From positions 1 through 43,667 of IMG/VR virus record IMGVR_UViG_3300023116_000092: a DNA stretch of 43,667 bases. One strand, 5' to 3'. Under the pieces are notes generated by a model. It did not search any database. It was not told where the DNA came from and saw nothing but the letters and a program-made list of their open reading frames with translations. The position numbers and the translations under genes are program-made. Below, in pieces: positions 1 to 43,667 of this stretch; the stretch's first letter is position 1; every line of letters starts with the position of its first letter. This DNA is from a virus.

Positions 1-123
1 CCAAAGGCTGGTGAATCCGCGCGGATGAAAGCAAAGCGTAAGTCATTCAAGTCGCGACACCGAAAGAACATAGCGCGTGGTCCGATGAGTGCCGCATATT
101 GGGCGGATAAGGAGAAGTGGTGA
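1..123 (+). CDS. Small basic protein, C-terminal fragment (5' end outside window)
   Basis: The first 40 codons of the window are open in frame 1 and stop with TGA at 121-123. The visible peptide is rich in Lys and Arg and ends in MSAAYWADKEKW. A basic stretch followed by an SAAYWA..KW ending recalls small basic proteins I associate with phages and giant viruses, but that is from memory and is not a function. The next gene starts inside its stop codon (TGATG), which supports real coupled translation. The start lies upstream of the window, so total length is unknown. A nucleic-acid-binding or minor virion role would fit the charge, but this is inference only. Confidence 0.6.
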   Translation, partial: PKAGESARMKAKRKSFKSRHRKNIARGPMSAAYWADKEKW

Positions 124-290
124 TGCCGAGTAAGCACTATGATGTTTTCAAGCACCGCGTGAGGCAGAAAATGCCGAAGCGCATTCGTTATGCAACGGTG
201 TGTCGTAGGTGTAAAAAAGCGACAACCCAATCCGATAGATGCTTAACATGTCAAATTGATTTCGCAACATGGTGGGGGCGAGCGTATTGA
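123..290 (+). CDS. 55-residue zinc-ribbon mini-protein
   Basis: ATG at 123 overlaps the stop of the upstream gene, and the frame runs 55 codons to TGA at 288-290. The protein is basic and carries two CxxC pairs, C27/C30 (CRRC) and C40/C43 (CLTC), spaced as in a treble-clef or rubredoxin-like zinc ribbon. The rest is short, with an aromatic C-terminus (TWWGRAY). Its last 22 bases overlap the start of the next gene. It is one of several small zinc-binding proteins scattered through this module. Zinc binding is a confident reading of the cysteines; the partner (DNA, protein or virion) is unknown. Confidence 0.7.
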   Translation: MPSKHYDVFKHRVRQKMPKRIRYATVCRRCKKATTQSDRCLTCQIDFATWWGRAY

Positions 291-1681
291 TTGATTTAAA
301 CACAATTGATGATATGCTTCTTTATCATCCTCTACTCAAGACGGATATTCGCGGCGCATCATTTGGTGACGCACCTGCACCTATCTCGCAAGGTGAAGGT
401 CAACTCAACGCTAACCCTACACCTCCGCGCCCTAACGAAGTTGAGGAAGAAAAAGAAAAGAAAGAGATGGCTCGCGAAGTTGCGCAACAACTCAAGCGCG
501 CTCTCCCCGACGGCGGTTGGTTTCAGTCTATGTTTGGGCGAGGTGCAGAAGAATTGGTTAAAGATTTGCGCATGGCTCGCCGCGTCAACAAAGGCATGAA
601 AGACGCTATTGACCATGCTATTGAAGCCATACGCATTGCGAAGAAAGAAGAGGTAGAGGCCACACTTCAATCCATTGATTGGATAGACAAGCATCAATCA
701 ACCGTCCGTAATTTGGGCATTAGCGACCGTGATTTGCAGGCTCTCCGTAAATACGGAGGGAGCAGAGAATACGCGCTTCGTCGTGCTTGTGTGCAATGGG
801 AAAAAGCCAACGACATAATCAGCAAGTTGTTGTTGATTGAAGGAGACTTTGATGACGAGCAACGACAAATGTGGATTGACGCGCAAGAATTGAAAAAGAA
901 CTCAAAGAAAGAATGGCGTAACACGCTTCATTCAGTTGACAACATCAAAAAAACAGACGCCATTTTTTTGAGTAAGGCGCAGGCTATTCTTGAAGAACGA
1001 GGACCGTTACCCTCTAACGAGTTATGCGCCAGCATAGAGAAGGCTCGCAATCTCTCAGCCAATCGTTTAAGCACGCTTCTCAAAATGCATGGTGTTGAAT
1101 ACGATATTGAGCGCGTGGGGGCAACATGGGGTATTGTCCGCGATGACACCGTAATTTTCAAGGATGTGTGGGCATACGCCGCAGGTTTTCTTGATGCTGA
1201 CGGTTACATCACCATCACCAAGAGACTTGAGCCACGCGCAGGCTTCATCGCTACGGGTGAACGAGGTAAGTTGCATTGCGAACAGTTGCACAAAGCGCTT
1301 GGTTGCGGCGTGTTGCAAACTGATTTGAAAATCCACAAAAATAGTCGTCGCACTCAACACCGCCTTCAATTTTATTCCGAAGACGATTTGCGTAAATTGA
1401 TGAAAGGTATTCGTCCTCACTTACGCATGAAAAAAGGTCAAGCGGGAGCAGTTCTTGAATTGCTTGATTTGCGCGGCAGAAAAAGCGACATTGTGAAATC
1501 TCGTCGCGATGATTTGTTTCGCATCGTCAAATGGTTGAATTGGAAGGATGTTCCCGACAAGCGCGAAGAACTTCTTAAGGAGTGGAACATTGATGAAGCG
1601 GGAGTGCATGCGCTATTCAGTCGGGATGGTGAAACCCTTCGTCTTCTTGACGACGCTAACCGACTTGTGGAGATGATTTAA
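269..1681 (+). CDS. LAGLIDADG-domain protein with winged-helix-like region, upstream of portal
   Basis: 470 residues. Residues 1-60 look disordered (Pro/Glu-rich). Residues 60-235 are charged and helical. Residues about 236-290 have a winged-helix look. Residues 302-400 carry one LAGLIDADG motif, AAGFLDADGYI, with both acidic residues (D309, D311) kept. Single-motif LAGLIDADG proteins normally act as homodimeric DNA endonucleases or as domesticated DNA binders such as WhiA. There are no intein splice-site residues around the domain, so this is not an intein. The gene sits directly before the portal, where terminase or HNH endonuclease genes often lie in tailed viruses; a role in DNA recognition or cutting for packaging is inference. 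ATG at 269 overlaps the upstream gene by 22 bases; ATG 314 is an alternative start. The stop overlaps the portal start (TAATG). Confidence 0.75.
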   Translation: MVGASVLIDLNTIDDMLLYHPLLKTDIRGASFGDAPAPISQGEGQLNANPTPPRPNEVEEEKEKKEMAREVAQQLKRALPDGGWFQSMFGRGAEELVKDLRMARRVNKGMKDAIDHAIEAIRIAKKEEVEATLQSIDWIDKHQSTVRNLGISDRDLQALRKYGGSREYALRRACVQWEKANDIISKLLLIEGDFDDEQRQMWIDAQELKKNSKKEWRNTLHSVDNIKKTDAIFLSKAQAILEERGPLPSNELCASIEKARNLSANRLSTLLKMHGVEYDIERVGATWGIVRDDTVIFKDVWAYAAGFLDADGYITITKRLEPRAGFIATGERGKLHCEQLHKALGCGVLQTDLKIHKNSRRTQHRLQFYSEDDLRKLMKGIRPHLRMKKGQAGAVLELLDLRGRKSDIVKSRRDDLFRIVKWLNWKDVPDKREELLKEWNIDEAGVHALFSRDGETLRLLDDANRLVEMI

Positions 1682-3504
1682 TGGCCGAAGAACAAGGCGT
1701 GGTTGGCCGTTTTTTGTCAGCGTTGACAAAGCCGTTTAGTCGCCGAACAACCCCGGAACCACAGATGCCGCTTTGGAAGACGGGCATCCAAGAACCTGTT
1801 CTCGTTCAAGGTGTGTCCATACCCGCACTTTACGCGACCGTTCAAGAATCCATTATTCTCCGAACGACCATCAACACTCTATGTCAAGAGATTTTTCGTC
1901 GCGGGTATTATTGGGAGAAGAAGTTTCACAAGAAATGCACGAACTGCGAAGAAGAATATCAGCACGACACGGTAAGCGAATGTCGTATTTGCGGACAGGC
2001 TGATTTTGAAAGCCCGGATGCTGACCAAATCCTTTATCCTCGCTGGCTCATGAAACAGCGCAACAGCATGGACCAATCGTTCATTGAGGTGATGAAGGAA
2101 ATTGAATGGGACTTAGACATTGTTGACGACGCGTTCCTCTTGCTCATCAAAGAGTATTTCATTGACCCGAAGAGCGGTGAAATTGAGTTCTTCCGCATCA
2201 AAGAGTTGGTTCGTGGCGACCCGACTTTCATGCGTATTGTTGCTGATAAAGCAGGTAAGCGCGGAGGACGATACCTCCTATGTCCTGTGCATCGCGACAA
2301 GACTTATCCCCATAACGGTGACCACAAAAAGTGCGATGTGTGTTCTCTTCCTTTACAGGATGTCCACTACATCAACACCGCTGGTAGCGGCAAAACGCAA
2401 TACTACCTTGATGGCGAAGTGTTGCACCTCTCAAAGTTCAATCCGTCAAAACTCTACGGTCGTTCACCCGTCGCCAGCATGTGGCGTCAAGCCATGAGTC
2501 TTGCCGCGATGGACAATTACATCTACCTCGCGTATCAAAAGCGACGCATACCTCGTGGTGTTCTCGCTATCACCACCGATAACATTCAGTCAACTGCATC
2601 GTTTTGGAAAGGTGCAGAAGAAAAAATGGAGCGCGACCCACACTACATCCCAAAGGTTGGCGTTGAATCGGCAACAGGGCGAGGTAAAGTTGAGTTTGTT
2701 CGGTTTATGGACAGTCTTGACGAGATGCAATACGCGCAAGTTCGCGATGAAATACGCATGCGTATTGCCGCTTTCTACGGTGTCTCCAATGTTTTCATGA
2801 TGGACACAGGTAAGTCGGGCGGTTTGAACAACGAAGGCATGCAAATCCTTGTCACCAATCGTGCCGTTGAATCGGGGCAAAAGTTGTATTCGCGCGAATT
2901 GTTCCCACGGTTGCTTGAACAAATGGGAGTAAGCGATTGGTGTTTGACGCTTTACCCGAACGAGGAAGAAGATGAAATCACACGACTGCGACGCGACGAA
3001 CAAGAAGTCAACATCGCACAACGAATGCAAGCGCTTGGTTTCCAGCCCGAATTGACAGAGGATGCTGGAAGCGACATTCGCTTTGTTTACAAAAAGCCCG
3101 ACCCGCAAGAAGCCGCCATGCAACAACAGGCTGGTGGCGCGATGGGCGGCGGAATGCCGCCGATGGGAGGCGCTCCACCCATGCCGCCGGGGGGCGGCTT
3201 ACCTCCACAGGGTGGGGGTCCGATGATGCCGCCGGGGGCAGGGCTTCCCCCCGGAGGCGGAGGGCCTCCCCCCGGAGATGGTGGTCAAATCATGATGATG
3301 GAGAAGGCTATCGGGCTTGGTGAAAGCACAGGCCAACGCGAACGCGGGCCAGCGCCCATCAGTTCCGAAACCCAACAATCGGGCGCACCTTCAAGCAAAA
3401 AAAACCAGCGCGGGAGTAAAAAAACGCCACTTGAACAGGCTCTTGATAGCGTCCAAGCCGCGAAAGACCCGACTTCAAAACAGAAAGAGAGTGGTTTCCA
3501 ATAG
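1681..3504 (+). CDS. Portal protein with two inserted zinc clusters and a Gly/Pro/Met-rich tail
   Basis: 607 residues. The core has portal hallmarks: an alpha/beta segment with HLSKFNPSKLYGRSPVASMW (about 249-268), a long helical stretch (about 270-290) and IRMRIAAFYGVSNVFM (about 358-373). Portals form the dodecameric ring through which DNA enters the capsid and to which the neck attaches. Two metal clusters interrupt the N-terminal half: C86/C89/C101/C104, and C201/H204 with H211/H215 and C218/C221. These are not part of the standard fold. Residues about 480-535 are low-complexity Gly, Pro and Met, followed by a charged Ser/Lys tail, probably disordered. Position before the protease and capsid genes agrees with the call. 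Fold assignment is from sequence pattern only. Confidence 0.85.
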   Translation: MAEEQGVVGRFLSALTKPFSRRTTPEPQMPLWKTGIQEPVLVQGVSIPALYATVQESIILRTTINTLCQEIFRRGYYWEKKFHKKCTNCEEEYQHDTVSECRICGQADFESPDADQILYPRWLMKQRNSMDQSFIEVMKEIEWDLDIVDDAFLLLIKEYFIDPKSGEIEFFRIKELVRGDPTFMRIVADKAGKRGGRYLLCPVHRDKTYPHNGDHKKCDVCSLPLQDVHYINTAGSGKTQYYLDGEVLHLSKFNPSKLYGRSPVASMWRQAMSLAAMDNYIYLAYQKRRIPRGVLAITTDNIQSTASFWKGAEEKMERDPHYIPKVGVESATGRGKVEFVRFMDSLDEMQYAQVRDEIRMRIAAFYGVSNVFMMDTGKSGGLNNEGMQILVTNRAVESGQKLYSRELFPRLLEQMGVSDWCLTLYPNEEEDEITRLRRDEQEVNIAQRMQALGFQPELTEDAGSDIRFVYKKPDPQEAAMQQQAGGAMGGGMPPMGGAPPMPPGGGLPPQGGGPMMPPGAGLPPGGGGPPPGDGGQIMMMEKAIGLGESTGQRERGPAPISSETQQSGAPSSKKNQRGSKKTPLEQALDSVQAAKDPTSKQKESGFQ

Positions 3505-3535
3505 GTTAAAGTGGTGATGTGTCCTCGTCGGATGC

Positions 3536-3877
3536 ATGAGCCTGCTTACCAAGATGGACCCAATCGTCCGCAAACTTGAAACCGCCGTCGCGGAGTTTAA
3601 GGTCGCGCTTGCGAACAACGACCTTGTTTCTGCTGAACAATTCCTACGGAGTATTCAGTCAACCAGCGACTATCTCGCCGACGATGTGACCGCGATTTAC
3701 AAATCACAAAACGGCGACGACCGCATTCTTGGCGTCAATGACCGATACGCAGGCGGTGCGCCTGTTATGCAGTTTAATAGCACACAAGGCGTTATCGCGA
3801 AATCGGACGAGCGACCGATGGGCTACATCGGCCCCGACCGAATTGGCGGCATTTTTAGAAAGCAAGGACAGGTGTGA
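3536..3877 (+). CDS. Unknown 113-residue protein downstream of portal
   Basis: I do not recognise this protein. The N-terminal 60 residues are predicted helical (KLETAVAEFKVALANNDLVS, then a second helix). The C-terminal half is Gly-rich with MGYIGPDRIGGIFRK and looks extended. ATG at 3536 follows a 31-base spacer, one of the larger gaps in the module, without an obvious strong ribosome site. It overlaps the next gene by four bases (GTGA). The location between portal and the 1947-residue protein suggests a minor head component, by context only. Confidence 0.65.
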   Translation: MSLLTKMDPIVRKLETAVAEFKVALANNDLVSAEQFLRSIQSTSDYLADDVTAIYKSQNGDDRILGVNDRYAGGAPVMQFNSTQGVIAKSDERPMGYIGPDRIGGIFRKQGQV

Positions 3878-4224
3878 GTGTGACAGACGACTCCGACGCA
3901 ATGATGCTGATGAAAGCACTCATCAGCAAAATGGAGGCGATGGATTCCGAAATTACTGCGATGCGCAAAAGCATGAACACGCCCGAACTTCTTCTCAAAC
4001 GCGCTGGATTTGTTCGTGCGAACACGCCCGCAAACGAGGATGTTTGGGGTGACCCTCTTCGTGGTGACCGCAATGATGTTATCAGCAAAGCCGCCGCCGC
4101 GATTGACGATGTAGGTATCAGCATGCCCGAATCAAATGAAGCGTGGCACGAAATGTCATGGGAAGACATTCATGCAATGGCGAACACCGCCGCGCAAATT
4201 GAAGGAAGGAGGGTAGACCAATGA
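3874..4224 (+). CDS. Small coiled-coil protein with scaffold-like C-terminal MSWEDIH motif
   Basis: 116 residues from a GTG start overlapping the previous stop. Residues 8-35 form a Met-rich helix likely to coil. The centre (45-70) is polar. The C-terminus carries MSWEDIHAMA at 94-103. Nearly the same motif, MSWDDVHRLA, sits at the same distance from the C-terminus of the protease-scaffold protein encoded at 10459-11868. In scaffolding proteins the C-terminal segment often docks to the capsid protein. The shared tail suggests that both proteins bind the same partner during head assembly; that is inference. It overlaps the next gene by an ATGA junction. Confidence 0.65.
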   Translation: MSVTDDSDAMMLMKALISKMEAMDSEITAMRKSMNTPELLLKRAGFVRANTPANEDVWGDPLRGDRNDVISKAAAAIDDVGISMPESNEAWHEMSWEDIHAMANTAAQIEGRRVDQ

Positions 4225-4565
4225 AGCCGATGAAAGTTGAGGCAGGGCAGAACGCGCCCGATGTTGACGAACTCATCAAGCAAGCAAACGAACTGATGGA
4301 GAAGGCCGACGCGAAGTTGGGTTCAAAGACCGGCGATTCATTTGAGAGCGTGCGTGGCGTTGACAAAGTGCGCCCCGGAACTTATTGGACAAACCAACAA
4401 CAGATTGAGGTTGAGGATGTCAAGAATACCGGCGCGAAGAAAGAGGAAGCAAAACTCAAGACGCATGCCGGATGGCCGAATACGGTTGATATGCGCGAGA
4501 ATAAAACAGGCGACCCATCCGATAAGAATCCCGAAGGAGCATACAATCTCACCGATTATTATTGA
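4221..4565 (+). CDS. Unknown 114-residue acidic/helical protein
   Basis: Not recognised. The N-terminal half has a helix (VDELIKQANELMEKADAKLG). The C-terminal half is polar, rich in Lys, Asn, Asp and Thr, with AGWPNTVDM near residue 86 and a YNLTDYY ending. The start overlaps the previous gene in an ATGA junction, so the two are probably translationally coupled. It is followed after 9 bases, including a GAGGTGA ribosome site, by the 1947-residue gene. A minor head or assembly role is suggested only by place. Confidence 0.6.
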   Translation: MKPMKVEAGQNAPDVDELIKQANELMEKADAKLGSKTGDSFESVRGVDKVRPGTYWTNQQQIEVEDVKNTGAKKEEAKLKTHAGWPNTVDMRENKTGDPSDKNPEGAYNLTDYY

Positions 4566-4574
4566 GGTGAGAAA

Positions 4575-7500
4575 GTGCGCGAGAACGCCTCCCAATATCA
4601 CGCAAGAGTCGTCAACGAGTTTTACGACGCGCTGGTCAAAGGCGAAGACGCTCGCAATGAAGCGGCAAATGTTTTGTTTAGCGCGCAGAACTTATTGAAT
4701 CACGATATTGCTTACATTCCGCTTCGCAAGGAAGCAAAAGAATATCTCGCGACCATGATGGAAAAACCCAAGTATTACGAAGAAGCCAAAACCATCACCG
4801 CTCGCTCCACGAAACATGAGCCTTCTCGTCGCCCTCAACACCGAGCAATTCCTTTGTTCACAGTTGACGATTGGATGACGGCGAAAGAAAATGGTGACAT
4901 GAAAGCAATTGACAGAATGGTTCGCCAAGCAACAGGTTGGCGTATGCAAACCATGCGCAACACCGAAGAGCATGATGTGATTGACCAACCACATCATCCT
5001 ATTCGCGCACAAGGCTTGTTCCCCGACTACGATAACCTACCATCCTACGAAAGCATCCCCATCACGCATGGCTTGATGCGCAAAATGTTCGCGCGCGATA
5101 AAGCATTTGAGTTCAACAAAGCGATGGTGAAAGCGGCGAAAAAATTGCATCCGAGGTTGAAGAAGAATGACATGCTCGGCAATTGGAGCGGTAACAATTT
5201 CACCATTAACAAAATGTTCAACATTGGCTTTGAGGACTTCAAAAAGGATTACATGAAGAAGTTCCCCGAAGCCGAACAACAGGAGGAGATGAAACAATTT
5301 TTCATTTGGGCTAAGCAATGGGAGAATGAAGGAATACCTCGCGACCTTATTCTTCGTGTAGGGTTTCATACCGTTCAAAACTCCAAAGGAGAGAACAAGT
5401 TGATGGTGAGAAATGATGCGGGTAAGTTGTTCACCAAACTCGTCAAAGACAACGCCGCCATTCACCTTGAGAATGGGAGTTGGACCTATCCATCAATGGA
5501 GCGCATCGGCATTGACGCTTACCGAGACGGAGTTTACATGCTCCCCAATGACATGATTCGCGACATTATGCATTGGAAAATCAATGGCGCTGAGAGCGAA
5601 AAGGAACTCAACAACATTGTAGAAGGTAACACTGAGGTTGCTTCTTACATGAAACTCCACGGTCGTGTATTCAACGCCGCACTTCGTCACTCTTATGCGG
5701 GCGGCGCACTCAAACGCGGATATTCACACATGGCTCCAAACCGAATGTTGCAAGATGGCGAACTGCGCGCGAGATTGGAAGCGTCTCCAAAAGAGTTTGC
5801 TGATGAACTTTTTGAAAACCTCAAATTGGGTCGTCGTTTTTCTCTCATTCGCGATGTGAAAGAAGGCGTCGCCAGCAGTCTTGATTACGAAGCCGCCGTT
5901 GATGAATTGATTGGACAAGACCCCGACATTGAAGTTGAAGGATACGGACCTTATCCTCACTACATAATTGACGGGGGAGACGAATACATCGCGATGACTC
6001 ACGAACCCCCCGATATTAAAAAACTAAAGGAACACGGTTTTTTCGCTACTGAGAGCGGCGAAAAATTGTTTGAAGAGTTCGCAAAAAAAGCGGCACAACA
6101 AATGACGATTGAAGGTAAAGCCGACCTTATCATGGAAAGCATGAATGATTTTCACTACACAAGCGATTTTGACGAGGATTGGATAAATCCCAAAGACGCT
6201 AAGGAAGTCAAGACGCTTTTGGGCATCATGAGTGAGATGATGGGAGCGCATGGTGCGCAAAATGAAGAGTGGGATGACATAGGACAGTTGCGCGAGGATG
6301 CAATGCCGGGTGTTTGGTTTGATACGCTTCGCGGTGAAGAGGGGGTTCCCGAACGCTTGATTATGCCGTCGTTTCGCCAAGACTTTCCCAACAGGGCTGA
6401 GGGAACTCAAGAAGGCCCCAAAGCAGGTCGCAAGAAAGACAAGAGGAAAGACGCTTACAAAAAAAGTGGTAACGAGGCTCTTGATGAACAAAATAAAGCG
6501 CGAATGGAAACAGTAGCCGTCAAAAACGGATACACAGAAGGTCAAATCGCGAATCTCAAAAATAAGTTTGACAGAGACGAAGAAGTCTTCATTGAACTCA
6601 AAGACCAAAGCAACCCTGCCGCGGCAACGAGAGCCATTGGCGCTGAAGCGACGGCTGACATGGAGGATTATACCAAAGACATGCCTCTTCCGCGCGTTCC
6701 TGCAAGTGATTCGCTTGCTGGTTTCATCGGTGCTGAGGCAAACCTCAACCCCGATGAACGAGACGAATTGGGCATGTTAAGCATGGATGGTTTACACGAA
6801 GACCACAACATTGTTTCTAACCACCCCATGTCCGAAGTGCAACTTCTTCGCGATAACGCCATTACCAAAAATCACGACAGGCGTTTTTTTTCCGAACAAC
6901 TTAAAGGAAACACTCTCAAGCGGTTTGACTACGACCGCCTCAAGCCCGAACACACTCTTCGCATTCCTATCGGTATGATGGGGTCGCATGAGCCGCTTGA
7001 CATCGGCGACCCTGTTGCATTGGAGGATTGGAAGAGCAGAAATCATGCTTCTTCTCGTAGGAGTGACCCGACAGGACAATTCCGAGGGGCGGAACAAGTT
7101 CATCGCGAATTGACGGGTGCTGTTGATACAGAAGGTCGCCAACACTCTTCGTTTTACACGCTTGACGAATATCAAAAATACCTTGATGCTTTGCAACGCG
7201 GCGAGTTTTACGCTCCCGAACAATTGATGCATGGAGCGCTTACCAAAAATCAATTGCTTCGCGAAGTTATGGCGACAGAGGGTTTGGATATTGAAAACTC
7301 GGAGAGGCAAATGCGTAAGTTGAAGAAGCGAATTAAGGAATACGAAGAGCAGTCCAATGAAAACTCTCTCATGCCTTTCGGAATGACTCAACATGGAGAA
7401 GAGTATGTGATAGCCCCCGACATATCTGCACTCGCTTATGAGCGTAAAACCGAATTGACAAATGCTCTTCGTTTTGAAAAAGACGATGCTAAACGCGACA

Positions 7501-10418
7501 TTATTTACGCGAAAATCAATGAACTGCAACCCTATGTCAATCCGAGCGAATCCAACGAACCAATTGAAGACCATTCGCAACTTGCGCGACAAACACATGA
7601 TGTGAGTGAAGAGATATTCAACGGTATCGTCAAACCTGCGTTTGAGTTTCACTTTGGAAAGAAGGCTTTTGGCTATGAAGGCATGAGCGCCGAAGAGAAC
7701 AACGACGCGTGGGCGCACACCGTTTACGGTATGCACATTGCAGAATACATTGCCGCAAATCTCACGCCCGAAGAGCGTGATGAGATGATGCGTAAGGGTA
7801 TTACAGCACACGGTCACAAAAGCGCCAAATCCATCAGCAAATTGGTTGATAACGAGACTTTTCGTCGTCTCAACAACTTGCAAGTAAAACGCTCAAACTA
7901 CGACTCAAAAGGAGACTTCCGTCAACTTAGCGACTTTTTCCCCGAACATGTGAAAGGGCATGAAGTTGCTACGCATGTCTTTTCCAAAAACAACGGCGAC
8001 CGAAAGTCGGAGGCTATTTTCAAACGAGTGATGAAAGAAGTCACTCAAGCCGCGGAAGAGCAGGGCATTTCGTTTGAGGATGCGTTCATGGCTCGCTACT
8101 ACTCGCATAAAAAATTGGGTGAAGCGGTTGATGTCCCCGCGCCTTCTCAAGTCACAGACAGGACGCGAAGAGGGAGCCGTCATGTCAAAAGCGTGCTTGA
8201 CCTTATCAAGAACCCCAACAATTTACACAAAGAAATAAGCGACGCTTACCACATTCGCTATGATGAGGGTGGCGTTCACAAACTCAATAGCGAAACTCAC
8301 AATTTGCTTCACGGGGGCGATTCGGTAAAGTATCATGGCAAAGCCGTTTCAATGGACGATGAGTTTAACGCTATTCAAGATGTGATGGGGCATACAATCA
8401 AACATTTGGAAGGGGGTAGCGATAGGAACATTTTGGCGACGGGTATTCGTCTTCCCGCAGGAAAAATGCAAGAGAATATCTTCCCGCGAGGTAGCAAAGA
8501 GGATTTGACGCGCCGATATAAAAGAATGAGGGAGATGGCTCACTCTCTCGGTGATGACACGGTTGTAACGAATCCGAATCACACGCTTAGTGAAAAGACA
8601 TTGCGATTTGGCGGCGGCGGTCTTGACAAGGCTCCTTTGATACCGCTTTACACCAGCAAAGAATACATGAACAAACACGGCAGGTCTGTCCCTCTCAAAG
8701 CAACCATCAACAAAGACGCGCTTAAACAAGGCCACATCGTATTTCAATCGCCCGAAATCGCTCCAAACTGTTTACCGAACGGTATGCGTAAAAACATGTT
8801 TGTTTCGCGAGACGCGATGATGGCTGTCAACCCGATGCTCCAACCTCACACATTTGGATTGGAGAACTCATTCGGGCAACAAACCCCCTTTGATGCGCGA
8901 GCGCAAAGCGCGAATGACCTCACCGAACTCAAACTTGCTTCTGCTGATGTTGTCATTGATGATTCGCTTATCACCAAAGAAGACGGGAAGCCTCAACCTG
9001 TCAAGTTCATGCATCGCATTTTTGATTTGGAAGACATGCAACATTTGCGCGGATTCACAGGTGATTGGGTTATCTCACTCTACCCGCAAGGTGAGCATGT
9101 GATTGCGACCAAAGACAAAAAAGGCATCACGGCATACGGTGTTGATGGAGAGGTGAAGTTGGATGAGGCTATTTTGGAGGAAGCGGATAAGGTCTACGAA
9201 AAGGACTTCACGGTTCACGCGATTCTTCATGATGGACTGATGACTGTTGTTGACTTGCTCAAGACGGCGGACGAGGACACGCACAACATGCCGACGAAAG
9301 ACCGCATACGCCACCTTCGCGCTCAATACGAGTCCAGCGAACACATCAAAATGCCCGAACCTATCAACACCAAGCGTAGCGACGATGAAGGATTGCAGAC
9401 TGCAATTGAAGGGTTGCGGGGAGAGCAAAACATTGACATTCTTCTCCGCGATGCGAACGCGACTTACATGAAAGGAGAGCCTCGCCACCCCAAGTGGGTG
9501 TTGTTGAGCAAAGAGAAAATGGTTGATGTGGTCATCCTTTCGCGCGCTGGTAAAAACTACACCGTCGGTGTCGGTCCACTCATGCATCCCGAAAATTACG
9601 GGAAGCGCGCACAGGAACACGAAGGCGAGCATTACATGATGGTCGGCAACGCGAAGGGTCCGCGGGGTTTGAATGTCGGAGACTTCGCCACAGTCCGTTG
9701 CACAGGCGTCAGCGCTTCAAAGGGTGAATATCCTGTCTACCGCATACGCTCTGCAAAAATCACGGACAACGAACCGCTCGCCGCTGATAGCGTTGAAACG
9801 CTCGCGATTCTTGCTGGTGAGCAACATGTCGCCCAACGCGTGGGTATCAAGAAGGGGCAAATCGTCATCAACTTCCCCGCGTTTGATGATGATGTGATTT
9901 GTAAGACGCGCAAAGAAGAAGGTGTTTGGTTTGTTGAACCTCAAACCACGACATGGGGCAATGAATACCTTGTGCGTTTAGCCGAAGACCAACAGGTGTA
10001 TTGGGAGTATCAAGCGGCTTTGTTGTTGAAGAAAGCAGAAGTGGAGGAACCCGAATACGATGAGGTCAAACCCGAACCACCAGCAGGGCATAGCAAGAAA
10101 CCAAAGAAGGTGCTGGAAGAGGAAGAGGAAGTTATCAAGCGCGGTCTTGAATTGGCGGAGCGCGGATTAGAACATCTCGCTAAAGAGAAGATTACCAGCA
10201 CAGGTGTGCAGGGTTTGGGCATCGGATATGCAACCCCCGATGAACATCCGCGCGGACCTACTCAAAACATCAACGATGAAACGCTCCCCGATTTTGACCC
10301 CGCGGCGCGCAAAGACGATGAGTTAAAGCCCGCGACTGAAAAGAAAACCAAGCGACTGCGAAGCACAGAAGGCGAAGAAGCGGTGTTAGAGGATGATGGT
10401 GTCGTCGCGCTTCAATGA
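4575..10418 (+). CDS. 1947-residue multidomain virion-module protein with a degenerate ATP-dependent DNA ligase-like region
   Basis: Start is GTG at 4575 behind GAGGTGA (4564-4570). Residues 1-1300 are mostly charged and helical and match nothing I know. Residues about 1470-1737 follow the order of an ATP-dependent DNA ligase: a strand pair where motif I should be (GFTGDWVISLYP, 1493-1504), a motif III/IIIa-like TVHAILHDG then VVDLLKTADED and KDRIRHL, a motif IV-like ILLRDANATYMKGE, a motif V-like KWVLLSKEKMVDVVIL (1640-1655), then an OB-fold-like segment (LNVGDFATVRC ... YPVYRIRSAKI). The nucleotide-binding Lys of KxDG is absent, so catalysis is unlikely. The C-terminus is acidic and coiled. 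Genes between portal and protease often encode MuF-type or polyvalent proteins packaged into the head; that role here is inference. Confidence 0.75.
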   Translation: MRENASQYHARVVNEFYDALVKGEDARNEAANVLFSAQNLLNHDIAYIPLRKEAKEYLATMMEKPKYYEEAKTITARSTKHEPSRRPQHRAIPLFTVDDWMTAKENGDMKAIDRMVRQATGWRMQTMRNTEEHDVIDQPHHPIRAQGLFPDYDNLPSYESIPITHGLMRKMFARDKAFEFNKAMVKAAKKLHPRLKKNDMLGNWSGNNFTINKMFNIGFEDFKKDYMKKFPEAEQQEEMKQFFIWAKQWENEGIPRDLILRVGFHTVQNSKGENKLMVRNDAGKLFTKLVKDNAAIHLENGSWTYPSMERIGIDAYRDGVYMLPNDMIRDIMHWKINGAESEKELNNIVEGNTEVASYMKLHGRVFNAALRHSYAGGALKRGYSHMAPNRMLQDGELRARLEASPKEFADELFENLKLGRRFSLIRDVKEGVASSLDYEAAVDELIGQDPDIEVEGYGPYPHYIIDGGDEYIAMTHEPPDIKKLKEHGFFATESGEKLFEEFAKKAAQQMTIEGKADLIMESMNDFHYTSDFDEDWINPKDAKEVKTLLGIMSEMMGAHGAQNEEWDDIGQLREDAMPGVWFDTLRGEEGVPERLIMPSFRQDFPNRAEGTQEGPKAGRKKDKRKDAYKKSGNEALDEQNKARMETVAVKNGYTEGQIANLKNKFDRDEEVFIELKDQSNPAAATRAIGAEATADMEDYTKDMPLPRVPASDSLAGFIGAEANLNPDERDELGMLSMDGLHEDHNIVSNHPMSEVQLLRDNAITKNHDRRFFSEQLKGNTLKRFDYDRLKPEHTLRIPIGMMGSHEPLDIGDPVALEDWKSRNHASSRRSDPTGQFRGAEQVHRELTGAVDTEGRQHSSFYTLDEYQKYLDALQRGEFYAPEQLMHGALTKNQLLREVMATEGLDIENSERQMRKLKKRIKEYEEQSNENSLMPFGMTQHGEEYVIAPDISALAYERKTELTNALRFEKDDAKRDIIYAKINELQPYVNPSESNEPIEDHSQLARQTHDVSEEIFNGIVKPAFEFHFGKKAFGYEGMSAEENNDAWAHTVYGMHIAEYIAANLTPEERDEMMRKGITAHGHKSAKSISKLVDNETFRRLNNLQVKRSNYDSKGDFRQLSDFFPEHVKGHEVATHVFSKNNGDRKSEAIFKRVMKEVTQAAEEQGISFEDAFMARYYSHKKLGEAVDVPAPSQVTDRTRRGSRHVKSVLDLIKNPNNLHKEISDAYHIRYDEGGVHKLNSETHNLLHGGDSVKYHGKAVSMDDEFNAIQDVMGHTIKHLEGGSDRNILATGIRLPAGKMQENIFPRGSKEDLTRRYKRMREMAHSLGDDTVVTNPNHTLSEKTLRFGGGGLDKAPLIPLYTSKEYMNKHGRSVPLKATINKDALKQGHIVFQSPEIAPNCLPNGMRKNMFVSRDAMMAVNPMLQPHTFGLENSFGQQTPFDARAQSANDLTELKLASADVVIDDSLITKEDGKPQPVKFMHRIFDLEDMQHLRGFTGDWVISLYPQGEHVIATKDKKGITAYGVDGEVKLDEAILEEADKVYEKDFTVHAILHDGLMTVVDLLKTADEDTHNMPTKDRIRHLRAQYESSEHIKMPEPINTKRSDDEGLQTAIEGLRGEQNIDILLRDANATYMKGEPRHPKWVLLSKEKMVDVVILSRAGKNYTVGVGPLMHPENYGKRAQEHEGEHYMMVGNAKGPRGLNVGDFATVRCTGVSASKGEYPVYRIRSAKITDNEPLAADSVETLAILAGEQHVAQRVGIKKGQIVINFPAFDDDVICKTRKEEGVWFVEPQTTTWGNEYLVRLAEDQQVYWEYQAALLLKKAEVEEPEYDEVKPEPPAGHSKKPKKVLEEEEEVIKRGLELAERGLEHLAKEKITSTGVQGLGIGYATPDEHPRGPTQNINDETLPDFDPAARKDDELKPATEKKTKRLRSTEGEEAVLEDDGVVALQ

Positions 10419-10426
10419 GGGTTTCA

Positions 10427-10434
10427 TTGATATA
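10427..10434 (+). promoter_or_regulatory. Candidate archaeal TATA box for a leaderless capsid transcript
   Basis: TTGATATA lies 25-32 bases before the ATG at 10459, inside the longest intergenic spacer of the window (40 bases). No good ribosome site precedes that ATG. In archaea a TATA element about 26-27 bases upstream of the start is what a leaderless transcript would show. The match to TTTATATA is imperfect and there is no clear BRE, so this is a candidate only. Confidence 0.3.
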
Positions 10435-10458
10435 GCATGAAGTAAAGTCGCGAAAGCA

Positions 10459-11868
10459 ATGGCGATTCTTGCGGCCCCCTCTTCTTCCTCGGACCCCATC
10501 ATTTTGAAGGGGTTCGGCGATGATTTGGTTGTTGCTGGATACGCGTCAGTTGAGATGGTTGACAAGCAGGGCGACCTCATCACCCGCTCGGCACTCAAAG
10601 ACGCTTTCAGCAAGTTCATGAAAGCCGAAGCATTTCGCAATGTGCAACTCGCACACTCTAACATTCAAGTTGGTAGCGTTATTGATTCTTACACCGACTC
10701 CAACGGTCGCCTGTGGAAGTCCGAAGTGGACGACACGGGCATGTTCGTCGTCATCAAGTTGCGCGGCGACATTGAGAAGGCACGCGAAGTGGCTTCCGAA
10801 ATCCGCAAAGGGAACCTGCGCTCGTTCTCTATCGGCGGTCAAGCATTTGAGCGCGTCAACAAGAGCGACCAAACCCGCGGCGACTACCGCGAAATCCGTC
10901 GCATGGAACTCCATGAGGTTACGATTTGTGAGAAGGGTATCAACCCCGAAGCGCAGTTTCGCATCCTCAAGGAAGACACAGGTGATAATATGACCAACAC
11001 AATGAGCGAACTGCAAAGCGTCCTTGAACGCTTGTCAAAGAAACTTGACGAGAAAGAGGACAAAGACGAAGACAAAGAGAAAGGATTCATGCCCGACATC
11101 AACGACCTTGACGGCGACGGCGACAAAAAGGAGCGAATGCCCAAGAAGGAAAAGCCCCCAATGGACGACGACGAAGAAGACGACGAAGATGAGGACATGA
11201 TGTATTCCGATGACGAAGACAAAAACGACAAAGAGGATGAGAAAATGACGAAAGGAGACGACATGATTACGAGCGACTACCTATTGTGGCTTGAGCAAAC
11301 TGCAAAGAGCGCAGGGTTTGACCCCAATGCGGCTCGCGACCACTTCAACAAGGGCTACGGACCGGGCGAGTCGGGATACGACATGCGCGGACAGGGTTCC
11401 CTTGAAGGGGCTGGCGAAGACGATTCCGGCAAGCGCCCTCAACCAAACTTTGGTTCCGCACCAAGCGGTAACAAGAATGTCATCAAGAGCGAATACCTCA
11501 ACGCTGGAAATGTTTCACGGGCTGAGATTGAATCTGCTTACGAAGTGTTCAAGGCCGCGGCTACCGAGCAACAATTCAAGTCCGACTTGAACAACCACTT
11601 CACCGACCGCTTCCTCAAGGAGCAAAAGGCTGAGGCTGACGCAATCGCCAAGGCCAACTTTGACGCTCGCGAACCAATGGTTGAGTTGCAGAAGGCTGTT
11701 CTCGCGCTCAACGAACGCATTGACAATGTGTCTGCTGGCGGTTCAATGATTGCAAAGTCTGCGAACACCGCAACCGTTACCATTCCCGAAACTGCTGAAC
11801 TTGCAAACATGTCGTGGGACGATGTTCACCGACTTGCAGGCAAAGCACTCAAAGGAGGGGAATACTGA
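10459..11868 (+). CDS. HK97-type prohead maturation protease fused to acidic scaffold
   Basis: 469 residues. Residues 15-172 match the S78/U35 prohead protease family: His in LAHSN (H66), Ser in RSFSIGG (S124) and the downstream LHEVTICEKGINPEAQF block (151-167). The enzyme cleaves scaffold and other head proteins inside the procapsid. Residues 178-469 are scaffold-like: a coil (182-205), a very acidic stretch (about 198-265, with a DLDGDG metal-loop-like motif at 216-221) and long helices (355-425). The last 20 residues carry MSWDDVHRLA, shared with the protein at 3874-4224. The two functions are fused, as in several tailed viruses; two internal start sites could release scaffold alone. The stop overlaps the capsid gene (TGATG). 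Confidence 0.9.
   Translation: MAILAAPSSSSDPIILKGFGDDLVVAGYASVEMVDKQGDLITRSALKDAFSKFMKAEAFRNVQLAHSNIQVGSVIDSYTDSNGRLWKSEVDDTGMFVVIKLRGDIEKAREVASEIRKGNLRSFSIGGQAFERVNKSDQTRGDYREIRRMELHEVTICEKGINPEAQFRILKEDTGDNMTNTMSELQSVLERLSKKLDEKEDKDEDKEKGFMPDINDLDGDGDKKERMPKKEKPPMDDDEEDDEDEDMMYSDDEDKNDKEDEKMTKGDDMITSDYLLWLEQTAKSAGFDPNAARDHFNKGYGPGESGYDMRGQGSLEGAGEDDSGKRPQPNFGSAPSGNKNVIKSEYLNAGNVSRAEIESAYEVFKAAATEQQFKSDLNNHFTDRFLKEQKAEADAIAKANFDAREPMVELQKAVLALNERIDNVSAGGSMIAKSANTATVTIPETAELANMSWDDVHRLAGKALKGGEY
10981..10992 (+). promoter_or_regulatory. Internal ribosome site and ATG for a nested scaffold
   Basis: GGTGA at 10981-10985 is followed by ATG at 10990, in frame with the protease. The ATG falls exactly where the protease domain ends (codon 178). 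Spacing resembles the short spacings seen at accepted starts such as 14617. This mirrors the nested protease/scaffold arrangement of lambda C/Nu3. Confidence 0.4.
10990..11868 (+). CDS. Possible nested scaffold protein (in frame, 292 residues)
   Basis: If the internal ATG at 10990 is used, the product is residues 178-469 of the protease fusion: an N-terminal coil, the acidic segment, long helices and the MSWDDVHRLA tail. That is a complete scaffold without protease. Tailed viruses usually need many more scaffold than protease copies, and a nested start is a known solution. A second site, AAAGGAG with ATG at 11263, has a stronger ribosome match and would make a 201-residue form lacking the acidic stretch. 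Neither is proven from sequence; all product could instead come from the full-length fusion by proteolysis. Confidence 0.35.
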   Translation: MTNTMSELQSVLERLSKKLDEKEDKDEDKEKGFMPDINDLDGDGDKKERMPKKEKPPMDDDEEDDEDEDMMYSDDEDKNDKEDEKMTKGDDMITSDYLLWLEQTAKSAGFDPNAARDHFNKGYGPGESGYDMRGQGSLEGAGEDDSGKRPQPNFGSAPSGNKNVIKSEYLNAGNVSRAEIESAYEVFKAAATEQQFKSDLNNHFTDRFLKEQKAEADAIAKANFDAREPMVELQKAVLALNERIDNVSAGGSMIAKSANTATVTIPETAELANMSWDDVHRLAGKALKGGEY

Positions 11869-13034
11869 TGGCACGAAATTATGTAAGAACAGTTCAAGAC
11901 ATGGAGCGTTACTATTACGGTGGCGCTTCTCAGACCGGATACTCCTACGGAGCAGGTGACATTTTGAAGGCTGACGCGCCTTTGTTGTCCACCACCGCGG
12001 GAACCTATCAAGCAATCTATGGCCGAAAGGTTTGGTCGCAACTCAACCAAGAGTTCAACGCCTTCTCTATTCTGCCCAAGAAGCCTTGGGAGCGAAGTGG
12101 ATGGCGCATCCTCACGGAGCGCGCTTCGTTCACGAAGGGTGGCGGCATTGCCGAGAACGGCGTTCTTCCCGACACCTCCAAGCCGGAGTTCCTCCATGTG
12201 GCCGCAAAGCCCAAGACTGTCGCGCACACTTTTGACTTGTCCGAAGTGAGCATGTTCCTTTCCGACAAGGACGACGGTATGGGCGATGTGCGCCAAGTGT
12301 TGAAGGAAGAGATGGGTAAGCACCACGCTGAACACATCAACCGAATGCTCTTGCAGGATGTCACCACCACCGCAGGCAACGACTTTGAATCGCTTGACCG
12401 AATCACCTCTGACCCTGCCGTGATGACCACCACCCAAGCAGGTGTTGACGCTTTGACCGACCACGACATGTATTCCATCACTCGCGATGGTTCCGCCGCT
12501 TTCCACAGCGCGGAAGTGGATGTTGGTGGCGACGCTTCAACCGCCGCAACCAACCGCAACTTGTCCCTCAACCAAATGGACGGATTGTTCCAGCAACTTT
12601 GGACCCGTGGTGGTAACCCGAAGGTCATGCTGACGGGCTACGACACTTTGATGCGCGTTCAGCAATTGCTCCAATCCCAACAACGCTTCATGGACTCCAA
12701 GCGCGTTACCCCTTCCTACAACGGCGTGAAGGGTGTGCCGGGTCTTGAGGCTGGATTCATTGTCGCGACCTACAACGGCGTGCCTATGATTCCAACGAAG
12801 GACATGCCCGATGACACGGCAACCGCCAGCGGTTCTCTGTCGCGCATCTACTACTTGGACACGGACTACCTGTGGTTCCAAACTGCAATCCCAACGCAAT
12901 ACTACGAAAGCGGTATTGAAACGGGCGACCCATTCGCGATTAACCGTCTTGGACAAGAGGGGCTTTACCGAACGATGGGCGAACTTTGGTGTTCGTTCTT
13001 TGGCGCAAGCGGGAGCATTCGCAACCTACAATGA
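11868..13034 (+). CDS. Major capsid protein (HK97 fold)
   Basis: 388 residues. ATG at 11868 follows AAAGGAGGGG at good spacing and overlaps the upstream stop; a longer reading from 11814 would lie inside the scaffold gene and is not needed. Position directly after protease and scaffold, the length and the pattern all fit an HK97-fold capsid protein: an N-arm (1-60), a long helix region around KEEMGKHHAEHINRMLLQDV, NPKVMLTGYDTLMRVQQLLQ, a P-domain-like GFIVATYNGVPMIPTKDM and a C-terminal block ending LGQEGLYRTMGELWCSF. There is no long N-terminal delta domain, consistent with a separate scaffold. No internal insertion is obvious. Confidence 0.92.
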   Translation: MARNYVRTVQDMERYYYGGASQTGYSYGAGDILKADAPLLSTTAGTYQAIYGRKVWSQLNQEFNAFSILPKKPWERSGWRILTERASFTKGGGIAENGVLPDTSKPEFLHVAAKPKTVAHTFDLSEVSMFLSDKDDGMGDVRQVLKEEMGKHHAEHINRMLLQDVTTTAGNDFESLDRITSDPAVMTTTQAGVDALTDHDMYSITRDGSAAFHSAEVDVGGDASTAATNRNLSLNQMDGLFQQLWTRGGNPKVMLTGYDTLMRVQQLLQSQQRFMDSKRVTPSYNGVKGVPGLEAGFIVATYNGVPMIPTKDMPDDTATASGSLSRIYYLDTDYLWFQTAIPTQYYESGIETGDPFAINRLGQEGLYRTMGELWCSFFGASGSIRNLQ

Positions 13035-13049
13035 AGGAGATGATGAAAA

Positions 13050-13511
13050 ATGGCAACAACGAAAGATAACCGAGGAATCCGATATGTGTGTAGCGGAACG
13101 GCTACGACTACCGTGAACTTTGACATTGAATTGCAAGCAGGTGCGAGCAACAACGACAGCACGACATGGCTGGCAGGTGGAGCCGGGACTTACCCCGGAA
13201 CTCTTACGCCTTTTGAGCCACGACAGGCTGACGGCACGAACTCGTCTCAAAGCCCGCGATTGATTGGTCTTACGATGAGTTCTGCTCTTGCAGAAGGCGA
13301 CACGCTAACGCTCTCCAACGACCCAACGCAAGACGCAGGTGGCGCAGGTATCACAACCATTCTTGGTGTTTACACATCGCAGGTTGACGCGACCGCTTCT
13401 CTTGGTGTGAGCAAGACCAACGCGCTTGAGTTGACCTTTGATATTGAACTGACCAGCGACGGCACAACCAACGATACGACGGGTGCTGAACTGCTTCTCA
13501 TCGTGGTTTGA
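13050..13511 (+). CDS. Capsid-associated beta-rich protein (decoration-like)
   Basis: 153 residues, ATG at 13050 after GAAGGAGATGATG. The sequence is poor in charged residues, rich in Thr, Gly, Ala and Asp, and alternates in a beta-sandwich manner; it ends in the hydrophobic GAELLLIVV. No catalytic motif is visible. Its place directly after the capsid gene is typical of head decoration or capsid-stabilising proteins, which bind the outer capsid surface. The assignment rests on place and composition and is an inference. A head-fibre or neck role is possible. Confidence 0.65.
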   Translation: MATTKDNRGIRYVCSGTATTTVNFDIELQAGASNNDSTTWLAGGAGTYPGTLTPFEPRQADGTNSSQSPRLIGLTMSSALAEGDTLTLSNDPTQDAGGAGITTILGVYTSQVDATASLGVSKTNALELTFDIELTSDGTTNDTTGAELLLIVV

Positions 13512-13521
13512 GGTGTTCTTC

Positions 13522-13896
13522 TTGCCTACGATTACCTACCGAGGACCACGACGCGCTGGCGCGAACATGGGTTCTTTGGGTTGGTGGAGTTGGGGACAAG
13601 CGCGTGAAGTTAGCGCGGAGTGGCTTGAGTCTTACAGGTCATCCTTTGAGAACAACAAAGAGTTTCTCATTGAAGGCTTCGCTTACGAAGCCGCGACCGT
13701 GGACACAGGCAACGACGGCATCCCCGACATGGGATGGACGAAAGGCGACATTCTCGCGTGGATGGAAGAAGAGGGGATTGAATCCTCTTCCCTGTCCACC
13801 AAAAAGAAGTTGCTCGCGGCAATTGACGCGCACCTTAACCCCACCGAAGACTCTATGAACGAGGCAGAAGAAGCAGAACCAACAGGAGATGAATGA
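13522..13896 (+). CDS. Neck-region protein with HeH/SAP-like C-terminal domain
   Basis: 124 residues if started at TTG 13522, which lies six bases after GAGGTG; the reading MPTITYRGPRRAG resembles a natural N-terminus. ATG 13567 is the alternative. Residues about 71-106 form a helix-extended-loop-helix: GWTKGDILAWMEEEGIESSS, then TKKKLLAAIDAHL, the pattern of HeH/LEM/SAP/Rho-N domains that bind DNA or proteins. The last 18 residues are acidic. Such domains recur in small phage head and neck proteins. Exact role is unknown; a DNA-end or head-completion function is a guess from place. Confidence 0.6.
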   Translation: MPTITYRGPRRAGANMGSLGWWSWGQAREVSAEWLESYRSSFENNKEFLIEGFAYEAATVDTGNDGIPDMGWTKGDILAWMEEEGIESSSLSTKKKLLAAIDAHLNPTEDSMNEAEEAEPTGDE

Positions 13897-13897
13897 T

Positions 13898-14155
13898 ATG
13901 GCATTTGTAAGCGATAACAGACCCCACACTTTGGGCGACTTGATTGTGATTACCGGAACCGTCGCGAGCGGCGACACTTCCGTTGAATTGAGCGACTTCC
14001 TTTCCGAAGTCCTCATGGTCACGGCTGTGGCGAACACCGCGACTCCCGGCGGCTCACCTTTGACGGCTGGTATTGACACCACTTCCGCGACCCTTGTTCG
14101 CTTCGCGAACCCCGGTGCAAGCGGCGGTCGTTTGATGGTCTTCGGCAAGCGATGA
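13898..14155 (+). CDS. Small beta-rich structural protein
   Basis: 85 residues. ATG at 13898 is nine bases from GGAG (13885-13888); an in-frame ATG at 13889 is too close to that site. The protein alternates hydrophobic and polar residues (LIVITGTVASGDTSVELSDF, LMVTAVANT) and ends GRLMVFGKR, as small beta-barrel head or tail proteins do. The segment ASGDTSVELS recalls the capsid-side beta proteins of other tailed viruses. I do not recognise a specific family. Location between capsid and connector genes suggests a decoration or neck part. Confidence 0.6.
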   Translation: MAFVSDNRPHTLGDLIVITGTVASGDTSVELSDFLSEVLMVTAVANTATPGGSPLTAGIDTTSATLVRFANPGASGGRLMVFGKR

Positions 14156-14166
14156 GGTGATTCACC

Positions 14167-14340
14167 TTGTCCGACACAAAAGTGTTTGAGTTCACACCCA
14201 ACGAAGGGTGCGAGACAGGCGCGAGTGTGGCCGGTGGCGTGCAGAAGGTCCTTGACGACTACACCAGCGGGAAGACGGTTGAGGGTATCACCTCTTACAC
14301 CATGCAGGGCAACCTCTATGTCGTAGTCGTCACCTCGTGA
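14167..14340 (+). CDS. 57-residue protein with TTG start
   Basis: TTG at 14167 lies six bases after a full GAGGTGA (14154-14160), and the frame runs 57 codons to TGA at 14338. It fills what would otherwise be a 195-base gap in a tightly packed operon. The sequence begins MSDTKVFEFTPNEGCE, has a helix (VQKVLDDYTSG) and ends in a strand, NLYVVVVTS. It has one cysteine. It looks like a small alpha/beta virion protein, but I do not recognise it. The following gene begins after a further GAGGTGA that overlaps this stop. Confidence 0.55.
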   Translation: MSDTKVFEFTPNEGCETGASVAGGVQKVLDDYTSGKTVEGITSYTMQGNLYVVVVTS

Positions 14341-14350
14341 GGTGAGCGAC

Positions 14351-14617
14351 ATGGACTTGAGCGAACTGCAACGCCTTGAGAAACAAGGCTGGCGTAAGGC
14401 CGAAGAGTCAATGGTTAAGACCGATGAGCGCGACAAGTTGAAGGGTGTTGTCAAGCGTCAAAACATGAAGACGCGCAACATCCGAGACATCGTGAACATC
14501 GGTTCCGGCACGCGTTGCCGCTTCTGCGGCATGCTCCACTTTTGCTACCTTGAGCGATGCGGCGCGTGTAAGAAACCAATGCACTACAACCTTGCAAAAA
14601 CCGAAGAGGTGATTTGA
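14351..14617 (+). CDS. Basic zinc-ribbon protein, 88 residues
   Basis: ATG at 14351 sits six bases after GAGGTG; a GTG at 14342 lies inside that site and is less likely. Residues 1-50 are helical and basic. Residues 54-75 hold a zinc ribbon with C56/C59 and C70/C73, plus C65 between them. The stop overlaps the next ATG (TGATG). The basic helix with a zinc knuckle could bind DNA or a virion partner. It is one of a run of zinc proteins in the neck region; no family was recognised. Confidence 0.65.
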   Translation: MDLSELQRLEKQGWRKAEESMVKTDERDKLKGVVKRQNMKTRNIRDIVNIGSGTRCRFCGMLHFCYLERCGACKKPMHYNLAKTEEVI

Positions 14618-15516
14618 TGGTGAGGTTGAGCGGTGATATTGATGGAGACGATAATGACGACACTCGTATCAAACCCATGACGGGAAGTAGACACGCTGAT
14701 ACAGCGCAAATTAAAATCATTGGAGACAAACGCGTTCCTGTTGCGTTAGCACGAGGAAAAGCAGGTTTAGCGGCGGAACCTCACACCTGCTCGGATTGCG
14801 GCGGAACCGTCGCGAGTGGAAATGGAAAAACAGCGTGCGTGAATTGTGGCCTTGAACACCATCCCGGTTCAGCGGCTTTTGATGAGGCTACCGAACATTA
14901 CATGGGAGGCGAAAAGCAATACCTTCCCGAAATGCCGAACCAAGTTGATTTTCAAGCGGTAGGAGATGTAGGGAGTGGGGGAAGCATGAACATGACTGCA
15001 ACAGGAGAAGGTCGTCGTTTCATGACTGATGACGATTCCGCGACTCAAGCGACTGATTTTTCTTTTGAAGGAGCAACGGGTCGTAGAGGAACACCCACTT
15101 TCAAGAACATACCATTCAAGGGCATTTTTCAAAGAAGCGAAAATCCAATGGATATGGCTTGGCGTTTGCTCAAAATGACGCCCGAAGAAATGGAGGCTCA
15201 AGGTTTTCATGAAGCCGCCGCACAGATGCGTGCAATGCAAGCAGAAGAAGAGCGCGTCCGTCAACAGGCTCAAGCACAGGCTCCAAAAGAAACACCTCGC
15301 GTTCAACAATACGACCTCCAATTAGCGCGACGACGAGCGCAAGAAGAGTTTGAACAAAAACTCCGTCGCGCTCGCAAAGACTCACGCGGTGGTAGAGTTG
15401 ACCACCTGTTCCCCGACATACACGCATTCCACCAAGAACACGGAAGACTACCTAAAATGCCGAAAAACTTGAAAAACAGGTTCCTTGAATATCGCGCGAG
15501 AATGGAGGATGAGTGA
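14617..15516 (+). CDS. Zinc-ribbon protein with internal NPMDMAWRLLK tag and coiled coil
   Basis: 299 residues; ATG at 14617 lies four bases after GAGGTGA. Domains in order: acidic N-terminus; zinc ribbon C58/C61 and C74/C77 (HTCSDCGGT ... CVNCG); a polar linker; NPMDMAWRLLK at 176-186; a Gln/Glu/Arg coiled coil (about 187-260); and a basic C-terminus (KNLKNRFLEYRARM). The NPM..AW.LLK tag recurs in three other proteins of the window. Position just before the connector gene suggests a neck or head-completion part. No catalytic motif is present. The function of the tag is unknown; docking to a common partner is the simplest idea. Confidence 0.65.
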   Translation: MVRLSGDIDGDDNDDTRIKPMTGSRHADTAQIKIIGDKRVPVALARGKAGLAAEPHTCSDCGGTVASGNGKTACVNCGLEHHPGSAAFDEATEHYMGGEKQYLPEMPNQVDFQAVGDVGSGGSMNMTATGEGRRFMTDDDSATQATDFSFEGATGRRGTPTFKNIPFKGIFQRSENPMDMAWRLLKMTPEEMEAQGFHEAAAQMRAMQAEEERVRQQAQAQAPKETPRVQQYDLQLARRRAQEEFEQKLRRARKDSRGGRVDHLFPDIHAFHQEHGRLPKMPKNLKNRFLEYRARMEDE

Positions 15517-17096
15517 TGCCGACCGTATTCCAAACAGGTGAGCGCGAAGGTCGTCCTCTCTTCCCCGACAGGCTTTACTACACATCCGCACAAAAGGTTG
15601 CTGACATTCTTCAAATCCCATTCCCCGACCCTGTTTACTTGGCCGCAGAAGACGGCTCTACCCATGTTGACATTTCCCCCGCAGACTACCGATTGGTTGG
15701 CTTTGAAGTAGGTGATACGATTGAAATTACCAGCGATACCGAAATGGGTGAAGAGCGAACTATTACAAGCGTTGCTCGCGCTTCCGGCAATGTTCGTCTT
15801 TCGTTTGCTGATGCTTTAACAGGAGACTACACGACGGCTGATAACGCGCAGGTCCAAAACCTTCAATCGTTCACGAACGGCAAACGCAAAGGGGTCACGA
15901 AAGCGCAGGTTGAAACACTCATCCTCCGCACCCAAGACAAAATTGACAACCTCACGAACAACGCATGGCGACCTATGTTGCAGACGGCTGAATACCTCAA
16001 CTTTGACACCTACAAGCCCTACCGTCGTCGCTACTACACCGACTATGTGGGTTCTGTCCCACTCTACTTCCGCAATGTCCAGCAAGTGTTGCGACTTGAG
16101 ATTTGGCAGGGTGCTGACTATCGCGAGATTGCCGCGGCTGAAATCCGCCTCAAGGTGGATGACTTCACGCAACTGACGGCTGACACCGACAAAGTGTTTC
16201 TATGCCCCGGTGGTGGCGGCGTCGCGACGCTTACGGTTGGGGATGGGACATCTAAGTTTCGCGCGCAGTTTGATAATGTCAGCACCGCTCAACAACTCGC
16301 TGACCTCATCAATAAGGATGCGCGCAAAGGTAAATCAGCCACGCTGTTTAGCCCGTCGTTTGAGTTTGAAGACATCACCGAGACTGACGGCGCAACCACC
16401 GCAAATGTGCATCACGAGTTCATGGCTTCTGCGAACGCTGACTACGGTGGCGGTCAACTCAAAATCACCTCTATGCGTCGTGGCGAGGCTGGCGAGAACG
16501 CCACCTATGCATGCACCTCCGACGGCATCACCTTTACCGGCGCGACCAGCACCGATGTGAAAGTGGTGTCATCCACCGCAACCACCATCGTCGTCAATAG
16601 CGTGTCGGGATTGGCTCCCTACGGTATCATCAACATAGGAAGCACTTACGGTTACTACACCAGCATCAGCGGCACAACGCTCAACGGCGTGACTGACCTC
16701 GTAGGCGACATCAGCGCGGCGGCAGTTGCCGATGCAACGCTGAACCAAAAGAAGTTCAAAATTGACTATGTAGGCACGACCACAGGCGACGAGGCTCGTC
16801 TTCGCGATTGGTGGGCTGACTACGACATGGGTGTGATTTACTTCAACAACTCCTACCCTTACTTCTCATGGAACGCCGTCAAGGTGTCCTATGTCTACGG
16901 AGAGCGGTATGTGGAGAAAGCCATTGAGGACATCTGCACGAAGTTGGTCGCGATGGATTTGATTCTGTCCGATGACCGTAGCGTGTTGTTGCCCGAAGGA
17001 ACGCAGAATGTAGACTTGGGGAGCAAGTATCAATTGTTCAAAGCGCAGGTTGCAGAGACGCTACCGCGCTACACAGAAGTGATGACGGTGTTGTGA
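15516..17096 (+). CDS. Head-tail connector (adaptor-like) with large beta insertions
   Basis: 526 residues from ATG 15516, within the preceding TGA. The ends look like a gp6/gp15-type adaptor: helices near 128-150 (TKAQVETLILRTQDKIDNLT) and at the C-terminus (YGERYVEKAIEDICTKLVAM, then LILSDDRSVLLPEG). Adaptors bind the portal and extend the channel. Ordinary adaptors are far shorter; here the middle holds extra beta modules. One (about 240-345) has STAQQLADLINKDARKG and LKITSMRRGEAGENATY, resembling the tail protein at 23389. Another (356-398: TTIVVNSVSGLAPYGIINIG, then GYYTSISGTTLNGVT) resembles the hub C-terminus at 39922-41592. The connector call is a pattern reading and depends on genomic order. 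Confidence 0.7.
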   Translation: MPTVFQTGEREGRPLFPDRLYYTSAQKVADILQIPFPDPVYLAAEDGSTHVDISPADYRLVGFEVGDTIEITSDTEMGEERTITSVARASGNVRLSFADALTGDYTTADNAQVQNLQSFTNGKRKGVTKAQVETLILRTQDKIDNLTNNAWRPMLQTAEYLNFDTYKPYRRRYYTDYVGSVPLYFRNVQQVLRLEIWQGADYREIAAAEIRLKVDDFTQLTADTDKVFLCPGGGGVATLTVGDGTSKFRAQFDNVSTAQQLADLINKDARKGKSATLFSPSFEFEDITETDGATTANVHHEFMASANADYGGGQLKITSMRRGEAGENATYACTSDGITFTGATSTDVKVVSSTATTIVVNSVSGLAPYGIINIGSTYGYYTSISGTTLNGVTDLVGDISAAAVADATLNQKKFKIDYVGTTTGDEARLRDWWADYDMGVIYFNNSYPYFSWNAVKVSYVYGERYVEKAIEDICTKLVAMDLILSDDRSVLLPEGTQNVDLGSKYQLFKAQVAETLPRYTEVMTVL

Positions 17097-17100
17097 TAAT

Positions 17101-17604
17101 ATGAATCCGATGAATGAAGCGTGGGTTTTGCTCAAAGCGCGACAGTCGCAAAGGGTGTATGCCTACGACGATGATTGGCGCGCGCAGGGCGCAACATTAC
17201 CCCCCGCGCTTTACAACGAGGGAAAAGATAGGGCCTTTTATGAACGAACTAAGGATGATGGGTCACCTATTGAATGGATTCCCGTGACGAACAAAGAAGG
17301 GGATACGGAATTACAATACCTAACGGGAGATGATTTTGACGGCGATGGAAGCATTGAAGGCGGGTATGCCCCGTGGGGCGGGCGCGCAGGTGTAAGAACC
17401 GCCCGACCCGAATCCCGCGTTTCGCGTAGCAACGAGCCTGAGAGGATGTGGCGATGGGACGACTCCGCTGAACACGCGATGGGTTTTGAGCAAGGGTATA
17501 GCGCAAACCTCGGAAAAGTGCGCGGCGCAATCGCCAACCTGCAAAATAAACGCGCACTTAGGCAAAATGCAATTCCTCAACAAAGTGTATTCCAACCAAG
17601 GTGA
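17101..17604 (+). CDS. Neck-region protein starting with the NPMNEAWVLLK tag
   Basis: 167 residues. The N-terminus is MNPMNEAWVLLKARQ, a member of the recurring NPM..AW.LLK tag, here placed right at the start. The body is polar, with a calcium-loop-like DFDGDGSIE at 78-86 (canonical EF-hand position 12 is not acidic), and a basic C-terminal helix (about 130-155). It has no cysteines, unlike the other tagged proteins. It lies between the connector and the tail-terminator-like gene, where head-completion proteins usually lie. I do not recognise the family. Confidence 0.6.
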   Translation: MNPMNEAWVLLKARQSQRVYAYDDDWRAQGATLPPALYNEGKDRAFYERTKDDGSPIEWIPVTNKEGDTELQYLTGDDFDGDGSIEGGYAPWGGRAGVRTARPESRVSRSNEPERMWRWDDSAEHAMGFEQGYSANLGKVRGAIANLQNKRALRQNAIPQQSVFQPR

Positions 17605-17608
17605 TAGT

Positions 17609-17881
17609 ATGCAGAAAGCCATCAATAAGGCTCTCGCGGCGGCTCTTGCGGAGCCTATCAAGCAAGCGCGCGAGATGAGCATCTTCACCGATGAGGGGCG
17701 CATTTTCCTTGACGCGTGCGCTCTTCAATACGACGCGGCAGTCAATGGTAAGGGGCAAATCATCAAGGAGAATGGCGAGGTCATGAGCGAAGACGACCCC
17801 GACTATCAAGCCATTGTTAGCAGAGCAAAAAAACAAGCAAGCGCTCAGTCGCGTATTGGAGGGTGGCTCAATGGCGCTTGA
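17609..17881 (+). CDS. Small helical neck protein
   Basis: 90 residues. ATG at 17609 is preceded by AAGGTGATAGT; upstream in-frame starts lie inside the previous gene and are not needed. The protein is alpha-helical: MQKAINKALAAALAEPIKQA at the N-terminus and a C-terminal helix (YQAIVSRAKKQASAQSRIGG). It overlaps the next gene by 11 bases. Small helical proteins between connector and tail terminator often serve head completion or neck assembly; this is context only and no family was recognised. Confidence 0.6.
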   Translation: MQKAINKALAAALAEPIKQAREMSIFTDEGRIFLDACALQYDAAVNGKGQIIKENGEVMSEDDPDYQAIVSRAKKQASAQSRIGGWLNGA

Positions 17882-18311
17882 ATCAATTGAACTCATGAAG
17901 GACATTCTCACCACAGGATGGAATCGTGGGAATACGAACCAACGCACACCCATCATTGAGGACATCACCACGGTTGAGGCTGGTCGCGGCAAGCGCGTTG
18001 ACCTCACTAACAAGGATGCGATTTTTCTTTACGAAACATTGCACGCGGAGGAACAACCCGATGTGTTCTATGATTTCGTTCACACGCGAATCAATGTCAC
18101 CGTTGATGTGCGCACCATGAACGGGCGAAAGCACCTCATGAAAATGGAGGATGAGATTCGGCGCATCATTCATAGCAAGCGAAAAGGCGATGGCGCGAAC
18201 TTTGACCGATTACTTTACAAAGTGCGAACTGACCTTTCGGACCGGACGAAGCAACTTCATCGCATGACCTTTCAAGTTGAAATCGTTATATTCTCGGAAC
18301 TCATCGCGTAA
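17871..18311 (+). CDS. Tail terminator / tail completion-like protein
   Basis: 146 residues; ATG 17871 follows GGAGGGTGG. The layout resembles tail-terminator (gpU/HK97 gp10-like) proteins: an N-terminal helix and loop, a strand INVTVDVRTM, a helix with EIRRIIHSKRKGD, and a final strand after DRTKQLHRMTFQVEIVIF. These form the ring that caps the tail tube and joins it to the neck. It lies immediately before the major tail tube gene, the classical place. Call strength is moderate because sequence conservation in this family is low. Confidence 0.65.
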   Translation: MALESIELMKDILTTGWNRGNTNQRTPIIEDITTVEAGRGKRVDLTNKDAIFLYETLHAEEQPDVFYDFVHTRINVTVDVRTMNGRKHLMKMEDEIRRIIHSKRKGDGANFDRLLYKVRTDLSDRTKQLHRMTFQVEIVIFSELIA

Positions 18312-18330
18312 GACAGGGCGGGGCTAATTT

Positions 18331-20514
18331 ATGGTATCAACAGTTTACAAGGGCGACTTATCCGAAGTCACCTTCGGCAAAGAGAGCGGATTCGCGCTCG
18401 CGCATGGTGGCTTCGGTGGAAACCTCTCTTTCAGCACCAATGCCGCGGGAAGTGTCATCACTTTCAAAGGTAAAGTGGTATCTTACGAATTGAATGCGGC
18501 AGGTAGTGGTTATGCGGCGAGTGATACTATCACTACATCAAACGGTGACACCATCACCGTTGACACGGTGGCGACAGGTGCAATCGCTACTTTTACGCTG
18601 ACAGCCGCGGGGAGCAACGCTGTTTCAGTCGGTGACACCGTTACTCAAAGTTCAACATCGGGAAGTGGGACGGGCGCGACTTTTGATGTTTTAACCCTTA
18701 ATACCGAAGGATTCTTTGATAACAAAGCAAATCTGCGTTATCCCGCTGGCATGCTCGTTGGGTCGCAACTCCGCGTCATCGGCAATGGCGCGTTTAGCGG
18801 CGATGATTTCGCAACCACAGGCAACTCCTACACCATCGTCGCTAACAGCGGCACTACCATCACACTTGACCGTGATTTGAAGACCGCATCCACGGCATCA
18901 ACTGCGGGCGATGAACTTGTTATCAGCACGATTGCTACGCCGACCATTGACACGGGCATGACTTACGACGCTCAAGCCGACTCATCCGACGAATCTGTTC
19001 TCACCGACCAATTCATCGGTCTTGCCGCAACGGTTGCTCTACCCGAAACGAAAGTGGAAATCCGTCAAGCACACATCGTAGGCATTGGTCGCGATGTGGT
19101 TATCCAAGAACCTCAACGCTTTGAGAACACAGGTGGCTCAATGGAGATGATGTTCAACAGCGCGCGCTGGCTTTACTACTCCCTCGGTCGCGAAGTTGTC
19201 AACGAGCCTTCTCAAAGCAAGGCGACGCTTATCGCTACGGTTGACGGAACCAACAACTTCGTCAATGTTTCAGCAGGCGACACTTACCTCAAGTTCAACG
19301 GCACATTGAGCAACACCCCTGCCGTGGGCGACTACATTCTCATCATTGATGGGACGGCGACGAACTTCCCTTCCGACCTTGTTGAGCCAGCAAGCAGTTC
19401 GCAATGGGGCGCAGACGGCTTAGGGACAGACATGGAAAACACCGAGCGCAACGAGATGCGTCAAGTTCTCTATGTGGACGCTACGAAAAAGCGAATCCAT
19501 GTGGACGAGCCGTTCTATTTCACTCACACAGGCGGAGCCGCGGGTTTCACCGTCAAGTCCTATGCTTACATGGATAACGGTGCAAGCAACGGTTCACCCG
19601 ACTTTGACACCGCCGCGGCCACCTACGGCAACATCACAAACCGTGTTTCGCGTCTTCTCTTTTCGGGACCGACCCTACCAACCTTTGCGCTTGAATCCAG
19701 CATTCGCACACGCGACACGGGTTCTTACAACGCCAACGCTCTTGACGACGCCAGCGTAGCCGCGCCGGGAAGCGCCAGCGATAGCAAGCAATTGACGCGC
19801 GTTTGGAAAGGATGCAAGGTCAAGGACTTCTCTCTTGCCGCCGATGCTGACGCTGAGGCTAAACTCTCCATCAACTTTGACGCGCTTTACTGCTACACCG
19901 ACACAGGGCGTCTTGAAGACTCCAACAAAGGCGACCGCTACACCGCACACCGTATGTTTGAGAACATCGCTAACGGTCCTCTTGAACGCAAGAAGGCGGG
20001 TATCGCACCCAACACCGAGAAGCCGTTCTTCTTTTACAACGGGCAAATCAGTTCGTTTGGAACCAACATCGCGCAAGTCACCAACTTTGCTCTTGAAGGC
20101 AACAACAACACCGAAGCCATTTACACCATCCGCGGCAACAGTCAAGCCGAGAGTGTCAACACCGCTGGTGATTCCCTTGAGCAAATCCCATTCGGAGGTT
20201 CTCGCAACGCGAACCTCATGATTGAGAAGAAAATGGAGTATAGCCTCAGCATGACGGTCATCGCATCCGACCCCTTGATATGGCACGAGTTCCGCTCTAA
20301 CCGTAGCCACTCGTTCACCGAACCTATCACGCTCACGCTGACGAAGGCTGGCGCAGGGACGAATCGCGAACAGGTTATTATTGTCGTTGACGACTACCTC
20401 ATTGAAACCGCACCCCTCCCCATTCCCGAAGACAAAGGTGTCATCAAGAGTGAATTGAAAATCAAACCAAAGCATGTGCGAGTGATTTCGCACGATGCTT
20501 TCTTGCACATGTGA
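18331..20514 (+). CDS. Probable major tail tube protein, unusually large
   Basis: 727 residues. Order (after the terminator, before chaperones and tape measure) and the beta-rich sequence point to the tail tube subunit, which stacks into the tube that carries DNA. The C-terminal part (about 480-720) reads like a tube fold: KDFSLAADADAEAKLSINFD, GQISSFGTNIAQVTNFALEG, LIETAPLPIP and KSELKIKPKHVRVISHDAF. Typical tube proteins are 150-350 residues; extra length comes from N-terminal beta repeats (about 50-130: YELNAAGSGYAASDTITT and FTLTAAGSNAVSVGDTVTQ) and mid-protein inserts that may decorate the tail outside. ATG 18331 follows a weak GGCGGGG site. A TTATATTC stretch at 18286-18292 could be a promoter, but this is weak. 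Confidence 0.7.
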   Translation: MVSTVYKGDLSEVTFGKESGFALAHGGFGGNLSFSTNAAGSVITFKGKVVSYELNAAGSGYAASDTITTSNGDTITVDTVATGAIATFTLTAAGSNAVSVGDTVTQSSTSGSGTGATFDVLTLNTEGFFDNKANLRYPAGMLVGSQLRVIGNGAFSGDDFATTGNSYTIVANSGTTITLDRDLKTASTASTAGDELVISTIATPTIDTGMTYDAQADSSDESVLTDQFIGLAATVALPETKVEIRQAHIVGIGRDVVIQEPQRFENTGGSMEMMFNSARWLYYSLGREVVNEPSQSKATLIATVDGTNNFVNVSAGDTYLKFNGTLSNTPAVGDYILIIDGTATNFPSDLVEPASSSQWGADGLGTDMENTERNEMRQVLYVDATKKRIHVDEPFYFTHTGGAAGFTVKSYAYMDNGASNGSPDFDTAAATYGNITNRVSRLLFSGPTLPTFALESSIRTRDTGSYNANALDDASVAAPGSASDSKQLTRVWKGCKVKDFSLAADADAEAKLSINFDALYCYTDTGRLEDSNKGDRYTAHRMFENIANGPLERKKAGIAPNTEKPFFFYNGQISSFGTNIAQVTNFALEGNNNTEAIYTIRGNSQAESVNTAGDSLEQIPFGGSRNANLMIEKKMEYSLSMTVIASDPLIWHEFRSNRSHSFTEPITLTLTKAGAGTNREQVIIVVDDYLIETAPLPIPEDKGVIKSELKIKPKHVRVISHDAFLHM

Positions 20515-20524
20515 GGTGAAAAAA

Positions 20525-20677
20525 ATGAATCCGATGGTTGACGCTTGGACAATTATTATCAAAGGCAACGGCTGTGACGAGTGCGGCAAAAGTGGTTGCC
20601 GCGCGAAGATGTGTTGCGATAAGTGCGGGAAGAACAAGTGTTCCGAATGCATGGAGAAGCAAGGCGGGTGTGCTTGA
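20525..20677 (+). CDS. Cys-rich 50-residue protein with N-terminal NPMVDAW tag
   Basis: ATG at 20525 follows GAGGTGAAAAAA. Nine of 50 residues are cysteine (17, 20, 25, 30, 31, 34, 39, 42, 49), arranged as several CxxC and CxxxxC pairs, enough for two zinc sites or a metallothionein-like cluster. It begins MNPMVDAWTIIIKGNG, a variant of the recurring NPM..AW tag. Its stop overlaps the next ATG (TGATG). It lies between the tail tube and tail chaperone genes. Metal binding is clear from composition; the role is unknown. Confidence 0.65.
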   Translation: MNPMVDAWTIIIKGNGCDECGKSGCRAKMCCDKCGKNKCSECMEKQGGCA

Positions 20678-21111
20678 TGGCGCGACGAAGCATGCATACG
20701 GGCGGCGAACGACCGCTTAGTATTCGTGCTATCGCAGAAGGTGCATTCATTGCTGAACCCGTTGAAGAAGTATTCAACCCCGAAGCCGCCAAGACTGACG
20801 GCAACCCATTCCCCGAAGAGCAACAGACGGAAGAACAACCCGTTGAAGTTGCTGAACCCGATTACGAGTCCATGACGGTTGAAGAACTGAAAGCCCTCCT
20901 ACGGGCGCGCGGTCTTCCCGTCACAGGCACAAAGGCGGAACTCATCACCCGCCTTGCCGAAGCCGATACCCCCTCCAAAGAGGCAGTTGAAGCCGAGGTT
21001 GTCGTTCCCTCCGAAGAGGCCGCGACGAGTGGTGAGGGAGTAAGTGACGACAATGCCGAAAATAGCGGACCCAATGAACCTCTTGGTGAACAACCAAGCG
21101 GTGGAGCATGA
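20677..21111 (+). CDS. SAP-domain protein
   Basis: 144 residues from ATG 20677. Residues 65-96 are a textbook SAP/HeH helix-loop-helix: SMTVEELKALLRARGLPVTG followed by TKAELITRL. SAP domains bind DNA in cellular proteins, and in tailed viruses they appear in small proteins near head-tail and tail genes. The flanks are acidic, Glu/Pro-rich and probably disordered, so direct DNA binding is uncertain. It overlaps the first tail chaperone gene by nearly 60 bases in another frame, which couples their translation. Role in tail assembly is inferred from place. Confidence 0.7.
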   Translation: MARRSMHTGGERPLSIRAIAEGAFIAEPVEEVFNPEAAKTDGNPFPEEQQTEEQPVEVAEPDYESMTVEELKALLRARGLPVTGTKAELITRLAEADTPSKEAVEAEVVVPSEEAATSGEGVSDDNAENSGPNEPLGEQPSGGA

Positions 21112-21415
21112 AATACGAGTGGACAAAGACGACGAAGAGGTAGTCATGAAAGTGTGGGTGAAGGAGTTATCCTTCATGCAACTTCAAGACGCCATCAAAA
21201 CCTTCGTCACGATTGGCGCGAACGGAAGCGTGGATATTGACCTCGCAAACTATTGGCGCTACATGTTCACCAATAGCATTGACCGAACTGAACCCAAGTT
21301 GAGCATTCCTCAAATGTTGGCTCTCAAGCCGTTCGTGGCGCAACAAATCACCTCGTTGTTGCCGCAACCTCAAGACTTGATGGCGAACCCTTTAGCGGAT
21401 GGGGCGACCGAGTGA
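21053..21415 (+). CDS. Tail assembly chaperone, first frame (gpG-like)
   Basis: 120 residues from ATG 21053; GTG at 21044 is an alternative, also near GGTGAGGGAG. The protein reads as an alpha/beta N-terminal part (VMKVWVKELSFMQLQDAIKT) and a helical C-terminus (PQMLALKPFVAQQITSLL). Tailed viruses nearly always have two overlapping chaperone frames between the tail tube and tape measure genes, and this gene holds that place. Codons 113-114 contain the CCCTTTA slippery site that can shift ribosomes into the next frame. These chaperones bind the tape measure protein during tail assembly and are not in the final particle. Confidence 0.75.
   Translation: MPKIADPMNLLVNNQAVEHEIRVDKDDEEVVMKVWVKELSFMQLQDAIKTFVTIGANGSVDIDLANYWRYMFTNSIDRTEPKLSIPQMLALKPFVAQQITSLLPQPQDLMANPLADGATE
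21388..21394 (+). other. Canonical -1 programmed frameshift heptamer (C CCT TTA)
   Basis: In the first chaperone frame the codons read aaC CCT TTA, an exact X XXY YYZ slippery site (X=C, Y=T, Z=A). Slipping back one base puts ribosomes in the frame of the 21412-21681 gene with no stop between. The fused product would be about 209 residues, 114 from the first frame and 95 from the second, like lambda gpG-T. Place (near the end of frame one, just before its stop) is as in known cases. A stimulatory structure was not assessed. Confidence 0.65.
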
Positions 21416-21681
21416 ATGAAGTCTATGACTTCATGAAGAAGCCGACGCCCGATGCTGAAATGATGTTTGACTCAGCGGCGTATTTCGTCGCGAAACATTA
21501 TCGTATTTCGTTGACAGAAGTGTGGAACATGCCGATTAGCGCGTTTGAGAAATCGTTCACATGGGCGGTAGCGGCAGAACGCGTCAAAGCGGAAGAGATT
21601 GAGAAGGCGACCGATGGAGCAAAAAGCAAGAGTCGCGTAGGCTCAACACACGGGCCGATGCCGTTTAGCGAGGGGTGGTGA
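21412..21681 (+). CDS. Tail assembly chaperone, second frame (T-like extension)
   Basis: 89 residues if started at GTG 21412, which overlaps the first frame stop (GTGA). It lies in the -1 frame relative to the first chaperone, so it may be translated mainly as a fusion after slippage at 21388-21394. It is helical (SAAYFVAKHYRISLTEVWNM, FEKSFTWAVAAERVKAEEIE) with a polar tail. In the standard pair this extension recruits the tape measure protein and tail tube subunits. The next gene, the tape measure, begins two bases later at a GTG. Confidence 0.7.
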   Translation: MNEVYDFMKKPTPDAEMMFDSAAYFVAKHYRISLTEVWNMPISAFEKSFTWAVAAERVKAEEIEKATDGAKSKSRVGSTHGPMPFSEGW

Positions 21682-21682
21682 A

Positions 21683-23392
21683 GTGAGCGAAGACATCCAA
21701 AAAGTCAAGACTCAAGTTGAAGAGTTGGCTTTTGCTTTGGAAGCGTTGGGTATCATTCAACAGCAACATTCAGCCAAAATGGGAATTGCTGAGAAAGCCG
21801 TCGGGAAGTTCAAAGTCGCGCTAAAAAAGAATCCAATTTCACTTGTAGTCGCGAACCTTTTGAGTATGGGTAAAGCGGTTGGCGATGTCACATCGTTCAT
21901 CGCCAACTCTGCCGCAATGAGCGTCAAAGAACGAGAAGAACGCTACAAAAACATGACCATCATGCAGAAACTTACGACGCAGATGTTTCTTTTCGGCGGT
22001 ATCGCAAAAATGAACAATAAGATTTTGAACACCGCCAACAATCGTTTTACTCGTTTAACAGCGCGCGTATTCGGATTGGTGGGGATATTCCTTGTCGTCG
22101 GTTTCGCGCTGGCGGCACTATCATTGGCGATTGACGGCACGAATAGCGATGTTCTCAACATCACCGAAAAAATGGGGCCGATGCATGACGCGATGCAAGG
22201 CTTGGCGCTCATCATCAGCGGCGAAGGCGACGAGGGTTTAGCGGCGCTCTTTGACATTCTCGCGGTTTCAATTTTCGGTGCGGCGGCGGCGATGGCCGTT
22301 TTCAACGGACGCGCGTCTCTCCTTATTGGCGCTGGTTTAGCCATCGTTGGAACCTATCAACTCGTCAAGAATGAAACAGGCGAATCAACTATCGCTTTCA
22401 TGGGCGCGGTGGCGGTTGCTCTTGGACTGACGGCTGGTTTTTACCTCTTGAGAGCGGCAATGGTCGGTTTAGCAACAGGCACAATGGGCGCGGCTTCTTT
22501 GACTGTTGCAACAATTCTTGGCGGTTTTGCTTTGATTTTTGGTGGGCTTGTCGGCCTTTACATGTATATGACAGGCGCAGGTGAAGGACTCAAAGGATTC
22601 TTGCTTGGTTTGTTCAGCGTGATTGCTATTGCAGTTGGGGCGCTTTTACTTGGTGTTATGAGCATACCTGTTGCCGTCGGATTGGCTTTGGTTTTCTTGG
22701 TCGCGACTATTATACGCTATTGGGATGAAGTTAAAATCATTGGCGCGACAATGTGGGGTTGGATAAAGGGCCTCGGTGGGCTGATTTGGTATGGTTTGCT
22801 GGCTGGTTTGGGGCTGGTTGTAGGCATTATCGTAGGTTTCTTCGCGGTTTGGGCTACGATTATTTTTGGAACAGTCAACGGTATTTGGACTGCTTTGGTT
22901 GATGTAGTGACAGGCTTTTGGACGGCTTTGACAGGCGGTGGAGATGCGCTCAAAGAATGGTTCTTGAGCATCCCCGAAACGCTCAAGGACGGGTTTTTAA
23001 ACGGATTCAAAAGTGTCTTTTCGTCGGTGATTGACATTTACAATGACTTCGCGGATAAAATGAGTTTTGATATTCCCGATTGGGTCCCTAAAATCGGAGG
23101 TCAAACTTTCAATCTACCTAAAATCCCTAAGTTTGCAAAAGGCGGTATCGTCACAGGACCAACGCTCGCGATGATTGGTGATAACCCATCGGGTAAAGAA
23201 GCCGTTGTGCCTTTAGAAAAAGCGGGAGAAATGGGCTTTGGTGGCGGCGGGCCTATCACTATCAACATCAATGTCGGAGGCGTCACCGACCGAACCGATA
23301 AGAAGCAACTTGCGCGCGAAATTGGTGACCTCGTTCGTGCTGAAATGGCGCGTGGTGGGCGTTCTTACGGCAACAGGAGGTCGGCGGTATGA
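21683..23392 (+). CDS. Tape measure protein, short and highly hydrophobic
   Basis: 569 residues, GTG start at 21683 after AGGGGTGGTG. Residues about 130-410 hold eight or more long hydrophobic, Gly/Ala-rich segments (for example VFGLVGIFLVVGFALAALSL and LLAGLGLVVGIIVGFFAVWA). The C-terminus has the tape measure signature KGGIVTGPTLAMIGDNPSGK with EAVVPLE (about 485-512) and a final GGPITININVGG strand. Tape measure proteins set tail length and later enter the host membrane to help DNA pass. The length is modest, implying a short tail of very roughly 80-90 nm at 1.5 angstroms per residue. Overlaps the next gene by ATGA. Confidence 0.88.
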   Translation: MSEDIQKVKTQVEELAFALEALGIIQQQHSAKMGIAEKAVGKFKVALKKNPISLVVANLLSMGKAVGDVTSFIANSAAMSVKEREERYKNMTIMQKLTTQMFLFGGIAKMNNKILNTANNRFTRLTARVFGLVGIFLVVGFALAALSLAIDGTNSDVLNITEKMGPMHDAMQGLALIISGEGDEGLAALFDILAVSIFGAAAAMAVFNGRASLLIGAGLAIVGTYQLVKNETGESTIAFMGAVAVALGLTAGFYLLRAAMVGLATGTMGAASLTVATILGGFALIFGGLVGLYMYMTGAGEGLKGFLLGLFSVIAIAVGALLLGVMSIPVAVGLALVFLVATIIRYWDEVKIIGATMWGWIKGLGGLIWYGLLAGLGLVVGIIVGFFAVWATIIFGTVNGIWTALVDVVTGFWTALTGGGDALKEWFLSIPETLKDGFLNGFKSVFSSVIDIYNDFADKMSFDIPDWVPKIGGQTFNLPKIPKFAKGGIVTGPTLAMIGDNPSGKEAVVPLEKAGEMGFGGGGPITININVGGVTDRTDKKQLAREIGDLVRAEMARGGRSYGNRRSAV

Positions 23393-24576
23393 CGAAGGTT
23401 CGTTTGATTCGCAATGACGGTGAAGTGCTTGAAGTTGATGTGACGGGGTATAGCATGAATATCACGCGCTCCGTTCCTATTCTCAATGTTCCCGTTCTTG
23501 GTGAGCGCTACGGTGTTGACATGAACATGGTGAGCGCCGACTTCCGACTAAGCGTTATCCTCGCTGACGACGATTGCACCGCATCCAACACCGAAGCAAC
23601 AAGCGCCGTGGGGTCAATTGATTTTAGCGCACTCAAGGACAATAGCGGAGGTAGCCATGCTATCATGATGACAGGCGATGGCGGAGCGACTGACCCTGCT
23701 GACATCAACGGATATTTTTTTGAAATTGAAACGGCCTATACGGGACAGAACACCACGCGTAAACCTGTTCGCGTTGTGTTTGATTCAAGCACCGCGTCTC
23801 ATAGCGCGGTCAACAATCCACCTATCACTACCGTGGGCATCAGCGGAGCAACTACGGGCGCGCTCATTGCTTCGCGAATCAAGACTGCATTGGAAGGCGC
23901 GGCAGGGCAATACACCGACCAACTTACAACAGGCGGTGGGACGAACTTTGTTGATGCTTTCACCATCACCGCAGGCGTGGGTAAGAACCTGTCCTCCAAC
24001 TGCAAACTGACATTTACTGCGACTGAAAAAGGCAAAGAAGGCAACAACGAAACGCCTTCATTCAGCACAAACTTCGGTAAAAACACACCATTCTTTGAAA
24101 CATTTGGCGGCGGTAAAGACCGCACATGCAAAAGCGCGGGAGACAAACTCCAAGACCTTATCGCGTATGTCGGGAACGCCAGCCTTGCTGGTGTGTCGGG
24201 TCGTGCTATTGGTGGCCCTGCAAACCCCGACGACCCCAAAGCGTTGATTGAGGCAGACATTTCTTTGGCGACGCGTCAAACGGCTGACTACATCGTCGGT
24301 ATGCAATTGCCTTACAACTCCATTGTGACATCACCAAACGCCGCAACAGAGGACTATGTTGAACGCAACTTCATCATCGTGACAGGTCGCTCAAACGCTG
24401 ACGAGCAAGACTCGCACGCGAACACTCTTAGCGTCTCTACTTTATTTGACCCAACCAATCCATTCACAGGCATTGCGGGAACCGTTGTAGCAATGGGATT
24501 CTCTTACAACGCGGGTGAGAATGTTTACGAAGGCGACCTTACCTTCCAGCCGATTGATTTCATTGTGGGGACATGA
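23389..24576 (+). CDS. Distal tail-like protein with shared insertion module
   Basis: 395 residues; ATG 23389 overlaps the tape measure stop. The first 65 residues (VRLIRNDGEVLEVDVTGYSM, LGERYGVDMNMVSADFRLSV) and the last 90 (TADYIVGMQLPYNS, EDYVERNFIIVTGRS, YEGDLTFQPIDFIVG) look like a tube or distal tail fold. The middle (about 105-245) is an insert: YFFEIETAYTGQ, TGALIASRIKTALEG, LTFTATEKGKEGNNET. The same insert type appears in the connector at 15516. Proteins just after the tape measure normally form the tail end on which the hub sits. Exact equivalence to a distal tail protein is inference. Confidence 0.65.
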   Translation: MTKVRLIRNDGEVLEVDVTGYSMNITRSVPILNVPVLGERYGVDMNMVSADFRLSVILADDDCTASNTEATSAVGSIDFSALKDNSGGSHAIMMTGDGGATDPADINGYFFEIETAYTGQNTTRKPVRVVFDSSTASHSAVNNPPITTVGISGATTGALIASRIKTALEGAAGQYTDQLTTGGGTNFVDAFTITAGVGKNLSSNCKLTFTATEKGKEGNNETPSFSTNFGKNTPFFETFGGGKDRTCKSAGDKLQDLIAYVGNASLAGVSGRAIGGPANPDDPKALIEADISLATRQTADYIVGMQLPYNSIVTSPNAATEDYVERNFIIVTGRSNADEQDSHANTLSVSTLFDPTNPFTGIAGTVVAMGFSYNAGENVYEGDLTFQPIDFIVGT

Positions 24577-24577
24577 G

Positions 24578-27500
24578 ATGGCGGTTATTGGGCAATCAAG
24601 TCACGCGTTGTTCTTCAATGGCGTGAGCGATAGCGTCGTTTGCCCTCAAGGTGATTTTACACAAACAGGCCATAAGCGCGTGTTAAACGGTAGTGAAGCG
24701 CGCTCTTCTGCCCCTGTTATGCAAGAAGGCGACAGTCATCGTTTCGCTAAAGGCGTCAACCAAGTGTTGGATAAGTTCACGCTTGAAGCATGGGTGTCGC
24801 CCGACTGCGGCGGTGTTATCGCCAGCAAAGCAGGCTTGTTTGAATTGCGCATGGGTTCGGTGGACGCACCTGCCGCCGCTTCGTTTTCCGTCACTTTCAG
24901 CAATGGCGTATCGCTTATCGCGACAACGGCAAACAACTATCCTACCGCGGCAGGTTCGTTCATTTCCAACAATGTTGGCTACAACATTGGTCAACGCGAA
25001 CTGTATCACATCATGGGTGAGTTCAACGGTCAACAAATCAAACTCTATGTCAACGGCGAACTGATGGCCTCGGAACGCATGAACAAAAAGCACACTTGCA
25101 ATATCAACGACCAAGACCTGTTTATCGGTGGCGAAGGCGGAGAATACCGTGGCTACATTGAATCGGTGCATTGGAAAAGCGATGTGAGTGAAGCAAGCAC
25201 GCGCGCACAACCAACTCTTCGCTCAACCAGCACAATTGGGCTTTGGCGATTTGAAGAGCCTGTTGAGGTTGACAACACCGAGTTCAGCATCACATCAGCC
25301 GTGTCAGCAGGGGACACCAGCATCACCATTGGTGCTACGGCTTGTCAAACGCTTTACGAAACGGTGAGCGGTAAGTCCGATACTCTTTCAAGCAACTACA
25401 CGCTGGAAAGCCTCGGCAACTATCGTGTAGCCAACGCCGCGCATAGCGGCGGCGCGCAGGTCATCAGCGTGGCTCACACGCCGTTTAACCTACTCATCAA
25501 TCCAACAGGCACAGATACGCTCACAGGCATACCCAACGGCACGCCACCCGAACGCGTGCGGTTGAAGCAAATCAACACCAACGGAACAATCACGGTTGAG
25601 AGCATTCACCTTGACTTTGGAGTATCACCCGACACAGGCTCACGGGGAGTGCTTCATGCGCGCACCGCACTCAACGCAACCAACAACCTCGCCAGCGATT
25701 CAACAATGGTTCTCATTCGCTCTGACCTGTTGATTGATAGCATTTCGGGGAAGCCGTATCAAACCATCGGCACAGGCAGTCAAGCGATTGACCGGACAGG
25801 CGCGATGGTGATTGACGAGAGCGGCAACGGCTTTCACGGGTTTATGTTTTCGCGCAACATTGCTACGGGCAACAACTTCTCACCTTCGTCATGGTCGTTG
25901 GATAACAGGTTCAAAATTGGACACACGGGTCGCCACAAGTTTTCTCATCGCGAAGGCCATCCATACCTACGCCTGCTTCCACCCACTCACTCACAGGATA
26001 TAACGCGAACAATTGACGGCATTGCTGATGATGTGCTGGTTACCTTCGCTGGACCATATCTTGGACTCAAAGAACAGTTGCCCATCAACAGCAAAATTGA
26101 GGTCACACATACGGCTATCAATTCTCGCGTTTCTCAAATTATTGTCAGAACGCAAACAAAAGGAATAGTGAGAAATGGCTTGGCGAGCATTGATGCTCAT
26201 CGCGATGGTGTCATTGCAATATCGGTTGATGACATTCGCCCCTTCTTGCTCAAAGGTGGCGGCATTGATGTGTCCTCAACCGACGATGCTCAATACAAAA
26301 AACACCTTACACCCGAAACAGAGTCGCGTGTAGCCATCCTTGAAGTGTCGGGGCTGGATGCGGGGTATGTTGAAATCCACTACAACGCCATTGACCTTAC
26401 AGGAGGTAAAATGGGACTCAACGACCCTGCGTTGCTCATCACCAAAACTGTTCCCGATGCAGGTTCGTTGTTGAACGGCCAGCGCGTAGCGGCGCACATT
26501 GCTGATGCGGTGGGTGCAAACGCAAACATTCACGCCGCAGGCGGCGTTATCTATGCAACACCCGAAGACATTGGCGACGGCAACCTTGCGCTTCTTCCTC
26601 ACTATTTGGTGGGTGATAACACAGGCGGGATTGAATACGAAGAAGAGTTGGATGAGTCGCTCATCCCATCCAACTACGCACCTCGCGCAACAGGAGATGA
26701 ACCGCAGAAGCCGCCTCAAGGTGTAGGGACAACGAAGCACCCGTCAGCCTATCACAAGTTGCATCTGCAACCACGCAAGCGCGGAGCAAGCGACCCTCCC
26801 GTTGGAAGCGCACCAACTCGTTATCAAGAAAGCAAACAGTTCGCGTCGCAGAAAGGTGGCGCATTTGAAATGTTTGACATTATTGATAACGACAAAGACG
26901 GCGATAATCACATCATCATTGTGCAACCAAGCAAGCGCGAGCGCACTATGCAGTTGTCAAGAGTGACGAGCAACGCACTTGATGCAAGCGACCCTACGCG
27001 ATTTTTAGTTGAGTTCGTTCAATCGGTTTGCCGTATGTCTTCAATGCAAATCAAAGACTCTGCAAGTGGTCGCACTCTTTACATGGAAGGTAAAGGTTTG
27101 ATGGATGATGTGTCCGACCAAACTGTTTCTTACACAGGCGACGGTAGTCCCGATTCACACATTGTCAAAGAGATTCAACCGGGCGCACCTGTCGTGTCGG
27201 TCACGCTTGGTGGTGCTGGTCAAGGCGCTGTCAACACGAAGCCGACATGGGACCCTGCGGCGTTGTCGCGCGTTGGTTGGAACACTCGCCATTCAACAAG
27301 CGCGCAAGTGAATAGCGTTGACACATCTCTATTGCAAATTAGCGTCAACCCGCTCAACAACCTTTCTCCTTCGCTTACAACATGGGGGACATACGGTTTC
27401 CCCGCCACGGGGCGCGTTTATTTGCCGAACGGTGCAAGTGCTGAATACACCAGCAGAACGGGTGTTTCGTTTCAATTCGCAAGCGGAGTGCATTTTGGAA

Positions 27501-30500
27501 GTGGAAAGTTTGAACTCTCTAACGGAAGAGAAGTTGGTTCGTTTGTTGATTGGGTAACGCAAACAGGTGTGACTCTTGGTGCAACTCTTCTTCTTGATTC
27601 GTCGTTCAGTTCTGCTTCTATTTGCGCCGACGGAACCACCGTCAATGACCGTCTGTTTCAGTCTATTGGTTCAGTCCAGCACGATTATCAATTGGGGACG
27701 CAATATGCCAGCACGCGCGCGCTTGTTGAAATCCCACTATTCCCTCAACAATTTTTTGAAGACCGCGACGCTGGTGTATTCCCCGGACCCGACAACAGTA
27801 TGAAATTGCACCTTGACGCAACCATGACTGCTCACACATGGAATCCTTCTCCGGTCGGTCGTCGCGCACCCAATTATCCTGCTAACGACTACGAGGCTTA
27901 CGGGCAATACCAATACCGTCTTGTCAATGATTTACCCATACGCGCAACAATACGACGATACGAGCGAAAAGGAAGTAACACCGAACTTTTAATTCAAGAA
28001 GGCTCACCTCGCATTCCCGAATCGGACTTTAATGCCGCTGGTCCTGTTCGCGGAGTTAGCACAGGGAGAACACGGCGAGTTATTTTAGGCAACGGCGAGT
28101 GGGCGTATTACGAAAAAAACGGCATTACTATCACACTCAGCCATACCGCAGGTCATTCAAGTGAAGACTTCTTTTCGTCGTTAGAGGTTGGCGCTCAAAT
28201 CATTGTTGGCGCGGTTGCAGACGGCAATAACTTTCCAATGACAGGTGACGACAATTATGCGTCATCTGCTCAAGAATACCGACGACCGTTTTACTACGAC
28301 CGAGGTAGCGTGATGACACAGGGTGGCAACCTTGACTACGGACTCCGCCAATATGTCAGCGCGGTTGAGTTCAAGGCTGGTCCTCTTGCAAATCCCCACC
28401 TTGCTCGTATTGAAACGCGCGGAGCAAAACTCACTTTGATTGGACTCAAAACGGGGCAAACTTTCTATTTTGAAGGCAACTTGCCCAAAGGACACCTGCC
28501 GACCAACTACGCGTTTGCCGCTATCAACGAAGCCACAGGTCGTAAGTATCAAATTACTTACAACTCATCAACCGCAGAAAATGAATTAACAACTGCGGCA
28601 CACCCTGTTCTTGATAGCGGCGCACCAAACCTCGCGATAAACGATGTTATCACCGTCATCGGCATTTACGCGACCAATGCAACAACACTCCCTCTCAAGC
28701 AAGAAGACGGCATCGCTAACTCAACATGGAACAATCCATATTGCGGCGGCGGTTTGCGCTATGGTGATACGGTTTGGATGAACATGCACTACACCAACCC
28801 GCACGCAATTGAGGGTATGTTTTGTAAGTCGCGAGGTGTTCTTAACGAATACGAGGTGTGGAGTGGTTTCAATGGCGGTAAGGGTGCGTTGGGAGTTGAA
28901 GCGCGCGACACTCTTCCTCTTGAGAACTTCCTTATTGGCGATACTTGCATTGAGACTGCTCGCAATTTTGTTCAACATGTAAACAAAACCATTGAACTCA
29001 ATTGGGCTGAACTCGGACACACTACATCTACTCCTGTGGTCGCATACCTTGACCCCTACCTCAGCACCGAGCAACACGCTCGCGTTTTGCTTTACGATGT
29101 TGAACATGACCGCGAGTTTATCGCGTTTCACGATTTGCACATGCAAGTTCAAACGAGTGCAACAACTCCAACGATTGAAGGTCTTGATGTAGCGGCTGGA
29201 TTCAAAACACAACGCAAGGATAAAGCCACAACATCAAGCACCGACGCGCAAACCATTAACAGCGTCACCTACAATCTCATCAAAGACGAAGGTAAGTCTC
29301 AATTTGTTGAAGGCGCATACGCTCACAAATCATGGTGGTTGATGGACAACGCGTATTTGGCTACATCGGGTGTTGCGTCTAACCATTATGTTCGCAAAAC
29401 GCGTGTTACAGAACATACAATTGCTTTCGGTGACGAGTCTGTTGAATACGGCCAAGGACGACTTGCACAGTCAACTCTTGATATTGACGCGGCGGCAACC
29501 CGACATGCTGAAACGGCAGACCATGATGTGTCCGAAGCCATCGTTGACGACACGACAGGGCATTACGAGTTTAGCGCTACATTCTTTGACTCACCCGAAG
29601 GAACACGCGTTATTTCAGCCTTCCTTTGTTTGAAGGGTAAGCGTGCTACAAACAACAGCATTGCTGATAGTCGGTTAAGTCAACTCCCCCATTGGACTGA
29701 AATGGATTTTGTTCGCCGCCTCACAATTGACATGGGCGAAGTTGGATTGCGCGAAGGTGTCACAGACATTGAAGCGGCGGCTCGCGAAGTTGTCCGTCTC
29801 ATTAACCAAGGCGGTGCGCCCAACGGTCGTAGTAGTCAACGCCGTCCATCCGACCAATACGCAGGCGAAGGAGAACGGTTTGACATCAATCGTCGTTCTG
29901 TATCAGTCGCAGGTAGCGACACAAATGAACCAACTGACGCTACCGCTATTCACCATCATGCAGACTTTGCAGTCACAGGGTCAACTTACGACCCCGCTCC
30001 ATTTTGGAATACAACAACTGCGTTCACATCATTTGACCGTGGTTCACACATGGGATATTTGCGCGCTCACATTGGTCGCGTAGTTGAGGATGCAAACGGC
30101 AACGAAGGGTATAGCATCGTTATTCACTCAACTGTTCCCGGTGCAACAGGACGCAATTTTTGTGCATGGTTGGACAATAGTAAATCACAGGTTGAATACA
30201 AACCTCAATTTCTTATTGGACATGGTGGGCGCTTCCGCAATTTCTTTTGTTCTCCACCCGAAATGGCTGGTGAAAACATGCATCCAGCACCTATGCCGAT
30301 TGACAAAAACGGCAAACCGTTTGCGCCAATTACAACCTTGCGCGAATATGTAGCATTGGACGAAGCCGCTGATGAGTTCATCACCAACCTTCACCTTGGA
30401 TACGAAGCCAACTACAACACAACGACGGACGGTCAAGAAAGCCCCAACACAGGCGCTTCAACAGGGCGCTCTTCTAACAGCGGCGCAATGGAGTCATTTG

Positions 30501-33500
30501 AAAATGCAGGTCAAAAGTTCACTATCCGAGAAGGATTGCAGATAGGGACACGCGCAAAGTCAAGAGTCAATTTTGGTGGTATTGTCGCCGCTGGTGTTCC
30601 GGGTTTTGCACCCGACGCGGGGCTTTGGGGTTTTGGCGAAGACGGAAAATCCAGCGGTCGTTTTGTTAAAATCTACGGTGAATATCTATCTACCGCTTCA
30701 AACTATTATTCCGCATATCCTACTTACGCTCCTGCTTATGAGACAAATGACACAATAACAGGGACGCAACCGCTTTACGGATTAAAAATGGTTGACCACC
30801 GAGGAAAGTCACATATCATTCGCTACATTTACCGTCGCGCAGGTGACACATTTTCTCACAAAAACTCGGTGATGCCGACAACAATTGATGAAGAAACGCT
30901 CATTCATTTCAATGACCGAGATATTGCGCAAGGTGGGTTTACGATTGGCGCTAACATGTGGGGTCAAGGTGGAGACGGAACGCCTTTCTTTTACACGGGA
31001 AGCACAGACAAAGCGTGGCGCGGAAACAAATGGCGCGGTGTTTACACACCCAACGCAGGTTACGCCGTTAGCGTTGATGCATCAATGGCGAACAACACAC
31101 TCGGCATTCACGATGCGAGCGGTTACGGGTATTACGACAACGGAATATGGCATCATTTGCCCGATGTTGATGATGTTCTCGGTTGGATGGGGTTCCCCGA
31201 TAGTGGTTTGGTGTGGTTGGCAATTCCTTCATCATCGTCTCAATACGAAAATGTCGGTGTTGTTTTCTCTTACACATCGCGCACACACAACGGTCGCGCG
31301 GGTCCACACACTTTCTTTGGGCTTGAAGGAGAAGGTGCAGACTCAATCATAGCAACTTGGTTTAGCACCGCGGCAAAGCGTGGCCCGACGGCTTACAACA
31401 ACGATGCCGCGCCTGTTATTATCAGTCCTCACCTTAACCAAACAACCATCGTAACCGACGAATTGATTGCCGCGGCGACGGCTTATGCTTTCACCGTTGA
31501 CCCGAACGAAGAAGACCAATTCTTTGACTGTTCACATTTGCGCGCACCCGATGGACGCACCTATGGTGAAATTATGGGTGAAAACGCGCAGACTGCAATC
31601 AAAATAACAACTTTCAACCCGAACAAACAAGTGATACCTCTTCGTTCAATGTTCAGCGTTTCATTGTCAAAGGATTGGGGCATCAACGCAAGTAGTAAAG
31701 AAAGCGCAGACCAAATCGCTACACATGGTTCGGGCGGTCAATTCGGAGGCATAACAGTAACTCAAGACCTCAACGCTTTGATGCTTGATTGCGGCTATCT
31801 ACCAAGCACGCTATTGACAATATCAACGCGCTATCGTGGCTACAACGCTAACACGGCCACACCTATTCTCGTTGACCAAACCAACAACGCTGTTCCGACT
31901 GATGATTGGCAAAAACATTTGCGCGGTGACAAGTTTACACGATTTGAGGGTGACCACATCACTCCTGCTCTTGAGGCTCACACTTTTGAGTTGGATACTC
32001 AATCGGGTAGTCTCCCATCGGGTGAAAAAGACACTTATCAACTTGAGTTGCGCGACCCTCACAACTTTGCGGTCCTTGGTCGGCAATATGCATGGCAATT
32101 GCAACATGTTGACCCAAGCGGTAACAATCTCAACAGCAATGTTCATACTGAGTTTGGTGGGGCTATTGACGGCTCATGGTCGCCGTTCAAACGCATGGAC
32201 TTGACTGAAGATTCCTACATTTATTGTGCGGCTTTTAGCCCCATTGAGCGCGGTAGTGGAGAGGCAATAGTAGTCGCCAATCAAATGATTGGGTGGCATA
32301 ATGAAGAGACAAAGGGAGACTTCCGAACCTTGTTGGGTAGCACAGGTCAACTGATGCAACGCTTCAAGTTTGTCAACGATATTCAAGGTATGCGTTTGCG
32401 CGCAAATCGGCGAGGCAATCCGTTACTTTACTTCCGAGGTGGGCATGATAGCGTTGACCATCATGTCCCGCTTTACTTCGGAGGTGGATTTAGCGGCGTC
32501 GTCATGGACATTAACGATGGGTCGCGAACGGATTATTCTTCGCACAACAAGCACCCCTACGCAAGCGGTCCAACAGGTAGCGCAGGATTGCAGGACATTG
32601 GCGAAAAAATGGGCGCATACGCGCTTCTTGATACGACGGCTATGTTCGCTATGTTTCCCGCAACGGCGTTAGCGAATCAACATCGCGGTGAGGCTTCACC
32701 TCCGTTTGCAAATGTTGACGCAGTTCTCAACCCCGACATTGACGGCAACACGGACACCCATAGTATTCCAAACACCACTTACACCAATGTCAAAGTTGCT
32801 CAACCGATGCCTGTCATTCTTCGTTTTGCTCATCCTTACGCGCGCTACAACGATAGTGAAAATAGTGTAGCCTACATGATATTTGGCCCCGGTCAATCAG
32901 TCCCTAAACATTGGAGCGGTGAAAGCGCAACTTTGACAACATCAGTTGAGCCGTCTGCAAAGTGGACGGCGGCGTGGAAAAAATACTGTTCGCTTGATGG
33001 TGCAATGGCGACAACTTTCAATCAAGGCGTAGAGTCGGGTTATTTCCTACCTAATGAGTTGAGCAATGGGACGCTCAATAGCGCAAATAATGAGTTTTTA
33101 CCACCGACAGACGCATACGGTGCAAACAATGTATTCCCATACGAGACATTCCGTCATTGGGAACCGTCGTATGGTTCACCGAATAGCGCATTTAACCAAA
33201 CGCTATCAACCCAAGGCCGTTATGTCAGCAGTCATTTTTTCGCTCCGACATCTGTAATTCAAAGCGCGGCAAACGAATACGGTCACCCATTTTCTCACTA
33301 CAATGCAAGTGCGCGCTTTGCAACTGCAATTGACAATTTTAGCATCAGCAAACTTGTGTTTCACCTTGATGGGGGCTACACCGCGGGCGGTTCATGGTTT
33401 GACAATAGCGTGCGCAAAAATCCACCACATCCTGTTACAGCGACGCTGGTTAATTCAGCAAACGCGGCGGTGCAATACATTGACCGTATCGGCCTCAACG

Positions 33501-36500
33501 CCACCATGTTCCGAGTTGGCTCTCAAGTGTTGACTGACTACGACCATGACTTGAATGCTGATGTCCCCGATGATGTATTCTTGATTGATGCGACGCGCTG
33601 TCAAAACAGCGAAGAATTGGGTGCAGTTGTTGCCGCCGCAATCAACACATGGCCCGGTCGCGCTAACCTCAAGGCTCTTGGTGGTTCGTTCCTTCCTTCA
33701 TTCCAAGACGCGCAACGGCAAGACCGCTATGGTTGGATTGATGTTGGCGACCTCGGCACTTACACGGATGAGCCGGACGGTCTTGTTTCCATAGGAACAG
33801 CGTTGCCGATGACGCTACCCGAAAACGGTTGGATACGCGTTAGCAACGGCACACACTCCTACTATGGTTATTATTCTCACTACGATGTAGCGCAAGGAAC
33901 ATTTGTTCTTGGAGCCAATATGCGTAGTGGATTTAATCGCTTAGAAGAACCCTCTCGTAGTGGCACAGGTGATGTAAATAGCGTTGAAGGAGAAAGTCAC
34001 AAAGTCTTTGTTTGGTCAAAGGCCGGAAATCTACGATGGGATAATGGATTTCAAAATGCAACAGACGGAACGCGAGCCACAGGAGCGACTGCTTCCGGTC
34101 AAATGTCCAACTCACCCTTTGACCATTATGCGACAACGCAGATTCATTTCAACGGTGTGACAGACGCAATTGACCGAACGCGCGCCGTTGGTGCTGTCGG
34201 CTGGCATGGTGAGCGTTATTCCTACCTCAACAGTCTCAACATCAGCAACAAGGTCGCGGCTGGTCTTGGTGCATGGCATCCGATGCTTGGCTTCAACCCC
34301 TATGGTTCGGGCATGGCTTGTCATCAGCCTAAGTCAATTGAATGGGTGCTTGAAACCAATGAGGGTGGGGACTCATCCGATTTCACTTGGACTCCACAAA
34401 CGGCTATTCACGAATCAACAGGTTTGCATCAACGACACTTTGTTGTTGTGTCTTACGAAGGTGACCTGCCTATTATTGCTAAAGCCTCTCGCAACGGTCA
34501 ACAAGCGTGCGGGGATATGCTTCAACTCAAGTGGGGAGGAACACAGGGAGGAACGGTCACGGCTTATCACAACGAGCGTTTCAACAATGACCGCTACTCT
34601 GCTGAGTCAAACGCTGGTCCGCATGTTGAAGCGTTGTTTGACACGACCATAACGCGACCAACAGACTCTTCACCTCTTTGGACAAGCGCGGCGGCAACTG
34701 CCTCTCAACTTACGCAGGCTGAAACTTGTTTGTTCCCAACAGGCGACCTTTTCTTTGACAAGCAAGAAAACCCAAACAATGCGCATTATCCTAACGATGC
34801 TTTGTTTGATTCCGAAACTGCAAAGGTGGAAATGACGGGATACGAAAATTACGAAACAGAACACCGCGACACCATTTACTCGTTTTGGAAAGACCGTAGC
34901 GCGGCTCGCAATTTCTTTGTTGAGCATGTTGTGTGGAAGCGCATGAGCGGCGGCAACCTTACACTTCCTGCTCAAAACGCGCGCGGTCTTGGTGGCGTGC
35001 CGTGGCAGGTTCACAAGGTTGGCTCGGAGTATGTGAAGTTTGGAGAAACAATTTACGGCAATGTTCGTTTCTCTTTTGAATCCACGAACGCGGCAATGTT
35101 CCCAATTATTCAAGCGCAAGAATTGGCTCACCCCGCTCTCGCCGAACAATACCCATACGAAGTGCGCAACGCTCTCAACATACCCAATGAAGAGATGCAG
35201 TTTGCAACCGCTACCGTTGTTGACGATACGGGACAAGAGCATACGCTGGAAGGTGGTTCACCGCTTGGTGTTGTTATTCGCGACTACGAGTTGGTTCATG
35301 ACCGTGAAAACGAAGGACTTGCACCTGCACTTGCAGGTTCGGGCGTATCGCCTAACATGAAAATACGCTTACCGAATCACGACGAAATCCCCGGCAACAT
35401 CCTTGTGCGCGCAGGTTTTGACCGTCTTCAAGCATACCAGCACGAAACGATGGGAAGCGGCGGCATGCATCACCCAAGTCAACCCGTTCAAGGCGTGGCT
35501 GATATGTTTGAGTCGGACGCTTCGCGACCAAAGACTGCACCTCGTTGGGAACAAGAAGGGTATGAACACATCAATCAAAACCCAAACAACTTCCCCGACA
35601 GCAACAACAGTTTACAATCGCGCAACATTCTTGAAACAGCCTACGAACCTCACGACCGCGCTTTGTATTTTCATGTCACTAAAATGGGCTACACCTACAC
35701 CGAGCGCGAACCGTTGCGCATTGTCAACAACGCCATGACGCTCAACCGTCTTACAATTGACGAAGTAGGGACAGACACTATCACCACAAACGAGTTCATC
35801 AATGGTGACATTTGGAAGCAAGACGCAACACCCGATGGACGCTACTTTATTTCAGTCAACGGAACGATTGCTTCGTTCACAGACCCGGATGACGACCTTG
35901 ATGGAACAACAAAGGTGTTTGAGAATGTCGTCTTCGCACCGGACTTTACCGCCTCCGCAGACGATAGCATCAAGCCGTCGTTCTATGTTCCTGCTGGCTC
36001 AACGCGTCAATTTGCCGCTCGGCGTCTTCGCGACCATGCTGAGGTAAGCGGCAATAGTCCCGACAAAGCACACACGGCTTGGACAACGGTCGCCGATACC
36101 GTCAGCCCTGCTTCAGTTGTTCGCGCGGCAAACAAACTGACACCTATGCCTTTGCCGCGCATGGGACATCATTATGTTGCTCCAACAATGGCGATGATGC
36201 CCGGTCACCTCGCGCATCCGTTGTATCAAAAGTTGAATGCGGACGCTCGCGCGTGTTTTGGCGCAACAGATATGGATTCAAGCAAAGCAATTCACAACCC
36301 TCTTGTTTGGTTTTCGGGAACGACTGCGCCTCATCCGCCGAGCGATATTCACGGTGATGGTTTTACGCTATTGACTGAAACCAAATTGCGCTTTGATGGT
36401 TACGGTATTGCAGACGATAGTGCGGCGTGCAACAAAGCAGGCGGTCATCGCATCCAACTTGAAAGCGGTGCGAACTACAACACATCATGGAACTTCCCCG

Positions 36501-39500
36501 ACCCTGCTGAAGTAGGTGCGTATCAAATTGTCATTCAACCCAACCTATTCAGCAAGCAGTTCATGGGCAACAATGAGAACACAAATTACGGAAGTGATGA
36601 AGCGCCCGAAAATCCATCAAAGACAAACACAACGATTCGCAGTTTGACAGACCAGCAAGTAGCAACTGTTGTTGCGCTTAAGTGGAATGGGTCGCAGTTT
36701 GACCTTATTCTCTCCGAGGCAACATCTGCTGATACGCGCGGTTGTGAAATCTATGTCAACGAATTGATTCTTGACCATGATGCCTCAACTCGCGAACAGT
36801 TTACCAACACGCCGATTCTTGGTCTTGCAAATCCATTTGGCGTCAACGCTACATCGTCGGGGGCATTTACGCGCCGCAGTATGCCGTATCATCCAAACAT
36901 GTTTCATCGCTCAACGCCCGGTCACACGGTCACCGTTCCGTGGTGGAGCGTCGCGCTTGACTCTTCAACTATCTTCTCAACCAATAATTGGAAACGCATT
37001 GACCATTATCAGCCCGACGACTACTATCACTTCTGTCGGTCAACGCTCGGTGGTGTAGGCACGCAGACGACGATGCTTGGTTATCCTTCCCACTACCTTG
37101 ATGTTTACACCGAATACCTCACTGCAATGACTCCTGTTGCTGTTGTTGAGGGCGCGAATCAATCTTTCAGCAAACTGTATGTGCGCAACAACACTTTGTT
37201 CCCTCTTGTCGGAAGTGATTACTACAACCATCACTTGGTCATTGTTGACGAAAGCGGTATTGAACACGCCGCAACCTACACAGACCGAGGCTACATCAGC
37301 GGAATAAGTGGCGCATCACCGACCGTTTTCAACGGCGTGACTGCCGTGACGACCGACTTTTGGACAGCCGCTACACAAGCGGCGACTAAGACCGCTGACG
37401 CTACCACGGCTGAGAACGGCGAAGTGCGCCTGTCAGCACCTTACAACACAAAGAATGAAATCTACACCAACTCCAAAGCAAGCGTGGCTACACGCAACTT
37501 ACCGCAGTTGCTTTCGGGAACGCGCGATACTAACAGCCTGCACATCCCCGACGCGTATTTGTGCATGTGGCACTACAACCTCGGTCGCCCGATGACATGG
37601 TTCTCCGATAGCCGAACAAACAAAGGCGATGCGGCAGTTGACAAGAAAGCCTACAACCACGCGCCCGAACATTATGAAATGGTTCACTATCATGAGTTCA
37701 CTTACGCCATGAGCGACGGTCCATTCAAGTTCCGAATGAAAGCATGGGAGGGGCCGGGTGATGATTTGACCGATTCATACCCCGATGCAAATTATCCTCA
37801 CCAAGCAGGCACAGACGGTAAGTCGCGCAAATATCAACTTGGCGCATTTTGGTCGGGCGGTCATCGTTTTGGTGCGCAAATGAGTTCACTCAGTCTTTAC
37901 GGAACGGCATCTGTCGGCTGGCGTAACAAGTGGGATGACCCCAATATCAAGCAAGTGAGCGACGCGAAAGGGCTTGTTGTCACCAATGCGAATGTTGAGA
38001 CGATGACAGAAACCATCAACTCCGCATCTACTACCCGCAACGCTGGATGGGGCTACCGAGTCAGCGTTCGCCAACCCTACAACCGACCCCGTTGGGCTAT
38101 CAAGGCCAATCAAGCCTTGCGCGACCCCTACTCATATCATCACTACCATGCTGAAGGTCCGTTTGTTAGCGCTGATAGTGCAAGCATGATTACATCTAAC
38201 CAAATAGGAACAGGCAGTTCAATAACAACAACGACGACTGACCCTGCTTACATTGGCGTTCTTGAACGACAAACCAACGCTTCTGCACTCGTGGGTAGCG
38301 ACCTTAAAGGACAGCAAGTGCAATACAGCGACGGTCGCCGAATGACCAAAGGGTTTGGTTGCGCGGTAAGAAACATTCGCAACCCATCAACAGCCATCCG
38401 TCGCTTCCATGCTGACATGCCTGCTGGACTGAAAGCGGGGACAGATGTCGTTGACCAGCGCGTAAATCTCGCGCTTGCTCAAGCACACTACATGATTGAT
38501 TGGTGGGGTAACACGACGGGCGAAGAAGTGCGACGCTTCCCTGTTCGCGGTTTCGGCATTCGCCCGTCATGGGATGCAGAGGATGCTTACCGCGCAACCG
38601 ACCGAACAAAGGTTGCTGAAACAATGTTTACTGATTCAGCGGTGCGCACATCAGTTGCCGCCGAGCGCTTCTTTGACCCTGCTACGGCAAAGCGTGTTGG
38701 TGACCGTGGCGATGGGCGCGGTGTGCGTTATCCGACTTACTTCAACGAAGACATTATCCAAGATGTGTCCGAAGACATGCGACCGTTTGGGTTGGTGTTG
38801 TCGCACCACACCAGCGAGCCAGCATTCACCAATGGTTTGATTCGCCCTTCAAATGTTCAATTGGAAAATCACGAAGCGCCACACGGAATTAGCGCGCGTT
38901 TGGAGTTGGCGGGTGATGACGGCTTGCTTAAGCGCGAAGCAAATATCGGAAGCAATGTTGAGAAATCAAACTTCACTTTCATGCAAGAACCAATTGCAAA
39001 ATCAAAACCTCGCATTGGTTTGGATGCAATGACGGTTGGTGAAAACGACGGGGAGATGAGTCCGAACTACGGTATCGCAAGCACCGAAGCGCATAGCCTT
39101 CACACCGACCGACAAGTTGGACAACGCTTTATTCTCGCAGGCGGTGTTAGCACAGCAAACCGCGCGGTTGACAACCTCAACCTCCACACGCTTAACTTGT
39201 CAAGCAAAAAACAGGTTCTCAAGTTCGGCACAACACACGGCATACCCGTCATGGGTGGGACTTACATTTTGGAAGTTTCATCGGATGGAGAGTCCATTAA
39301 CGATTATCAATGGGGCGCGACAAGCGGTCCAACAACAAACCCGTATCAAACCAGCAACCACGACTCAACCTCTTACAAGACAAACGCGAAGGATGAAACC
39401 ATCAAGTTCCTCGTTCGCCCTGTGCGTGTCCTTGACAACAAACACATTGAATTGTTCCGTGACGATACCGCACATGTCTTGTCAGCCACCGCCGCTGGCC

Positions 39501-39925
39501 GCTACGGTGTATTCGTTTACGACACCCCCAACGCGCGTGCCGCTGATGCGGCTTCTTCCTACATGCGAGGTAGCAACCCTGCACCGAGCAACCCTCCATA
39601 CGCGCCTGCTTATCTGTTTGACCTGTCATCATCAACCAGCGCACCTTCAAGCACAGGGCCGAAAATTGCAGGTAGCGAAGCAAACGATTTCACTACGAGG
39701 ACGACTCAAGCCGTAGCGCGCATGATTGTTAGCAACAACACGCTACAACACTTCCGAGGGGATGCGAGCCGTAGGCAGTCTGTGCGCGAAAACGAAGAGG
39801 TGTTTATCCGACACGATTACACCGTTCAGCCGCGCTATACGCAATCGCTTTACGCAGGTGACGATTTGAACACAAGCGAGCATGAAAACGAAGGTGACCG
39901 AACAGACAAGGATGTGAATCTATGA
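24578..39925 (+). CDS. Giant tail-tip/fibre protein, 5115 residues, N-terminal LamG-like lectin domain
   Basis: ATG 24578 lies two bases after the previous stop; an upstream in-frame ATG at 24515 is inside that gene and is not needed. The frame is unbroken for 15.3 kb, over a third of the window. Residues about 65-215 read as a concanavalin/LamG jelly roll (DKFTLEAWVSP, HIMGEFNGQQIKLYVNGELM, LFIGGEGGEYRGYIESVHWK). The rest is beta-rich, Asn/Thr/Gly/His/Tyr-heavy, low in Cys and without membrane segments; several units share a strand-helix pattern ending in an AAAIN-type helix (near 29766 and 33607). A calcium-loop-like NDKDGDN is near 26888. Place between distal tail and hub genes suggests the receptor-binding tip; lectin folds support glycan binding. 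Function is inferred. Confidence 0.75.
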   Translation: MAVIGQSSHALFFNGVSDSVVCPQGDFTQTGHKRVLNGSEARSSAPVMQEGDSHRFAKGVNQVLDKFTLEAWVSPDCGGVIASKAGLFELRMGSVDAPAAASFSVTFSNGVSLIATTANNYPTAAGSFISNNVGYNIGQRELYHIMGEFNGQQIKLYVNGELMASERMNKKHTCNINDQDLFIGGEGGEYRGYIESVHWKSDVSEASTRAQPTLRSTSTIGLWRFEEPVEVDNTEFSITSAVSAGDTSITIGATACQTLYETVSGKSDTLSSNYTLESLGNYRVANAAHSGGAQVISVAHTPFNLLINPTGTDTLTGIPNGTPPERVRLKQINTNGTITVESIHLDFGVSPDTGSRGVLHARTALNATNNLASDSTMVLIRSDLLIDSISGKPYQTIGTGSQAIDRTGAMVIDESGNGFHGFMFSRNIATGNNFSPSSWSLDNRFKIGHTGRHKFSHREGHPYLRLLPPTHSQDITRTIDGIADDVLVTFAGPYLGLKEQLPINSKIEVTHTAINSRVSQIIVRTQTKGIVRNGLASIDAHRDGVIAISVDDIRPFLLKGGGIDVSSTDDAQYKKHLTPETESRVAILEVSGLDAGYVEIHYNAIDLTGGKMGLNDPALLITKTVPDAGSLLNGQRVAAHIADAVGANANIHAAGGVIYATPEDIGDGNLALLPHYLVGDNTGGIEYEEELDESLIPSNYAPRATGDEPQKPPQGVGTTKHPSAYHKLHLQPRKRGASDPPVGSAPTRYQESKQFASQKGGAFEMFDIIDNDKDGDNHIIIVQPSKRERTMQLSRVTSNALDASDPTRFLVEFVQSVCRMSSMQIKDSASGRTLYMEGKGLMDDVSDQTVSYTGDGSPDSHIVKEIQPGAPVVSVTLGGAGQGAVNTKPTWDPAALSRVGWNTRHSTSAQVNSVDTSLLQISVNPLNNLSPSLTTWGTYGFPATGRVYLPNGASAEYTSRTGVSFQFASGVHFGSGKFELSNGREVGSFVDWVTQTGVTLGATLLLDSSFSSASICADGTTVNDRLFQSIGSVQHDYQLGTQYASTRALVEIPLFPQQFFEDRDAGVFPGPDNSMKLHLDATMTAHTWNPSPVGRRAPNYPANDYEAYGQYQYRLVNDLPIRATIRRYERKGSNTELLIQEGSPRIPESDFNAAGPVRGVSTGRTRRVILGNGEWAYYEKNGITITLSHTAGHSSEDFFSSLEVGAQIIVGAVADGNNFPMTGDDNYASSAQEYRRPFYYDRGSVMTQGGNLDYGLRQYVSAVEFKAGPLANPHLARIETRGAKLTLIGLKTGQTFYFEGNLPKGHLPTNYAFAAINEATGRKYQITYNSSTAENELTTAAHPVLDSGAPNLAINDVITVIGIYATNATTLPLKQEDGIANSTWNNPYCGGGLRYGDTVWMNMHYTNPHAIEGMFCKSRGVLNEYEVWSGFNGGKGALGVEARDTLPLENFLIGDTCIETARNFVQHVNKTIELNWAELGHTTSTPVVAYLDPYLSTEQHARVLLYDVEHDREFIAFHDLHMQVQTSATTPTIEGLDVAAGFKTQRKDKATTSSTDAQTINSVTYNLIKDEGKSQFVEGAYAHKSWWLMDNAYLATSGVASNHYVRKTRVTEHTIAFGDESVEYGQGRLAQSTLDIDAAATRHAETADHDVSEAIVDDTTGHYEFSATFFDSPEGTRVISAFLCLKGKRATNNSIADSRLSQLPHWTEMDFVRRLTIDMGEVGLREGVTDIEAAAREVVRLINQGGAPNGRSSQRRPSDQYAGEGERFDINRRSVSVAGSDTNEPTDATAIHHHADFAVTGSTYDPAPFWNTTTAFTSFDRGSHMGYLRAHIGRVVEDANGNEGYSIVIHSTVPGATGRNFCAWLDNSKSQVEYKPQFLIGHGGRFRNFFCSPPEMAGENMHPAPMPIDKNGKPFAPITTLREYVALDEAADEFITNLHLGYEANYNTTTDGQESPNTGASTGRSSNSGAMESFENAGQKFTIREGLQIGTRAKSRVNFGGIVAAGVPGFAPDAGLWGFGEDGKSSGRFVKIYGEYLSTASNYYSAYPTYAPAYETNDTITGTQPLYGLKMVDHRGKSHIIRYIYRRAGDTFSHKNSVMPTTIDEETLIHFNDRDIAQGGFTIGANMWGQGGDGTPFFYTGSTDKAWRGNKWRGVYTPNAGYAVSVDASMANNTLGIHDASGYGYYDNGIWHHLPDVDDVLGWMGFPDSGLVWLAIPSSSSQYENVGVVFSYTSRTHNGRAGPHTFFGLEGEGADSIIATWFSTAAKRGPTAYNNDAAPVIISPHLNQTTIVTDELIAAATAYAFTVDPNEEDQFFDCSHLRAPDGRTYGEIMGENAQTAIKITTFNPNKQVIPLRSMFSVSLSKDWGINASSKESADQIATHGSGGQFGGITVTQDLNALMLDCGYLPSTLLTISTRYRGYNANTATPILVDQTNNAVPTDDWQKHLRGDKFTRFEGDHITPALEAHTFELDTQSGSLPSGEKDTYQLELRDPHNFAVLGRQYAWQLQHVDPSGNNLNSNVHTEFGGAIDGSWSPFKRMDLTEDSYIYCAAFSPIERGSGEAIVVANQMIGWHNEETKGDFRTLLGSTGQLMQRFKFVNDIQGMRLRANRRGNPLLYFRGGHDSVDHHVPLYFGGGFSGVVMDINDGSRTDYSSHNKHPYASGPTGSAGLQDIGEKMGAYALLDTTAMFAMFPATALANQHRGEASPPFANVDAVLNPDIDGNTDTHSIPNTTYTNVKVAQPMPVILRFAHPYARYNDSENSVAYMIFGPGQSVPKHWSGESATLTTSVEPSAKWTAAWKKYCSLDGAMATTFNQGVESGYFLPNELSNGTLNSANNEFLPPTDAYGANNVFPYETFRHWEPSYGSPNSAFNQTLSTQGRYVSSHFFAPTSVIQSAANEYGHPFSHYNASARFATAIDNFSISKLVFHLDGGYTAGGSWFDNSVRKNPPHPVTATLVNSANAAVQYIDRIGLNATMFRVGSQVLTDYDHDLNADVPDDVFLIDATRCQNSEELGAVVAAAINTWPGRANLKALGGSFLPSFQDAQRQDRYGWIDVGDLGTYTDEPDGLVSIGTALPMTLPENGWIRVSNGTHSYYGYYSHYDVAQGTFVLGANMRSGFNRLEEPSRSGTGDVNSVEGESHKVFVWSKAGNLRWDNGFQNATDGTRATGATASGQMSNSPFDHYATTQIHFNGVTDAIDRTRAVGAVGWHGERYSYLNSLNISNKVAAGLGAWHPMLGFNPYGSGMACHQPKSIEWVLETNEGGDSSDFTWTPQTAIHESTGLHQRHFVVVSYEGDLPIIAKASRNGQQACGDMLQLKWGGTQGGTVTAYHNERFNNDRYSAESNAGPHVEALFDTTITRPTDSSPLWTSAAATASQLTQAETCLFPTGDLFFDKQENPNNAHYPNDALFDSETAKVEMTGYENYETEHRDTIYSFWKDRSAARNFFVEHVVWKRMSGGNLTLPAQNARGLGGVPWQVHKVGSEYVKFGETIYGNVRFSFESTNAAMFPIIQAQELAHPALAEQYPYEVRNALNIPNEEMQFATATVVDDTGQEHTLEGGSPLGVVIRDYELVHDRENEGLAPALAGSGVSPNMKIRLPNHDEIPGNILVRAGFDRLQAYQHETMGSGGMHHPSQPVQGVADMFESDASRPKTAPRWEQEGYEHINQNPNNFPDSNNSLQSRNILETAYEPHDRALYFHVTKMGYTYTEREPLRIVNNAMTLNRLTIDEVGTDTITTNEFINGDIWKQDATPDGRYFISVNGTIASFTDPDDDLDGTTKVFENVVFAPDFTASADDSIKPSFYVPAGSTRQFAARRLRDHAEVSGNSPDKAHTAWTTVADTVSPASVVRAANKLTPMPLPRMGHHYVAPTMAMMPGHLAHPLYQKLNADARACFGATDMDSSKAIHNPLVWFSGTTAPHPPSDIHGDGFTLLTETKLRFDGYGIADDSAACNKAGGHRIQLESGANYNTSWNFPDPAEVGAYQIVIQPNLFSKQFMGNNENTNYGSDEAPENPSKTNTTIRSLTDQQVATVVALKWNGSQFDLILSEATSADTRGCEIYVNELILDHDASTREQFTNTPILGLANPFGVNATSSGAFTRRSMPYHPNMFHRSTPGHTVTVPWWSVALDSSTIFSTNNWKRIDHYQPDDYYHFCRSTLGGVGTQTTMLGYPSHYLDVYTEYLTAMTPVAVVEGANQSFSKLYVRNNTLFPLVGSDYYNHHLVIVDESGIEHAATYTDRGYISGISGASPTVFNGVTAVTTDFWTAATQAATKTADATTAENGEVRLSAPYNTKNEIYTNSKASVATRNLPQLLSGTRDTNSLHIPDAYLCMWHYNLGRPMTWFSDSRTNKGDAAVDKKAYNHAPEHYEMVHYHEFTYAMSDGPFKFRMKAWEGPGDDLTDSYPDANYPHQAGTDGKSRKYQLGAFWSGGHRFGAQMSSLSLYGTASVGWRNKWDDPNIKQVSDAKGLVVTNANVETMTETINSASTTRNAGWGYRVSVRQPYNRPRWAIKANQALRDPYSYHHYHAEGPFVSADSASMITSNQIGTGSSITTTTTDPAYIGVLERQTNASALVGSDLKGQQVQYSDGRRMTKGFGCAVRNIRNPSTAIRRFHADMPAGLKAGTDVVDQRVNLALAQAHYMIDWWGNTTGEEVRRFPVRGFGIRPSWDAEDAYRATDRTKVAETMFTDSAVRTSVAAERFFDPATAKRVGDRGDGRGVRYPTYFNEDIIQDVSEDMRPFGLVLSHHTSEPAFTNGLIRPSNVQLENHEAPHGISARLELAGDDGLLKREANIGSNVEKSNFTFMQEPIAKSKPRIGLDAMTVGENDGEMSPNYGIASTEAHSLHTDRQVGQRFILAGGVSTANRAVDNLNLHTLNLSSKKQVLKFGTTHGIPVMGGTYILEVSSDGESINDYQWGATSGPTTNPYQTSNHDSTSYKTNAKDETIKFLVRPVRVLDNKHIELFRDDTAHVLSATAAGRYGVFVYDTPNARAADAASSYMRGSNPAPSNPPYAPAYLFDLSSSTSAPSSTGPKIAGSEANDFTTRTTQAVARMIVSNNTLQHFRGDASRRQSVRENEEVFIRHDYTVQPRYTQSLYAGDDLNTSEHENEGDRTDKDVNL

Positions 39926-41592
39926 CCTACACCATTCCTTCTCCTGTCAACACATCGTATGCTGGACCAACAAAAGGGCGTAACGACGCCATTCACGATG
40001 AAGTTGGCGCTGTTGTTGAAAAGCCTACATTTGTTGACAACGCCGTTCATCATGTCATCTACAAACCAGCGCAATCAAACAGTTTAACCGTTCAAGTAGA
40101 CAAACCAAACCAAAGCGATTTTCAAAGCACACACCCGCGCCAATACCGTTTGAGTGAAGAAGCCACGGGTGTTCGTTTGTCTCACACCTCTCATGAAGAC
40201 GCGCCATTTTTTGACGGTCAACAACTCTCGCCGACATCCAAGCGCCCCATGCTTCTCTACGATGTCAAAGAACCCGCCAACCGTTTGAGGACTGATGAGA
40301 TAACGACCACGACGAAAGGTGTTCGTATCGCGCTCAATAACATGAAGGGGCGTAGTTTGGCTGACATGCAAATGGGCGAGACAACTCATGTTTACGGTGG
40401 ACAGTCGGTGAGTGTTGGTTTACGAAGCACCGACTTGGTTGAGAAATTGTTTGACAAAGCCTTGCATGGTTTGAATAGCGTATCAACAAAAGGAACAAGC
40501 ACGCTTTTTGTAGCCAAGAACTTTCAAGCGCTCGTTGTGCCGAGCGCCATTCGCTCTGTTGCGCGCCACGACCACTTTATCATGTATTACGACCGCTTCG
40601 GCAATTTCACTTATGCACCGAAGGTGTTCAAGACCAAAGACCGAAAATTAGGAGTTCAGCGCGGTGTCGCCGAGACGAGCATTGACCCTATCGTTGAGAT
40701 TGCAAACCGCGTGACGGTCAAAGGAAAGGGCATTGCGCTTAACGATGTCATTAGCGCGCAGGTAGACGATGCCGAATCGCAGAAGCGACTCGGCTCAATC
40801 AAGCAAATGGTGGTCTTTGACCCGACGGCAAACAATGAATCATCGGCGCGCAAATCAGCAAGTCAAGCACTACGCTTGAACAGAAAGGCGCAGGGTGCGC
40901 TCATGTCAAACCGACACACTTTGTCGTGGGACTTAGAGCCTGCTGACATCGTTCAATACGACTCGCCTATCGGCAATGTGCAACAGGCAATCATTGAAGT
41001 TAGCCACAATTCAAGCGGCGAATCAAACTTCCAATTGCTTTCTTACGAGGCTGGACTTGAAGCCGTATTGACAGGGTTCGGGGATGGTGACGATGCGGAC
41101 TCCGAAGAGGACGAGGTTGACCGCTCTTTCCAAATTGTCAAAGTGAACAAAAGCGGCATCGGCATCAGCAACTTGCGCGTCACAGGAGTGCTTACCGTTA
41201 AACCTGTTATCGCTACGCTGGCGCGAACAAAGACCAGCGGTGACAACGCTGTCCCCGACATTCACGCGGGCTTCCTTTTGGGACACAGGAACGCAGGCTA
41301 CGGCGCAGGCAGGTCAGCGCTTGGGTTTGGTGTGACGCGACGCATTGGCGGCACGCATAGCGCCGGAACCATCACCGTGACCAGCACCGATGGGTTTGCC
41401 GATAGTGGACACCTTATCCTTGACGACGCGTCTTTTGTTTCTTACAGCGCGAAAACAGCCACCACCTTTACAGGCGTAACGCTGATTAGCGGGGGCGCAA
41501 TACCCACAACCATCACGGAGATGCGAATGCTACGCCCACGCGCACATGAAATGAGAACGGTCAAAGGACGGAAGATACGGAGGAAGATTTGA
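39922..41592 (+). CDS. Baseplate hub-like tail protein
   Basis: 556 residues, ATGA overlap with the giant gene. The middle matches the hub (gp27/gpD/XkdQ-like) pattern: IVEIANRVTVKGKGIALND (about 253-271), a DAESQKRLGSIKQ block, an Ala-rich helix (SARKSASQALRLNRKAQG) and a pump-like LSWDLEPADIVQYDSPIG. Hubs close the tail tube and anchor the tip proteins. A short acidic linker (DGDDADSEEDEVD, near 392-404) separates it from a C-terminal beta part. Residues 482-525 (GTITVTSTDGFADSGHLILD, SYSAKTATTFTGVT) repeat the module found in the connector at 356-398. The Arg/Lys-rich end is unusual. The hub call is moderately strong. Confidence 0.72.
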   Translation: MTYTIPSPVNTSYAGPTKGRNDAIHDEVGAVVEKPTFVDNAVHHVIYKPAQSNSLTVQVDKPNQSDFQSTHPRQYRLSEEATGVRLSHTSHEDAPFFDGQQLSPTSKRPMLLYDVKEPANRLRTDEITTTTKGVRIALNNMKGRSLADMQMGETTHVYGGQSVSVGLRSTDLVEKLFDKALHGLNSVSTKGTSTLFVAKNFQALVVPSAIRSVARHDHFIMYYDRFGNFTYAPKVFKTKDRKLGVQRGVAETSIDPIVEIANRVTVKGKGIALNDVISAQVDDAESQKRLGSIKQMVVFDPTANNESSARKSASQALRLNRKAQGALMSNRHTLSWDLEPADIVQYDSPIGNVQQAIIEVSHNSSGESNFQLLSYEAGLEAVLTGFGDGDDADSEEDEVDRSFQIVKVNKSGIGISNLRVTGVLTVKPVIATLARTKTSGDNAVPDIHAGFLLGHRNAGYGAGRSALGFGVTRRIGGTHSAGTITVTSTDGFADSGHLILDDASFVSYSAKTATTFTGVTLISGGAIPTTITEMRMLRPRAHEMRTVKGRKIRRKI

Positions 41593-41939
41593 TGCCGATG
41601 CTCAACGCCGTGAAGCGACGCTTGGTTGAACACCTCGCAACGCTTGTCAACGAGTTGCACATTGGGAGCGACGGAACAGTCGCGACCTCCGATGATGGTG
41701 GTGCGCGAACGCTGGCGCGAGTTGTGCCGCGCGTGCAAATTATTGACGACACCAGCCTGCTCGTTGAGGGGACCTTCAACGCATCCTATGTGTTCGCCAA
41801 ACCAATTCAAGAGGTTTACATCCAATACAAAGACGCATCCACAGGTGAGTTCATTCCTGTGTATCGCGCGGACATCAACTCCTTCACCAAAGACGCACAG
41901 AATGAAGTGCGCTTCTCATTCATCTTGGAGGTGGCTTGA
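41592..41939 (+). CDS. Small tail/baseplate protein
   Basis: 115 residues. ATG 41592 overlaps the hub stop and follows CGGAGGAAG at good spacing; a TTG just before it is less likely. The N-terminus is helical (LNAVKRRLVEHLATLVNELH). It is followed by GSDGTVATSDDGGARTL, which resembles the GTGtTAP..sDT.L segment of small phage tail proteins, then a beta part (SLLVEGTFNASYVFAKPIQE, EVYIQYKDASTG, VRFSFILEV). Such proteins often sit at the baseplate or tail tip between hub and fibres. The relation is from pattern only. Confidence 0.62.
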   Translation: MPMLNAVKRRLVEHLATLVNELHIGSDGTVATSDDGGARTLARVVPRVQIIDDTSLLVEGTFNASYVFAKPIQEVYIQYKDASTGEFIPVYRADINSFTKDAQNEVRFSFILEVA

Positions 41940-42484
41940 TGGGCGACGACCCTCTTGACCAAGAGTTCGCATGCCCCGCATGTAACGGTGTAGGTGGTTT
42001 TGATGAAGGTGGAGCGGACGGTGTTATGCGCGGTAGTCCCGACGACTACATCACTTGTTTCAACTGCAAGGGTAGCGGCTCAATTGAACCAACTCATCAC
42101 CCCGGTGAAGACGGTAAAGGCGCGCGAGGCATGACTGTTTTTGACACTCGCGAAGAACAACACAGGGAAGACTACGATGTTGAAAACGCGATGCCGCATG
42201 GGAACAAGGCGGTGATGGACGATGAGGGGAACATAACAGACCCTTACAGGTCGGGCTTTCCGCGCAACTCACCAATGAAACAAACAAGAGTTCCTATCGC
42301 ATCCGATGAAGAAATTGCAAGCACAGACCCCGCCCTTCGTCACCGATTGCCCGCAGTTTACATGCGCGAGTTGAACGGTCAACCGACGAATAGTGGGATA
42401 AACATAACAGGCACGAGTCATCCTCTTTTCACAATGGGCAATCCAATGGAGATAGCATGGAGGCTGTTAAAGAATGACAAGTGA
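41939..42484 (+). CDS. CxxCxGxG zinc protein ending in the NPMEIAWRLLK tag
   Basis: 181 residues from ATG 41939, inside the previous TGA and after GGAGGTG. The N-terminus holds two CxxCxGxG motifs, C12/C15 (CPACNGVG) and C40/C43 (CFNCKGSG), as in the DnaJ central zinc region, but there is no J domain. The middle is polar and probably disordered. The C-terminus carries NPMEIAWRLLK at 168-178, three residues from the end. It overlaps the last gene by 11 bases. Zinc binding is clear; a chaperone-like role for tail-tip assembly is possible but speculative. It shares tag and zinc ribbon with the protein at 14617-15516. Confidence 0.65.
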   Translation: MGDDPLDQEFACPACNGVGGFDEGGADGVMRGSPDDYITCFNCKGSGSIEPTHHPGEDGKGARGMTVFDTREEQHREDYDVENAMPHGNKAVMDDEGNITDPYRSGFPRNSPMKQTRVPIASDEEIASTDPALRHRLPAVYMRELNGQPTNSGINITGTSHPLFTMGNPMEIAWRLLKNDK

Positions 42485-43667
42485 CAACATTGCAGGACAC
42501 ACAGCCGCGCAGAACACGCTTGGTGAAGACGGATTACGAGATGGCGATTCGTTGTCACCCACGACCTTAACCAATTTAATTCAAGGCGTGCAGGGCAACG
42601 GCATCCTCCGATACCAAGACGGAGCCTACGGCTCCACGCGCAACGAGACAAATAGCGGCAATCAGCCCGGTTCAATGGTGCGCGCTTCATCCAGCACGCT
42701 CACGGTGAGCGGCGGCTTCGTCGTGCTTGACGGTGCGGTTTACGAGTTCGGTGGCGGCGTAGGCAACACCATCACGCTTGACCTCAACAACGGCTCTCAT
42801 GGGACAGGCGCGCTCGCTCTGTCGGCCAATGAGGAAGCCATTTACACAATCTATGTTGCACCGAGCGGCGGCAACAACAAAGCCCACTACGAGGGCGGAA
42901 GCCCTGTTGACACGACCACAGGACTTTATCCATCTGCGTCTAACCAATACCTCATTGACTATGACACAGGAGCAACGCAAGACAACATGAAAGCCGTCGT
43001 GCTTGCCCATGTCCGCGTTCAATATGTTGCAAGTGGCGGAGGTGCAAACAACCTCAACATTACAGAAATTAACGATAAGCGCGTATTTGTTGGCGGTGCG
43101 GCTGATTACCGCGTGCCTCTTTCCGTCGGCACAATCGCCAGCGGCGAGATTGCTGACGGTGGTGCGGAGGGCATCAATACCGTCGCACACCTCAACGCAG
43201 TTCACAATGAGAACGGTGACCTTGCCGTTACCGACACCATCAACGCGCATTGGGTGAGTCATCCGCGCTACGGCGCATTCGCTCAAACTCCACCGTCCTC
43301 AAGCGACGCTGGCTACGGGCAAGGTCCATCACGCGGTGCAGACCGTGGCGGTAGCCACGCGGCTGACTCGTTTTACTTTGCAGGGCGCAACAACGAACAG
43401 ACGGGACACTATTCGGTGCGGTTGCAGGGGCGAGGCGTTGATGCAACCAGCACCGCGCTAACCACAAACGGCACTTGGGTGTTGACGGCGGAAGGTGATT
43501 CGTTCCTCATGCTCTCACCAAACAGCGGCGTGACCATCACACTCAACCCCGAACGGGACGGAAGCGCAAATTACAAGTTCCCCGAAGGTCACATCATTGA
43601 GGTATGCAACGACGGTGCGGGCGACATTGTGTTTGACAATCAAACCTCCCCTGCTGGACTAAACGCT
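42474..43667 (+). CDS. Tail or fibre protein, 3' end outside window
   Basis: ATG 42474 starts inside the previous gene, and the frame stays open for 398 codons to the last base of the window. The N-terminus reads TLGEDGLRDGDSLSPTTLTN. It then becomes a beta-rich, Gly/Ala/Thr-rich sequence with strands such as GGFVVLDGAVYEFGGG, AIYTIYVAPSGG and KAVVLAHVRVQY, typical of tail spikes, fibres or virion appendages. Near residues 285-295 is an Arg/Gly linker. The visible end (SFLMLSPNSGVTITLNPE, HIIEVCNDGAGDIVF) looks like a beta-helix or knob region. Total length is unknown. Function follows from composition and place after the hub. Confidence 0.65.
   Translation, partial: MTSDNIAGHTAAQNTLGEDGLRDGDSLSPTTLTNLIQGVQGNGILRYQDGAYGSTRNETNSGNQPGSMVRASSSTLTVSGGFVVLDGAVYEFGGGVGNTITLDLNNGSHGTGALALSANEEAIYTIYVAPSGGNNKAHYEGGSPVDTTTGLYPSASNQYLIDYDTGATQDNMKAVVLAHVRVQYVASGGGANNLNITEINDKRVFVGGAADYRVPLSVGTIASGEIADGGAEGINTVAHLNAVHNENGDLAVTDTINAHWVSHPRYGAFAQTPPSSSDAGYGQGPSRGADRGGSHAADSFYFAGRNNEQTGHYSVRLQGRGVDATSTALTTNGTWVLTAEGDSFLMLSPNSGVTITLNPERDGSANYKFPEGHIIEVCNDGAGDIVFDNQTSPAGLNA

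Follow-up and report, generated by a model that had tools for sequence, protein, structure and literature searches.

A DNA ligase fold stripped of its catalytic residues in a giant head-module protein of magrovirus-like tailed viruses

What is a protein of 1947 residues with the motif order of an ATP-dependent DNA ligase doing between the portal and the prohead protease of a tailed virus? The question is raised by the window analyzed here, a 43,667-base virus record from IMG/VR that contains structural genes only. An earlier note, made from the letters of the sequence, had placed a catalytically dead ligase fold in the long reading frame of this slot. The frame is open as stated, and the region assigned to the fold covers the domain described below (Table 1); the observation is thus confirmed, and the interpretation attached to it is partly supported.

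Taken alone, the domain sequence of the window gave no ligase match in Pfam or the PDB, and a first AlphaFold model of residues 1452–1947, built on 28 close sequences, was poor (pLDDT 51.6, with weak Foldseek matches) and has been superseded. Alignment depth was therefore decisive. Relatives were collected from IMG/VR by scanning its viruses five times; three of the scans started from alignments of the domain that grew more divergent each time, and the last gave 403 confirmed matching stretches, 80 of which were kept. Together the scans yielded 129 distinct sequences of the domain; all of the relatives come from metagenomes and carry no completeness estimate. Among 86 diverse members, 49 match the Pfam family DNA_ligase_A_M (PF01068) at E ≤ 0.01 (best 4e-7), 14 match the snurportin cap-binding model (best E = 1.6e-5, over the part of the domain from motif I to motif IIIa), and 2 match mRNA_cap_enzyme. 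The snurportin cap-binding and mRNA capping enzyme folds belong to the same superfamily as DNA ligase. A profile of 37 divergent members searched against the PDB returned archaeal DNA ligases as its top five matches (best E = 1.2e-7), and hhalign against 33 archaeal ligases scored 95.8% (E = 7e-9) over 258 columns spanning the nucleotidyltransferase (NTase) and OB domains, with reversed, column-shuffled, portal, and major capsid protein (MCP) control alignments all at or below 2.5%. Modeled with 86 sequences, the domain reached a pLDDT of 88.4 and a pTM of 0.80, and the top Foldseek matches in the PDB are archaeal ligases, including the Thermococcus ligase 4eq5 (E = 1e-13, probability 1.00); TM-scores by query length are 0.60 for 4eq5, 0.59 for 2cfm, and 0.57 for 3gde, and the BFVD matches include viral ligases and capping enzymes. 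The giant's domain thus combines a significant sequence-profile match with a fold match to the covalent nucleotidyltransferases, and it is practically certain that residues ~1474–1732 are an NTase-OB pair homologous to archaeal ATP-dependent DNA ligases. On both halves of the fold, AlphaFold, Foldseek, and hhalign agree, with PF01068 matches in relatives for the NTase half, and a high-probability structural match across the two, which the earlier note had suggested looking for, was found.

The domain shares with archaeal ligases (4eq5, 3rr5, and 2cfm; PF01068) the order of the motifs and a PIRPM-like start, and it retains scaffold positions of the fold: the motif I Gly (128 of 129 sequences), the motif IIIa Asp (129), the motif IV Tyr (128) and Gly (129), and the motif V KW (129). 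In the hhalign register, ligase EIKYDGAR aligns with SLYPQGEH of the window, and this region is graded across relatives (SKWYDGxR, SSWPEGER, SLYPQGEH, and SHIPKGEP). Motif I had previously been read about 10 residues too early, at GFTGDW, which is a separate element. The nucleophile column of motif I holds Trp (84 sequences), Tyr (30), Phe (8), or Ile (7), and Lys in none of the 129, so the loss that was to be followed in an alignment of homologs is without exception. A Lys beside this site in the L241 clade (SKWYDG) was considered as a catalytic residue and rejected, because 8 of 61 members have Ala or Ser there and it does not occur elsewhere. The motif IIIa Phe position is occupied by I, V, L, M, or S, and the two motif V lysine positions by L, V, or M and by R, S, T, D, N, or V, respectively. 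Unlike the archaeal enzymes, then, the domain lacks the motif I Lys, the motif III Glu, the IIIa Phe, and the motif V lysines, carries Arg in place of the motif IV Lys in all but four sequences, lacks the N-terminal domain PF04675, and is fused into a head-module protein of ~1950 residues. Ligase chemistry has been systematically lost while the fold has been retained. To judge from these residues, the NTase-OB domain of the giant is very probably dead as a ligase, in line with what had been proposed. The family has a new invariant set around RHPKW, and the invariant polar residues of the domain are H1480, R1481, R1577, R1582, D1626, E1635, R1637, H1638, and K1640.

Table 1. Features of the head-gene region of the window, with positions in the window and residues of the giant protein.
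Feature	Position	Strand	Remarks
Portal protein	1681–3504	+	phrog_18178 E = 6e-73; PF04860
Giant head-module protein	4575–10418	+	1947 aa; GTG start; frame open; same portal-protease slot in relatives
Hypervariable part, residues 61–1451	4755–8927	+	No recognizable family
NTase-like domain, residues ~1474–1646	8994–9512	+	AlphaFold/Foldseek; PF01068 matches in relatives; hhalign
GFTGDW (1493–1498), family-specific element, not the motif I equivalent	9051–9068	+	G and W invariant in 129/129
Motif I equivalent YPQGEH (1503–1508)	9081–9098	+	Catalytic Lys replaced by Y1503; hhalign register
Motif III equivalent HAI (1548–1550)	9216–9224	+	Catalytic Glu replaced by I1550; column I95 V31 L3 of 129
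Motif IIIa equivalent VVDLL (1558–1562)	9246–9260	+	Phe lost (V1559); Asp kept (D1560)
Motif IV equivalent DILLRDANATYMKGE (1621–1635)	9435–9479	+	Catalytic Lys replaced by R1625; column R125 K4 of 129
Motif V equivalent RHPKWVLLSK (1637–1646)	9483–9512	+	Both catalytic Lys lost (L1643, S1645); RHPKW invariant
OB-like domain, residues ~1647–1732	9513–9770	+	AlphaFold strands; Foldseek/hhalign coverage
Helix and strands after the OB domain, residues 1733–1775	9771–9899	+	AlphaFold model
Acidic, charge-rich conserved tail, residues 1776–1947	9900–10415	+	70–93% identity in close relatives; net negative charge
Prohead protease (S78), next gene 3' of the giant ORF	10459–11868	+	PF04586 E = 2e-10
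Major capsid protein	11868–13034	+	phrog_24667 E = 1.5e-53; PF17236; ORF from 11814, conserved part from 11868

The slot between portal and protease holds well beyond the window. The S78 protease is the next gene after the giant ORF in all 112 loci with enough sequence, at a spacing of −64 to +51 nucleotides, and 81 of 82 loci have the portal gene upstream; both the place of the gene in the genome and that of the ligase-like domain within the gene are the same throughout the relatives. Upstream of the domain, the protein changes quickly. Residues 1–1451 match no family in Pfam or the PDB, and against the closest relative (L003) their dN is 0.23–0.24, compared with a dN of 0.052 and a dS of 0.62 (ratio ~0.08) for the domain; over the pairs compared, domain dN is 4- to 13-fold below that of the upstream part. 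In four other relatives (L011, L015, L018, and L022), the portal is 86–96%, the MCP 89–91%, and the domain 82–87% identical to the window, whereas residues 61–1451 are only 22–30% identical. Deeper still, the N-terminal part is unrecognizable to a window-clade profile in 10 of 12 relatives, such as L241 and L240, and the ligase-like domain of deep relatives is still ~31–46% identical. The domain is therefore under strong purifying selection across the virus group.

From its sequence context, encoded with the portal-terminase head genes as packaged polyvalent and MuF effectors are, the giant is likely to be a head-assembly or virion protein. We propose, with even confidence, that it couples a dead ligase-fold docking module to a variable, host-facing cargo. 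The C-terminal domain would no longer seal or adenylylate DNA; together with the acidic tail, it would form a fixed, non-catalytic docking module of ~490 residues, whose partner would be a conserved component of the head during assembly: the portal, the protease, or the inside of the procapsid. The N-terminal ~1400 residues, which evolve quickly, would face the host and would presumably be packaged and delivered with the DNA, in the manner of multidomain proteins that bacterial phages package. Docking, as opposed to nucleic-acid reading, has about an even chance of being the function of the domain, and a conserved surface fits DNA or nucleotide recognition no less than protein docking; the reading of the N terminus as delivered cargo, which draws on the phage analogy, falls somewhat short of that.

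In Iyer et al. 2017 (PMC5512222), ADP-ribosyltransferase (ART) and MuF-fusion proteins are among those described or predicted as packaged and injected, and the inactive PBECR domain of Mu gpF provides a case of an inactive enzyme domain in packaged portal-linked proteins. Like the giant, the proteins covered there are very large, adjoin the portal in the packaging module, and have a conserved and a diversifying part. The giant differs in that none of the MuF, ART, zincin, and PBECR domains was detected in it and its presence in virions is a prediction, and no ligase fold appears in the passages of that paper that were consulted. The closest deposited phage records by MCP and portal are the Druskaviridae HVTV-1, HCTV-1, and HCTV-5, which share the order of portal, protease, and MCP (MCP 32–33% and portal ~30% identical); in cultured HVTV-1 and HCTV-5, the portal-to-protease slot holds ART, MuF-like, and zeta-toxin/ParB-nuclease proteins, which counts in favor of the proposal. 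No ligase-like domain was detected in the same-slot proteins of HVTV-1, HCTV-5, and vir519, which speaks against the proposal, and the N terminus of the giant matches none of the effector families sought, which speaks against a delivered effector.

The gene content of the relatives bears on what has been published about these viruses. PolB is encoded in 15 of 18 long relatives and a Cpn60/TCP1-family chaperonin in 16 of 18, and an ERCC4 nuclease is present in one long relative examined in more detail; the magroviruses that infect Poseidoniales are described as carrying PolB, chaperonin, and ERCC4 genes (PMC10160649, PMC5332604). On the basis of this gene content and literature, the window itself holding the structural part alone, the virus appears to be a magrovirus-like archaeal tailed virus, marine and uncultured. 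An ATP-dependent DNA ligase is listed among magrovirus replication genes, including in ICTV profiles and a survey (PMC12999244, PMC10768690, PMC10160649), and in a group A magrovirus the gene of that name lies beside the prohead protease gene (PMC7318539). PF01068 matches are confined to the giant ORF in 17 of the 18 long relatives (the frame of G028 is cut by the contig end), and 11 of those 17 exceed Pfam's cut-off once neighboring PF01068 matches are joined. Neither an NAD-type ligase nor PF04675 was found in the 18 records, and a real archaeal ligase protein used as query against them matched the giant frame alone. The long relative closest to the window (G002) has no PF01068 match, even in its giant ORF, and because this model misses the giant's own domain in the close clade of the window, a divergent second ligase could exist there. 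Given that the published adjacency of ligase and protease is the one seen in all 112 loci, and that no other ligase match was found, the magrovirus ligase of the literature is quite likely to be the dead domain of the giant, at least in group A. The replisome enzyme of those papers would then be a head-module domain. The earlier note's view that such a fold had not been described accordingly needs dividing: the similarity itself has apparently been annotated as a working ligase, and we found no account in the literature of its inactivity or of its location within a giant protein of the head module.

Of the other readings of the domain, the main rival takes it for a module that recognizes nucleic-acid ends or nucleotides without catalysis (a nick, a modified 5' end, or the terminus of the genome) and keeps the end of the packaged DNA close to the portal. 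There is precedent in snurportin-1, whose m3G-cap-binding domain (PF21974) is a lysine-less member of the covalent-nucleotidyltransferase superfamily, and the giant's domain is likewise lysine-less and resembles that model as described above; the snurportin domain is eukaryotic and binds a cap, whereas the giant's domain has no known cap and is followed by an OB domain. In ligases, NTase-OB pairs clamp nicked DNA, and base stacking could be provided by the invariant W1498 and by the aromatic residue that 122 of 129 sequences have at the Lys position. Set against this, the NTase part is acidic (net charge −9) and has bulky residues at nucleotide-contact positions, which argues against ATP or general DNA binding: the base, ribose, and phosphate contacts are replaced (Lys by Trp or Tyr, Glu by Ile or Val, Phe by Ile or Val, with the motif V Lys lost), and the DNA-binding PF04675 of ligases is missing from the relatives' records. 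Nucleotide binding, one role suggested earlier, is thus not favored; binding of DNA ends by the domain is possible, and we regard the end-reading explanation overall as rather unlikely.

Still less probable is a new enzymatic activity evolved on the ligase fold, for which the nine invariant polar residues (H1480 to K1640) of this strongly selected domain could supply an active or binding site; these may equally be structural or serve docking, and we know of no ligase-fold enzyme that uses such a set. That the domain is a working ligase of the viral replisome would agree with the magrovirus papers and with the failure to find another ligase in the 18 long relatives, but the motif I Lys, the motif III Glu, and both motif V lysines are absent from every sequence and the motif IV Lys from 125 of 129, in a protein of the head module adjoining the protease, and this reading is scarcely credible. 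A functionless relic of gene fusion, which the lost catalytic residues might suggest, is the least probable of all, given the low dN and dN/dS of the domain and its fixed position in gene and genome.

Returning to the docking module, a broader and distinctly tentative conjecture is that a replicative ligase was never present in magroviruses or has been lost from them, and that their sole ligase-family gene was converted into a pseudo-ligase, a head module universal among them and without catalysis. It would anchor the hypervariable giant, and perhaps also the end of the packaged DNA, within the capsid, ready for delivery to archaeal cells. If the sole ligase-family gene is indeed the dead head domain, the inference of a ligase in the magrovirus replisome needs revision, and sealing of viral DNA would rely on a host enzyme or an unrecognized one. 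To our knowledge, this would also be the first case in which a ligase fold has been taken into the head module of a tailed virus as one of its conserved parts. The protein it is joined to is among the most variable in these viruses, and such variability marks a likely interface for an arms race with uncultured archaea. A search of genome contigs confirmed no copies of the domain in host genomes. As a separate minor observation, tblastn gave a weak match to PhiPA3 gp022 (E = 0.1).

When the giant protein of the window virus is compared with that of its metagenomic relative L011, the ligase-like region gives a dS of 0.89, far below the saturated dS of residues 1-1000 of the same gene, a disparity that fits an exchange of this C-terminal part by recombination between lineages. 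By far the top structural match to the model of this part in BFVD is A0A516LT18, an unnamed viral protein of 827 aa (E=3e-21, 19% identity), possibly a fragment of another giant protein belonging to this family.

Few stretches of coding sequence vary as much as residues 61-1451 of the giant protein, whose gene lies between highly conserved head genes. This stretch is nonetheless homologous across the window clade, with invariant Trp, His, and Gly positions, and has no family match in Pfam or PDB.

Immediately 5' of the portal gene lies a gene whose 470-aa product has a part resembling HNH endonucleases (phrog_5046, E=8e-11), and this synteny is kept in relatives. The protease aligns well with those of two other metagenomic relatives, L018 and L029, only over its first ~193 residues (93%, best segment), which suggests that its C-terminal part is variable in some relatives and perhaps scaffold-like.

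In the cultured haloarchaeal viruses HCTV-5 and HVTV-1, the slot between portal and protease holds ADP-ribosyltransferase, MuF-like, and zeta-toxin/ParB-nuclease proteins, the last of ~1300 aa; these could possibly form a set of packaged effectors.

Further downstream, 3' of the tape-measure-like gene, a 5136-aa ORF carries a laminin-G/concanavalin-like domain close to its N-terminus (PF13385, E=7e-10) and probably encodes a giant tail or adhesin protein.

Coordinates of the features discussed
Feature	Record	Position
HNH-like gene	window	269-1681
Giant protein, residues 61-1451	window	4755-8927
Ligase-like part, structural search	window	8928-9899
Ligase-like region, dS	window	8982-9884
Protease	window	10459-11868
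5136-aa ORF	window	24515-39925
Portal-protease slot	HCTV-5 (L161)	7223-16693
Portal-protease slot	HVTV-1 (L163)	6230-14564
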